A DNA stretch of 64,000 nt from Rosellinia necatrix. Its lineage: Eukaryota > Ascomycota > Sordariomycetes > Xylariales > Xylariaceae. Location of the stretch: positions 4,378,001 to 4,442,000 of the forward strand of contig JAGYVD010000005.1 in the NCBI GenBank assembly GCA_021209875.1, written 5' to 3'. The stretch's first letter is position 1, and each line of letters opens with the position of its first letter. Below the pieces are notes generated by a model. The model did no database searches and had not been told where the DNA came from. It worked only from the letters and a program-made list of their open reading frames with translations. Shown here in pieces: positions 1 to 64,000 of the stretch. The position numbers were made by a program, and so were the translations under genes.

Positions 1-2062
1 TGGTATATAACTCCTTTGCTTTGTCTTTGCGAAATAATGGGTTTAATTATTAGATCCTTTTACTTTATTTATTTATTTATTCACATGCTTGGATCTATAA
101 CTAGGTAGGTATCTAGGTACCTAGCTACTTATCTGACATCAGAAACGATAGATAAGGTTTATTAGGCAAACACCATGACTCCTCTGCTTTGGCCCTGAAT
201 CCACGTGGAATTAACCCCTCCTTCCCCACTCGACCAGGTACTCACCAGGTACCTTACTTACCTTGGTAGCTATGTCGGCACAGCACCTGTAATTCTCAAA
301 CCCTTTCGCACCCCGGGTTAATTATCACTAAACACCTAAACTACCGTGTGCACTACTACCCACTTGGGTTAGGCAGGTAGGGCTTATCAAATGCTCTCCC
401 TTATCAGACCTGGCCCATAGGTACCTCCCTACCTAACTATTATTACCTAAGCGCATGCCTCTGTATGATAGTGACACCATACTACCTAGATGCCGTCCAA
501 TCAACACACTTTGTCTGGCCCCGACGCACCTTGGATCTTGGGCAATAACTAACTACCTAGGTAACATGCAATGTACTCTACGTGAATAAATAGTATCACT
601 AACTTCATACTACCGAACCTGCCTAATGGCTCCACCAGGGACTTAACCTACCTACATTTATCTGCCTCCATCTCAGTTGCAGCTACCCTGCTTGTGTGCT
701 TACTGGGTACATACTTTACTCTTTTTGCCCCTGCCTCATCTTTAATTTAGTGGGCATTCCTTGGACCAGCTAGGGTCAGCCGTCTAGACCCGAAGTCCGA
801 AGTCCTCGAGGTATCTAGCAGGTAAGCTGCTCACGAGGTTATCCTATTGTTTGGTTTCATGGGATATTGTAAATCTCATGTTAGCTGCTGAAAAACGATA
901 GCGATGAATGCAAGGATAATAAAAACAACTCGGACACGGCACACTAGGTAGGTAGGTACCTACCAAGTAGAAGTATAGAAGTAGGCAGACAGCACCACCT
1001 ACCTAGGCTTAGATACCTGATACTACAGGAGGCACTGACTTACTTAAGTAGCTACTTACCTAACTTACTTACTTATCTCACCTCTACGAATTGCTTGTGG
1101 GTTGCGCAATTCAAGATATAACCACCGTGGACTTAACTCAACCTGCTTACGATCTCCCTGCCTACCTACCTACCTACCTACTCTTTACCTACCACCTGTT
1201 ACTCTTACCTCTCTACCTGTCGTCTATCTAGCACCACCTAAGCACCTACCTCACCTTCTTAGTGTACGGGCACTTGCCTACCTTTTCGCGTCTTCACAGA
1301 TCCTACCTATTGCACTGCCTATTGCACTACATATTGCACTACACACCGCACTACACACCGCACTACATACCAGGTGCATACATACCTGGCAGTAGGTAGT
1401 CTACCAAGTACCTAGTAGGTAGGCAGTAATGCTAGTCTAAGTACTCGGTACTTCTTGCGTGAGGTAAGTGGATGTTTGCGTTCAAGACATCACGACCCAA
1501 GCGACGTTATGTTACTACTACCTCTGAGTAGCTCTCCCCCATCACGCCAATCCCGTCTTTAACCCACTTCACCTGCCTTGTCCCTCTCACCCCACCTCGT
1601 CCTCTCCCTCTTCTGGCGTATTCTTCCCGCATTCTTGTTTTTATTTATTTTGTTATCCCCCCCTCTACGCTCCTCTCGGTCCCTCCTTCCACCGTAGTGG
1701 ACAAGATCATGACAAGATCATAACGCTAACACCGGCCCATCAAGTTGCTTATCATAGGCATGACATATAGATAGAGCAGGGTGTGTCCAGCTTTAGCCCA
1801 ATCGGCCGATCGATTGACCGACCGACCGACTGATCCAAAACAACCAAAGACGATCGATACATGTATATATATACGTATATACACGCACTATATATATCGT
1901 GAAGAACCGACCGACCGACCGACAACCGGACAGTTTGTTCCTTATTCACGGGACGCTCCAAGCCCTTGAGTTGCCCGATATCGTACAAATACCTACCACC
2001 TGCCAAATACACGGCGAACTATCAAGCTACTGGGACCGAGGCAGCAGGGCTACTGGGGACGT

Positions 2063-2102
2063 CAGTGCATCAGTGCATCAGTGCATCAGGGCATCGGGGC
2101 AT
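2063..2102. repeat. 8-bp tandem repeat, five units
   Basis: Five consecutive units of CAGTGCAT: three perfect, then CAGGGCAT and CGGGGCAT. The repeat lies about 250 bp before the SAPS start codon, so it is probably in that gene's promoter or 5'UTR. Confidence 0.85.
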
Positions 2103-2195
2103 CGGATATCAGGACCTCAGTATTCAAGTGCACAACACGACACAACCACCACCACTGGTCCCCCCACCGATCTGCCCGCAGATCTGCTCGTATAA

Positions 2196-2219
2196 ACACA
2201 CACACACACACACACACAC
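2196..2219. repeat. (CA)n microsatellite
   Basis: Uninterrupted CA dinucleotide repeat of about 12 units, 137 bp upstream of the SAPS start codon. Confidence 0.95.
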
Positions 2220-2355
2220 GCCGCGCGTATCGACATAATACACCTCGTATGCTACCGCTAGGGCCCCACACATCTCGCACGGCATCTCCCGCTAGCTATA
2301 TCGTCTACCCTGCTCGTCATCCCGGCCGCCTCCTGTTCCCCCTGGCATCGTCACC

Positions 2356-5300
2356 ATGTTTTGGAGATTTGGCGGTTACGCCAACATCTCTACCATTGAT
2401 ACCATCCTCGACAAGCCCGACTTTCTGCTCGAGGATTTGCTGGACGAGAGTGACCTGATCCAGGAGCTGAAACAACACAACACCAAACTTCTCGAGTACC
2501 TCCGCCAGGACCGCGTCCTCGCCAAGCTTCTCGACTATGTCGTCGCTCCCAAGCCCGAACCCATAGAGAACCCCGAACACGGAAGCGACTCCCGCGACGA
2601 CGACGATGTCACGAAGAAGGGACGGTCCCTAGGTCTGCCCTTCGGCCGCCCCCGCGCCTCGTCAAGGACCACCAGCGACGGCAACGACGAGGACGAGGCC
2701 GAAAAGAAGCGTAATCGCTATGCCTACGTCGCCGCCGAGGTCTTGTCGTCCGACAACTGGTCCATCTATGAGTCCCTCATGGAGAACCGCGCCCTTCTGT
2801 CCGGTTTCTGGTCCTTCCTCACCCTGCCTGCCCCACTCGATCCCCTCCAGGCCAGCTATTTCACCAAGGTTAATGAGTCGCTCTTCGACAAGAAGACCCA
2901 CGACATGTTACACCTGCTCAGATCCATTGATGATGCCGTTCCGAATATGCTACGCCACGTCGACTGCCCGATGATTATGGATCTCTTGCTCAAGATTATC
3001 AGTCTCGAGAGGACTGAGGACGGCCAGGGTATTGTTGAGGTACGTATGCTGGCCTTGTTTTCTATCCCTTCCTGACCTTGTGCAATCCCCGCTGACACGT
3101 GCGATGGCCATGGTGTAGTGGCTCTACACGAAGGATGTCATTCCTGCGCTTCTTTCCTTTCTTGGGCCTGAGCATAGCTGGGCCACACAGACCGCCGCAG
3201 GCGACTTCATCAAGGCCATCATCACCGTCTCGGCCAACGCGTCGCAGAACGAACAGGCTTGCATTGGCCCCAACGAGCTCACTCGCCAGCTCGTCTCCGG
3301 GCCGTGTGTAGAAAGGATAATCGGCTACATGCTTGGCGGCGGGAACCCCCTGACCGTTGGCGTCGGTATCATTATCGAGGTTATACGAAAGAATAATTCA
3401 GATTACGACCCTGATGTGGGGGGTGATGCGAACGCTCAGCCCTCCAGCCGTGATCCCATCTACCTCGGCACTCTTCTCCGTCTGTTTGCCGAGCACGTTC
3501 CCGACTTCATGTCGCTAGTCCTCAATGCGCCAGCACAGAAGCAACGCCTCGACTCCACTTTTGGGGACAAGATCGAACCCTTGGGCTTTGATCGATTTAA
3601 GACCTGTGAACTCATGGCCGAGCTACTACATTGCAGTAACATGGCCCTTCTCAACGAACCCGGCGCCGAGCAGGTTATCGCGCGCCGAGACGAGGAGCGA
3701 CGCCGCTTGCGCCTCGACGGACGCCTTACCTCCGCGCGAGGGGAGGAGACACACTCTTCGGAGGACCTGACTATGCGTACCCGTCATTCTTCTCCCGATG
3801 ATGGCCGCCGGCTTGAGGTGACCAACGCATCGGACGACGACGGCTTCGAGGAGGTGACCCCATCCGGGGAAATGACGGAAGATACATCGCACGAGTTCAT
3901 TAAAGCGGAGGACGAAATCGCAGCTACCGCGGCCGCATCCTTCCTCGATAGGGACGATGACGAATTTGTAGATGAGCCTCTCAGCTCGCCACGGCTCCAC
4001 GTTCAAGACGCAACAATGGATGAGCCTCACTTCGAGATTCCCGAGCTAGTGGTCGCTCCCTTGTCTCCCAAGAAACCGGCAAAGATGTTATCAGCCTCGT
4101 CGCCACCAGTCGTGGGGCCGGGTGCCACGCCAGGGATTTCAGCACCGACGGAAATGACGGATTCAACCCCTACATCGACCGAGGCAGCTCATCCAGCTAA
4201 TGAGGCCGGTCCAGGACCAAGCCGCAGTATCCAGACAAGCGTCACTGAAGTCTCTCCAGAAGAGCCAACCGTGATGAAGGATGATTCCCTAGCGGAAGAC
4301 GCCACGGCAATTGAGTCTCCAAATGTTGAACCGGTACCTGCTGCCGAGAGCTTCGGGTCGGGTGTTTCCCAGATGGCCCAACCTGGCCCCATAGTTCAAG
4401 ACGCAGAGATGGAATCTCCATCTCGCGAGGATCAATCCCTCGTCAATAACCAGACGCCAGATCCAACCCCTTCAGCTGATGCGGCAGAGCAGGTCGAACC
4501 CGTTGTCGGCGATTTCTTGAAGAAACAGTTCGTCGGGAACAATGTTGTCCCCACCATCTTGGTAACGTCCCACTTCTACCCATCCATGTCTTAAATAATT
4601 CCGAGGTAAAATCTAACCAGCCGCTCAGTCTTTCTTCTTCCGATATCCTTGGAACAATTTCCTTCACAATGTCGTCTACGATATTGTCCAGCAAGTGTTC
4701 AACGGGCCCATGGACCGTGGTTTCAATCCTCATCTCGCTATTTCCCTGTTCGAAGCCGCAGACATCACCAACGCCATCATCAATGGGCAGACATCTAGCG
4801 AAAAGTCACAGGCTCAGAATAAGACCCGTATGGGGTTCATGGGGCATCTAACGTTGATCGCCGAAGAGGTTGTCAAGTTTACTGAGCGAAACCCTCCTGA
4901 GCTCTTATCCGATCTTGTTCTGGACCGTGTCATGAGCCAGGATTGGATCAACTACGTCGAAGGCGCCCTGGCGGAGACCCGGGAGAGGGATAATGCCGTC
5001 CTAGGTGGCGTGAGGCCGGAAATGGCCCTAAGCAATAGGCCGCAAATGGGTGGCAACCTCGGAAGTATGGGTCTGAGTAGCCTTGGGCTTGGTGGTAGCC
5101 AAGGCAGCGGATCCAACGCCCTTGCCGAAGCTGGCCTTAATGGCGGTGGTAACACGATGGACTTGGCGGATCACGGCAGTGGCAGCAGCCTCGGCCCTTT
5201 TAGCATAAGCTCGGGCCTTCTTACTGGCTCGGGATTCGGAAGTTCTAGTGACGAGGACGAAGACGAAGCTGAGGATAATGAGGAGGACGTGAATAACGAG

Positions 5301-6609
5301 GTTAGTAGCCCCTTTCACTATGTTCAAAGCGGTGCGCGTAGTGCTAGTTATCGCGCTGGCAAGCGGGGGCGCTGGGCTTAGAGTCATCAACCCAGCGGCC
5401 CTACCGGCCTACCATTCCCTCCTTATTTTCTTCAAGCGCTCTAGTATACTATACCGCACTCGCAGTCAAGCGTTGGATGTAGATTACTTCACTAGGATAG
5501 AGACATGGCTTCAGTCATATGCTCTCTGCCTGTGTTAGTGATTACAGTTTCGCTTTTTATGGTTCATGTGTGTAACCGGGCCGGGGGAACTAAGTAGTTC
5601 CTACCTCGGGGCACCGTTCATGCGCTCTGCTCCCGATTGAGTAGCGGATCAGGGCTGAGCAGATGACCCCGGCGATGCGATGGTGAAAGCTGTGATGCGA
5701 GTAATGGGTAGGAGGGATCCATCTATGCCGAACGCCATCGCCCCGGGCCATTTACTTGCTTCTTTGAGAGTCTTTTCACGCGTTTCTCGCATCCGAGAGT
5801 CCCGGCTAACACCCTCCTAGTTTCGTGCTTACACAGATCCACTCCATGCATCGTCCTCCATGGATCCGCCTTCGATCCCCCCGCCGCCGCCTCCTCCACC
5901 TCCGCTGAACATCCCACCTTCGCGCGCCCGCCTGCAGCTGGCTGCGCGGCTCGCTATGCACCAAAAAAGTACAGCTTCCTCCTCGGCCCAGCCGGCGGAC
6001 GCAGAACCCGAAGAAGGGCGGGGTGATACGGGAGGGGAACAAGGGACGGAGAGAACCATCCGCAACCCCTTCGAAGATGATGGCGAGGACGAGGTCGATG
6101 ATGATAGCGATGACGGGCTGGGCGAAGACGGAGGAAACATGGACGCCTGGGATTCGAGACCGTCGCGTGGGGGGTGGTGGCGCAACACGCTCCAGAGGAA
6201 TCGAGAGAGGTTCGGAGACGGGCGGGACGACTCCGATTCGGAAAAGGAGGACCGCGCGGAGGCGGACGACGACGACGACGACGAGTTTGGCGATTTTGCT
6301 ATGCCTGACGCAGACAGCGGGGAAAGTAGCCACAGTAAGGCAAGCGTGATCGTCAAGCCATTGCCGGTACACCCCCCATCTCACAACCCGAAAGGCTCGG
6401 CTTTCACGAGCCTATGGCCCTTCGGCTCCAAAGAGAAGGAGAAGCCGAAGGGCGAAGAGGCGGCGGTGGCGACTACGTCTACAGGAATGGCAGGCGATGC
6501 GGCACGCGAGGTAGAAGCGGGCGAGCACGACACCAAGATCAAGGCAACGCACGAGGCGGCGCGCAGGACAAGCATTGAAGACCCTGACGAAGACGAGGTG
6601 GTCATCTAG
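2356..6609 (+). CDS. SIT4 phosphatase-associated (SAPS) family protein, four exons
   Basis: This is a SAPS-family regulatory subunit of the Sit4/PP6-type protein phosphatase, known to act in cell-cycle progression and nutrient signalling. Inferred exons are 2356-3039, 3119-4561, 4629-5300 and 5821-6609, giving about 1,195 aa. The family's N-terminal signature is clear: MFWRFG at the start, then the region before and after DKPDFLLEDLLDE. The SAPS helical repeat region runs through exons 1-3, with a long Ser/Pro/Glu-rich insert in exon 2 (about residues 380-700). All junctions join in phase. Exon 4 opens with FRAYTDPL, then a polyproline run, acidic blocks, SLWPFGSK and an EDPDEDEVVI end, which matches how I remember the tail of filamentous-fungal SAPS proteins. 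The last intron is unusually long (520 nt). If it is not spliced, translation would stop at 5381 and give 959 aa. The ATG sits in a good CACC context. The fit of exon 4 is from memory of the family and has not been aligned. Confidence 0.9.
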
Positions 6610-9600
6610 GAGAGGGCCACGGACGGGATGACAGAGGTCGTCAAGCGCATCATTCACGTGCGCGGCACATCTTACAGGCGATAAGCGTGCCAGTCGCTGC
6701 TCCACAGCTACGCATGATAACTCGAAGGGAATTGGGGATAGTAAGGCAAGTGGAAGGCGGATAAAGCGGGGAGGCGTGGGAAAGGATGTGTATGTTTTGT
6801 ACTATAGGATGGAAGGGTTCGGATGTCTGTCCGTCGCCGTCGATATGACGGCTTGATGGTGGCGACGGTCTTGATATATATGTATACTACGTAGGCCTAC
6901 AACTAGGGCGTACCATGATACCGGCAGCCTTTTTTTGTCTTCTTGTGAACTGTAAGCCAGTCATAATAGGGGGTGCGGTCTATGATACGGGATATAGGTG
7001 AGAAAACTTCTCTCGTCTGGTTTCACCTCACCCCACCTGCAAACGTTCAGAAGATATTTGTTGATGGTATTACGTATGCGCTTGCCATTGTATTGTCTAT
7101 TGAGAGAGTCCTCTGTAACTAGATGGGCCAAGGTCATATCCTATTCAAGCCATCCCATGTCCGGTTATCGCATCGCGTGGTGGCCAGGCAGATCAGACAC
7201 ATAGAGGTGTGTATCTACAGGGTAGCTGGCACTACCTAGGTAGGTTCTTTGACGTGGGCTCGGTAGTTAGTTGGATTCATTACGATTGATTGATTGAGTT
7301 GGTGTAGGCCACCCTACCCGGTCCTTAACCTACCTAGGCACCCAGCCTATCTAGGTACCTACCTAGTATTACACTATACAGCAGGCACCTACAGCAACTC
7401 AATGAAACGAAACCAACAAATAACATAGTAGGAACCTCCCGGATGGAAGGTACCATGCTTACCTGAGGTCAGATACATACATGCAAGGTACCTTACTACG
7501 CTCTCGCTACCGTCTCGCTACCGTCGTACCTACGCTTTGATTCGGTATAGCATGTAGGGTTTAGTTACTTGTAGCTTGTCCGTCAGTCAGTCCTCTGCTC
7601 ATCCGCCCTCTACCACATATCTCGGTAGGTTCACTTACCTAAGTACCTAGTCAGAGCTGTCTTTTTTTGCAACACGGCCGCACCGGCCCTGCCGACCTTT
7701 TCCCACGTAAGCAACGCTCCAACCCATACGTAGCTCGTTTCGAGCCTTCACCTGCGTTTTGTGATTATTATTGTTCGAAATAAGCATTCGAAGTTTGGGG
7801 CAGGATTGGGTAATTAATCGTTTTGGGTACCTATACGGCATCGTTAACCTGTCCCGCCTGCTCCCCTCTGCTGCTGCTGCTGTCCCCCTTCCTTGGCTAT
7901 AGCCGATAGGCGGCTATTAAGCTTATAGGTGGCTATGAGCCGATAGGTAGTTACCGACCGATCTAAAAGAAGAAATTCCAGTTTCCGGGTAAAGCGGGTG
8001 CGGCTCCAACCTGTACAGCCTCACGTTCGTTATTGGGTGGATAGGTAGTTAGATGTCCCTTCTGCTGAGGCATCGCCCGTCTGTTTGACGGCAACATATG
8101 CCGTGAGCATGGAGCAGCGATGGGTGAGTGGGGAGCTAAGAGCTATACATGGCGCAACTCCTCCCTTCGCATTGGGCGCGACTGGCTGGCCGGCGCTGGG
8201 GCGTTCCGCCGGGGCGTTTCATGGTCAGCAGCAACCACCGCTGCGCCTCGGGTTTCGATATCACACCAACAATGACAAACTAATTTTCCAACCCAGGCAC
8301 GAAAACCAGGTATGCATACAGAAGCTATTGCTGATAACACACACGTAACCTAAGTAGGTAACTCTGTAACTAGCACTGTCAGACACCTAGATTAGACGTT
8401 AATACTACTACTACTAAGTAGGTAACTCCCACCTCCCACTGCTGACCTACCTAGGTACCTAACTTACCCACCTATACATACCTATTTACCTAGCTAGGTA
8501 CCTGGCGTAGGTAGTTGTTTGGCAAAGCATACATAACCTACCTGGGTACCTACACCATGGTCCATGTGTCGCGCCGCCGGGTCGTTATGGCGCAGGTTCG
8601 GCTACTTAGCTGGGTAACCTACCTAGGGAGGTACCAAAGAGAGGTATGCAGCAGCAGCGCAGCAGCAGCAGTGCAGCCTAAGCGCGTAATCTAGGCCGTG
8701 AAGATTACCATGACCTTGCTCTGACCTGCCCTCAGCGCGGGCGACCTTCCTGGACTACCTTCCTAGACCATCTGTCTACAGTGACGCGCCAGCGGTAGCG
8801 TAGCTCTAGACTGCCACCCTGCCCAGGGACTGGCGTGACTGGGTAGGGCCATGTACAGGCGCTATGAAACTGGGTGGTGAGCTACCGAAGCTACCGAGCT
8901 GCTGACGCCTCCACCGATGTCTTTCTTGCATGTACACTCCTAAGACGCCCCATTGGCCCTCCCAGGTGGCCCTGGCTGCCCTGGCTGCCCTGCCCTGGCT
9001 GGCACGTTAGCCACCCGGGGACCCAGAAGTCTGACATACCCCACCCCCCCTCCCCCCTGGCTACTGGCCCTACACTACCTCCACTCCACTACCTGCAGTA
9101 CTTTCTCATGCGGACTCGAGCATGACGATCCAGTGCCCGTTATGGTGTCCGTCGCCGGTCCGCCTTCATCGACCATCGAACAACTAGTGGTGGATAAAGA
9201 GTCCCGGTGGTGTAGAGTGCACGCACGTACTGTACACGGGCGAGATGGAGGTAATAAATATACTTAACTACCTACGGGAGGTGGGAAGAGAACAGCCTAC
9301 CTAAGTAAGGACTTACCTAACCAAGGCATCCAAGGTCACTTTGCCTACTTGCCTACTTGCCTACTTGCCTACCTGCCTACCTACTTCTAACCTATCTTAT
9401 TTTACACTACCGACCTACCCAGTCCAATCATCCACACCCATCGTCTTCATAATCCCAATCATAATCCCAATCCCAATCCCAATCCCAACAAAAACCCCAA
9501 CCCCGATACCATTACCAATACGTACTTACCTACCTATACATACTAAGACCAAGACCAAGACCAAGACCAAGACCAAGACTCGGGACTAAGACTCAGGACC

Positions 9601-10065
9601 AAGACCAACCGTGACCGACCCCGACCTTCCTCACAATAATATATCCAAGTCCCGCCTCACGTTCATGTTCTTATTAATCCTACAGCAGGATAGGTGTGGC
9701 AACAACAGTGTCTCCCCGGATCCGCGTGAATTGCTCGCTCCCTCTGACTCTCGGTCCCCCGCCTCGATTCCCCCCGTTTCCCGCTCCTCGTCCGTCGCCT
9801 CAGGCCTACGCAGCCACTCGTAAGCGAACGCTGGCCCGGCGTGCTCGAGGTCGGATGAGTCCGCCACGCTAATCTGACGGATCCCGTGTGTCGTCCGCCT
9901 TGACGTGCGTGCTATGTGTTGTAGGGACCAACGGGTAGACCAGTCCGCATAGACCAGTCCACATAGACCAGGCCGCGCGTGAAGTATGCCAGTCTTTGAC
10001 AACAGCGCCCTGACCAGAGCCCTCACCAGAGTCCGTTGACTGGATGTGTATGTCGCCTCGCCAAT
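6610..10065. other. Non-coding region between SAPS gene and NRPS-like gene
   Basis: There is no supportable gene in these 3.4 kb. CCTA/TAGG runs cluster at 7230-7390, 7490-7660, 8345-8530 and 9240-9400. Other repeats are an AATCCC-type tandem array (about 9445-9490), a CAAGAC hexamer array (about 9545-9610) and a roughly 14-bp repeat containing ATAGACCAGTCC (about 9930-9975). The last lies just upstream of the NRPS-like start. The many short ORFs are low-complexity translations of these repeats. Confidence 0.55.
9541..9610. repeat. CAAGAC hexamer tandem array
   Basis: Tandem copies of the hexamer CAAGAC/ACCAAG that become interrupted towards the 3' end. It follows a separate AATCCC-type array at about 9445-9490. 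Both lie 450-600 bp upstream of the NRPS-like gene. Confidence 0.85.
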
Positions 10066-13000
10066 ATGGCCAGCCCAGCATGGTCGTCCCTCTCAGCCTT
10101 GCCTCGACTCGATACCTCCACCTACGCCCTACGAGATGGCCCCGAACAGCATGAGGACGCCCGCGAGAGCAGGTCGGCCCAGGAAGCCAGGCACCTGCCC
10201 CGTAAACCCAGCAGTTTCTTATCCGCCGCAGACTCCGCCTCGGTGGCTAGAACAGATAGAGGAAGTACCCCGGATCTCTTCAGATCCGTTGCTGATGCGC
10301 TCGGCGTCGACAGGAACGAGCTGCCGCAGCCCTTTTATGGCATTCCTTGGGCACACGATGACGACGATGACGACGGGTACGATGACGGTGACGGTGACGG
10401 CCGAGAGAGAGACGGCGGTGGCGACCAGCACGGCGGGGTCCACGAGACATCATCCACCTTCATACGCCGCCAGCCCGGCGCCGTTCCCGTGCGCCGGGAT
10501 CGTAACGATTCCGCAGCCTCTGCCGTGTCGCCTTATTCACAGCCATACCATCCGGGGATCCATGGGCGCAACCCGGTTGCCACCGAATCCGCTGCCCCCG
10601 CGAACGGTCACCCTGGTCGGTCTTCCGCCGAGCCATATGGCGACACGTCCCGTCCGAACCATCTACTCGTAGAATCCGCTTGGCAACCCGTGACATCTAA
10701 GGATTTCGTTGAGGGTCGTGACCCTCGCGCTGTGCCACTTCGGCCCGGAGACGAGAGGAGTGGGATGGCATTTGTCGAGCGAGAGAGTATGACGCCGCCG
10801 AGCCCGTTTCCCTCCTCGGGCCGTCCCAGGCTGGCATCTATCGTCAGCCCATTAGAGCCGAGCTCACCAGAGAGCAGCGTCAAAAGCCCCAGGTATCAGG
10901 GGTCGGTGTATAGCAATCCCCCGGCTATCCCACCCAAGGCTCCTCGTAGACTACGTAATGATGTCGAACAGGCCCTCACGTCGGATAGCGGTGTATCTAG
11001 AGCTATTGTAGTGAAGCCGAAAGCCGGGCTTTTCGAGGGGCACCTCGTCGCGCTGCTCACCCTGTCGGATGGAGGACCCGGTGGTTCGTCGGATCGCATT
11101 TGGAAAGAAGGCAGCGAGATCAAATTACAGAATGCTTACTATACAAGAAATCTGCCCTCGATCCGGAGAGCTGTCGAGTCCCAACTTGCGCCCGAATCTA
11201 TCCCGAGCGTCTGGGTTCCCCTAGAACAGATGCCCCTAAATGAAGGGGGCCAGATTCTCCGCAGAATACTGCAGACATGGATACAAAATGCGAATGACGA
11301 TTTATACCGACGCATCGTGTCTATCGAATCGAAGAGCGCATTAAGGAAGCCGTCAACCACGTGGGAAAGGCGTCTTTCCAGGGCTGTGAGCAAGGTGCTG
11401 CGCGTCGAGCAGGACGATATCGGCATGAATCTGTCCTTTGCCAATCTAGGAGGAGACCCGCATGCGGCAGAAGAACTCGCGGTGCGCTTCCAATCGCAAG
11501 GCATCTCCATCGAAGCCCGACATGTAATGGAGGCTCCGAGCTTGACCGATCTGGCCGCGCTCGCTAACCCTGAGGAGGCGCGCTCTCAGAAGCCAGAAGA
11601 AATCGTGTCCGGGATGTTCGACCTGTCCCCTATGCAATACCTTTATTTCTACACACCCATGGGAAAAGATACGGCACGGCGGAAATCGAGCGATGGTGAT
11701 TACCGGTTCAATCAAAGCATATTGTTGCGGTTGAAACAGAGCATCGGAGTAGAGGACCTACGAGCCGCCATCGAGGCCGTCGTAGACCACCATAAAATGC
11801 TGAGGACCCGTTTCCGCTTCGCCAACGGGTCTTGGTGGCAGTCGACCGACCCGACCACCTCCACTTCATACCAGTTCGCACACCACCTCGTCGGTACGAA
11901 TGCAGAGCTCGAGTCTGTTGCCACGGCCGCCCAGTTTGCCATCAACATTGAACACGGCCCCGTCTTCGCGGCCCACCACTTTCACACCAACGATGGTTAT
12001 CAGCTCCTTTACTTGGTCGCTCACCACCTCGTTGTCGACCTCAAGTCGTGGCAGGTCGTGGCGAACGATCTGGAGAGATTACTCACGGATGGCCATCTCG
12101 TCTCCCAACATTCCCTTACCTTCAAAGAATGGACCCTACACCAAAAGCACCGCGTCCAAACGTCAACCGACGTCATCGACCTCGCATTCGAGCTCCCGGC
12201 GCGTAACTGGGAGTATTGGGGCGTCAAAGATACCCTGAACACGTATGGCAGTACAGTTGCCTTCGGGTTTACCCTCGAATCCGAGGTGACGTCTGTGCTA
12301 GAAGCGGCCAATAAAGAACTCAGGACGGACTCCTGCGACATATTCATGTCGGCCCTCCTCCTTTCTTTTGCGCAAACATTTCGAGATAGATCGGCACCCA
12401 TTCTCTGGAATCAAGAGCACGAGCGAGCCACCCTGGATACGAATCGTGATATATCCGCGACGGTAGGCTGGTTTACTTACCTATGCCCCCTTGTCGTGAA
12501 TGTGTCGCCGACGGATGATGTCTTCACCATTTCGAGTCGCCTCAAAGACGCGCGCCGAGCCGCTGCCAAGACTAGTTTATCACATTTCACAGCCAACCTC
12601 ATCGACGCCCCATCGGCAGAGTCTTTCGCGTTCTCTCACTGCCCTCTCGAGCTCATCTTCACATACGCCAGCGCACTGCAACAGGTGAAGAGTCAGAATG
12701 CCGTCTTCGAAGAGCTTGAAATCCCGGGCAAGGCTATCGGCTCTGATACCGCGGACGTTGGACAATCGGTCGGCCGAATTGCCATTTTTGAAGTGTTCGT
12801 CTCGATGGAAGAGGGCGAGGCGAAACTGAAGTTCTTGCATCATCGAGACTCAAAGCATCCAGAACAGATACAGAATTGGATTCGTACTTATGAACGAGTC
12901 CTGCGCCAATCTATCGGGAGGCTGAAAGACTATGCACCGGGCCTTTCTATGTCAGACGTTCCCTATTTGGGCGTCACGCCCGAAGGATTGAACCAGCTCA

Positions 13001-16000
13001 ACCGGGACGTCCTCCCTCGGTTAAATCTCAATACGAATAACGTCGAAGATATCTTCCCCGCCACGGCGTGCCAGCAGTGTGTTCTAGTTCATCAATCGTT
13101 GTTGCCCGGTAGCTCGCTCGCTCAGGTGACATATGAGTTGAGTACGGTCGGCAGCGCCCTCGATACGTCGCGCATCTGCAGTGCCTGGTACCAAGTCACG
13201 CAACAGCACCCCGCTATGCGAACTCTGTTTTCGCCTAGTGTCCTGACAGAGGGCCTCTACGATCAGGTCGTACTACGCAACCATTCCCCTAACATGTTGT
13301 TTATCGAATGTGAGGAGGTAAGGGGCGCAATGGCCGCGATCGGAAACGTCCCGCCTTTGCAACTCAAAGAAGGGATTCCTTGGCACCGACTCATTGTCTG
13401 CCAATCTGTTGGAAAGGCCTACCTGAAACTAGAGGTCAGCCAAGCCATCTGTGATGTAAGCTACGCTAGTCAACCTGAACCCCAGCCCCTTTTTTATCTT
13501 ATATTCTCATTCATCGTGTTTCCTCGGTGTGCTTAAATCTCTTGGTATTTTCTTATTTTTTTTTCCTCCGGTCTAAATCTAACCCACCATACAGGTCACA
13601 AGCATTGCTATCCTCTTTAACGAGCTCGAGCAAGTCTACTTTGAAGGACACGCAGCCACCATAAACCAACTCTCGTTCCCCGAGTACTATCAGCGCCTGA
13701 AGCTCACCTCATCGAGCGTCGGGTTTTGGAAAGAGAAGCTGCTAGACGTCAGACCCTGTCATTTCCCTCGTCTGCTTTCGGCCGGCACTACCATTGTTGA
13801 ATGGCAGACAATTCCCATTAATTTACAGATTCCCTTCCAACGTTTACATGATTTCGCGCGATTCTATAAAGTGGATAAGTCCACCATACTCCGAGTCGCA
13901 TGGGGGATTTTGTTACGAACATTCCTTGGTGTGCAAGATGTGTGCTTCGGGTACCGTACTTCGGGCCGGGACTTGCCTATCACAGGGCTTGAGAGTGCCA
14001 TCGGGCCATTTTCCAGAGTTCTAGTTGGTAGAACGCGTGCGCTAGCTAACCAGACCATCGTTCAACTCCTCCGAGATGCCCAACTTGAACACCGAAAAGC
14101 CCTGCAACATCAGCATGTACCCATGAGCATGATCGAGCATGAGGTCGGCACAAAGGGCAAGCGGCTCTTTAATACGTGTGTGTCGTTTAGCTATGAAGAT
14201 ATTTCCGCCCAAAGCCCGCCAAACCGCAAGCTGTCCCACAATAGCTCCATGCAAGCCTCCGAATACGACATCAACGTAGACTTTAGTGTTCACGGCGGTA
14301 ATCTGACAGTCATCGTAGGACACCGTATCCTCGCGCAGCAACAAGCCAACACCGTTGGTCACGTTCTTGGAAAGGCCGTCGAGACCATCCTCGAAAGTCC
14401 TAGCGCTACGGTAAAGGAGTCAGACCTATTCACGGTTCACGACCACAACCAAATATTAGCATGGAATAGCATGCCCCAAATCGACGTCCAAAGTGAACAT
14501 CTCACCACACTGATTTCCGCTCAGGCGTACAGGAACAGCGACATCCAAGCCGTGTGCAGCTTCGATGGAACACTGACTTACGCTGAACTTTGCAAGCTTG
14601 CTAGAGGCCTGGCTCAGTACATGCTGAACCTAGGTGTTCGGCCCCAGATGCCACTACCTGTCGTGGTTGATAAAAGTCGATGGGCTATAGTGGCCATGTT
14701 GGCTGTTTTAATGTGAGTGCTGCGCCCTAATACAAAAAAAGAAGAAGCTTACAATACCTCCCCCCCCTTCCTTGGCTAAATTTCCTTTTTAGGGTGGGTG
14801 GCATCTTAATACCTATCGACTCCGAGGCTACAGATATGTTCCCCTGGATCGTCCAGGTCATTCATCGGGGTATCATCTTGGCTTCAGACAGTGTTCGGAG
14901 CTACTTTGAAAGTTCAGGATGCCCTACTATCGCGGTGAACGAGCAGACTATCATGTCGCCGTATGTGCAAGCAGTCGAACTGCCGATGCCTATACCAACA
15001 AGACCACACGACATTGCTTGTATCTCCCTAGCTCTCACAAGCCCCAAGAGTTGTAAGGCCGTGTCATATAGTCACGGGGCCCTAGCCACTTCTTGTGCCG
15101 GTCAGGGCCCTACGCTAAGAATCAACCCGTCAAGCCGAGTAATGCAACTCTCCTCCTACAGCGTTGATGTCGCGTTGTCCGAAATCTTCACTACCCTCGT
15201 CAATGGGGGCTGCATCTGTATCCCCTCCTGCCATGAGAGGATTTCCGGTTTTACAGTAGCTGCGCAGCGTATGAGAGTGAACTGGACATACCTCACGCCA
15301 CCCCTCTCACGGAAGTTAGATCCCGACGCCCTGCCAGATATGGCCGTGGTTTGCTTTCGTGCTACGCACCTCGATGCCGAGATTTACTCACAGTGGGCAG
15401 GTAAAGCGAAAGTGGTCCTCGTCTATGGTTCCGCAGAAGCTTGCCCACTAGGCCTTTCGGCAACGGAGATGACAGGAACACTCGTAGTACCAGGTTTTGG
15501 CAACCCCTTCTGTGGAAATTTCTGGGTCGTGAGCCCAGAGGACCACAACCGACTCATGCCAGTTGGCTCCATCGGGGAGCTTGTCATTGGAGGAGCTACC
15601 CTTTCCAGCGCCAGCTCGTTGGATATGGAAAACCTGGATTTCGATATCCTCATCAGGAAGAGCATCGCTCGGGCCCAGTCCCTTCTCGAGCAATCTGGTA
15701 GTCGCCTTCTGAAGACAGGCCGCCTAGTACGCTACCGAGAAAAAGGCGAGATCGAATTCGTCATGCCAGACGGAGACAGGGGAGAAGTTAGAGGGAAGTC
15801 CTTCCGTGTGTCCGAAATTGAATCACAGCTTCGACAGTGCATTGGCGGAGGCGTGGACGTCGTTGTTGAAGCGGTTGCCTTTAACGATGCTAACTCGACT
15901 CCGGTCTTCACCGTGTTTCTCGAACTTGGAGATGAGTGGCTCGAGGGCAGAGATGATCTCACCAATCTTGACGATATGACACGACAGAGGCTATTTCATT

Positions 16001-18456
16001 ACAAACAAACAGTCAACTTAGCTCTTCGCGATGCGATTCCACTTCCATTGGCCTACGTCCCCGTCCGACGACTACCCCTGACACCCTCATTACGAGTAAA
16101 TAGGCGAGGCCTTCAGAAGTTGATCGCGGGCCTGTCGCGGCGGCAATTGTTGGCCCTGGCCGAGGTTCAGAACTTGCGCGATATGCCACCCGTTAGTTTC
16201 CAGCCGTTGCCCTTGACACAGGTGGAACAGCAAATGCGGGCTCTCTGGGCTCAAGTTTTGGCCATCGAGGATCAAACCTCCATAACAGCCAAGGACGGGT
16301 TTATGACGCTAGGTGGCGACATCGTGATGGGCCACCGCCTTGTTATTATATGTCGCCAACGAGGGATAGAAATCTCTATTCTCGACATTCTACAGAACCG
16401 CACCTTGTCTGAACTGTGTAAGGGGCTCGCCAGTTTCCAAATGCCTACAGCGAAGGCAGGCCCTGGTGCACCAAACGGCGCAGCACAGGCGTTGACGGCG
16501 CCGAAATTAGGTTCCGACAGGAGCGTCATTGAGGATGTATCGGAAGCGTCTTCTCTTCAGACCATGTTCGTCGAATCTGCCATGTTACAGGCACGAGGCA
16601 ATGTGTCCTACTTCATCCTCAGCGCTACAGGATACCTCGATTGGCACAAACTTGAAAACGCATGTTTTATGTTGACCAAAGCTCATCCTATCTTGCGCAC
16701 AGCATTTGTATCTCATAACCGTCAGGTTTACCAGACGGTTCTTCGGTCTCACCGACCCGAGTTTTTACGATACCAATGCCAAAACTGGCGTTTGAATAGC
16801 CAAGCCATGAAGCTTATCAAGCGAGATCAGCCACTGCCTATCGACTTCCGCCGGCCCGTCACCAAGTTCTCATTCCTCGACGCGGGCAAGAGCTCTATCC
16901 TGGTAATGCGGCTCTCACGCGCCCAATACGACGATCTCTCGATCCCTATCTTGGTCCGTGACCTCGGCCGCTTCTACCGACAAACCGGCCCCATCACGCA
17001 AGGCACTGGTTTCTGTGAGGTGATCAGAGCGGTGCGCTCTACTTACGCTAGCGGAGCTACGGAATATTGGCGGTCTCTTCTCGAAGGCGCATCTATAACG
17101 CAAGTTGTCTCGCAGCCTTCGCTGCCGGTCGCAAATTCGAGCCCGAAGACGCTGCAGCAAAAGATCCCTATCGGATCTTTACAGGACTTCGATATCCCTT
17201 TTGAATCCATCTTGAAAGGTGCCTGGGCCATTGTATTGTCGAACTTGTCTGGCACTGATGACGTCGTGTTTGGCCATATGGTTGAGGGTAGGCATTTGAG
17301 TCTAGCCAACGGCCAAACCATCTCCAGCGTCGTTGGGCCCAAGGGCAATGTAATACCTGTTCGAACGAAGATACCGGATTTTCGCGTCGCCCCCCTCGAA
17401 TATTTCAAAAATATACAGAGCCAATACGTCGATAGTATTCCTTACGAAAACCTACAGACAGCCGACGTTATCCAGAATTGTACGATATGGCCGTCTTGGA
17501 CTCGCTTCAGCACTGTCGTCCACCACCAGAGACAGTCGGAACGCTACAAGTTCCTCAATTTCACCATCGGCGAGGCTACTTGTACGCTTGATATGATAGG
17601 TTTGAGCCACGAGGACTCGGATGTTTTCGTTCAGACTATCATGGCCGGTGCGAAACACGTCGAGGTATCCGTCACCTTTTGTGACAAGAAAATCCAATCC
17701 TTTTTCGCCGAGGAAGTTTTGAGGATGCTCTGCTCCACCATATCCGTTCTCACTAATCCCGACTTCGTGATGGACCCAATGATGCTAAAAGGGCTCAACG
17801 ACAGCTATACGACCCCGCGCATCCCACTGCCAGCACCCAAGCGCGAAAGCAGCGTCCTCTCCCCCGTTGTATCGGTCGATCCGGACCACTCTCGAACCGC
17901 CCACAGCATCATTGCCACCGCCTGGGATACCGTCTTTGGCCCACAGACCCTTGAGGTAGCCGATATCCGGTCGGTGCCCTTCTACGAGATCTGGGGCGCC
18001 CATATGCCGGCGGCTGAGTTAGCCCGCTACTACACGCAGAAGGTGCCACGGTTCCCCGGATTTAAAGAAAGCGTCTACACGACGGAGGAGATCATCGACC
18101 ACCCAACCATGATGCAGCAGTACGAGCTGATTATTGCAAAGCAGCAAGAGACGCAGCTACGGCGCCATACGAGTTTCTTAAAACGCAACCCTTCACGCAA
18201 CCAATCAACGCGCAATCCATCAACGTGGGGAAAGAATTTCCGGAAGCTCACCGTGGGGACGGGAACCGGAACGAACGACACCACGCCAAATACCCTCTCT
18301 GCGCCTCCAAGGCTCCATCCGCATCGTGGGTTAAATCCCCACGGAAAGGATTCATTCGAGTCACTTTCAACACTCGGCAGCATAGCTGATGACCGCGAAC
18401 GCATTTCTTCTCCGCCTACATCAGCTGATGGTGCCCATAGGAAGATAGCGTACTGA
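10066..18456 (+). CDS. Degenerate NRPS-like megaprotein, three exons, about 2,723 aa
   Basis: Inferred exons are 10066-13455, 13595-14712 and 14793-18456. The first in-frame ATG is 10066. Domains in order: a disordered acidic N-terminus (1-310); the C-terminal part only of an adenylation (A) domain (about 311-430); a carrier (T) domain (435-505); an epimerisation (E) domain (517-970); a condensation (C) domain (989-1400); an A domain (1408-1953); T (1970-2045); C (2080-2500); a terminal T-like domain (2540-2610); and a basic tail. Catalytic motifs are lost. The three T sites read GGD-P465, GGD-I2013 and WGA-H2573 where a Ser is expected. C1 has SQAICDV (1125-1131) for HHxxxDG and C2 has SRAQYDD (R2212 for the His). 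The A domain lacks the Gly-rich A3 loop (LTSPKSCKA), has TGRL for TGDL, and has no A10 lysine. Only E keeps HHLVVDL (653-659), but its EGHGRE motif is QEHERA (783-788). There is no thioesterase or reductase domain. The frame is intact over 8 kb, so this is not a decaying pseudogene. A non-biosynthetic role is an inference. Confidence 0.85.
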
Positions 18457-19310
18457 GAATCGACCTTGCTTGCCTTTAGGGTGAAATGCCGTTCCCCAAT
18501 ACGTGGCGTAGGATAACGAAACAGCCTCTATTTTATATCTTGGGCCAGTCGGTTTTTATAGCGACACATTTCCTTTTCATGATATAAGTAGACACAACGA
18601 CTCATGAGTACGAACTCTCAAGCATGGTTAGCGAGTTTCCGGATGCATAGAAGCCGATGAAAAGCAGGGTTCTTCAGATTTATATTGGGTGCCATTGATT
18701 TATTCAGAAACCCCCAGTCGGAAGCCATTATTATCCAGGTTTACTACGCTATATTGGAACGTTTTGGGCATTATCTCTTTCTCGTAGTTCTATGATACCC
18801 ATCGGCTCCTTGGAATAGATAAATATTGGTCGGTTTGGCAAAATGGCGTTTGCGTTTTCGGGCGTCATATTTCTATGGTACGTAGATTGATAGAAATTTA
18901 TCTTGATGCCAACCCTGCCACCTCTATCTGCCACCCTAGCTCGTTGGATTCTTGGATGGCATGTGACAAATAAATAAGCGAGGGGTGGTATAAAGATGAG
19001 AGATTTCCGTGTGTAGTTTTTACAGATATGCATATTTATTAGCAGCCTCAAACCGAAATCTATATCTTCCTTTAAATATGCATGCCTGATTCAACCATAG
19101 TTGGTAAACTTGTTTGCTTATTATGGTTCGTGCTTGCGGTCCCCTCCATGAACTCTGTTGGCAGTGTAATACGAATCCAAACAAAATTTATATCGTCAAC
19201 CCCATGTCAACCCCAACCACACTCCTCCCCCAAAATAAAAAAATAAAAAATAAAAAAAAAGGGTGGGGGGAATGATAATATCAGGGTCCCTAAGATATTG
19301 AATTATTTAT
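18457..19310. other. Non-coding 3' region of the NRPS-like gene
   Basis: Fairly AT-rich, with an A-rich run around 19235-19262. It probably holds the NRPS-like 3'UTR and the 3' end of the converging small gene. No coding signal was seen. Confidence 0.5.
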
Positions 19311-19592
19311 CTACCGATAAGCGGCGAATAAAGCCGACATGCGAGGTTTCCCCATGACAGGCAGATTCAGGGGCCGCAGTCTATAAATCATCCGCTGGCA
19401 CTGCTCCTCCGCCCGCCGCGCCTGGTCGCACTCCTCACACATCTGGCCCCTGCGGATGGCATCGCGATTCACGCTCCTGGGGACACATGGTCTCCCGCTC
19501 TGGTTCGCCCGGCACCGCACGATGTGCGGCCTGCGGTTGAACCCCCGCGAGCAGACGTAGCAGAAGTCGTACGCTTCGCCGACCCAACACAT
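19311..19592 (-). CDS. Small Cys-rich hypothetical protein with two CxxC motifs
   Basis: A single-exon reading frame of 93 aa, starting at an ATG (19592-19590 on the minus strand). I do not recognise the family. It has eight Cys. C11-x2-C14 and C52-x2-C55 look like two halves of a zinc knuckle or ribbon, with C2, C27, C36 and C65 in addition. It is rich in Arg. It has no signal peptide or membrane segment, so an intracellular zinc-binding protein is more likely than a secreted effector. It converges on the NRPS-like gene with about 850 bp between the ends. It stands out from the surrounding random ORFs by its ordered Cys spacing and lack of low complexity, but it could still be a chance ORF. 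Confidence 0.4.
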   Translation of the reverse strand: MCWVGEAYDFCYVCSRGFNRRPHIVRCRANQSGRPCVPRSVNRDAIRRGQMCEECDQARRAEEQCQRMIYRLRPLNLPVMGKPRMSALFAAYR

Positions 19593-21918
19593 CTTTTCTG
19601 TCCCGTTTTCCTCCCGTCTTCGTATCTTCTTGTCGTCGTTGTTGTGATTTATGCCCAGTCAGTCCTGTATCATGTCAAGCTCCCATTCACGGATTACCTC
19701 GCGAAACCGAACAAAATAGATATTCGGGAAGGTCAGCCTAGGAATAGGAAGGCAAGGAAAGAAACAGATCAACAATCTGGGGGGTGGTGATAGAACAGAA
19801 GGTCTCGGTTTCGGACTCTAGTCGACCCAAACGGAATACATCGCAACCAGTTGGTCCCGGGAATGGAGGTATTTATTATGTCGGCTCAACCGCCTTTGTT
19901 TCGTTAGAGTCGTTATGTCTCAAAGAAGCGAACAGTTGCAGCAGAACAATACCGTCATAACGCTCGTCAAAGGACTCTGACTTGCTGCTTGTCGTTTAAC
20001 ATCTGACAACAACCACATTGTCTGGCCGGTCTTTACGAGGAACTGGGAGGTCGTTCCTTTAGAGCGGGACTTTTCTCCCTGGTTGCCCGGGTGTTATGCC
20101 ATACTCACAACAGCAGCAACCTAGTGAAAACAGAACCCCCGTCAGTATTATGATGATTGATAAGGAGAGCCGTGTTAATTTGCTCATTGGAGTGCATCAC
20201 ATCACCGCTTCGACCCGCCTTTACGGAGTTGGCCATGCGCGTCCGTTTGTCGGGGTCTAGTGGTTGTCTACGATATCTATACTGGGGAAATTCCAAGATT
20301 CGCTTACCAATGCTTAGCAACATGGGAAAGGATGATCGAGGTTGCAGTCTCAACTGTACAATACAAGCGACCTTAGGCGAACAGTTTCTCGTCGGCTTAG
20401 TAGATAATATTCCTTCTGTCCTTCGTCGACACTGGTGGTGCTGTGGTACAGTACTATGATCTTGTTGAGTGACAAAGGAATTGTCATAAAATTAAATCCA
20501 TGTTACAAGTCTTCAAGTCACTTACAAGGTCGGAAGAAACATAAGTTTATACAGCAACGGAATGTGTACCATTGGGTCTAGTATCGGCTTAAATAATAGT
20601 AGTACCCATTCTTATGTCTCTGGTCGTGCATCCGATATCAAGATCTTTGGTGAGCTCAGACAACAGGGCCTGGGTCTCGTCAGGTTCTTGAGAGATATTC
20701 CATTTATGCACCCCAGCTAGGGAGCCGCCTGTACAAAGCGTGATGGTTGGTCTTATTTGCTTGTAGCCAGTGTAGCTTCTGGGCCGTTTGCCCTTCGGCC
20801 AATGCACCTCGTAGAGCAAACAAACTATGAGCGGCCCCTCCCATCGGATCGCTTTATTCAAACCCAAGATTTAGTAGCATTGGGGCTGGGCACTACATCC
20901 AAAGGAGATTACAGTACCTAGAACAAGTCGTGTTTGTAGTTGTTGCGAAGGCTTACGATTTCGCCGATCATGGATAAGGGGCGCCACCTCTGAACCGGCC
21001 GCCCATGTCACAACAGTCTCCGATATTTACCATTGGCCGGATGAAGTTCCTGCAGCCGTCAGCGGCGGCGAGTCTTATCAGACCAATCTCTCACACAGTA
21101 TGCGCCTCATCAGCGCCGGAGGTCCATTTTCGATGACGACAAATGCCCTAGCCGTAACGAGGTCCCAGACTAACTGCTATAGGTCACGATCGATCTAAGC
21201 TATCAGTTGGCCACGTCAAACGAGGAATTGGATACGATCACGTTCATGCTTGCGGAATCAAGTCGCGGTCACCGGCCAGTCAGAAGCTCAGCCACAACCA
21301 ATAGAAAGGCAGATAGAGGCTATGAGGCTATGTCGGGAGTAGCCCCGGCATCGGCGCCGTGCCGTGCGATACGAGAACAGACACGCCAAGTCTAGCCATG
21401 GGCTCGCCCGAAAACGGAAGGGGAACGGGTAACCTCGAAGGCTTCCAGGAAGGTTGGTTGCCGGTTCCCTTAGAGCACCTGTGCGAAAACCGGAACTGAT
21501 CCGGCCTGTGTGGTCCTTCTTCCCTTGGTGGCGCCATCTTGCCGAACCGCGGGAAGAAAGTCGAGTGCCGCGCGCGAAGAGCACGCTAACTTATCATCGG
21601 TCTACCAGAGTGGCGACTGGATGGCGACAGTGGCTCCTCCGAGAACAGGCAGAGCGTCATGCCGGTCCGGCTCGATCACGACCGAAAGTTGGTAGAGTCA
21701 GTCGACGGCACGTGCGAGCCGGCGAACGACGGAGCTCGGGAGTGGCCCCTTTTGCCACACATCCCCGGCGCTGCGGCTATCTGCGCTGGGGGAGCCTCTG
21801 AGGCCAGAGGCGGGAAGCCGGTAAATAAGGCTGTAGGTAGCATCTGGGCTATAGCGGTATGACAAATTGATTGTCTGGGCGGTGGTTTGCGGGGCGGTGG
21901 TGCCTTACCCAATATGAA

Positions 21919-21950
21919 GTTGTTGTTGTTGTTGTTGTTGTTGTTATTGT
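21919..21950. repeat. (GTT)n trinucleotide repeat
   Basis: About ten GTT units, decaying to GTTATTGTTCTT at the 3' end. Confidence 0.9.
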
Positions 21951-24070
21951 TCTTGTAGTCGTCGTGTTGTTTCCCCGAGTACGCACAGTGAAGGGGTCTG
22001 GATAGACCGGCGACGAGCAAGGGGAAGCCGGGCGCGCGTACATCGTTCACTAAAGTCGGACGAGGAAGCGGCCAATAAGTTACAGCAGCAACTCTGACGG
22101 TAAAGGGACGACGGACGAACTGGGAACTGCCAGCCGAACGAACACGAGGTATGTACTTAAGTAGTTAGAATAACAGTCGCTCAACTGTAGTTTGTAGTTG
22201 GCGTTTTGTGCAAGTATAACTAACCAATCGATTGCCGCAGACCATGGACCACCTTGATATCGCGGGACGTGCTCAGACTGGATAGTTAACGGTGCTAAGG
22301 GGTGCCCCGTTCCCAATGAAACGAAACGGTTATCGTTCCGCGGCTGCGGTGACGGTGACGGGGAGGGGGGTTCCATGATGTAAAATTGGAAATTGGAATC
22401 CTCCTGGTCTCTCGAGCCTGTGATTCGTTGGTCAGTAACTATGCTATGCTAACTGCTTGATAAGAGGTAACTAGCGCAAACTACACTAGCATCATGACCC
22501 ACTACGCAACCGTTCGGTGATGTTTGTCGACTAGTTTGACGGAATCTGGACTATCTTGAGCAGTGAGGTACATATGTACTAAATATGGATGTACTTGTAT
22601 ATTGTACACATGTAAGGCACCGAAGACCGCCAGAGAAAGCAGCCACATAAGTGTACCAACGTAACGATAAGTATGGTATTGTGTGGTGCAGACAGAAAGA
22701 GCAGTTGTCGTATAATGTCGTATAACAAGGCGCCGGCGGCGACTAACTCTCCGGGCCGCCCTATTGCTGATAATTACGCATGTATGATACATATGTATAA
22801 TACATATGTATGATACAGATGCCTAACTAGTCAGGTGTCTTGGTCGTCATAGCCGAGGCAGCGGCTGGACCAACAATACAACAAGATTGGGTGTAAGCGA
22901 CAAAAGCCCCCTAAATAGAACCCCTGAGTCTTGGTGGCTGAAGGTACATATATCCACACACACACCACACACACATATATACATTACATAGTTATAACTA
23001 GTTAGAGGTTGATTTCAATAATGGTGGATGGCTATAGAAACGCATTTGTTTTTTTTGTTTCTGTTTTCTATGTATAAAATCTAACAATATGAACCGATTT
23101 GGGATATGTTACACTAGCAATATATTCCTCTGAAACGTCCGCTTGACAACATGTTTATGAGCCTACGTGTCACGCCCCGCGACGGCTCTACGATGTCTCA
23201 CACGATGTCTCCTGACTTAGATCGCTTGGTTACTACCGTATGTACCCGTATTCATGTACATATGTATTATGTATCATGTATGAGCAAACCGAGAGCCCGG
23301 GATGGCGGATTCGACACGACGCACGCGACACTGTTGTTGTCGTTCTGGAGCATTGGCACGAGCATTGGCATGAACATTGGCAGGACATCGGCGCATTGGC
23401 ACTTCCAAGTTCCTGGCGAGGATTGGCGAAGCCTTATAATGAGGGTAAGCCCCTCGCGCGGAGCTTCTTTCAGATCGGGTGCGACCACCGACTTGCCTAC
23501 CCTAGACTAATATCTACGTAGTGTAGTATGTAGTGTACACCACATACCTTTAGTAGTTACTTGTAGTAGTGTATGGTGTTGGGCGGCATGGGATAGCCAG
23601 CGCTCTGGCCAGTCATCTCCAGTCCTCATCGCGTCAGTCAGCTCGAGCGCTATTACGTACGAGATCACCTGGCACAGGGATTTCAGCCGCGCTACACCAC
23701 GGATACAGCACTGTAGTGTAGTTCCCCATCCTCTCCCCCTCCCCCCCCGTCTTCCCCATTCCTCTACCTACCCATTCCAGTTCTCCAGCTCGCCGGCACA
23801 GCGCTTGACTTCCCACGATGCATCTGTATCCCGCCACGCCTCGATTCAGATGCGGATTTTGTGGAGGTTAGAGCCCTTACCCCATTCCCATCATCCCGGG
23901 GTTCGAGAACGTCGAGCAACATGTGTTGGGACCGGGCGAACGACACGCCACGCCGACTAACCCGTCTAGCGCTTACTGCCTGATCCTTGCCTGTCGCCAG
24001 TGTTCTGTCGGCCCATCCCTCCCCTCGAACATCTTCACTGAATACATAGTTACTGCGTACATACATTCTA

Positions 24071-24073
<3 letters not shown>

Positions 24074-24101
<28 letters not shown>
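24074..24101. repeat. (CT)n microsatellite
   Basis: About 14 uninterrupted CT units. Confidence 0.95.
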
Positions 24102-24102
<1 letters not shown>

Positions 24103-26219
24103 CGCTCTAGTCCAGAAGCTGTAGAATCACCGGGGAAGCAACCCCCCCCTTCGTTATCTAACATCACGAAGACCCTTGCGATTCCCGACACTAGCGTAGC
24201 TGTAGTGTATGTACATACGTACTTATAATGTATTATGGGGAGGTGTTTTGCCACCCGGCTCGCCTTCACGTGTACGATTATCTACGAAGTAGCTAGCGGA
24301 CGTAGTGGATGCCTGTCTAACTAACGATCTAACTAACCGTTCGGGGCCGTTCTGCGATGTACGGTAACGCGCGTTGGGATTCTGCAAACTTCCTGATATG
24401 TACATACATGAAGTGTGTTTGTAGGTGGTTACTTACATGCCTACATAGGCCAACGGTTGGTTGTTAGTTGTCGCTCACGATACGCAAGGTAATGCAACTC
24501 GTTAGAAGTACACGACCATATTGGAGGACTCCTACAATCCCCCCTCCTCCTCTCATCGAAACCCCCCCCCTTCCCGTATCCCTCCGTTCGGTGTTATTTA
24601 GTCTGCCGTGTGCCGGTTACGCCGACGATGGTCCTACGGCACAGCGCGCGGCCAAGACAGCCCTTGTGACAGCGGCTGAGGCGTTGCTTACACAGAGACG
24701 CGCCAACTAAGCTCTGCCTCCGGTCTCCAGCGAAGGCTTCTTCCCGCCGCCCATCGCTCTTCCAGAAGGCTTCTTCGAGATTGCTTTTCTCTGCCTAGTT
24801 TGGGCCATCGGCGCATCTTAGCCCCAAGCGGAAGGTGTTTCAAAGCAATGGCCAATAAATGCCCGGTTGGGACGCGGACGGTGTTGGCGCTAATATCGCC
24901 AGGTCTTGGTTCTGCAAGTAGTGCGGAGAATTCGGATTTGGAAAGTCTCTAGAAGTCCTTCCCAGTCCCCTGTCCCCCCCCCATTCCGCTCTTCTCTCTT
25001 TCATTTAGCACTTAGTGTAGACCTCGTTCCCTTCTTCCTCCTCTTCCTCCTCCTTTACCCCCCTTCTTCCCCTGTCCCTCGAAAGAGCGGAGCGCCAAGG
25101 GCCAGCTAGTACCCTTGTATGGTATCTTGGCTGGACGCTAAGGGGAGTATACAATTCCTCCTATATATCGCTAATTTCGAAAAGATAAGGAATATGTCTT
25201 GGGACGATTCTGGAGGCAAAAGATGGGTAGATGGCCGGCTTGCTGCTCCGCTCTGCTTGCTCTCATCGTCCGTCGAGCTGTCGGATCAGCCGAGCGCTGC
25301 TGTCGACCGCCACCTGAGGACACGGGCGCACCCAAGACGGCCCCTATGGTGATACTCGATTGGCTCTCCTCTCTCACCCAGCATGGTCTTCCTTTTTTAG
25401 TCGCCACGTGCAAGGCATGCAAATGCAGGTCTTTGTTTGCGCACCCGCCGTCCCGAATCGACACCGAGCCGTAATGCTTAGATATCTAATGTAATGTGAC
25501 TGAATGGACGCGAACACGCCGCCAGCATCCCTCCCCCTCTCCCAGCAGCGCGCCCCCCCCCGACTCTTACGGATGATCCGTATGATACGTCACATGCTTC
25601 ACATGCCATGCTATGATCCTATGTACATGTGTAACGGTATTCATCATCACGCATGGGTACCACTAGTCTGCGAAACGGTCTTATTCTTATCTCTAGTAGT
25701 GGAACTATCCCCACAAACGCTAGAAGACCGTGCATCGTGTGTTTAATGAATGCATACCTAACTCGGGCTAGTGCACTACCGTCGGTCTGTATTGTACGTG
25801 TGTAGCAGTTATCATAGGATGGGTGTGCTTTGGTTGGTATCCGAGACTGGGACATGCCGATGTACTATACATTAACTAGTCGGAATAGGACTCTCTGAAG
25901 TCCGAAGTGACTTCAACACATACATACATTCATTCATTCCTACCTACCTATCTATGCTTTGGTTTTGGTTGCTACGCTTCTGCCTATGCAGGACTTACCT
26001 ACCTGCCGGCACTCGTCTTTTCAAATCAAGTCTCGGCTACAACGTAGCCAAGGAAGAGAAGAAAAGAAAAGAAAAGGAAGCAAAGCCGTATGGATGAGGA
26101 GATTCGAGTTGTGCTGGGTATAACTAGTAGCTGTCCTGGACCCCTACAAAGCACTTGGGTCCCAAAGAACTTTTGGATACATACTTACAAGTAGTTATGC
26201 TTGGGTGGCAATACGGCTC

Positions 26220-26380
26220 GGACCCGAATCCATCTCCTACAAGCAGTAGTGGTTATAAGCTAGATAGCCGCCATGTGCCTACGTAGTACTGTAGTACTTG
26301 TACGCAGTATGGACCCCGAATCCATCTCTTACAAGCAGTATAAGCCAGATAGCCGCCATGTGCCTACTTGTACGCAGTAT
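26220..26380. repeat. Imperfect direct repeat, 91-bp and 70-bp copies
   Basis: Copy 1 is 26220-26310 and copy 2 is 26311-26380, directly adjacent. Both run from GGACCC(C)GAATCCATCT to TTGTACGCAGTAT and share AGATAGCCGCCATGTGCC. Copy 1 carries two extra blocks, about 9 bp (TAGTGGTTA-like) after the shared ACAAGCAG and about 13 bp (GTAGTACTGTAGT-like) after the shared GTGCCTAC. Otherwise only a few substitutions separate the copies. Confidence 0.85.
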
Positions 26381-27273
26381 GCGTATTTATCGTTCTACAG
26401 TAGTTCCAGTTCCATGCTGAAAGTGATTTTCCATGGACCAAAAAGTTTCACCTACCGCACTACTATCGCACCGCGCTATTCTTCTCCATCTTGCTATATA
26501 TAGGCCGGCCTCCAGAGCCATCTAGGGGATTTCCCCAGAGTTGATTAGTTATGACTACTGTACTACTGTACTACGTACACTACATATATACATATATGTA
26601 TGTATGTTTGTATTTTGGCTGTTGAATACTAGTTAGTTATTCCGTAACTAACCCGAAAAGACGAGACTCGACCGGTTCATTGTTGACTAGCGAGTCCGCA
26701 TGTATCAATTCACTAACATTGCCAAGCTTCCCTAGTAGGTAAGTCTAATACCCTGCCTCCTCACAGCTCTCACCAAATGAGATCACTGATCCCCCACCTC
26801 GCATAGTTCCCTGTCCCTGTTTACCTGTCCATGTCCCTGTCTGACAGTAGTAGCGCATGGGGCTGGGTACAGCCCGCACGTATCGAGAGCTACCTAGGCA
26901 GTGTACTGGTTAGGACCGCCCGAAAGTGGTGGGTGATATGCAACCGATGCCACTCTATCTATCTGGGTAGATAGGTACAGGCAGAGGCAGGTAAGGTGGC
27001 GGCGGCGGTATAAGTAGATGGGATTAAAAAGGTGTCGCATGCGCTCCCTTCGCGCGTTTCCTCCTAACCTGGAGTATTTACTATCCCTTCGTTTTTTCTA
27101 TCATCACACTGCGGGGTGTTTCCAAGCCTGACTGGACTTTACCGACCTAACGGAAAGCCAGCAGCTGACAAGTTCCTCTTTTTTTTTTAAACTTCTTCTT
27201 CTTCTTTCCTTATCTTCGTATTCCATTCGTCCCCCCCCCCTTACCTGGTCTCCGTCGCCCACCATCGCCGACC

Positions 27274-29319
27274 ATGTCGAGCAAGGATGAGAAGGAGGGC
27301 AGCCCTCCGGCCTATGCCAATGCCACCGAGGCTGGCCATGACGGCCCCGTGCGCGCGGGCGACTTCTATACGCGAAATGGCTTGAACTTGGAATCGTTCA
27401 AGATGCGTGACTACGGTCAGGGTGTTGTCGAGTTGGACCGTAGCATGAAGCCCCGGCATTTGCACATGATCGCCATTGGAGGTTCAATCGGTGCCGGTTT
27501 TTTTTCGTCGGTTCGGGTGCTGCGCTGAACACTGGTGTACGTATATGGCGACCTGATGCGCTTTTCCCTCTACGCCGTCCCCCCGGCGCACGGAACGGGT
27601 GCATTTCCATGGCATAGAAGATCATGTTATGTTAACACGTATCTCGCGATAGGGCCCCGGCTTTCTTCTAATCGATTTCCTGATTATCGGTGTCATGATC
27701 TTCAACGTCGGTATGTAGTCATCTCCCTGGGTCCCCCCCTCCCCTCCCCTAGCGAGGTAATCCCTCGGGCTGGCCGCTTTGGACAACCCTTTGAAAACTA
27801 ACCCAATGGCGATAGTCTATGCTCTTGGTGAACTCGCTGTTATGTACCCTGTCTCTGGTGGTTTCTACACGTACGCTACTCGCTTCATCGATCCCTCGTG
27901 GGGTTTCGCGATCGGCTGGAATTATGTCGCTCAATGGGCCGTTGTCGTACCTCTGGAATTGACAGTCTGTTCCATCTCGATTGCGTACTGGAACAGCGAA
28001 ATCAGTCCTGCTGTGTGGATCACCATCTTCTGGGTTTTCATCATCATCGTTAACATCTTCGGTACGCTCGGTTATGCGGAGGAAGAGTTTTGGTCGTCCG
28101 TAATCAAGCTGAGCGCTACCGTCATCTTCCTCATCATTTCGTTCATATTGGTCCTCGGCGGTGGTCCATCCGGCGGCCTGTATTCGGAGTACTGGGGCGC
28201 GCGGTTATGGTATGAGCCCGGTGCTTTTGCCAACGGCTTCAAGGGCTTCTGCTCCGTCTTCGTCACCGCTGCCTTTGCTTTCAGCGGAACCGAGCTTGTT
28301 GGTCTGGCTGCTGCCGAGTCTGCCAACCCTTCCAAGGCTCTCCCTAGCGCCATCAAGCAAGTCTTCTGGCGTATCACCCTGTAAGTCTTCCATATAATAA
28401 ACCTTGCCCGCCTAGTTGATGCACGCGTGCTGACAAGCGGGCCCTACCAGGTTCTACGTCCTAGGTCTTCTCTTCGTTGGCCTGCTCATCCCTTACAACG
28501 ACCCCCATCTACTCAACGCCAGCTCAAACGATGTTGCTGCTTCTCCCTTCGTGCTGGTTGGACAGTATGCTGGCCTTTACGGTTTCAATCACTTCATGAA
28601 CGTCGTGATCCTGATTTCCGTCATCTCTATTAGCGTGTCCGGTGTTTACGGCGGCAGCCGTACCCTGACGGCTCTTGCTCAGGAGGGCTACGCCCCCAAG
28701 ATCTTCACTTACGTAGACAAGAGTGGCCGACCCCTCTTCTCGGTCATGCTCATTTTGGCTTTCGGTGCCCTTGCCTACGTCGACCTGGCCGCCAGCGGCG
28801 GAGAGGTCTTCTCCTGGCTGCTGGCTCTGTCTGGTCTTGCCGCTCTCTTCACCTGGGGCTCGATTTGCCTCGCCCATATTCGCTTCCGATCCGCCTGGGC
28901 TTACCACGGCCACACCCTTGACGAGATCCCGTTCAAGGCAGTTGGCGGTGTCTACGGATCGTACCTTGGCCTGGTGCTCATTTTCTTGGTCCTGGTTGCT
29001 CAAGTAAGTCGATAGCTTTCTCCCGGTCGATTAAACTCACACAGTACTAACAAACAACTTGTAGTTTTACGTCGCTGTTTCCCCCATCGGAAAGGACGTC
29101 GGCGATGTCCAGGGTTTCTTCAAGACCTACCTCGCTCTCCCTGTAGTCCTCCTTTTCTGGGCTATTGGTTTCATCTGGAAACGGCAAGGCTGGTTGAGGA
29201 CTGCTGATATGGATGTTGACTCAGGTCGCCGTGAGCACAACTGGGATGAGATCAACGCCTACCGCCAGCATCTGGCCACCCTTCCTGCTTGGAGACGCCT
29301 CATCAGCACCCTCTTCTAA
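27274..29319 (+). pseudogene. General amino-acid permease, five exons, frameshift in exon 1
   Basis: A plasma-membrane amino-acid:proton symporter of the fungal AAP (YAT) family, most like GAP1-type general permeases. Inferred exons are 27274-27536, 27653-27710, 27816-28380, 28451-29003 and 29065-29319. The cytosolic N-terminus leads to the TM1 signature HMIAIGGSIGAGFF. After the break the conserved GSGAALNTG, then the GPGFLLIDFLI, VYALGELAVMYPVSGGFYTYA and FSGTELVGLAAAES regions follow in order. The C-terminus ends in WRRLISTLF. Exon 1 contains a run of eight T at about 27498-27505 where the family's reading needs six (or nine). As written, the frame stops with TGA at 27526-27528. All later junctions are in phase with each other. 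With the frame corrected the protein is about 563 aa, a normal size. A homopolymer sequencing error is as likely as a real inactivating mutation, so pseudogene status is provisional. Confidence 0.85.
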
Positions 29320-30609
29320 GATTATACCCGTTACGCTGGCTTGTTAGTAGTCAGTATGCAATAATAGAGTATAGCATTTCTGTGTATATTTCGCATGTGC
29401 ACATTTTGTATCATATCCATCCATATTATCCACATTTACTGTACGGTAAGCTCAACTTGGATGAAGAGCTCACCAATTAAGATACCACTAAATTCAATCC
29501 TACACACCGCACGTCTGGCGAATGCCAATCCTGCCAAATTCATCTTTGTCGTATTGGCCCCAGCCTTGTTATCCGTGTCATGTCAAGTACTTCCAGCACC
29601 CACTAGAGATGGGCAGCATGCCAGACCAATACCAGCGCCACTCGTAAATGTTGCACATTCTACTGGTGTATGTATCCCTGTAAAAGCGATTTGACTACCT
29701 AGGTACGCACACTATTAGGCTCGAAGGCTGCCAGAGAGGGCTATGCAGGGGGGGTTGGTAGGGGGGTTTTCGTATGAATAAAACCCATGTACCCAAGGGC
29801 AATGCAATACCTACACATAACTACATTTTATTTTGCATGGCGATGAATGGCCGACTTGGTTGCTCTCACCAGCTACTCAGTACACACACACGCACATATA
29901 TATATATATATATATATATGCCCAGATAATAAATGTTTCTGCTCCGAGCCTGTAGCGTGCCGGCCGCTAGATCTATTACTCCTCTCAATGAAGCGCAAAG
30001 GAGCTGTTTCGTTTCTTGCTGTCTCGAGGAAGCAATTCGCATACGTACTACTTTTAGGATGACATGATCCTTCACCCCACCCAATTTATATGCATATGAC
30101 CCCTGATTACATACATACATTCTTATCAGTAACCCCCCAGGATACCCATGGGTTTGATTGTGGGAACGAAGACGGCGACCCTTGTCCTTGGTGCCGTATT
30201 AGACAGGATGAACGGGTTACGGGTTGGGGGTTTTTATGCACCAATTTAGCAAAAGATGGTAGGTATATAAGGTATATAAGGTAGTTACTAGATGAATAGT
30301 GGCAATGGCTAGGGATTAATAACATAATAACTACCATCTAGATATAACGTAAGTGGCCACGAACCCAGAGGCAATTCTGCGTTGGTCTCTCGAGTCTACT
30401 GAGAGCATGAGGAACCGATCCCAGCGCACTATTAGATAACTTGATTCGGTAGGGGATCGGCCACGATTCGGCCCTACTATATCCCGACCCCAGGGATGGA
30501 CTATCCAACAAGATCTGGGCCTTCTCCACTGCTCCGGTTTCCCTTTCATCCTAGCACCTTGCACAAGCGCTTGCCCCATTGTTTTCATAATGTGCTGTGA
30601 TCAGTCGTG
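29320..30609. other. Non-coding region between permease and nuclease-like gene
   Basis: Probably the permease 3'UTR followed by intergenic DNA. It holds (TA)n at 29896-29919, G-runs near 29750-29770, and short TATATAAGG repeats near 30265-30285. No gene is supported. Confidence 0.5.
29896..29919. repeat. (TA)n microsatellite
   Basis: Twelve uninterrupted AT units following a short CACA run. Confidence 0.95.
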
Positions 30610-32614
30610 ATGCCCTCACGAAAGCGCACGTAAGTTATAACACCACGGTCGACATATGCGGATTGTTCTTAGCTGTTAACTCTGTCGGCCTAGCTCTGCC
30701 ACCGCCCCAATCTGTACCCCAGCTATTGCGGGCCAACAGGCCCTAAGCAAGGAGCAGAAAAGTAGCTCCTCGCAGCGACAGCGACAACAACACACGAGAA
30801 GTTCTGTCCAGGGCAAGCTGTTTGAACGACAAAATTCCCCGGACAAGATTTGGCAAAAGCCTCGGGGAAGCAGAGGAGGAGTACCTAAAGTCTCAAATAG
30901 CAATAGCGTACGAGCGCACCAAGACGCGCACCCTCGTACCCCTAGCCTTGAAAGAGTATCAAAAAGCAGCATCGGGTATTACGTCGCAGATACCGAAGAC
31001 AGCGCGTCCCTTGCTGAGGCGGATCCTGTAGAAGCTTGGTACAGAGACATCGGATACTTACCTCCCATCGATGAATCCACGCTCGACGTGCTGGGGCAGA
31101 TCCTATCCCCCTTCGCAATGTCTGAACTCAACAGGAAGGTCAACAGAACTAAGGTAGATTGGACTCTAGGACTCAATGACAGAAATGTGACGATAGCTTC
31201 ATGCTTGCCCATCGACCCGTTTCTCGCCAATTTTGATAAAATGAAGCGCCTTCGGGAGTCCAGGCCCGAAATCCAGCAGTTTAGTCCACATGATGAAGTA
31301 ACAAAGACTCACGCCGACGAATGGAGGCTAGACCTCAAGAAGGCCATCGAGGACGAGCTAGAAGCAACCTTTCAGCGGACTGTGATGATGTCCATGTTGG
31401 ACCGATCCCGATTAATGTACAACCTGAAGCACGGTAATCACTCGATCCTAGACTTTGCTGTTGAGAGCGCGTGGAGCTGCCCTCCCATGCCGACACGGGC
31501 CCTACGAAAGGTAATGCCGGACCCCAAGCGGATGCTTTCATGCCCCAAACCTGATATATCCGTCGCTTTTCGCCTGCAATCCATTGTCCAGGCCAAAGAC
31601 CTGGACGTTATGCCTGAGGCCACAAGGAGGATCATGGCTTACGAGGCACAGGACGGGACTCGCACTCAACGGGCCTTCCATTTCCTAATGCTTGAGGCTA
31701 AGAATGCAAACAAGACATCAAACGATACGGATGGCCATCTTCAGAGTCTGAACAGTGCCAGTCAATCTCTACATTGCTTGTACGAGTTCTTCAACGAGGC
31801 TGATAGAGAAGAGGTAGAATGCAACAAATCTTGTTGCAAGCGTAACGCCAGTTCCATCCCACCTGATAGCCAAGAAGTATTTCCTACGAGGAAAGATACG
31901 TCTGCTGAGGAAGACACGTTCGTTGACCAGTTCTTCAGGAAAGTTAGAGTCTTCACGGCAATACCAACAGGGAGGGCCATTACAATCCGGATGCACCGGG
32001 CCTGCCCTACATCAAATCACACGTGTACTCCAAACGAGGATGGGCCTCCCTCGAGGGAACCAATTCTTCCCGATTATCCGCTTCAGTTCGAACACAACGA
32101 GCTGATCGAGCTCACGCGCGATGACTACTCCAGAGAGAGGCTCGTGCATATTTTCGAGAAAATCATGGCTGATTATAGCATCGGATGGCTCGGACCTCTG
32201 TTGACGAAGGCGGCTGAGAAGATCGCGATGAAATTCAGAAATTGGAATAATATCCATGGGATGCAATATGAGTTCGACATACGACACTACTCACACGGGC
32301 AGACAGCCCCGAAAAGTGTTCAGGGTTCGAGAGCAGGCAGTCGATCCACCGAGCGATCATCAGTATCAGCCACGGCAGATCCTCAATCATTAGGCCTAGC
32401 CCACCAAGCCGGCTCCAAGGGACCAGCTGATCCCGCACTGGTTGCATTTGTACCAGACGATTCTGCACAAGGTAATTCCGCGCCAGACGATGCCGCACCA
32501 GCCCCATCCTCTTCCACTGCTCCTGTCACGGTGAAGAAACAAAGAGCATTGAAAGGGAAGAGAAAAGCGTCGGACAAGACAAGCAAACAGCCAAAGAAAA
32601 GCAAAATGCACTAG
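30610..32614 (+). CDS. PD-(D/E)XK nuclease-like fungal protein, two exons
   Basis: The long frame is open from 30680 but has no ATG before the conserved part. A 20-nt first exon (30610-30629, MPSRKR then a split Thr codon) with a GTAAGT donor and an acceptor at 30692-30693 joins in phase and supplies a start. Exon 2 is 30694-32614, giving about 646 aa. Residues 1-95 are a basic, Gln/Ser-rich disordered region. Residues 110-450 form the conserved part, with KPDIS (D294) and, 47 residues on, LEAK (E341, K343). This spacing fits the PD-(D/E)XK nuclease fold seen in widespread fungal proteins of unknown function, some found near repeats. The C-terminus is low-complexity and ends in a Lys-rich nuclear-localisation-like tail. 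Function is not established. Nuclease activity is an inference from the motif alone. It converges on the Dal5-type transporter, with an AT-rich repeat remnant between them. Confidence 0.7.
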
Positions 32615-33503
32615 AGATATGTCTCTGGATAACAGAAGACCCGGGGAGAGAGTTCGCAGGCACGATTATGTTGTGTGACAAGGCTTGGCTTGGAAACTGG
32701 CAAATAGCTTTATATTCATAATAATCTTCTTTGGTCTTTAAAAAAAACAATAAAGAAAAAGAAAAAAGATGCTAACTGATAAGTGTGATCAGGGGTGTGA
32801 AGCTGGAAATAGCTGTATTTGCAGTATACTGGTCTGTATTGTGGTGTTGTAGGTGATGTATGTATGAAGGTGGTGGAATTCTAGGTGCAGATAGGTGGGT
32901 CTAGCCCAAGGTGGTATGTGCTAAGCCTGGCACCCCTTGCCTAGTCAAACAACTGTTTAAAATAACTAGTTATTTTATTCAAAAAATTAAAAAAAATTTA
33001 AAAATTGTTTAATAAAAAATCTAAAAATAAACAATAACTATTTAAAACGTTTTATTATATAGCTGTTTTCATATTAAAATAAAAAATATATAAAACCGGC
33101 TAAAATAATAAAAAATCGCATTCTCAGATCAACGCTTTTTAGCGTATCTGAGAACGTTGTACAATAAATAGCAAGACGTTCTTAGCTACAGTAGCCTTCT
33201 GCCTATGCGGAGGGTTTTCCCATGCTTATTCCATATCAAAAAACTGACAACAGAAGCTGGTATTCGCGCGGCCGGTGTAGCCCTTAATTTTTCGTCGTAA
33301 TGTTTAAGCACTCACTATGAGTGATCTGCAATACCTCCGCAGCAATTCCCGTAGACTATTACAGAGTATTCACTTTCTAGTCCGTTAAATCACAGGGTGA
33401 CTACAAAATAAACATGGCCGTGTTTGGAAATACAGTGTGTTTATCATTACGGTAACTATCCAACCATATCATGGTGGAGAGCGTGGTAATTAAACGTTGC
33501 CCT
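32615..33503. other. Intergenic region containing an AT-rich island
   Basis: Between two convergent genes. The centre (about 32940-33140) is very AT-rich, runs of A and T with almost no G or C, unlike the rest of the window. The flanks have ordinary composition. The composition resembles RIP-mutated repeat relics, but no transposon ORF is recognisable. Confidence 0.6.
33121..33154. repeat. Inverted repeat / hairpin at edge of AT-rich island
   Basis: TTCTCAGAT and ACGCT pair with AGCGT and ATCTGAGAA. The arms are 9+5 bp, with a two-base CA bulge on the left arm and a TTTT loop. It sits at the boundary between the AT-rich island and normal-composition DNA, so it may mark the end of a small element. 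Confidence 0.75.
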
Positions 33504-35663
33504 TTACGTTGTGAAGCGCCAGTCGGGATGATCATCGCCGAGATTATGAGCGTCGGGCTTCTCAAGGCGGTAGTCACATTCACCACGGTCCCTTTTCATA
33601 TTCTCTCGCCTGACCCCAAAGAACAGGATAGTACAAGCTGTCGCACATATGCCCAAAAAACCAAGGCTTACGGCATACCCAGTTCGGTATTGAGGCGCCT
33701 CGGACTGGATGAATATGTTGGATGCCACGATGCCGCCAACTTGGATGGATGAGTTAGCGATATCCTCATTTGAGTGATGTGTTTAAGGGCCTTGGGATAT
33801 GAGGGCTCCCGGCAGTTAATAGGACCTCGTGATAGACCCATGTTGGTTAGGGGAAAACGATTGTCAACAAAAAAAAGAAATACTCGGCAATGCTTACTGT
33901 TTCCAAAACCGAGCTGTAGCGCTGTTGAGACCGATCGCTTATAATGGCCCGATACGTTATTCGCTAGCCACCCGATCGTGATCGGTTGCGTCACAAATCC
34001 ACCACTCGAGACTAAGAAGAGGGCAAAATATCTGACGCCGAGAGAGAGGTATCGTTGCCCAAGTAAGAGACTGTATCCTACTGTGGCGATAGCCAAACCA
34101 CACATCGCGAAGGTGTACCGATGCCTTAACCGATCTGCTGCGTAGGCCGCCCCTAGGCATACTACAGTTGCCACTACAAAAATCGGTATAGTTCGTACCT
34201 GGGCCTCGGCAGCCCTATAGCCCATCTGATTCAGTATGGTCGGGATGAAGAACTATGAAGTCAGTCGCAGATCCAGGGTCGTTTGGTCACCACCGACAAT
34301 ACTTACAGAACCAGCATAGCCTGTGTTTACGACGCCCATATAGGCGAATATTCCTGTGTATATCTTCCAGTCGGAAAATATTCGTTTTCTAGCTCTGGGC
34401 GTAAATTCGTCCACTAGAATAGTGAGGGTTAGAGAATCGTCTAGGTAAAACCACATTACGCCGAGAAGGGAGAGGGGCGGGCAACGTCGCTCTTCATAAG
34501 AAGGAATACTTGAGTGGAAACAGCGACGCGAAAGGGTGCGACTCAACTCTTTGCTTCGCCGATATCTTTCTCGAGACGGGCAATTAGAAGGCGCCTCTCA
34601 TCCTCGTTTAGAAATTTGGCAGTCTCCGGCCAGTCAGCGATCCACCACTTGGATACCGCTCCAACAAGGACGGTAAGCAACCCCTCCAAGATGAATATCC
34701 TATTTGCCGAGTGAGCGAAGTTTTGAACCGATTGGGATCAGGCTTAGACATAAGCTTACCATCGCCATGCTCCATAGCCACCGACACCTCCGAGATTGGC
34801 GATGCCGTAAGCCAGTAGTCCGGAGAAACCCCCTGCCAGGATTGAGGCACAGAAGAAGACAGACATTCGCCATTGAAGTTCGAAGCGCTTGTAATACATG
34901 CTGATCAGGTAAGCGCAGCCTGGTAGGTGTCAGTATGCACGCGTTTTAAGGCAAAGAAGTCGGGCCTTAAGAGGGTTGCTGGGGGGTTGCTGACCTGGGA
35001 AGACGCCGGATTCGAACAGACCGAGCAAAAATCGGGTCGCGATCAAACCTTGGATGTTCTGAACTAGGCCCTGGGCAACGGTGGTGATTCCTTATTCGAG
35101 AATTAGTTACTCCGACTGAGATATTTGCGTCGGTAGGAGAAAGGGGACGTACCCCAAAGTACGACGATAAGACTTAGCCATGTCGAGGGCGCTAGGCGCT
35201 TGATTATGATATTTGACTACTCGGCGTCAGACTCAGCGGTAGCTAGGGTTATCGAGGTAAAGAAGAGAGGTAGGAGATAACACACGGGGACCTCAAATAG
35301 AATGAAAGGAATGAAGAATATGAAGAGAGCGACATTGTAATCGTGGCCGGTTAAGTTGAGGTCTTCTTCTAGCCCTTGAATTCTCGCGTTTCCTAGGAGG
35401 TTGGTTGGAATAGCGTCAGTAATAACCTCCACCCAATATCAAAGTGCGTGAAGAATGAATATCGTACCGATATTGGTGCGATCTAGAAAGGCTAGGAAGA
35501 ATATGAGGGCGATAGGCGGGATAACATGCAAATCGCATTTCCTCACGAGCTTCTTCTCGGCAGCGGCATCGCCGGGTATGTCTGCAACACCCAGACCACT
35601 GCCATCGGTCTGCTGCGAGGAGGCGGTTTCAAGCTGATGACTAGCCACTTCGATTACCGCCAT
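33504..35663 (-). CDS. Dal5/allantoate-permease-type MFS transporter, nine exons
   Basis: A plasma-membrane major facilitator of the anion:cation symporter family (allantoate, nicotinate and related organic anions). Inferred exons on the minus strand are 35663-35468, 35392-35286, 35216-35153, 35090-34995, 34919-34760, 34699-34548, 34413-34307, 34252-33898 and 33739-33504. They join in phase into 490 aa, the usual size for the family. Conserved blocks appear in order: CDLHVIPPI and FLDRTNIGNARI (TM1), the FEVPSNIIIKR, then RFLLGLFESGVFPG (TM4), a GGYGAWRWIFILEG block, IFSDWKIYTG after the central loop, and IGWLANNVSGHYKRS in the second half. The tail ends near LGDDHPDWRFTT. No break or lost motif was seen. 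Exon 6 uses a non-consensus GTTGAG donor at 34547. The substrate cannot be told from sequence. Confidence 0.9.
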
Positions 35664-38600
35664 AGTGGCAGCATGTAGTTTACGAGAATGCGTTCCCAAG
35701 ACCAACTAACTCTGTGCTATGAGGGCGTAAGAACGGAGCCCACCGCCCTCTCAACGTTGGCTATTTATTGCTATCTCTGCACATGTGTGTGAACCCTTGT
35801 AGCCAATCTAGTGCTTTCGTGTACTGTATGACACGCGGCCATAAGACGTCTGTGCACCATACATCCCACCGCCCAATATCCTCCATACCGTGAATACGGA
35901 TATATATCTATATGTATGTTGCACCCAGACCTAGAACGAGACCCAGGTTCTTGGTGCCTTGGCCACCCCACACGGTGATGCTCACTGCATGGGGTCAGAT
36001 GGATGCTACGGTATGTAGTCTATAGAGAACTGAAAGATAAAATTCTTATGTTAAACCCAAGCGGTCGTCTCCGCAAGACAAGCCGCCAAACCTCATAGGC
36101 CGTGCTCGGCACCAAGCTTGGTTCCGGCCGTTGATAGGCCATATCCCATCGTGCAATGTCAGATGCCAGGGTACATAATGTAGGTGCTAGCAGGGCGCGG
36201 GGGTCGACTTAAGAAATGGCTATGATGAGAGCAGGAAAACGAGCTGCAGACTACGAAGTTACCTACATTAATCATACTAAACGGACATATTGGCCAGTCT
36301 ATAAATCTAATTACCCTTACCCACTGTGACTACGACGTTGGTCGTCAGGTATCGTCGTGGTTGGGTAAGGTATTCAATATATGAATATGCTAGTGTTTGT
36401 TGCGTTATCAATGAGGTTACGCTGGTTGGGCAGGGCCGCATCTTATGACGAATTCGACGTACACTACGAGGTACATAGCTTGGTAGGTAACCGGTAAGCT
36501 AAAGCTCAGTAAGCGCCGGCTTCTTTGGTTCTTTGGTTAGTGATGGACGGCTAAGACTTCGGCAAGGGCTCGGCAGTCCTAATTTGGGTAGAGCTGGACG
36601 GGCTGACAAGCTGAACTCGGAAACATTGGTACCTTAGGGGGTTGTATCGAGCATGGGGTAACTATATCAACGTGGTCACCCCTGTTCAGTCTACCTCATG
36701 GAGTCTTTTACCAGAGAGGTTGGGGATGCACATGTCTGAAGGCAGGATTAAGAAGAGGTAGTTATTGTCATTATTTGGATTTCCCATCGTTGGGTCGAAG
36801 ATATCCAGCTACTTAACCTAGGTAGCTAAGCAGTTTATAGTTCAGAAGAAAGAATGCGAGTGACCAATTTGTCCGCCAAGACTGTCAGACTTGTTCTTGT
36901 CATACTACCCCAGTGTTTTGTATAGAATAGACACTAATGGTGTCTGCGCAGGGCAGCGGGGTAATATTTGCTCCAAGACTAGACTCGATAAGGTGTTTAC
37001 CACATTAACAGTTGATCTCAATCCGCTTCTTTGTTATATCTACATACTTGTACCGACCGTAGATACTTTATCTAATTAACGGGGTTCGGGTTTCACTCCT
37101 ATCTATCGTATCGCTGGGAATCGTGTTGTGCTGGGGTGTATCTTTGTATGACATTAGCCGTCGACAGAATCAATTGGGATGAAGGCAATGATTTCCCAGA
37201 ACCTACAGCGATGGTTCTTTGAACCGGTGTGAAACCCAATAATAGCCTCCTCAGCCAATTATTGATCTCAAAGAACCATATGAGAAGAGTAGCTGCCGGC
37301 ATCCGCGCCAAGATGGATGCTAGTACCGATGATGGCGTTGAAATCCCGGTTCCAATTGAGGGTGTCGATAATGAATTATAACTCCTTCTTACATGCCTCG
37401 GTCCTTGGCCACAGTTGAAACTGTTGTCATCAACTCGCTGGGAGTTCTCGATGCAAGGCTCTCTTCATCATAGGTAAGTCCTGAGGCTCCAACCCACATG
37501 GTTACGCTGGTATGACAACGGACACCCACTCAGTGATAGGAAGACACGATAGTCGATGCGGAAGAAAGAAAGAAAGAAGACACGACGACAAATTAAAATC
37601 TATAAATTACTTAGATAGGCGATCTACTTCTCTGACCTATCTCACATATATAGTACATTGAATATGTACATAAGTGACTTCTACAACAACTATACAACCC
37701 ACAACCGCCACAGCTTCGCTCAAGAAATTTGCGCGAGCTGAAGGGGTAAGCAATTTTGTACAACTAATCCTTTGGGATCGGTATTTACGTGGACTGATTA
37801 TTGATGTACGGCATTTACGACCCTTCAGAAAATGCTGGTACAAGGTGCCTATGTCGAGGGTATGTATATGCAAGATCTCTCCTATCTACACAACCTAGAA
37901 TTAAGACTCCTCTAGAGCGGTAAGATGCCTCGAAAGCTACATGAAATACGCAGGGGTTACCTCCCCGCATAGAGTCACCTAAGTTTGGAGACCAATCGGC
38001 CGGGTCGTCAGCCGCATCTATGAGGCACAGCCTACTACACTACGGCCTGGTGGTGGTAAGTCGACCTTGATGCGTTGTTTTTTATTTTATTATTATTAAC
38101 TTATTGTTATTATTTTTTAGCGGCAATGTGACGCAGTGCCATACAAACTTTCATAGATGATGATGATGATGATGTGATATGATCTAGAGTACATAAGGGA
38201 GCTGCTGGTAGGGACATCTCCTCAGCAACCACGTTCTATAATACTAATATAATGTGTTCTGCTAAGAAATAGGGCCGAGAGAGAACGCTCACTTGTTGCA
38301 TACATTGTTTGTGCCCTTGTATTATCGTCATCCGTAATTGAGAGGCAAGGGGCAAGTTTCTCGTTCTAGCTCACTATTCAATTACGAACAGCCAGTCATG
38401 TATGCGGTGCTCTTTCCACTGCTTCACATCTACGAAAAGGGGGTTGAGATTAAGTTACTATATAGTTCTTTCAAAGCACAAAACCCGTGTATGACGGGCG
38501 GGGGGCGACATTGACATAATTCATTCAACAGCCAACCTTGATCTCTCATAAATTCAAAACATTTCGTTCTGTTCTATGTCATCCTATGCCTTGTATCACA

Positions 38601-38733
38601 TGGTTACATCAAAGCACCCGCCGTATCATACAAATGTCGACGGGGTAGCTGGATGGCGAATCACCATCATAAATGGCTTGAATTCCTGAGGGTATCCTCT
38701 TGATTAACCTCTCACGTATACGTACATACATCC
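35664..38733. other. Intergenic region without recognisable genes
   Basis: 3.1 kb. The proximal 150 bp, read on the minus strand, are likely the promoter of the Dal5-type transporter. An AT-rich TATA-like element near 35760-35770 is compatible with this. Further on there are scattered TAGGTA runs, a T-rich tract near 38085-38120 and (GAT)n at about 38158-38177. Just before 38734 lies the likely 3'UTR of the G-patch gene. No coding region could be supported. Confidence 0.5.
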
Positions 38734-41652
38734 TCACTTCACCTCACCCCTCTCCGTCTCCCCGAAAAGTGTGCCTAGAAGAGCACCCCATTCTGTCTTC
38801 TCCGCGCGTCGAAACACACCGTTTGTCTTGCGCGACTCGACAACAAGCACATCGCCCTCGCCACCGAAATATGCCAAAACCCCGCCTTTCCCATCCAAAC
38901 GGGCGGTAAGTCGAAAGTAATGTTTGCCTAATTCGTTGGCCTTGCGGATGGGAATGAACTGCAGGTCGTTCTCCTGGCACCAACTTTCCACTTCGTCGCG
39001 GAAGGTAGGCTCGGTGACGTCCATAGACTGGGCGGGCACCTTGGGCTTCTTCTGCTCCTCGGGCTTTTGCTTGCTGGGACGGGACTTGGTGGACGGGCGC
39101 GCGGGCCGTTTGTCGGGACGAGGGAGGCGATGCTTCGCTTCGTCCCCAAGCTCTAGCGCCTGTTCAATCATGGCAGTACCTCGTTGAAACTCGGCCTTGA
39201 TACTCTCGTGGGACGCAATCTCGGGCGGGAATACCTCATTATGCCACCACTCAAACCAGGCGCCGATCTCCTCGTAGTTGGCCTCGTCACTAGTGAGCCA
39301 CTGGTGTAGTACATCATGCCACATGGGGAAGACTTCTGTAACAACAACCTCGGCTATCATGGAAGATGAGATGACGTCGACCCATTTGACAACGCCCTGT
39401 AGCATTTTCAGGTACGGTTCCTGGTCGCCTGGGTCAACACGGAAGTTGGTCCGTAGATAGCGACCCATGCTGGGAAGTATGTGATGCATGACCAATGGCT
39501 TCCACTGATCCTGTGCTTGGGAGGGACGGAATATATCTTGCCATGGCTTGAGCCCAGGAACCACCCCCCGATCAAACTGCCAAGTATCGATGGTTTGTCT
39601 GAATTTTCGTCTCACGTCGGAGACTAGGCCCGTGCCTTTCGGTTCAAGGTGATGGGGAGGGAGATGTTGGAGCCAGGGGAATAACCACAAGTGTGGTAAT
39701 GTAGTCCGCTCCTTTTTGGGCCTCCAGTTCGTGATGGCGTCTTCGAGTCTCCGGACAACCTGCTCTAGCAGTTGAGAGCGAACGAATGCGGGAAATAGCT
39801 CTTCCCATCTGTCTAGCACGGCGAGGAGAGGCGTCGCGTCATAGATGTCCCAAGCCTGTGATATAGCGGTAACAATTTTAGGGAACACTAGCTTGTATAT
39901 CATGCTCTCATAAGGCGTAGTTGACCTCCCACGGAAATGGTTTGGGTTATCTATACCGTCGTGATCCCGTTTAGAGACAACGCCCCCGTTGGTTGCCTTG
40001 GTATGTATGCCGAGGAGGATTTTAATACCGATAAGGTCGTTTGCGAAGTTGCCTAGATTAGGATCCTCCAGGGGCTGCCAACCCTGGGTAGCCTGGGCCA
40101 GAAAGGGGTGAATGCTGGCTACTGCAATGCTGGACAGCTCTTCGTTATAGACCGAAGCCGAGGCTTCAGCTTTCTTTAGTCCAGAGATGATGGGGTCCCA
40201 CTGCTGCTCCCGTGCGGCGAGACAAACCTCATCGAGGACGAGAGAGAACATTTGGAGCGACGAGAATTCACTCTCCAGCTCATCCACCTCTTGTTGACGT
40301 TGAAGAGCTTCCATATCCACCCATGCTTTTCTCTCTTCTAGTGTCTTCCATTCCTCCACGAAGGCAGCAAGGTCACCTTGCGCGCGCCTCGCCAATTTTC
40401 GAGCCTCCGTCTGCTCTACCAATTCGGTACCCGCTGTGGGGGTCAGAAGGCCGGAGCCAGATGTGAGCAGCCTCTGGTCTCGCCCGGTCATATCCAGAAT
40501 AGGGGCAAACGCGTCGGGTATATGGAGCCCCGGTGCGGCTTTCTGAATATCGCTGACGGTCATGTATTTCGGCTTGGAGCGTTTTGGTGTGCTCATACCA
40601 CTCCCTGAGCCGCTTTCCCCTGCCTTCTTCTTCCTCCTGTCGTGCTTGGCTTTCTTACGTTCTTCGTCGGAGTCACTGACCTCCTCGCCTCGTAAGCGCG
40701 CCTGCCGTTTTTCTTCTTTGAGTTCCTGCGCGGATTTCTCCCGTACAGTACCAAGACCGACGTTGCCCTGTGGTCGCAATGTGGCCTCGATGATGCTCGC
40801 ACGGCCCTGGGCATTGGCACCGAGGCCTTTCCCCTCGACATATCCCATCTTGGCCATCATGCGGGCGGCAAACGATTTGGACTTGGAGCCACCGCCACCG
40901 GCGAAAGCACTCGGCTTGGGGGTTTGGGGTGCTGAAGATGGCTTCTCATCTTCTAGATCTGGTTTAAGGACGGGTTCTTTCGCGGACGTTGGGACGAAGC
41001 TTGTCCCTAAGGGGGTAGACCCATCGTATTTTGCCTTCATGGTATTCGTCCATTGGCTGGGCGTGTTTTTTACCATGTTTGGGGCGGCTTGTGCTTGGGA
41101 GGTTTGGCCCCAGCCGAATCCAAGTCCTTGCGTTGATGATCGGAAACCCAAGCCAGCCCCGGTCATCTCCTCGTCTTCGTCTTCATCCTCGTCCTCGTCC
41201 TCGTCCTCCCCTTCTATCTCTGCCGCTTTGTCTTGCTCAGCTGGTGTGGCATTTGCTCGTTGGGTGCCCAGGCCGGCGCGACGTCCGGATAGGTCATCCT
41301 CGTCCTCATCTTCGTCGTCGTCATCGTCGCCCCGATCATCATGTCGATCCAACTGTTCCTGGCCGGCAGACACGAACGTGACGTTTTTGTGGCGGAGATC
41401 TCGCTTAGACTTCCAGCGTCTGTTAGGAGCATCATTATCTTCACTATCCGAAGCAAATATACCTAAGGCGGCGCTCTCTTTCGTGTTGCGACCAGTCTTA
41501 CGGCGTTTGCGTGGATTGAAATCGAGAAAGTCGTCGGCCCGGGGATCAACAGAAGGCTGGGCCAGACCGTCGTCGTCGTCGCTTTCGTCGCCTTCCGAGG
41601 ACGAATAGGCCGCCGCATCAGCCTTTGAAATATTGGCATGGTGACGAGGCAT
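38734..41652 (-). CDS. TFIP11/Ntr1-like G-patch splicing factor
   Basis: Orthologue-type of TFIP11 (human) and Ntr1/Spp382 (yeast), a nuclear protein that recruits and activates the DEAH helicase Prp43 to take apart post-splicing complexes. Single exon, 972 aa, start ATG at 41652. The N-terminal TIP_N-like part includes the basic NPRKRRKTGR segment (about 46-55) and long Asp/Glu runs. The G-patch is at about 258-300 (AARMMAKMGYVEGKGLGANA). A charged linker follows. The GCFC-type domain covers roughly 440-700 and includes the WLFPWLQHLPP block. The C-terminal domain ends near residue 972. Nothing is missing. The acidic tract at about 41170-41220 is a (GAG/GAC)n trinucleotide repeat and could vary in length between isolates. 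The gene runs in the same direction as the Psf3 gene about 0.9 kb away. Confidence 0.93.
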   Translation of the reverse strand: MPRHHANISKADAAAYSSSEGDESDDDDGLAQPSVDPRADDFLDFNPRKRRKTGRNTKESAALGIFASDSEDNDAPNRRWKSKRDLRHKNVTFVSAGQEQLDRHDDRGDDDDDEDEDEDDLSGRRAGLGTQRANATPAEQDKAAEIEGEDEDEDEDEDEDEEMTGAGLGFRSSTQGLGFGWGQTSQAQAAPNMVKNTPSQWTNTMKAKYDGSTPLGTSFVPTSAKEPVLKPDLEDEKPSSAPQTPKPSAFAGGGGSKSKSFAARMMAKMGYVEGKGLGANAQGRASIIEATLRPQGNVGLGTVREKSAQELKEEKRQARLRGEEVSDSDEERKKAKHDRRKKKAGESGSGSGMSTPKRSKPKYMTVSDIQKAAPGLHIPDAFAPILDMTGRDQRLLTSGSGLLTPTAGTELVEQTEARKLARRAQGDLAAFVEEWKTLEERKAWVDMEALQRQQEVDELESEFSSLQMFSLVLDEVCLAAREQQWDPIISGLKKAEASASVYNEELSSIAVASIHPFLAQATQGWQPLEDPNLGNFANDLIGIKILLGIHTKATNGGVVSKRDHDGIDNPNHFRGRSTTPYESMIYKLVFPKIVTAISQAWDIYDATPLLAVLDRWEELFPAFVRSQLLEQVVRRLEDAITNWRPKKERTTLPHLWLFPWLQHLPPHHLEPKGTGLVSDVRRKFRQTIDTWQFDRGVVPGLKPWQDIFRPSQAQDQWKPLVMHHILPSMGRYLRTNFRVDPGDQEPYLKMLQGVVKWVDVISSSMIAEVVVTEVFPMWHDVLHQWLTSDEANYEEIGAWFEWWHNEVFPPEIASHESIKAEFQRGTAMIEQALELGDEAKHRLPRPDKRPARPSTKSRPSKQKPEEQKKPKVPAQSMDVTEPTFRDEVESWCQENDLQFIPIRKANELGKHYFRLTARLDGKGGVLAYFGGEGDVLVVESRKTNGVFRRAEKTEWGALLGTLFGETERGEVK

Positions 41653-42531
41653 GGTAATGGGGGTTGGTGGCGGTGGCGGTGACGGTGATGGTGATGGTGG
41701 TGGACGTGGAGATGGTATTGTCGGGACTGGTTGCCTTGATACCTGTGCGGTCGCGACTCGGATGTAGGGGAAATGTCTACAAGAACATGGGGAGGAATGC
41801 GTCTGCGCGGTCCTGCTATCCCTATGGCGATGTGAGCTGTCGCTGCCGCATGGCGCTCGACGCGTTGGGTGGTGGCTTGGCGGCGGAATAAAAAGTTGTT
41901 GAAGCGTGCATCGGCCCCGATGATGTCTTGCGCAACCCGGGTGCTCGATGTAGCACTAAAGGCCAGTGGGGCTATGTGGGGCTATGTGGGGCCGTATACC
42001 TACCTGTATCAGGTATGCACCTAAGTTACAGCACAACTCCTATAGCCACTATATAAGTACTAAACTTCCCAAGTTAGTTACCTACTGAAGTAGATACCTA
42101 CCTAGGTCGGCTGTAAATTAATACTAAGGACTCCGTATTTAAGCATATTAACGACATTTGTTCTAATTCAAGTGCGAGTACCCAGTGCTCGTGCTACCCG
42201 AACGCTGTAATGTGGCACTTATATCTACTGCAGTGGTGAAAAGCCAGGTTCTAAATTAAAACGGTGAAAAAATGGCAACATGAGGACGAAAAGTGACCGC
42301 GTATACGCGTATACGGGTGTATTTCGTAGATTTCCCCACACACTGGCAGGGCTTATACTATGTTGTACGGCCTGTGATATACCCACAAGGGCCTTCGTTC
42401 AGAGAGCGCGTACCGCCTCGGTTGGGGATACCCTTCGCTTGTGGGACTGATAGACCTGACGGAACAATTCTCGCTCATTTTTTTTGGTCTGTGGTCAATG
42501 GTTCTCGTGGGGGGATCAACCTAAGGAGCCT
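41653..42531. other. Intergenic region between G-patch gene and Psf3
   Basis: Starts with a (GGTGAC/GGTGGT)-rich segment at about 41668-41715 that is probably 5'UTR of the G-patch gene. It then has TAGGTA/ACCTAC runs at 41990-42110 and ordinary non-coding sequence. No gene is supported. Confidence 0.5.
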
Positions 42532-43295
42532 TCAGTACTTCTTCACGCTTTCCATCCATTCCTTTGTACCCCTGGCACCGTCATGAGCCTTCTTGAACAA
42601 CTTCCGCTCCCACTCTTCGAGCCCGCGCAGAAACTCCTCCCCGGCGCCGACGCCTATATCATCGGTGGTCCCGGCCTTGCCGGCGTGGAGAGCGATGTCA
42701 GCCGCCCTAGCGACAAAGGTGCGCCGTAAGAGGGCGCAGATCTCCTTCTCTTCGAATAAGTCGAGCATGCGCGTGCCTAGGCCGTAGAAGTTGTGGGATT
42801 GGTCTCGCAGCGGCACGGCGCGGGGGTCGGCCTTGAGAGCGGACATGACCTCGTTTGAGAGCGACGGCGGGAGGTTCAGAGACACGAAGGATTTGGCGTC
42901 TTCATCGGCGCTGCTGGGGGCCCTGTTGGCCAGAGCGAGCAGTTCGGCAAGCCATAGAGGTAGGCCGATGGTCGTGCCGTTCTTCAGAGGCTGGACAGGA
43001 TTGTTGTCGAGGTGTCCTAGTTCAGGGACGTCGAGTTCGAACTTGCAAGGCACTTTCTGTGCCAGGGTCACAGCCTTCCGTCAGTAGGAGAACATTGCTA
43101 GCAGTGGTATTATACTGAGCCCCCTTGGAGCGAAGACACGGAAAAGAAAAATTGTGAAGGGAGGAGGGGGTCAGATGTGAGATCTGGAACGTGGAAATGG
43201 CAAGCGATAACAGGGGGAGAGGGAGACAGGGATAAAAAATGTTCAGTCCATACCTCGGCGTCAGTGAGGATGGCATCAATATCGTAGTAGGACAT
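42532..43295 (-). CDS. PSF3: DNA replication complex GINS subunit Psf3, two exons
   Basis: Psf3 is one of four subunits of GINS, which with Cdc45 and Mcm2-7 forms the CMG replicative helicase in the nucleus. Exons on the minus strand are 43295-43254 (MSYYDIDAILTDAE) and 43056-42532, joined in phase after a 197-nt intron, giving 188 aa. The first exon carries the typical YYDID start. Exon 2 starts with KVPCKFELDVPELGHLD and continues through the LPLWLAELLA block to the helical part with NFYGLGTRMLDLF. The length is usual for fungal Psf3. The Mn-SOD gene is divergent, with 534 bp between the start codons. Confidence 0.93.
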
Positions 43296-43829
43296 GTTAC
43301 TCACGTCTTCCTACGGCTCGTAGCTAGCTGTAGCCAACAATTGCGCCCATCCCGTAGCCGGATCGCGAGCGGATACCTTGGTAGTGTACTGTAGAGGTCG
43401 CGGGTGGAGAGTCACAGGTTGAAAGCTGTGGCACGAGACGTGGGGTAATTCTTCAATAACTAAGTACCTAAGTACCGACGCCTAGGGACCCGGAGCATCC
43501 GATGAATGCCGATATCACCGACAGATTAGTTAGTGGATAGGTGCTTACCGACAAACCTAACCACGGGTAACCAGCAGCCAGCTCCGGGGTAGCTCCCCAT
43601 TATTCGTTGACATCATTCTCCGAGGAGCGCCCGCAACCCTCCAAAAGAATTATTTCCTATCCTCCTCAACACCACCACCACACTTTCACCACCAATTCAC
43701 CACCAATTCAGTCTCGAATAGCCGTTCCCTAAGTGCGCATCTTGTCTGTTAGATTAACGTGAACAACCTTTTTGGCCCGATTTGAGCGGACGATACAATT
43801 AGAGCAACAATTAGAGCAGGATCCTTACC
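43296..43829. promoter_or_regulatory. Shared divergent promoter region of Psf3 and Mn-SOD
   Basis: 534 bp separate the two divergent start codons. The SOD-proximal part contains a short CACCACCA/AATTCACC repeat (about 43668-43712), likely 5'UTR or core promoter. The middle holds TAGGTA-type runs. No specific transcription-factor site is claimed. Confidence 0.5.
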
Positions 43830-44097
43830 ATGGCCGCCACCCTCATCCGCGCGGCTCCTTCTGCCCGCGCAGCTCTGCGCGCGACCTCTGTCAAGCCCAT
43901 CGCAGCTCTGGCCAGCACTGCTTTTGTGCGCGGCAAGGCCACGCTTCCCGACCTATCATGTAAGCGTCCCCGGCCCATCCACCATGCCATGTATGGGGGA
44001 GAAGACAAAGACAGAAGACAAGAACAGCGAGCTATAGAGAAAGGAAGATGAAGATGGAAAGAGAGGTGAAAAGAGAGAAGGGGGAGGGGTGGTGAGG

Positions 44098-44128
<31 letters not shown>

Positions 44129-44854
44129 AGGGAGATAATAATGGCTACCCTCAAATTGCATCAACACCGACAGAGCTGACGTGGCGCCCTGACAATCTTA
44201 GATGACTATGGTGCCCTCGAGCCTCACATCTCGGGCAAGATTATGGAGCTGCACCACAAGAACCACCATCAGACCTATGTCACCGGCCTCAACAATGCCT
44301 TGGAGCAGATCAAAGAAGCCAATGCCGAGGGAAACCAGTCCAAGGCGGCCACCCTTGCGCCTCTACTGAACTTCCACGGCGGTGGTCACATCAACCATAG
44401 CCTTTTCTGGGAGAACTTGTCCCCGGCGAACAAGGACGGCGGCGGCGAGCCTGAGGGCGCGCTCAAGGTACGTAGCTATTGTCTATTTGGGTGGTTGTTA
44501 TCGTCGTTGCCGTTGTTGTCTTTATATTGACTTGGCTCGGTATCTTGCTAGGCCGCGATCGATCGGGATTTCGGGTCTTTCCAGAAACTCCAGAGCCAGA
44601 TCAACTCTGCTCTGGCTGGTATCCAAGGCAGCGGCTGGGCTTGGCTTGTCAAGGATAAGGCGGCCGGCACCCTCCAGGTCGTCACTCGCGCGAACCAAGA
44701 TCCCGTGTCTGGTAACTACGCACCCCTCATGGGTATCGACGCCTGGGAGCACGCCTACTACCTACAATACCAAAACAGGAAGGCCGAGTATTTCAGTGCC
44801 ATCTGGAATGTCATCAACTGGAAGACCGTCGCCAGCCGTCTAGAGAAGGCATAG
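43830..44854 (+). CDS. SOD2: Mitochondrial manganese superoxide dismutase, three exons
   Basis: Converts superoxide to hydrogen peroxide and oxygen in the mitochondrial matrix. Exons 43830-43959, 44202-44467 and 44552-44854 join in phase into 232 aa. Residues 1 to about 38 are Ala/Arg-rich without acids, a mitochondrial targeting peptide. The mature part starts near KATLPDL. Metal ligands are all present: H61 (LHHKNHH), H109 (NHSLFW), D195 and H199 (DAWEHAYY). The GGGH block agrees with Mn rather than Fe use. The first intron (242 nt) is long for this gene set and contains a (GA)n microsatellite. The protein looks functional. Confidence 0.96.
44096..44122. repeat. (GA)n microsatellite in SOD2 intron 1
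   Basis: About 13 GA units bounded by G-rich sequence, inside intron 1 (43960-44201). Confidence 0.93.
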
Positions 44855-46840
44855 ATGGCAGGCCTATGCCGGCTGTGTGGTGTGTATATTCATGTATAGC
44901 AGTGGGAAGAAGATGACGGCTCATCTTGTATGCTTGTTGTATCTAGACTATCTTATATCGGAAAATAAAGACACAGACATGAGCGAAATATCGAAAACGG
45001 CGCACCCGAGGCACTGAGTCACCGGATCATTCTTCCTCGTTGCGGTGTTGCTCGAGACGACTGAAGGGTTTGCCTCCATCCTTATCAAATGACAATGCAC
45101 AAGTCATCAACAGCATAATCCCTAACATTAGGGTGGACGTATCGATATGGAACACCGCCACAACCAACACTGTATATCGAGCATCCGAACGAGAGGGAGA
45201 GCGAGACGAGGGAGGTTGTCAAGTCAGGTGACGAGGCATTAAGGGGTTCACCAATAAAACTAAAGGGGTGTAAAAAAAATCCATACCGAGGTAGGTCACA
45301 GCGGTAAGTCGGCATTAGATCGGGCTTCTCTTTCTTTCTCTCTTTCTCTCTCTCCATATATATATATTTCATCGCTTCCTATCAGAAACATGTGAAATTT
45401 GGTCGAGTTCGGGAATTCATTCGCTGCAAGTCCAGCTTTAGTCTGTTTGTTGATGACGAACGAATGTGACGAAAAGCATGCGGGTCTGCCATCCCCGTGT
45501 TATCTGGCTCATGGATAGCGACAGTGGCGAGACCTCGTTGCCGCTTGTCATCTGACATGCTCTATTCCATCGAATCACACAAGGCCCGTACGCAGGGCAC
45601 GGGCAGCTATGCGGATGGGAGGGCTGCTACGGCCCTCCCCGGCCCGTCTGGCTGAACCGTGACGATTCCCCGACTCTCTTATATCCGCGCCTGTAGGTTA
45701 GGTAGTGTACCGCACTCATCTAAGCACATGCAGGCGGGTTCATGCGGGTGGCTACATGCCCACGGGGATTTTACCTACGCATGTACGTATGCACGTATGT
45801 ACGTATGTGCGTATGTATATATGCACGTATGCGCGCAATCTATCGCACGCAGGTAAAAGCCGAGACATACATGAGCAGTTCATATCGATCGCAAGCGAGA
45901 AGCAGAAGCCGCCGCACGCGCGTTTCAGAGCGTAGGGTAAACACGGCGTTTCTCCCACTAGACTCGTGCCGGGGAAAAAAGACGCCATCATGAAGTCGAG
46001 AGCTCGGAAATATCATGAAGGATGGGTGGGTGTTTGGCGGCGGGAAGTTGCCGAGTCTTGGAGGGGGGGCATATCTGGTGGACAGAGGTAAACACACAAT
46101 ATTAAAATCTAACATGAGAGGGGAACATGTATCCGGACATGACACGAAACAGAAGCAGCCGGCTTCACCCCGACGGACGACGGCCCATCCTCGTCATCGA
46201 GACTGGCCGGCAGGGTGGAGGTACGAACCGAGGCGGTGTGCGCGCGCTATATCGACGGGTTGTCTGGAAAACAGGTTGGTACCAAGCTCGGAAGCTTATA
46301 TCTTAGTACCACCGCTAAATGTACGAGTGGCGAATCTCCGCATTGCATTCCCGCGACTCGTCTTGCGGTGCTTGTTTCACGATAATCATGGTCATCGGCT
46401 TCAATACCTAACCTTGGTCAGAGAGACGTGCTATATATGTGTGGCTATTATAGCGCTATCAATTGGGTAGGTAGGTTTTTACGCCGTTGCAATTTGTAAT
46501 GAAGAAGTCACGGTGCTAATGGGTGACGGTTATTTGTGGTGAGTTTTATATACTACGCATGTAGGTAGGTAGCTACACATGGCCGGTAAATTATGGCAAG
46601 GTGAGCCGAATCTGAGTAAAAGTGGTGATAAAAGTGGCGATAAAAGTGGCGATGGCACTAGTTCAATGCAATGGAGATAGGCCTCGATCTAATGTAAGTG
46701 GTCAGAATTATCGGAACAGCCCCGATAAGGTATTCGAACCTTCTATCACAGTGGCTCTACATTAATAAACGCATTTAAGACATGAATCTCCACAAGGCAG
46801 AAAACAAAAAGAATATACATCCATACATTGGTATCAAGAC

Positions 46841-46885
46841 ATCATCATCATCACCATCATCAGCACCATCATCATCATCATCATT
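46841..46885. repeat. (ATC)n trinucleotide repeat
   Basis: About 15 ATC/ACC/AGC units, mostly perfect. Confidence 0.9.
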
Positions 46886-47693
46886 CCCCAGGATCCAATC
46901 GCGCGATAGCTCCCACCGTAGATAGTTATTCCCTGTATCGGGGACGAGTGACACGGCACACGCGACGTCATTCGCAGCGGTTCCCCGCCAGACTCAGACC
47001 CAGACTAGACCCAAGACCCAAGACCCAAGACCCAGACTCCAGACCCGACGGACCGGGGAGTAGGAGGTGGGGGAATGATTGAATTAATAAGCGCTGCACT
47101 TTGCTGCCTGCCTGCCTGTGTGTCTACCTACCTGCCTACCTGTCCATGCCAGCTCAAACCCCCCTTCCCCCATCCATCCATCAGCAAAACGCCTGGCACT
47201 TTTGTCCCAAGGATCTTGGCATCCGTACCTATCCAGCAGTAACTAGCAGTAGCTGCCCAAGGTAAGGTAAGGTAAGCTAGTTGAAGCTAAAGCTAGTTAA
47301 ATGACGCGACCTACTAAATTACACCATGCACACATAACTACACTACTGTACACTAGTTACCTACACTATCTCTACCGCTTGATTAGGCACTCCGAGGCGA
47401 GGCGCATAACGAACGAATGGACCAAGATCTCACCTCGAACGCCGGGTAAAAAAAAAAAAAAAAACCTGGCGTCTGTGTGTATGTTCTCTATCTTACCTAC
47501 CTAGGTAGTGTTGGGGAAAAAAAAAGAATGTGTTGGCACCGTCCTCGACCTTTTTCTCCCCTCCCCCGTCCCCCCCTGCCCGTTCGCCTTAAAAAACCTC
47601 TTCAGGCACAACCGCCACGTCGGCCAGCCCTCGTTAACTAGGTAGGTAAGTATGTACTGTGGGTTACCCAAGGCAAACGGGCAGATAGATATG

Positions 47694-47735
<42 letters not shown>
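47694..47735. repeat. (TG)n microsatellite
   Basis: About 21 uninterrupted TG units, the longest dinucleotide repeat in the window. Confidence 0.95.
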
Positions 47736-47737
<2 letters not shown>

Positions 47738-47866
47738 TATAGTATAGTGTAGTGTAATTAGAATGAGTGAGAGCGGCTTGCCCACTTGGGCTTCGATCGA
47801 ACCACAAGCACCGTGATCGGTGGTGGGTGGTGGGAAATGGAGGGGACTAAAGACTAGCGCATCCTC

Positions 47867-47922
47867 GCCCGTCGCCCGTCGCCCGTCGCCCGTCGCCCGT
47901 CGCCTGTCGCCTGTCGCCCGTC
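47867..47922. repeat. 7-bp minisatellite, eight units
   Basis: Eight tandem copies of GCCCGTC. Units 6 and 7 read GCCTGTC, a C-to-T change shared by neighbours, which suggests duplication after the mutation. Confidence 0.93.
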
Positions 47923-48117
47923 GACTGCGGCCATGATCACGAGATAGTGGGCAGTGAGTTGAACCAGAACCCGCGCGGTGCCGGGACGATGAGGAGAAGG
48001 AGACGGCGAAGGAGATGAGGAGGGGCAAAGTAGACGGATGGACCCTGACATGGGATGCATAAGATAGACGGAGCCGATTGGCGAATCTCGGACGGCCTGT
48101 CCATCTCTCTCCCTACC

Positions 48118-48175
48118 CGTCTGTCTGTCTGTCTATCTGTCTGTTTATTTGTCTGTCTGCCTGTTTGCTTGTCTC
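48118..48175. repeat. (CTGT)n tetranucleotide repeat
   Basis: About 14 imperfect CTGT/CTGC/CTAT/TTGT units. Confidence 0.88.
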
Positions 48176-48494
48176 GCTTACTCGCTTGGCTCTCTCATCG
48201 CGACTCCAGTCAGAGAGTTATGGATGTCAACATGGATGTATATATCCAACTGCCTATCCTAGGTAATGGTTTGCCCTGGCGTCTGCCCTGGTGTCTGCCC
48301 TGGTGTAAGGATGTAGGAGCTAGGCATGTAGCGTAGTGCCGGTAGTTGAGGAGGATGATCTACAATCATGCAGCCGGGTCTAGCTAAAAATCGACGACAA
48401 ACACCTTTATGTTTTTTTTTGTTTTTGTTTTTTTGTTTCTCTTTTCTTTTAATTTTAATTTTTTTTCTCTCTTGATAACTAACCATTAATAGCA

Positions 48495-48526
<32 letters not shown>

Positions 48527-48527
48527 C
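48495..48527. repeat. (TTA)n trinucleotide repeat
   Basis: About 11 uninterrupted ATT units. Confidence 0.93.
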
Positions 48528-49890
48528 AATGCAGACCTTTCGCTCCTTCAGGGCAAAACCGAGCTCGTCAGGTCAGTGACGGATGGATGGTGTTTTTGTC
48601 GCTGTTGATTGTTCTTGTTGTCGTTGGTGACGGGGATGACATGCAGGCTGATGCATGTCACAGACCTGTTACCGCTCGCCCTCGTTCAAACCCTCTCACC
48701 CAGTCCCGGGATAGAGTCAGCTGGTAAGGTGCATCCATACATACATCCATACATACATACATACGTATACACATAAGTCGGTAAGCGGCAGAACGCGAGC
48801 ACAGCGCCACGTTTCTGGCCACGCCGCGCCTCGCTATCAGTTACTGGCCCCTGGGCTTCCCCTCTCCGCCTTACTTGTATAGTGACTGTCACTGATTAAC
48901 CACCCTTTCATCGTCTCTCGTCGTCTCGGCGTCGGGTATCGTCCGTACACATAGCTATAAGGCATTGGGGGGGGAGGAGGGGGGGAGGAGGAGGAGGAGG
49001 AGGAGAAACCGAATGTTCGATAGAATAAGTAAGGCGAGGTAGGCAGACCGAGTAGCTGTAGTGCGCGATTTCAATATGCTCCGACTCGTTGATCTCGCTT
49101 GCATCCCGGACTAGCACAGACATAGAACCGAGTAGTATATCTCCAGCTATCACGATCCCCGATTCGGTACCTCGTTTTGATGCTATTCCGACCTGACTCA
49201 TTCTCCATGGATCAGCAAAGGCACATCCCATCAACCCATCTATCCCCGTATCCCCACCCCCTCCCACCATTGGACGGCTGATTGGGCACGCGGCAGCGGT
49301 TTCATCGCGAAATATCACATCGCCTCCCACCCTCCTGCGACGCTAATGCAACCCTCATGCCGACGTTTCTGGGGGATGACTCTCGCCTTTCCGTGCTCTC
49401 GTTTCTTTTCTTGGTGTCGTTGCTTTTTGCATGCCCGTTTGTTTTTTTTTTCTGTTAAGCTTTCCTTGCCATTGGGCATGATCTACGACCGGGGTCTAGC
49501 CCGTCGGATTAGAAAAAGACACTCGTTCCCCGTCGCCGGATCCCCGTCTCCCAGGTAGTTCCCGGTTATTCCCCTAGGGTTGGTACCATTCGTCATCGTG
49601 AAGTCGGCTGTTTCCCATTCCCAAGTCATCTGCAACTCGTCTGATAAGAAGGAAACCTACTATATTCATTCCCCTCCCACCACCAACCGCTCTCCTCCTC
49701 CAGTTCATCAGGAAGCCATATATATATATATATACACACATACACACACATACACAGCGTTACTGGCTATCTACTTGCTCTTCGATTGCGAGCAGCCAGG
49801 CCCGACTCACCTTAACCGGGGATAATCTCAACTATCTTATATCTCGGAGCAGGTCACACGATCGTGTCCGCCCGACTACTACTCAACACG

Positions 49891-50195
49891 ATGGACGACA
49901 TCGACGCTATCACTCCATGCCCCGTCGGGGCTACATCATCGCCCGACCCCATGGCCGCGATGGATCTACGAACCACGAGATCCGCATCGCCGAGCTCCTT
50001 CCACTCGTCGATAGACATCAGCAGGCGGCGGGCGTCCGTGAAGGCATTAGAGGAAGGGACAAACGGCGACCCCGAGCGATTATGGATGCGGATGTTAGCT
50101 CTACAGCAGAAGTTCGGCTGTTACAACTCCGCCCGGATGAGCGCCGCGCTTAGTTCCGGGAACGTGAACAGGTTACGACGTAAGTTCATCCCCAA

Positions 50196-50235
<40 letters not shown>

Positions 50236-50382
50236 AAAAAAAAAAAAACACAGAGATTGGGATGGACGGCAAAACGGCTGATCACGATGGTCCCTCCAGC
50301 GTCGAAGGCATGCTTGGATTTGCTGAATGAGGGCATGGCTGCACTGCCCGAGTCCGTCATCTCTTGGCTGCGGCCGAGCTGA
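49891..50382 (+). CDS. Small hypothetical fungal protein, two exons
   Basis: Exons 49891-50179 and 50300-50382 (donor GTAAGT, acceptor CCAG) give 123 aa. The splice is supported by the reading across the junction: ALQQKFGCYNSARMSAAL, then RPSKACLDLLNEGMAALP. The part from RLWMRMLALQ onward resembles, from memory, the C-termini of other small uncharacterised ascomycete proteins. No function is known to me. The first 60 residues are disordered and Ser-rich. There is no signal peptide or membrane segment. The 120-nt intron is a multiple of three and has no in-frame stop, so an unspliced transcript would encode 163 aa with an Arg/Glu-repeat and Lys-run insert. It converges on the SET-domain gene. 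Confidence 0.65.
50203..50248. repeat. (GA)n plus poly-A inside the intron of the small gene
   Basis: About 13 GA units (50203-50228) and a run of A (50234-50248), wholly inside intron 50180-50299. Confidence 0.9.
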
Positions 50383-50806
50383 CACTCGTCGGGCATTGAT
50401 CCGGCCATGATTTGGTGCTTTCGGATGGTTTGGCGTTGAACCGGGTGGATGGCGTTGCCCTCCAAGAAACCAGCGAGGTGGCTTGGGGCTTATGAGGCCA
50501 TATCATTATATGGAGGGGGGCCACGTGTTTAGGGGTATGTGGGATGATGGCGGCCAGCATGCTTATGATACCCCCTTAGATTGGAGTTTAGATTTGCAGG
50601 GACACCCTGATTTTCTCTTTCCTTTGGTCTGGTCTAGTGTAGTCTACTCTGCACCCGAGCTAGTTTATAGTTCGTCATACCTAATTATTATTTGCTCTTG
50701 CAGCTTGGCTCGCAGCAGATACTCCCGTTGCGGTCTAGCCGTATGCATTGGAGGCGTGGCGAGGTAGGACTGCCCATCGAATCTCATCAAATCTCATCGA
50801 ATCTTA
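50383..50806. other. Short intergenic region between convergent genes
   Basis: Probably the 3'UTRs of the 123-aa gene and the SET gene. A short repeat of AATCTCATC-type units lies at about 50778-50820, at the 3' end of the SET gene. Nothing else was seen. Confidence 0.5.
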
Positions 50807-52150
50807 TCAAGTCTGATCAAAGTCTGATTCAGAGAGACTGGCAAGTGCATGATCCAGTACTTTTCTGCACTGGCTTCTATAAAGCAGAGCCAGCTCTTGA
50901 TTTGGCCCCGTCGCTTCGTACGGCGGCTCGTGAAGCTCAATCTCCTCCAAGTCTATGGTGAGCTTCGTCCCCAAAGTGTCAATGATTTCTCCCAAGAGCC
51001 TGCGGGGGACTCTGCCATGTACGATGTCAGTTAACGTGGCGTCGGAGGCCTCGTCATTGTGCTTTGTGATAGACTCATGTAGAGTGCCGATGAGCGAGTC
51101 TTGGAAATAGGAGAAACAAGGTAGGCATGAGGCATGGTCTGGGGCTAGTAATCTCGATCGCCCTATCACAGAGCTTGGGTGAGAAAACGGGCGCAGAGCC
51201 ACAATGTGTGACGCGTGGAGATGGCTAGCTGTGGGGTCTGCCTTGGTCTTAATATGAACGTAGTCATTGTGAAACCCGTCCTCTTCTGGGAGAACGAAGC
51301 CGTAGCCGAGAAGCAGCTCGGCGTTCGTCTTCATCCCGTAGTTATTGTAGACCTGCTGGCCCGCCGAGTAGGGCTGGCCAGAGAGCAAGGCGCAATTACG
51401 CGAGTCTTCGCTCGTGACCCAAGAAGTCTTGGCAAGAGGCGAGTGGTTGCCAATATCAAAGAGAGGTAAGAGGATGGAGAAGTCATCAATCTCGCATGGC
51501 AGAGAGAGCGATTCGGCATCCGGGATAATGAGAGACGGGCGAAAGCTTCTCGAAGTAAAAATGCAGTATGCCCAGTAGTAGAGCGGCCTAGTATACTCGT
51601 ACTGGAGCCCCTCTGGCAGAAACTTCATGGCCTGTTTGTACTCTCTTTTGAGGGTTGATCGTATCTCCTGTACAGCCACGTGGGCGTTGGTGCCGCGAAG
51701 GAACTCGACGTCGCTCGTGGGCCAGACGACCGGCAGCATGCCTGACATGTGCTCAGGTGGAGGGAGGGTCCTGATGTACGGCCACCAAGACGAGCCGTCT
51801 CGACGGAGGTACTCTTGCATGAGGAAGAAGCGGCCTACGACATGAGGCGGCACGTTGCTGAGGAACTCAGTCGGGAAGTAGTGCCCATCCCTTGGCGCGG
51901 GGGTGATGGGAGGCAGGGAGGTGGCGATGCTCGGGTGGCGGCTTATGGCGTTAAGGAACGAAAGGGAACATGACAGCGGGAGCGAGACGATTTCCTCGTC
52001 CGACCCGAGTGCGCCATCTTCCCTGACGCGAAAGGAACCCTTGGTGACCTCATCATGGTAGATCTCAACGGCGGGATGAAGCCGGCCGCCGGCAGCTTCG
52101 ACCCACCGAAGAAGCGCTTGGTATCGCTCTGCCAAGCTCGCCATCGCCAT
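50807..52150 (-). CDS. SET-domain lysine methyltransferase, Rkm/SETD-like
   Basis: Single exon. The first in-frame ATG is 52150 (a second is at 52144), giving about 447 aa. The protein belongs to the SET class that methylates lysines on ribosomal or other non-histone proteins using S-adenosylmethionine. The SET core is split by an insert, as usual for this class. The SAM-binding DIGNHSP motif lies at about 230-236 and the catalytic-Tyr block NNYGMKTNAELLLGYGF at about 265-281. The C-terminal part corresponds to the Rubisco-LSMT-type substrate-binding region. No break was seen. The substrate cannot be assigned. Confidence 0.85.
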   Translation of the reverse strand: MAMASLAERYQALLRWVEAAGGRLHPAVEIYHDEVTKGSFRVREDGALGSDEEIVSLPLSCSLSFLNAISRHPSIATSLPPITPAPRDGHYFPTEFLSNVPPHVVGRFFLMQEYLRRDGSSWWPYIRTLPPPEHMSGMLPVVWPTSDVEFLRGTNAHVAVQEIRSTLKREYKQAMKFLPEGLQYEYTRPLYYWAYCIFTSRSFRPSLIIPDAESLSLPCEIDDFSILLPLFDIGNHSPLAKTSWVTSEDSRNCALLSGQPYSAGQQVYNNYGMKTNAELLLGYGFVLPEEDGFHNDYVHIKTKADPTASHLHASHIVALRPFSHPSSVIGRSRLLAPDHASCLPCFSYFQDSLIGTLHESITKHNDEASDATLTDIVHGRVPRRLLGEIIDTLGTKLTIDLEEIELHEPPYEATGPNQELALLYRSQCRKVLDHALASLSESDFDQT

Positions 52151-53769
52151 CTCGGATCCCGGCAGAAGAAGGTATCTGGTCGCGGAGGAGACCAAGGGAC
52201 CAAGGGGGTGAAAGACGGGTTCGTCACCAATATCGACCTCTTTATACGATGAACATGGACCAGTTACCGAATAGAGTAAGTAAGCTGTGTCTAAACAGCG
52301 ATTCAGGCGATTCAGGCCAACCTAGATAGTCCGGGATGGATATGGTACCTAGGTAAAAGATACGAACAGGATAACTAGAGCCCGAGATGATATTTTTACC
52401 CATCCATCTGGCTTGGCTACCTACCGTAAAACAGGTACTCGCTGGGTCTCTTGAGCGGGTGAACTTGTTAGGTAACCTCTAAGTCAAGCAGCTTTGGTGG
52501 AGGGTGTGATGGAATGGAGGGGTGTGGTGGGGGTGAGTGAGCATTCTTCAAGTTTGGGTAGTTGTTAGTTGTTAGTTGTTAGTTGTTACCTGGTTAAGGG
52601 GGGTTAGGTATCTAAACCCCGTTTTTCAGGCCCTCCTTTTGTAAGATGAATAGATATGCTGTCTTGGCGAGATATCGTTCAACAGGTGTAACTAGCCAAG
52701 TTCGAGCCCCTGACCGGGGTCAACGCCAACGGCCGTCGTCCCGTCCCGGTCTAGGTAGGTCTAGACGAGACAACATTTCATATACGTGCAACATATGGAT
52801 TATATAATCCGAAACACACGCTTTCCCGGCTCGGGCTCGGAGCCATGGACCTGGCTCCGTGGCGGATACGCCTCGATCCGGAACGGAGGCAACCTCTCCC
52901 CCCCAGGGTGGACTCTCTGGTCTATCGCCAAGCCCAGACTTCAAGAATAACTACCAGTGTTATAAGTCCCGCGGGGGCATCGCATTCCTCGACCCTGTAA
53001 TTTCACGACGGGTCTCAGGCGAAGACAGATGTTTCGGCCGTGTGCGTTTATTCGTGCTTTCGTTCGTTTGTTCGTTTGTTCGTTCGTTCATTCGTTCGGG
53101 GAAAGGGGAAGGGGGAAAGGAGAAAGAGGGAAGCGGAGGGACAGAGAGGGACCATCATTTTCTGAGTATGGGCAGACGAGTTGCTCGCTTCGAATCCTTC
53201 TGTGTGTCCGCGTCTTCTGGGGTCACTTGCTTCGCTGGGGCACCTCCCATCGAGCCGCCCGCGACGGAGAGAGTCAAACAGGAAAATGGTGGTTTCGCAT
53301 AAGATGGCCTACGTACGGGGGGATTCGTGTATCGTGGTATCGTGGTCTCATCACAAGCGCTAGCACGTCCGGGGCCCGCGCAAGCTAGCTGACATCTCGC
53401 TGACAACACACTGCGAGCATGTCCGACATGGGAAACGAAGGCCGAGGGAGCCCGCCTCCTTGCCGGTCGTGTGCTCGGCGCTTCCCATTCCACCAGTATG
53501 CTTCACCGGCTGCTGGTCCCGTGGTTGGGATGGGCAGCCTCGCTTGGAGCGTGCTAACTCCACCACCATCAGGCCGCAACTTTCCGCGCCGTTCAGGACG
53601 GAGCTTAAATAATGATAATAGTCTTCATTCTCTATCGTCGTCCTCACGAACCAGGCCCTGACCAAGCGCCCTGCTTCCGTCCATTCCTTCTAGCCGATCC
53701 GTAAGGAGTCCAGTGCTCACTCATTTATTCTCCCCCACCGGTAACCCTTCTGATCGCCTCTGGCTGTCG
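52151..53769. other. Intergenic region between SET gene and AA9 gene
   Basis: 1.6 kb without a supported gene. It includes four perfect GTTGTTA units (52561-52588), a (TTCG/TTTG)n tract (about 53057-53099) and G-rich sequence (53100-53150). The last 100 bp are C/T-rich and act as the likely promoter of the LPMO gene. Confidence 0.5.
52561..52588. repeat. 7-bp tandem repeat, four units
   Basis: Four perfect GTTGTTA units. Confidence 0.93.
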
Positions 53770-55270
53770 ATGAGAATGAGTCTCAAGGCTTTCCTCGTCG
53801 CCGCCGCCTGCGCTACGGTAGTCCAGGCGCATGGTACTGTTTCTGGGTTCGTGACCGATGGGAAATGGAACCAAGGCTTCTTGCTCGAGTACTACTACCT
53901 GGTCAAGAACGGCGGTACGCTGCCTGCCATCAGCGCCTGGTATGCCGAGAACCTGGATAATGGCTTCGTGGAGCCCAACAATTTCGGCACGTCTGATATC
54001 AACTGCCACATAAACGCAAAGCCCGGTAGCTCGACGGCAAGCGTGAAGGCCGGCGGCAGCATCGACTTCCAGTGGACGGTATGGCCACACGACCTCGGCC
54101 CTGTCATGACATATGTGGCGAACTGCAACGGCGACTGCGCCAGCGTCGACAAGACGACACTGCGCTGGGTCAAGATCGACGAGGAGGGCTACGACACCAC
54201 CACCAAGACGTGGGCCGCCGCGAAGATGATCAATAATAACAACACCTGGACGACAACGGTGCCATCGACACTGGCCGCTGGAAATTACATCTTCCGCCAC
54301 GAGAGTACGAAACCCCGATCTGATCGCTTTCAAGTTCTCACATCACTATCTCTTCTGCTTCTGGGGACAATTAGACATGACCTGCCCCAGCTTCCCCAAC
54401 ACATCGGACCTGCACAGCCCCCACCCCCTTTTCACACATACCCCTTTTCCACCACCCACACATGCTAACTTGAAGTTTGCTATAGCTATCGCATTGCACG
54501 GGGCCTCCTCCCTTAGTAAGTCGCTAACTCGCTTCGGGTCGCATACATACCAACAAGTCTACCCACTGCTAACCCGCTCCTTTAGATGGTGCACAGAGCT
54601 ACCCGCAATGCTTCAACATTGCCATCACGGGCTCGGGTACCGATAACCCCACCGGCACACTCGGCATCAACCTCTACAAGGCCGACGACCCGTAAGTATT
54701 CCGCAGCGCCGCCCTCGCCAGTCCGAGGACTGGAGGCCAACATGGGTTACAAGCCTCATACCTAGGTGGTGCATCTAAGACGAGTTAGAATTAACTAATT
54801 TTTTTTTGAACGTGTTAGCGGTATTCTCTTCAACCCGTACACCACCTTCACAAGCTACACGATCCCGGGCCCGGCCCTCTACAGCGCAGGCTCGGGCGGC
54901 GGGAACCCGACGACAACCGCTGGCACGACGACGACGACGAGGGCGTCTACTACCACGACAAGAGCGACGACGACGACATTGACCACAAGGACTACGACGA
55001 CAACCGCTGCCCCGACAACAACAGGAGGTTCAGGCTCAGGTTCAGGTGCAGCTTTGTACGGCCAATGGTAAGTTATTCTTCTTTGCGTTGGTAATTCCAC
55101 TGGCTCTAGAGCATCTTGGTGGCCCACTCAAGAGACAACACAATCATATTCTAATATAGTTGTACTGACAATCAAATTACAGTGGCGGCCAAGGTTGGAC
55201 CGGCCCGACGACTTGCGCGCAGGGAACTTGCACGTTCCTCAACGACTACTATTCGCAGTGTGTCCCTTAA
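53770..55270 (+). CDS. AA9 lytic polysaccharide monooxygenase with CBM1, five exons
   Basis: A secreted copper enzyme that cleaves cellulose oxidatively. Inferred exons are 53770-54304, 54486-54515, 54586-54691, 54819-55067 and 55183-55270, in phase, 335 aa. Start ATG 53770 gives a 20-residue signal peptide ending in VQA. Cleavage leaves H21 as the N-terminal copper ligand (HGTVSGF). The second ligand is H107 in [11 protein letters not shown]. Conserved GNYIFRHE and SYPQCFNI follow. After the catalytic domain comes a Thr-rich linker (about 240-295, TTT repeats) and a C-terminal CBM1, from [12 protein letters not shown] to YYSQC, with four Cys for two disulphides. The 30-nt second exon is very small, but its reading (IALHGASS) is conserved in the family. 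This gene suggests a plant-litter or plant-associated lifestyle. Confidence 0.92.
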
Positions 55271-58200
55271 AAGGGGCGCGTATGTTCACGGAACGCGGGA
55301 GAAGGGGAGGGGGGGGGGGCAAGTTTGTAGGAATAATCAAGGGGTAGTGAAGGCTGTACATATTTCTACACTTAGCGGGATCTGGAGGGACGGAAGAACA
55401 TGGGTCTCGAAGTTACGGCGACATGGTCGAACGCGTTCGTTGGGGATCGATCTAACACGAAACGACCGGGCGTGCTTTTAGAAATGCTTTTAGAAATCGA
55501 AATTAGACTTGGCGAATAGGGAAGAATTCTATTATTTCTGTTGTCTGATAAACCTCTGTAATCACCGTGAGACGCTATCTCTATCTAGTGTAGGAGAAAG
55601 GGAATGCCAATATTATTATTGGATTCATCGTCGTCAAGGAAGATGCTTGAAAGGAAGGGAAGGAAATGGAAGGGATATCCATGTTCACCATCGCTATCTA
55701 CACTATCTATGTACACTATCTGCTGCCAAAACCCACGAGTCGCTATCCCCTTTCGACAATGTTGCCGAAGAAAAAGAACCTATCCACACTTACACTACGA
55801 GGCAAGGGGGTATCCGCTCCGCGGGCTACGATGGGCCCTAGCATGCGTGTGCTATGGTAAGTGCGTGGCCATCAGTCAGGGTTTCCCCACAAGGATCGCT
55901 TCGTTCTTCCCGTCGACCCGGGGGGTGGGAAGGCGATCCGCAAAACGAAACGCCCGCCCTGTCTGTGTGTCTGTCTGTCGGTGTGGTGTTCCCATCCGAT
56001 CTATCCCACCGCGCATTCGCCCCACGTGCTTCTAGACCGTGCTTTCGACCTTTCGTAATGGGGCTCTCGGATGTTGTGACTAGCCACTCGCCGGAGCGTT
56101 TGAGTGAGCCATAACTACCATGCCTCAGCGCCGAGACAGTGAGTCGGTCTTGCTCCAGCACGCGCTACGGACTCTGCCTGTTTGCCTTTGCATTGCCTAT
56201 CGGTAAGCAGCGAGAGAGAGAGAGAGAGATAATAGATACCTTCCGGTCCCAAGGGGTCGAAGGAAATGGTTTACTAATGTTCGACGACCAGACTGGTGAT
56301 GATAAATAGAACCTTGCCTATATCCTCGCGACTAACTACTTCCCAGTGACCCGGTCGTACTCCTTGCTGCTGTCTGGGCTGCCAGATCTTATTACATATG
56401 TTTCTCCCCCTCTCTGTCCGTCTCTCTCCTCTCCCAAAATACGTATACATGTCTTCGTGAAGGGGAAAGGAATATCACCCCCTTCTCAAGTTATGTATAT
56501 TATTTGCTTTCTCCACGAACCATGCGAGAACCACGAGCAAGTGATAGCCCCCCTAAAGTTCACCCCTTTCCGCAGCCGGGGTATTAGGCTTGGCCGTGGT
56601 CTACATGACGGTGCGGTTCGCGCCGGACGGACGGACGGACTGGGCCCCGAGTCGGGGCCAGTTGGCGTTTCACCCCATGGTTCCCAGGGCGGGGGAGCGG
56701 CGAATGACGAGGCGGCCAAACGATGGCGGGAGCGGGAGATAGGCTTACGCACACGGCGGAGCTCGACTCAACTTCTGGCCGGCCAGCCGGCCGGTGCGGC
56801 GCAACTGATTCATTAGCAGCACTTGTAGTTCATCCATGTCGATACGCATTTCTTGGGCATTCCAGGAGAACGGGTTATAAAACTTAGTGAGTTGAGTAAA
56901 GTAAAGTGAGGTGAAGTAAAATTAAACTACGATAGGTTATAGCTTGTTGGTTGCCGCCATATTACATACATGTATACATACGTACGTACGTACGTACGTA
57001 CAATATAGTACAAGCCTCCTTCTTTTCTTAGGTAGGGTGATCTACAATGCAGACAGATAGACATTGCCACCAGATCTAGGCGATGTGACTGTAGTAGTCC
57101 TGCACCTCCCCTTCTCTTCCCTTTCCTTTTCCCTTCCATCCCACTTCCCGCTGTCTGCTTCCGCTCCCGTTCCCGTCTCGGGTGGGCGGATGCTAGCGTA
57201 ACGGCGCGAACGCGGCGCTAATGCGAAGCACGTAGGTTATGTATGTGTGTATGTATGTACGTGCTTAAGTACGCACACTCCTCCTAAGCTCCATCTCCGG
57301 CAGAGCAAGGGCGTGACCAAATGCGCTGGGCCAGTACCGATGGTTATTATCCGGAAGCCCACGGGCTTCTGCGCCAGTCTGCCCGCCCGTACCGCGGAGA
57401 ATACAGTATTTTCATATGCGGGTGGCCTCTCTCGTTCGTTCGTTCGTTTTGCGAGACGCGCGCTTCGGCTTGGTTCTCTGGGCGGTGCGGAACACGGAAA
57501 TCACGCGGCGGCTGGCGCGGGGAGGGGAGGGGGAGGGGGAGGAGGTCGGAAGCCCCCCTCCCCAAAAAAAAGAAAGAAAACCCCTAAAAATCAAATGGAC
57601 GCTGTGCTGTGAGATTGGTTTGATGGATGACGCGGAAGAGTGAGATAAGGCCTCGGAAGAAGGTCGCCTGCTTCCGATGCTAGCTTCCCGTAGCTAGCTA
57701 GCTACCCATAGATGGATGAGAGCCGGGCCGTTCCCCTCCCCCCCCCCCTTCCTCGATGCCTATTGAACATGGGGAGCTTGTATATAGTGTACCTGGTTCT
57801 CCGTTGTTATGTCGTCAGGTTGCAGATTTGTAATCACAGCAGGGACGCCACATAAGTTGAGCCGTTCAAAGGGATCGAGACGAAACCCTGTCCTGTCAGA
57901 CGGGCTGAAGAAATGCGTGTCGATTACTATACTTCTGATCTACCGCCCCATGAACATCCACAAGCATCTCACAATCCCGGGTGTGGCGTTAAATGCTGTC
58001 AGAATGTCCCAAGGGGGCTCTGGTGTGTGTGAGAGAGAGAGTGTGTGGTGTAGTACAAGACCTGATTTATTAGCTCTGCGCCTCTGCCGCTTCTGCGTGA
58101 TCACAGGCGACGATGCGTGACGGGTAGCTGAAGTGAGTGTGTATTGTGTTTCAGGGAACTCGGAGTGAGCTGGCTGGCCGCCCGCCCGCCGTGTGTCTGA

Positions 58201-59150
58201 CAAACAAGATCCTTGCGTCATGTGGTGGTGGACTTTAGGGGACCTAAGGCGATGGGGAAAAAAGCCATGCGTTTCTTAGCGTACGCCACTGGCGGCGGGC
58301 GACGACTCGATTTAGAAACCTGAGAGACCCCTTGATTGAGGCTGCTTTTTCTGGGAATCATAGGATGACATGACAAGCTCGCCTTCAAATATCGGGCGCG
58401 CCTTTAACGTTTAGCTCGATGGAGAGACTAACGGCGTCAAAAGGGGAAGATCTACCCATCCACGTGGATGACAGCGCCATCGTTATTGGGGGCATTCTGT
58501 GGCGAGCGATCATAGACAGACTTGATGTGGATATGTAGATAGTTAGTCTATCCCTCAGGGTCCAAGCGGGCAGTAGACTGGCAGTAGACGAGCAGTAGAC
58601 GACTTTGATATCGCCTTCTTTCTGGTCTTCTGACACACTTTCTTCCTACCTAACCTGCCTAGTTCTCACGATATACCTGAGCACGTCACGCCCCGGCAGC
58701 AAACCCACTTATCAACTACCCATACGAAGAGCAGAGAAGGAAACGCAACGCAGTCATATGGCCGTTGCATGCGTGTGTGGGGAGATCCGTAGCCGTTGGG
58801 TGGGCCAAGACCTTCTTCAATAAACGTTGCTAGCCGCCGCAACCGTCGGGGTTGAGGAACACCTCTCTCGTCCTCTCCCGCTCCCTCTGTCTCGGGATCC
58901 AGAGAGGGCACTCGGACGGCCCTTTCGGTCTGCTCGAAGGATGTGCTGCAGCGATACTTATGTCTTCTTCCCTCACCGAGTGGAGTCGGTCAGGGAGCCA
59001 GGCAGGGGGAGAGAGAGACGTTTGCACTCCACTGGGTTAGCTGTATGCATCTAGATGTCCGCTGTCTTGGAGCATGATGCCGACCCGCGTGTGCGAGTGA
59101 CGGGTTCCAGACAAAGTCGTCAGTGTGTGTATGTATGTAAGTACTTCTGT

Positions 59151-59198
59151 TCTGCTTTGGGGTCTGCTTTGGGGTCTGCTTTGGGGTCTGCCTCGGGG
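59151..59198. repeat. 12-bp G-rich tandem repeat, four units
   Basis: Four units of TCTGCTTTGGGG (the last is TCTGCCTCGGGG). GGGG runs sit exactly 12 bp apart at 59159, 59171, 59183 and 59195. Confidence 0.92.
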
Positions 59199-61551
59199 TA
59201 ACACTGCTTCCCAACAGGCCTGGACGACGTACTGCTCTACCATGACTCGGCACAGGTATAACTGTGAATATCCGAGCCAATAGCCACTATGGAAAGCCGA
59301 CACTCCGAGAATCCATTGTATGGGCCCTCCGCTTGGCGTGCTGCATGCTTTCCCCGTATGTACTGCTGCTTGCTGCTCCTGGTGCTACGCGTCAGTGCGG
59401 TGTATGTATTCTCCCACGGCCCCTACACCACGGCCCCCTACCACTACGCCAGGTATGTACATCGGACTTGTCCGCCAGATCCACTATCGCGTGTTTCTGG
59501 ATACCCAGGAGGAGGATGTATGGGGTGTAGTGTACATACGTACATACGTACATACGTACATACATTCCCCCGATGCATCTCATCGCCGAGCCACGTGTTT
59601 TTATTATTAGCTCATCTGTTATTGAGACGCGAAATGCGGTAGAGCAAGAGAGATCAGTGGAGCTCATCGCCTGGCTTGGGCCGTTTCATACCTTCTCCCC
59701 AGCCGCCTTGGGACGGCGCCGGTAGCTGGATGAGATGGCGAACGGCGATCGTCATGGCATGTAGCGTATGCAGTTTGTGTATGTGTGTGTAGTGTATACT
59801 GAATTATAAGCCGAAACAACAAGCCCGAATGCATTTGGGCACCTATTCTGTCTGCATGTCATCGGTTGCGCACATGCTGACAGCCCTCCCACAGAAGGTC
59901 ACCGGGCTGAGACTGGAGGACTGGGCACGAACAGCGAAGGATCATTCGGCAAGGGACCCGAGCTCTGTCACGTCAGCGTGAGAACTATACCTACTTTGAC
60001 CAGGTGAAAAGCTCTATCGGGGTTATATCATGGGTGTGGTAAGCCCAAGCGAGATGCACCAACGACCGACTGTGCCAACCACCTTATCCGAATGCTGCCT
60101 AATCTGGAAGGTAGGCGGCGAAGGAAGCGTTCAACTCAACAACAGACATGGTACCTAGAGGTATCAGATAGGGAAAGCGTGAGGATATCGAAACCCGCCG
60201 ATCACCTTTGCGTTACTCGCTTTACTCGCTTTGCTTGCTTTCCTTGCTTTCCTTGCTTTCCTTGCTGTACTGCCCTTGCGCCAACTGTTTCCTCTGCCTC
60301 AAAACAAGGAATCTAAGCGTGCCCACGCCTGTCCCTTCTCTTATTCTGTCTTCACTACCTGGATGGGGTGAAAACGGGGACGAGGACGAAGATGAAAGGT
60401 TGATCCCGGCCTCGTCTGACGGTGGCTGAATGCTGGGCGTGGGGAGATGTTGTATCCGTCGGATTATTCGCCCCCAGCATAGTGAGAAACACTCGTGACC
60501 ATGACATCGCATAACGCAAAGGGATTGAATTGAATTGGCCATCGCTATTGGCAACGAGGGTCTGACGGGTGGGTAACGGGGAGGTACCCATTCCATCCCC
60601 CATCATGCGCTATGTGCTGTGTGCTGTGTGCTGCTATGTATTATGTGTTATGTGTTATGTGTTATGCTGAAATGCTGGAATACTGGAATGCTGTGATGGG
60701 TTTTGAATTGACCTGACGCAAGATGAACCCCCCTTCCCCCCGCCCCCCGTCCAGGACAATATGTAGATGGTCGGCAGTGTACACTACATGAGAGTTTGCT
60801 GAACCGTGTGCGAACTTGTGGGCCAGGGGGATGAGCGTAATATTTGCCGATTCCAGCTGTTCAGCACGGGTAGCGACCTCGTTTAGCCCTCGTTTGCGGG
60901 TGATATATGCAGCACCGTTGACTGCGCAGAACGCTGTCTATCTAGCTGCTGCTTGGCTCGGTGTTATGTACGTGTGTACATACATACCGCAGGCAGTCAA
61001 GGGTAGGTAGGTAGGGTTGCCATAGTACTTACAAGTAGTTATGAGCTAGAAGTAAACACACTTATACATACACACATACACACATACACACACACATATA
61101 TCAGCCCAGCTCATCATGGTGCAGGGAGTGTACATACAGTGTGGATTCGAATCATGAAAGGGATATAGAAACTCTTGAATCGCTCGAGCGGCCTGCCAGT
61201 ATGCAGACCTAAGTACATAGCCAGAGGCGTCGGAGTCGGTAACCGATCGATCAGTCGTCGAATCATAGCGCCCGTGCCGTGGTGCTGTGCCGTGGTGTGT
61301 CGGCTCCCCCCTTGTGCCTTGGTTAGCCTTCGACAGCCAACGAAGGCGGAGAGGGGCTGACGGGATCTACAAACCACTGAGATTCTTATCAAGCTGGCCA
61401 GAGATGAACATCGAGCTGGACCCCCTGCTCATTCAATGTGTTTCAACTGGTCGCATGCGAGGTAACTATGACAGGTCCCCCTTTTCCGTGTGTGTATGCA
61501 CTTATATGACGGCCGGGCACTGGATAGCTTGGCATTGAAACATTTATTTAT

Positions 61552-61690
61552 GTAAGTTCATACATACATACATACATACATATATACATACAAATATACG
61601 TATATACATATATACATATATATATATATATATGTACATACGTACATACAGTAAAATACATACATACGTATGTATGTATGTATGTATGTA
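61552..61690. repeat. TACATA/TATG low-complexity tract
   Basis: About 140 bp made almost wholly of TACA, TATA and TATG units. The left half (CATA-rich) and right half (TATG-rich) are largely complementary, so the tract could fold into a long hairpin. Confidence 0.85.
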
Positions 61691-64000
61691 TTCGAGAGCG
61701 GGCCCGGCTTGGCACGCCTGACATTCTTGAAGGTGCGCCTGCTGCGGGTTGTGCCGCCACTAGAATACACGATGGCTTCTTTCGCGTGCACCACCAGAGC
61801 CGCTCGTATCCGCGACCCAGGGCGTCTCCGCGAAGGGCAATCTTTGTATAGAAAATGTTGAGATTCTGTCATGGCTCCGTGCACCGTTTTGCCCATATCC
61901 AATCGACTAACTGACCAACCGACCGACCAGCCCAAATACCCATAGACCCAAGAACTCCACGCCCAGCGCATGGAAAATGATGCCTGTCCACCGTCCGACT
62001 TAAGATGACAAATGAGGGGTTCGCACCCTTGGCAGTCTGGTAACTGCGAAATTTTATAGTCTAATAATTGATGCTATGAAAATAAGGTCCCGGCTTGGGT
62101 GCTTTATCAGCCGACTTGGATGCGGCCGTGGCTCGATAACACGCATGGAGCGGATACGATGGTGCCGGATTCGTTCAAGTACACGAGGTACGTCCGTGAT
62201 TTCTCCGGATCATATGCTCCCATGGTGGCAAGGACTGGGGCCGGCAGTCGGCTGCACAACGGCGTTAGTAAAACCATGTTCCCTTTTGCTAGAGATGATA
62301 TGTGAGGTCAGGCACGAGGGCGTGCGCGAGGCCAGGGTACAAGCGGACGGGTCAGAAAGAATGAGGGAGAAGAGGGAGGGGGATGGAGGCGGGGGGGGGG
62401 GAATCACATACAGCACAGCTCGTTATTCCTACAGATCGTGTTAGCAATGGGCCGAGTAGCTCGTGGGAGAGGAGAATGCAGTGACAGCGGTCCGTACCTC
62501 ACTTCCAAGTGCGTGACATTGGGTGGACAAGGCTTATACGTCCTTTCGTATTTAGGACACCATCTTAGGACAACGAAGCGAAAGTGCTGGCAGTTGTATT
62601 CAACCTGGACCACGATGGCAGATCAGCGAAGTGTTCCTTCTGCTCTGGGGATGCCATGATCAGGGATCCCTACCTGAGTATAGTCACACATCTTGCCCAG
62701 TCGATATCTCGCTGAGAGAGGGGGGGTAGTCACAACTCGACAAGTAGACGGGAGATCGAGATGGGTGGAGCAGAGGAGGGTGACTTGAGGATCGAGGGGG
62801 GGAGGACCAGACGAGGAGGACGGGATGGTGAGGGTTGAGGGAGAACAGTGATACTCTGTCTAGCCAGCAGCAGTGAATCAACTTGACATGTCGTAAGGCA
62901 TCCGGGTAGTTAGAGACAGACTACACAGAGAGAGGAAGGTAGAGAGCTAGCCGGGGCGGGTATTGTGAATAGAAGCCGTCGTGCGGACATCTAGGACGTA
63001 TTTATCGAGGTCGGGCGGCCATGATGGCTGTTCACGGCCGTCGTGGCTGTCACTGCCGAGTGGCTGACTTGACTGACTTGACTAACTGACTGACAGACAG
63101 AGTGACAGACTGACTAGCAAAGTGACTGGATGACGAGCCAGAGCATCGGATTACAGGGCCAGGGTAACCCTTGGACAGAACCTGGCTGTCGGGCTTGTTT
63201 TGACGCGAGGAGACATTTCGACGGGATGCGTGCGGTACTTAGTGACCTCGGCAAGTCTCTCAGTTGTGATGGTATCCAGAATACAGGTGGGTAAGTAGGT
63301 CAATACGTAGGTACGTAGATAGGTTGGTTAGGTATCTAAGTAGGATGGAGGTATGGATGGAGGTATGGATGTGGTGTATGTATGGATGTATGTGTGGATG
63401 TAGATAGCGCAGGCAGGTAAAGGACGTAGTAGGTAAGTAGGTACCGTAGGTATGCACAGGAGTGGGTGTGGGTGCGGGTGCGAATAGTGGGCGGCCCTTC
63501 GATTGGTAGCTGTCCATGTACACTCTATACGTAGGTACCCCGATGCATATACCTCGGTCGCTACCTCGTAGTTTAGGTAGTTTAGCGTTGTGCCGCTTGG
63601 TCGCAGACTGTTACTAGCCATATTGCAGTCTAGGCGCCGGGATAGAACGGGGGACGTTGCAGATAATCTACCTTGTTGGGCATGGCGGAGAGCTTTTCCA
63701 ACATTCATCTGCCGCTACCGCAAGAAGAAATAATATGCGTGCGTCTCGTCTTGTGCTCGGGAGCTGATTCGACAAAGGTGGAAAAACCCGATTCAGAGAA
63801 CCTACCAATGCTGCCATTTTCTGACCATGCATAATGGATATGTAGTGTATGATATTGATAGACTGACACCAGACCAGGGACAACAGACAGCCTACATGCC
63901 TAGGTATGCCTCACTACCCCCCATAGGTACCAACTTGAGCGCTCACTCTTTCTCACTGCATGTCGAAGGAGTCCGACAACTTGTATACCTAGGTAATTAC

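What the first reader, a model, noticed from the sequence alone, without database searches (positions are those of the whole stretch)
10066..18456. Intact 2.7-kresidue NRPS-like protein whose assembly-line chemistry is gone
The gene keeps an open frame across three exons and about 8.2 kb of coding sequence, with recognisable domain order (partial A, T, E, C, A, T, C, T). Yet the carrier serines, condensation histidines, adenylation loop and A10 lysine are all replaced. Neutral decay over this length would be expected to leave stops and frameshifts, and none are seen. Selection therefore seems to hold the protein while allowing its catalysis to be lost. This points to a re-used scaffold, for example a binding, regulatory or structural role, or a helper to another NRPS. 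I do not know a described fungal system of this kind.
Basis: partly seen in the sequence, partly recalled or inferred. Interest (0 to 1): 0.88.

Follow-up and report, generated by a model that had tools for sequence, protein, structure and literature searches.

The report
Conserved catalytically dead peptide synthetase
A very large fungal protein built like a peptide-making machine has lost nearly all the residues such machines need for chemistry, yet relatives in the same state are kept intact across many orders of one fungal class, so it probably does another job such as holding other proteins together.

Summary
The gene (10066-18456, three exons, 2723 aa, Rosellinia necatrix) is a single-copy NRPS-derived protein: A1 remnant-T1-E-C1-A-T2-C2-T3. 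I collected 257 relatives with the same domain order; those with names span many orders of Sordariomycetes, their tree follows the orders, and they share the losses. The E-domain catalytic Glu is absent in 254 of 254, the C2 His in 255 of 255, the C1 His in 236 of 246, the A7 Asp in 253 of 257, the T2 Ser in 239 of 242. Canonical relatives nearly always keep them. Eight structural residues beside these sites show no change on a tree of 44 substitutions per site, so this is not decay. The A10 Lys is Arg here but Lys in most relatives. The family includes Fusarium graminearum FGSG_10523 ("NRPS 3"), treated as an NRPS without known product in the papers seen. Best explanation: an ancient pseudo-synthetase kept as a non-catalytic scaffold. 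C2's [RK]xxxD[DE] resembles the HRxxxDD of recruiting X-domains. Partners are unknown; a conserved A-domain pocket hints weakly at ligand sensing.

The parts
10066..13455 (+). Exon 1 (residues 1-1130)
   Evidence: same protein length in P0001
13456..13594 (+). Intron 1, GT...AG, 139 bp
13595..14712 (+). Exon 2
14713..14792 (+). Intron 2, GT...AG, 80 bp
14793..18456 (+). Exon 3 with stop codon
10066..10935 (+). N-terminal tail (residues 1-290), low complexity, with an acidic tract; 160 of 239 long relatives show by pattern an extra carrier-like domain (T0) near the N terminus, of which only a first-helix remnant is seen in this species
   Evidence: remnant judged by eye
10936..11355 (+). A1 remnant: C-terminal subdomain only (residues 291-430)
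   Evidence: only one AMP-binding stretch in the protein, at 1439-1774
11356..11580 (+). T1 carrier domain (residues 431-505), Ser position is P465
11581..13020 (+). E domain (residues 506-985); HHLVVDLKSW intact, catalytic Glu replaced by Q783; model pLDDT 88
13021..14479 (+). C1 domain (residues 986-1425, contains intron 1); catalytic His is Q1126
14480..16209 (+). A domain (residues 1426-1975, contains intron 2); A3 loop, A7 Asp and A8 Arg lost; pocket residues D1628, Y1669, F1691, P1721, L1722 nearly invariant in the family
16222..16449 (+). T2 carrier domain (residues 1980-2055), Ser position is I2013
16540..17829 (+). C2 domain (residues 2086-2515), terminal-condensation (CT) type; motif SRAQYDD in place of SHxxxDG; model of T2-C2-T3 pLDDT 86
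17887..18129 (+). T3 carrier-like domain (residues 2535-2615), Ser position is H2573
   Evidence: Pfam shows only two PP-binding stretches
18130..18456 (+). C-terminal tail, low complexity, no column 95% identical among 67 aligned

Best explanation
The gene encodes a pseudo-synthetase: a former dimodular NRPS (A-T-E-C-A-T-CT-T) that lost adenylation, condensation, epimerisation and release chemistry, and nearly all carrier function, before the sampled orders of Sordariomycetes split. It has since been kept under purifying selection as a non-catalytic, multi-domain binding scaffold. Shown here: the shared losses, a tree that follows the fungal orders, predicted folds of E and C2 that match solved E and CT domains, conserved structural residues, and no biosynthetic gene recognised beside it. 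Inferred: it makes no peptide; its condensation-type domains act as docking surfaces, as the X-domain of bacterial glycopeptide synthetases does; and the disordered tails connect the scaffold to partners. The partners (other synthetases, P450s, signalling proteins) are unknown.
Against: The E-domain catalytic His is kept in 216 of 254 and changes more slowly than most columns (12 steps; faster than 20% of E columns). The E Glu (11 steps, mostly Gln), C1 His (11), A7 Asp (13), A5 Glu (13), A10 Lys (14) and T3 (15) columns are also slower than their domain averages, so those sites are still constrained in some way. T1 keeps a Ser in 22 of 178 and A10 keeps Lys in 182 of 255, so some relatives retain fragments of the machinery. 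No partner, localisation, expression in this species or mutant phenotype is known. dN/dS was not measured. The protein library holds predicted proteins only, so decayed orthologues would be invisible. Table 2 of PMC3814326 has 'no' for NRPS 3 expression in F. graminearum under its conditions. In PMC9239088 none of the knockouts named with a phenotype is NCU04531, the probable Neurospora orthologue.
Confidence: 0.68

Rival explanations
1. A helper in trans: the dead modules dock with an active NRPS or another megasynthase (for example a siderophore NRPS) and supply interaction surfaces, so the protein still belongs to a peptide pathway.
For: Predicted E and T2-C2-T3 folds are confident. Canonical NRPSs with E domains exist in the same genome (28-30% identity; motifs).
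Against: No biosynthetic gene was recognised among 20 ORFs of the window tested with Pfam, 10 of which gave a hit. A fixed partner common to the family was not looked for.
Confidence: 0.14
2. Residual or altered chemistry: the E domain (HHxxxD kept) or the A pocket catalyses something that needs neither carrier Ser, P-loop nor the E-domain Glu.
For: E catalytic His kept in 216 of 254. A-pocket columns: D1628 256 of 257, Y1669 251 of 255, F1691 254 of 257, P1721 248 of 257, L1722 252 of 257.
Against: The E Glu is gone in 254 of 254. The E His is replaced in 38 of 254, in named relatives of Fusarium, Monosporascus, Coniochaeta, Sodiomyces, Dactylonectria and Xylaria, while the protein was kept. 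ATP-site columns drift (median 42 steps against 28 for the rest of the domain).
Confidence: 0.12
3. A slowly decaying pseudogene that has not yet collected stops.
For: Catalytic residues are lost; no expression was listed for the Fusarium orthologue under the conditions of PMC3814326.
Against: Neutral change at 0.05 per site gives about 13 stops, and 0 of 100 runs stay open. 239 of 257 family proteins are 2400 aa or longer (predicted proteins, so open by construction), with identity down to 32% over 99% of the query region (P0111).
Confidence: 0.03
4. An ordinary NRPS whose motifs were misread.
For: Annotated in databases as putative NRPS.
Against: Motif positions were anchored on solved structures: GrsA E domain, TqaA CT, LgrA, and on up to 14 canonical relatives in the same alignments. 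Adenylation model far under its cut-off, with canonical controls above it.
Confidence: 0.03

Closest known systems
Fusarium NRPS 3 (F. graminearum FGSG_10523; P0221)
   Same: Same E-C1-A-T2-C2 order, shared losses, one clade with the window's protein. Named NRPS 3 in Table 2 of PMC3814326 and placed in the EAS subfamily in PMC6480918 (passages).
   Different: In the passages seen it is treated as an NRPS with no known product; none says its catalytic residues are missing. P0221 and many, not all, Fusarium relatives have also lost the E-domain His (Q or E).
X-domain of bacterial glycopeptide NRPSs (PDB 4tx2, 4tx3, 6m7l)
   Same: Condensation-type fold used to recruit P450s; motif HRxxxDD resembles the C2 motif [RK]xxxD[DE].
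TqaA terminal condensation (CT) domain
   Same: Closest solved fold and sequence to C2.
   Different: TqaA keeps SHxxxDG; here the His is gone in 255 of 255.
ChNPS6-type NRPS with one degenerate A domain
   Same: Conserved fungal NRPS with a degenerate A domain (passage of PMC2823734).
   Different: NPS6 makes siderophores and has one complete A domain (same passages); here no module is complete.

Membership tests
Canonical NRPS | Adenylation domain with ATP-binding motifs A3, A7, A8 | tested here: not met
   A7 Asp 4 of 257 (outgroup 14 of 14); A8 Arg not among the family's eight commonest letters (outgroup 14 of 14); A3 loop letters scattered (outgroup 12-14 of 14 per column). TIGR01733: three family members 141-170 bits, cut-off 317.4, three canonical controls above it
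Canonical NRPS | Carrier domains with phosphopantetheine Ser | tested here: not met
   In this protein T1 P, T2 I, T3 H. Ser in the family: T2 3 of 242, T1 22 of 178, T0 0 of 160 found by pattern, T3 at most 2 of 238
Canonical NRPS | C domains with HHxxxDG | tested here: not met
   C1 His 10 of 246, C2 His 0 of 255
Canonical NRPS | E domain with HHxxxD and catalytic Glu | tested here: not met
   HHxxxD met here; Glu 0 of 254, outgroup 10 of 10 (position anchored; catalytic role recalled)
Canonical NRPS | Lies in a biosynthetic gene cluster | tested here: inconclusive
   20 ORFs tested, 10 with a Pfam hit: SAPS (3), amino-acid permease (2), weak MFS, G-patch/TFIP11-like, PSF3, AA9, superoxide dismutase
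Fusarium NRPS 3 orthologue group | One clade with conserved domain order that follows the fungal orders | tested here: met
Pseudoenzyme (conserved fold, lost catalysis, kept by selection) | Catalytic residues replaced, fold kept | tested here: met
   residues; predicted folds of E and T2-C2-T3 only:
Pseudoenzyme (conserved fold, lost catalysis, kept by selection) | Purifying selection (dN/dS below 1) | not testable with these tools
   No orthologue DNA; protein-level evidence only
Pseudoenzyme (conserved fold, lost catalysis, kept by selection) | No enzymatic activity in vitro | not testable with these tools
   needs purified protein
NRPS X-domain | HRxxxDD at the C active site | tested here: inconclusive
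   C2 has SRxxxDD here; [RK]xxxD[DE] in 161 of 238
NRPS X-domain | Recruits P450 enzymes | not testable with these tools
   no partner data

The most novel reading that the evidence does not exclude
A complete modular megasynthetase was converted once, at or before the origin of the sampled Sordariomycetes, into a class-wide non-catalytic signalling or recruitment hub. Its A domain may still bind an amino acid or similar ligand through a nearly invariant pocket while the ATP site drifts, so that an assembly line became a nutrient sensor and scaffold.
Probability: 0.25. Interest if true: 0.92.

Novelty: new variant of a known kind. Interest (0 to 1): 0.74.

Why it matters
Genome mining counts such genes as peptide synthetases with undiscovered products. 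If this family makes no peptide, an orphan NRPS found in many fungi needs no missing metabolite, and the question becomes what a dead assembly line of about 2700 residues does. I know of no whole NRPS (as opposed to a single domain) described as a conserved pseudoenzyme, and my paper searches showed none. Gene removal in a laboratory fungus could test it directly.

Tried and rejected

A-pocket idea, with its controls: the nine pocket columns (GrsA numbering and mapping recalled, and chosen after I had seen that the region was slow) are slower than the rest of the A domain (p 0.0018) and than ATP-site columns (p 0.0035). Against the local region the difference is small (p 0.036), and against direct neighbours it is not significant (p 0.33). 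Four of the nine (positions 236, 239, 299, 322 of GrsA) vary. I therefore keep it only as a hint. The large residues Y1669, F1691, P1721 and L1722 may equally fill the pocket.

N-terminal LPRxDT-like motif: seen by eye in several relatives, but loose patterns found it in only 80 of 239 and 89 of 240, so I make nothing of it.

Led nowhere: Rfam and tRNA scans of the window (nothing); paper searches for a pseudo-NRPS or degenerate NRPS of this kind (nothing on this family recognised in the listings); PMC10455296 (no whole-word match); PMC10967133 (the NRPS3 matches shown were longer names); PMC8403587 (12 of 39 places shown, no such protein mentioned there); PMC10796067 (R. necatrix genome paper, no occurrence of NRPS).
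Full report
What was checked. The gene lies at 10066-18456 (+) in three exons with GT-AG introns and encodes 2723 aa. The best database match is a putative NRPS of Rosellinia necatrix with the same length (P0001) and 19 differences, so the genome is that species or very near it. Pfam recognises three Condensation, one AMP-binding and two PP-binding stretches. Aligned to relatives, the order is A1 remnant (C-terminal subdomain only), T1, E, C1, A, T2, C2, T3.

Motifs in this protein. Missing: the carrier Ser of T1, T2 and T3, the catalytic His of C1 (Q1126) and C2 (R2212), the A3 loop, the A7 Asp and the A8 Arg. Not missing: the E domain reads HHLVVDLKSW. Its other catalytic residue, the Glu of EGHGRE, is Q783; the position was fixed by alignment to the GrsA E domain, PDB 5isw. 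That this Glu is catalytic is recalled, as are the A-motif names. C2 aligns best to the TqaA CT domain, SHSQWDG against SRAQYDD. The A10 Lys is Arg here, but Lys in 182 of 255 relatives.

Relatives. Three protein searches each listed the best 120 of 1402, 860 and 1067 matches, 283 different proteins in all. Of these 283, 257 have E, C1, A and T2-C2 in order (255 by rule, plus P0211 and P0221, which had fallen just under my 30% limit). Twelve more look like partial family proteins and were left out of the counts, and 14 are other NRPSs used as canonical outgroup. The listed names span Xylariales, Sordariales, Coniochaetales, Magnaporthales, Diaporthales, Glomerellales, Microascales, Lulworthiales, Thyridiales and Hypocreales; order names are recalled except for four species looked up. 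Numbers are lower bounds, and the sample is chosen by similarity to three queries.

Shared losses. Family against outgroup, counting rows with a letter at the site: E first His 254 of 254; E catalytic His 216 of 254 (11 of 11 in outgroup); E Glu 0 of 254 (10 of 10), Gln in 220; C1 His 10 of 246, all Colletotrichum (14 of 14); C2 His 0 of 255 (11 of 12); T2 Ser 3 of 242 (9 of 10); A7 Asp 4 of 257 (14 of 14). T1 Ser is kept in 22 of 178: 21 of the 22 belong to Xylaria, Nemania, Apiospora and their neighbours, one is Zalerion. An extra N-terminal carrier domain, T0, is found by pattern in 160 of 239 long relatives and has Ser in none of the 160. T3 has Ser in at most 2 of 238 (the listing shows only the seven commonest letters). 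In the window's own genome, one search lists 54 condensation-type stretches, 4 of them in this gene; I fetched 47 of the other 50 (three do not cover the motif or barely do), and 43 of 47 keep the catalytic His. The NCBIfam adenylation model (cut-off 317.4 bits) gives 141, 144 and 170 bits for three family members, and 380.6, 662.7 and 758.7 for three canonical controls, the last two over two A domains each.

Descent. In a tree of 61 E-C1 sequences (55 family, 6 outgroup; quick method, LG+G4) the family is separated from the outgroup with support 100*. The tool warned of long end branches among the outgroup rows. Eight of the nine labelled fungal groups with two or more rows are each one clade; the ninth, which I called Amphisphaeriales, needs two changes because Microdochium, which NCBI puts in Xylariales, stands next to the Xylariales rows. 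The simplest reading is one ancestral loss and vertical inheritance.

Selection. Random substitution at 0.05 per site would give about 13 stops. On a FastTree tree of 240 sequences with total length 44.2 substitutions per site, parsimony needs 0 changes at H653, D658, R787, D1130, Y1714, R1816, E1846 and G2011. The catalytic columns are mixed. Some run at or above their domain average (A8 Arg 71 steps, T2 Ser 69, A3 positions 42-47, T1 Ser 38); the C2 His column (31) is near the average of 32. Others are slow (E His 12, E Glu 11, C1 His 11, A7 Asp 13, A5 Glu 13, A10 Lys 14, T3 15), which suggests that a residue there, old or new, is still constrained. Columns at least 95% identical are most frequent in E (62 of 473) and A (57 of 528), fewest in the tails (2 of 102 and 0 of 67). 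Within the species 8 of 19 differences fall in the first 430 residues and 11 in the other 2293. No dN/dS was possible.

Surroundings. Of 20 ORFs of the window tested, 10 gave a Pfam hit: a SIT4-associated SAPS protein (three pieces), an amino-acid permease (two), a weak MFS match under its cut-off, a TFIP11-like G-patch protein, PSF3, a superoxide dismutase and an AA9 enzyme. No secondary-metabolite enzyme was recognised. The gene is single copy: the next matches in the genome are at 28-30% identity, canonical E domains by their motifs.

Literature. FGSG_10523 is NRPS 3 in Table 2 of PMC3814326 (passage seen), with no product, and 'no' in the columns for H3K27me3, nitrogen repression and expression in kmt6 and wild type. 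PMC3694855 (passages) reports F. fujikuroi NRPS3 cluster genes expressed with 6 mM glutamine. PMC10455376 (passages) lists NRPS3 among 13 NRPSs present in all ten F. solani complex genomes. PMC6480918 (passage) places it in the EAS subfamily. In Neurospora, NCU04531 is the NRPS of cluster 18 in PMC9239088 (passages and section 11). That it is the orthologue is my inference by elimination. The abstract and passages name the knockouts with phenotypes, and NCU04531 is not among them; I could not see whether its knockout was among the 126 tested. In the searches listed under Tried and rejected and Why it matters I found no statement that the family is inactive. Most subscription papers are not in the library.

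Mechanism. The best reading is a scaffold. The closest functional precedent is the X-domain of bacterial glycopeptide synthetases, a condensation-type fold with HRxxxDD that recruits P450 enzymes (passages of PMC11546977). C2 of this family reads [RK]xxxD[DE] in 161 of 238. This is a likeness, not membership, since C2 is structurally nearest to a CT domain. A bolder reading is that the A domain still binds a ligand: pocket columns equivalent to GrsA 235, 278, 301, 330 and 331 are nearly invariant while ATP-site columns drift. Regional and neighbour controls weaken this, and a filled pocket would look the same.

Verdict. I call it a new variant of a known kind: pseudoenzymes and single dead NRPS domains are known, but a whole conserved dead synthetase is not one I know of.

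Noticed in passing
window 2296-5381 (+): SAPS (SIT4-associated) protein in three ORF pieces; the nearest gene recognised upstream.
   Followed up: partly
window 27761-29015 (+): Amino-acid permease gene (Pfam AA_permease in two ORF pieces).
   Followed up: partly
window 30680-32614 (+): Open frame of 644 aa without any Pfam match.
   Followed up: no
window 38734-41955 (-), 42532-43080 (-), 44180-44530 (+), 53662-54468 (+): TFIP11-like G-patch protein, GINS subunit PSF3, superoxide dismutase (N-terminal part) and AA9 enzyme: ordinary genes.
   Followed up: partly
window 10066-10935: In this species the extra N-terminal carrier domain of many relatives looks reduced to its first helix, followed by an acidic low-complexity tract.
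   Followed up: partly
P0093, P0103, P0108 (Diaporthales), last ~800 aa: These relatives carry a long low-complexity C-terminal extension with a piece near its end that is the same in the three printed (VSPLTPVERAMLYKQQ).
   Followed up: no
L011, L028, L036, L037: Four of 47 other condensation-type stretches of this genome also lack the catalytic His (P or G instead); three read [HL]PLVxDG, and L011 and L037 have a stop inside the matched stretch.
   Followed up: no
P0267, P0065: Two relatives carry unrelated product names in databases (siderophore regulator, glycerophosphoinositol permease), probably misassigned or from neighbouring genes.
   Followed up: no
window 47695-47735, 47865-47923, 61559-61667: Simple tandem repeats (TG, a 7-base unit, a CATA-like unit).
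   Followed up: no
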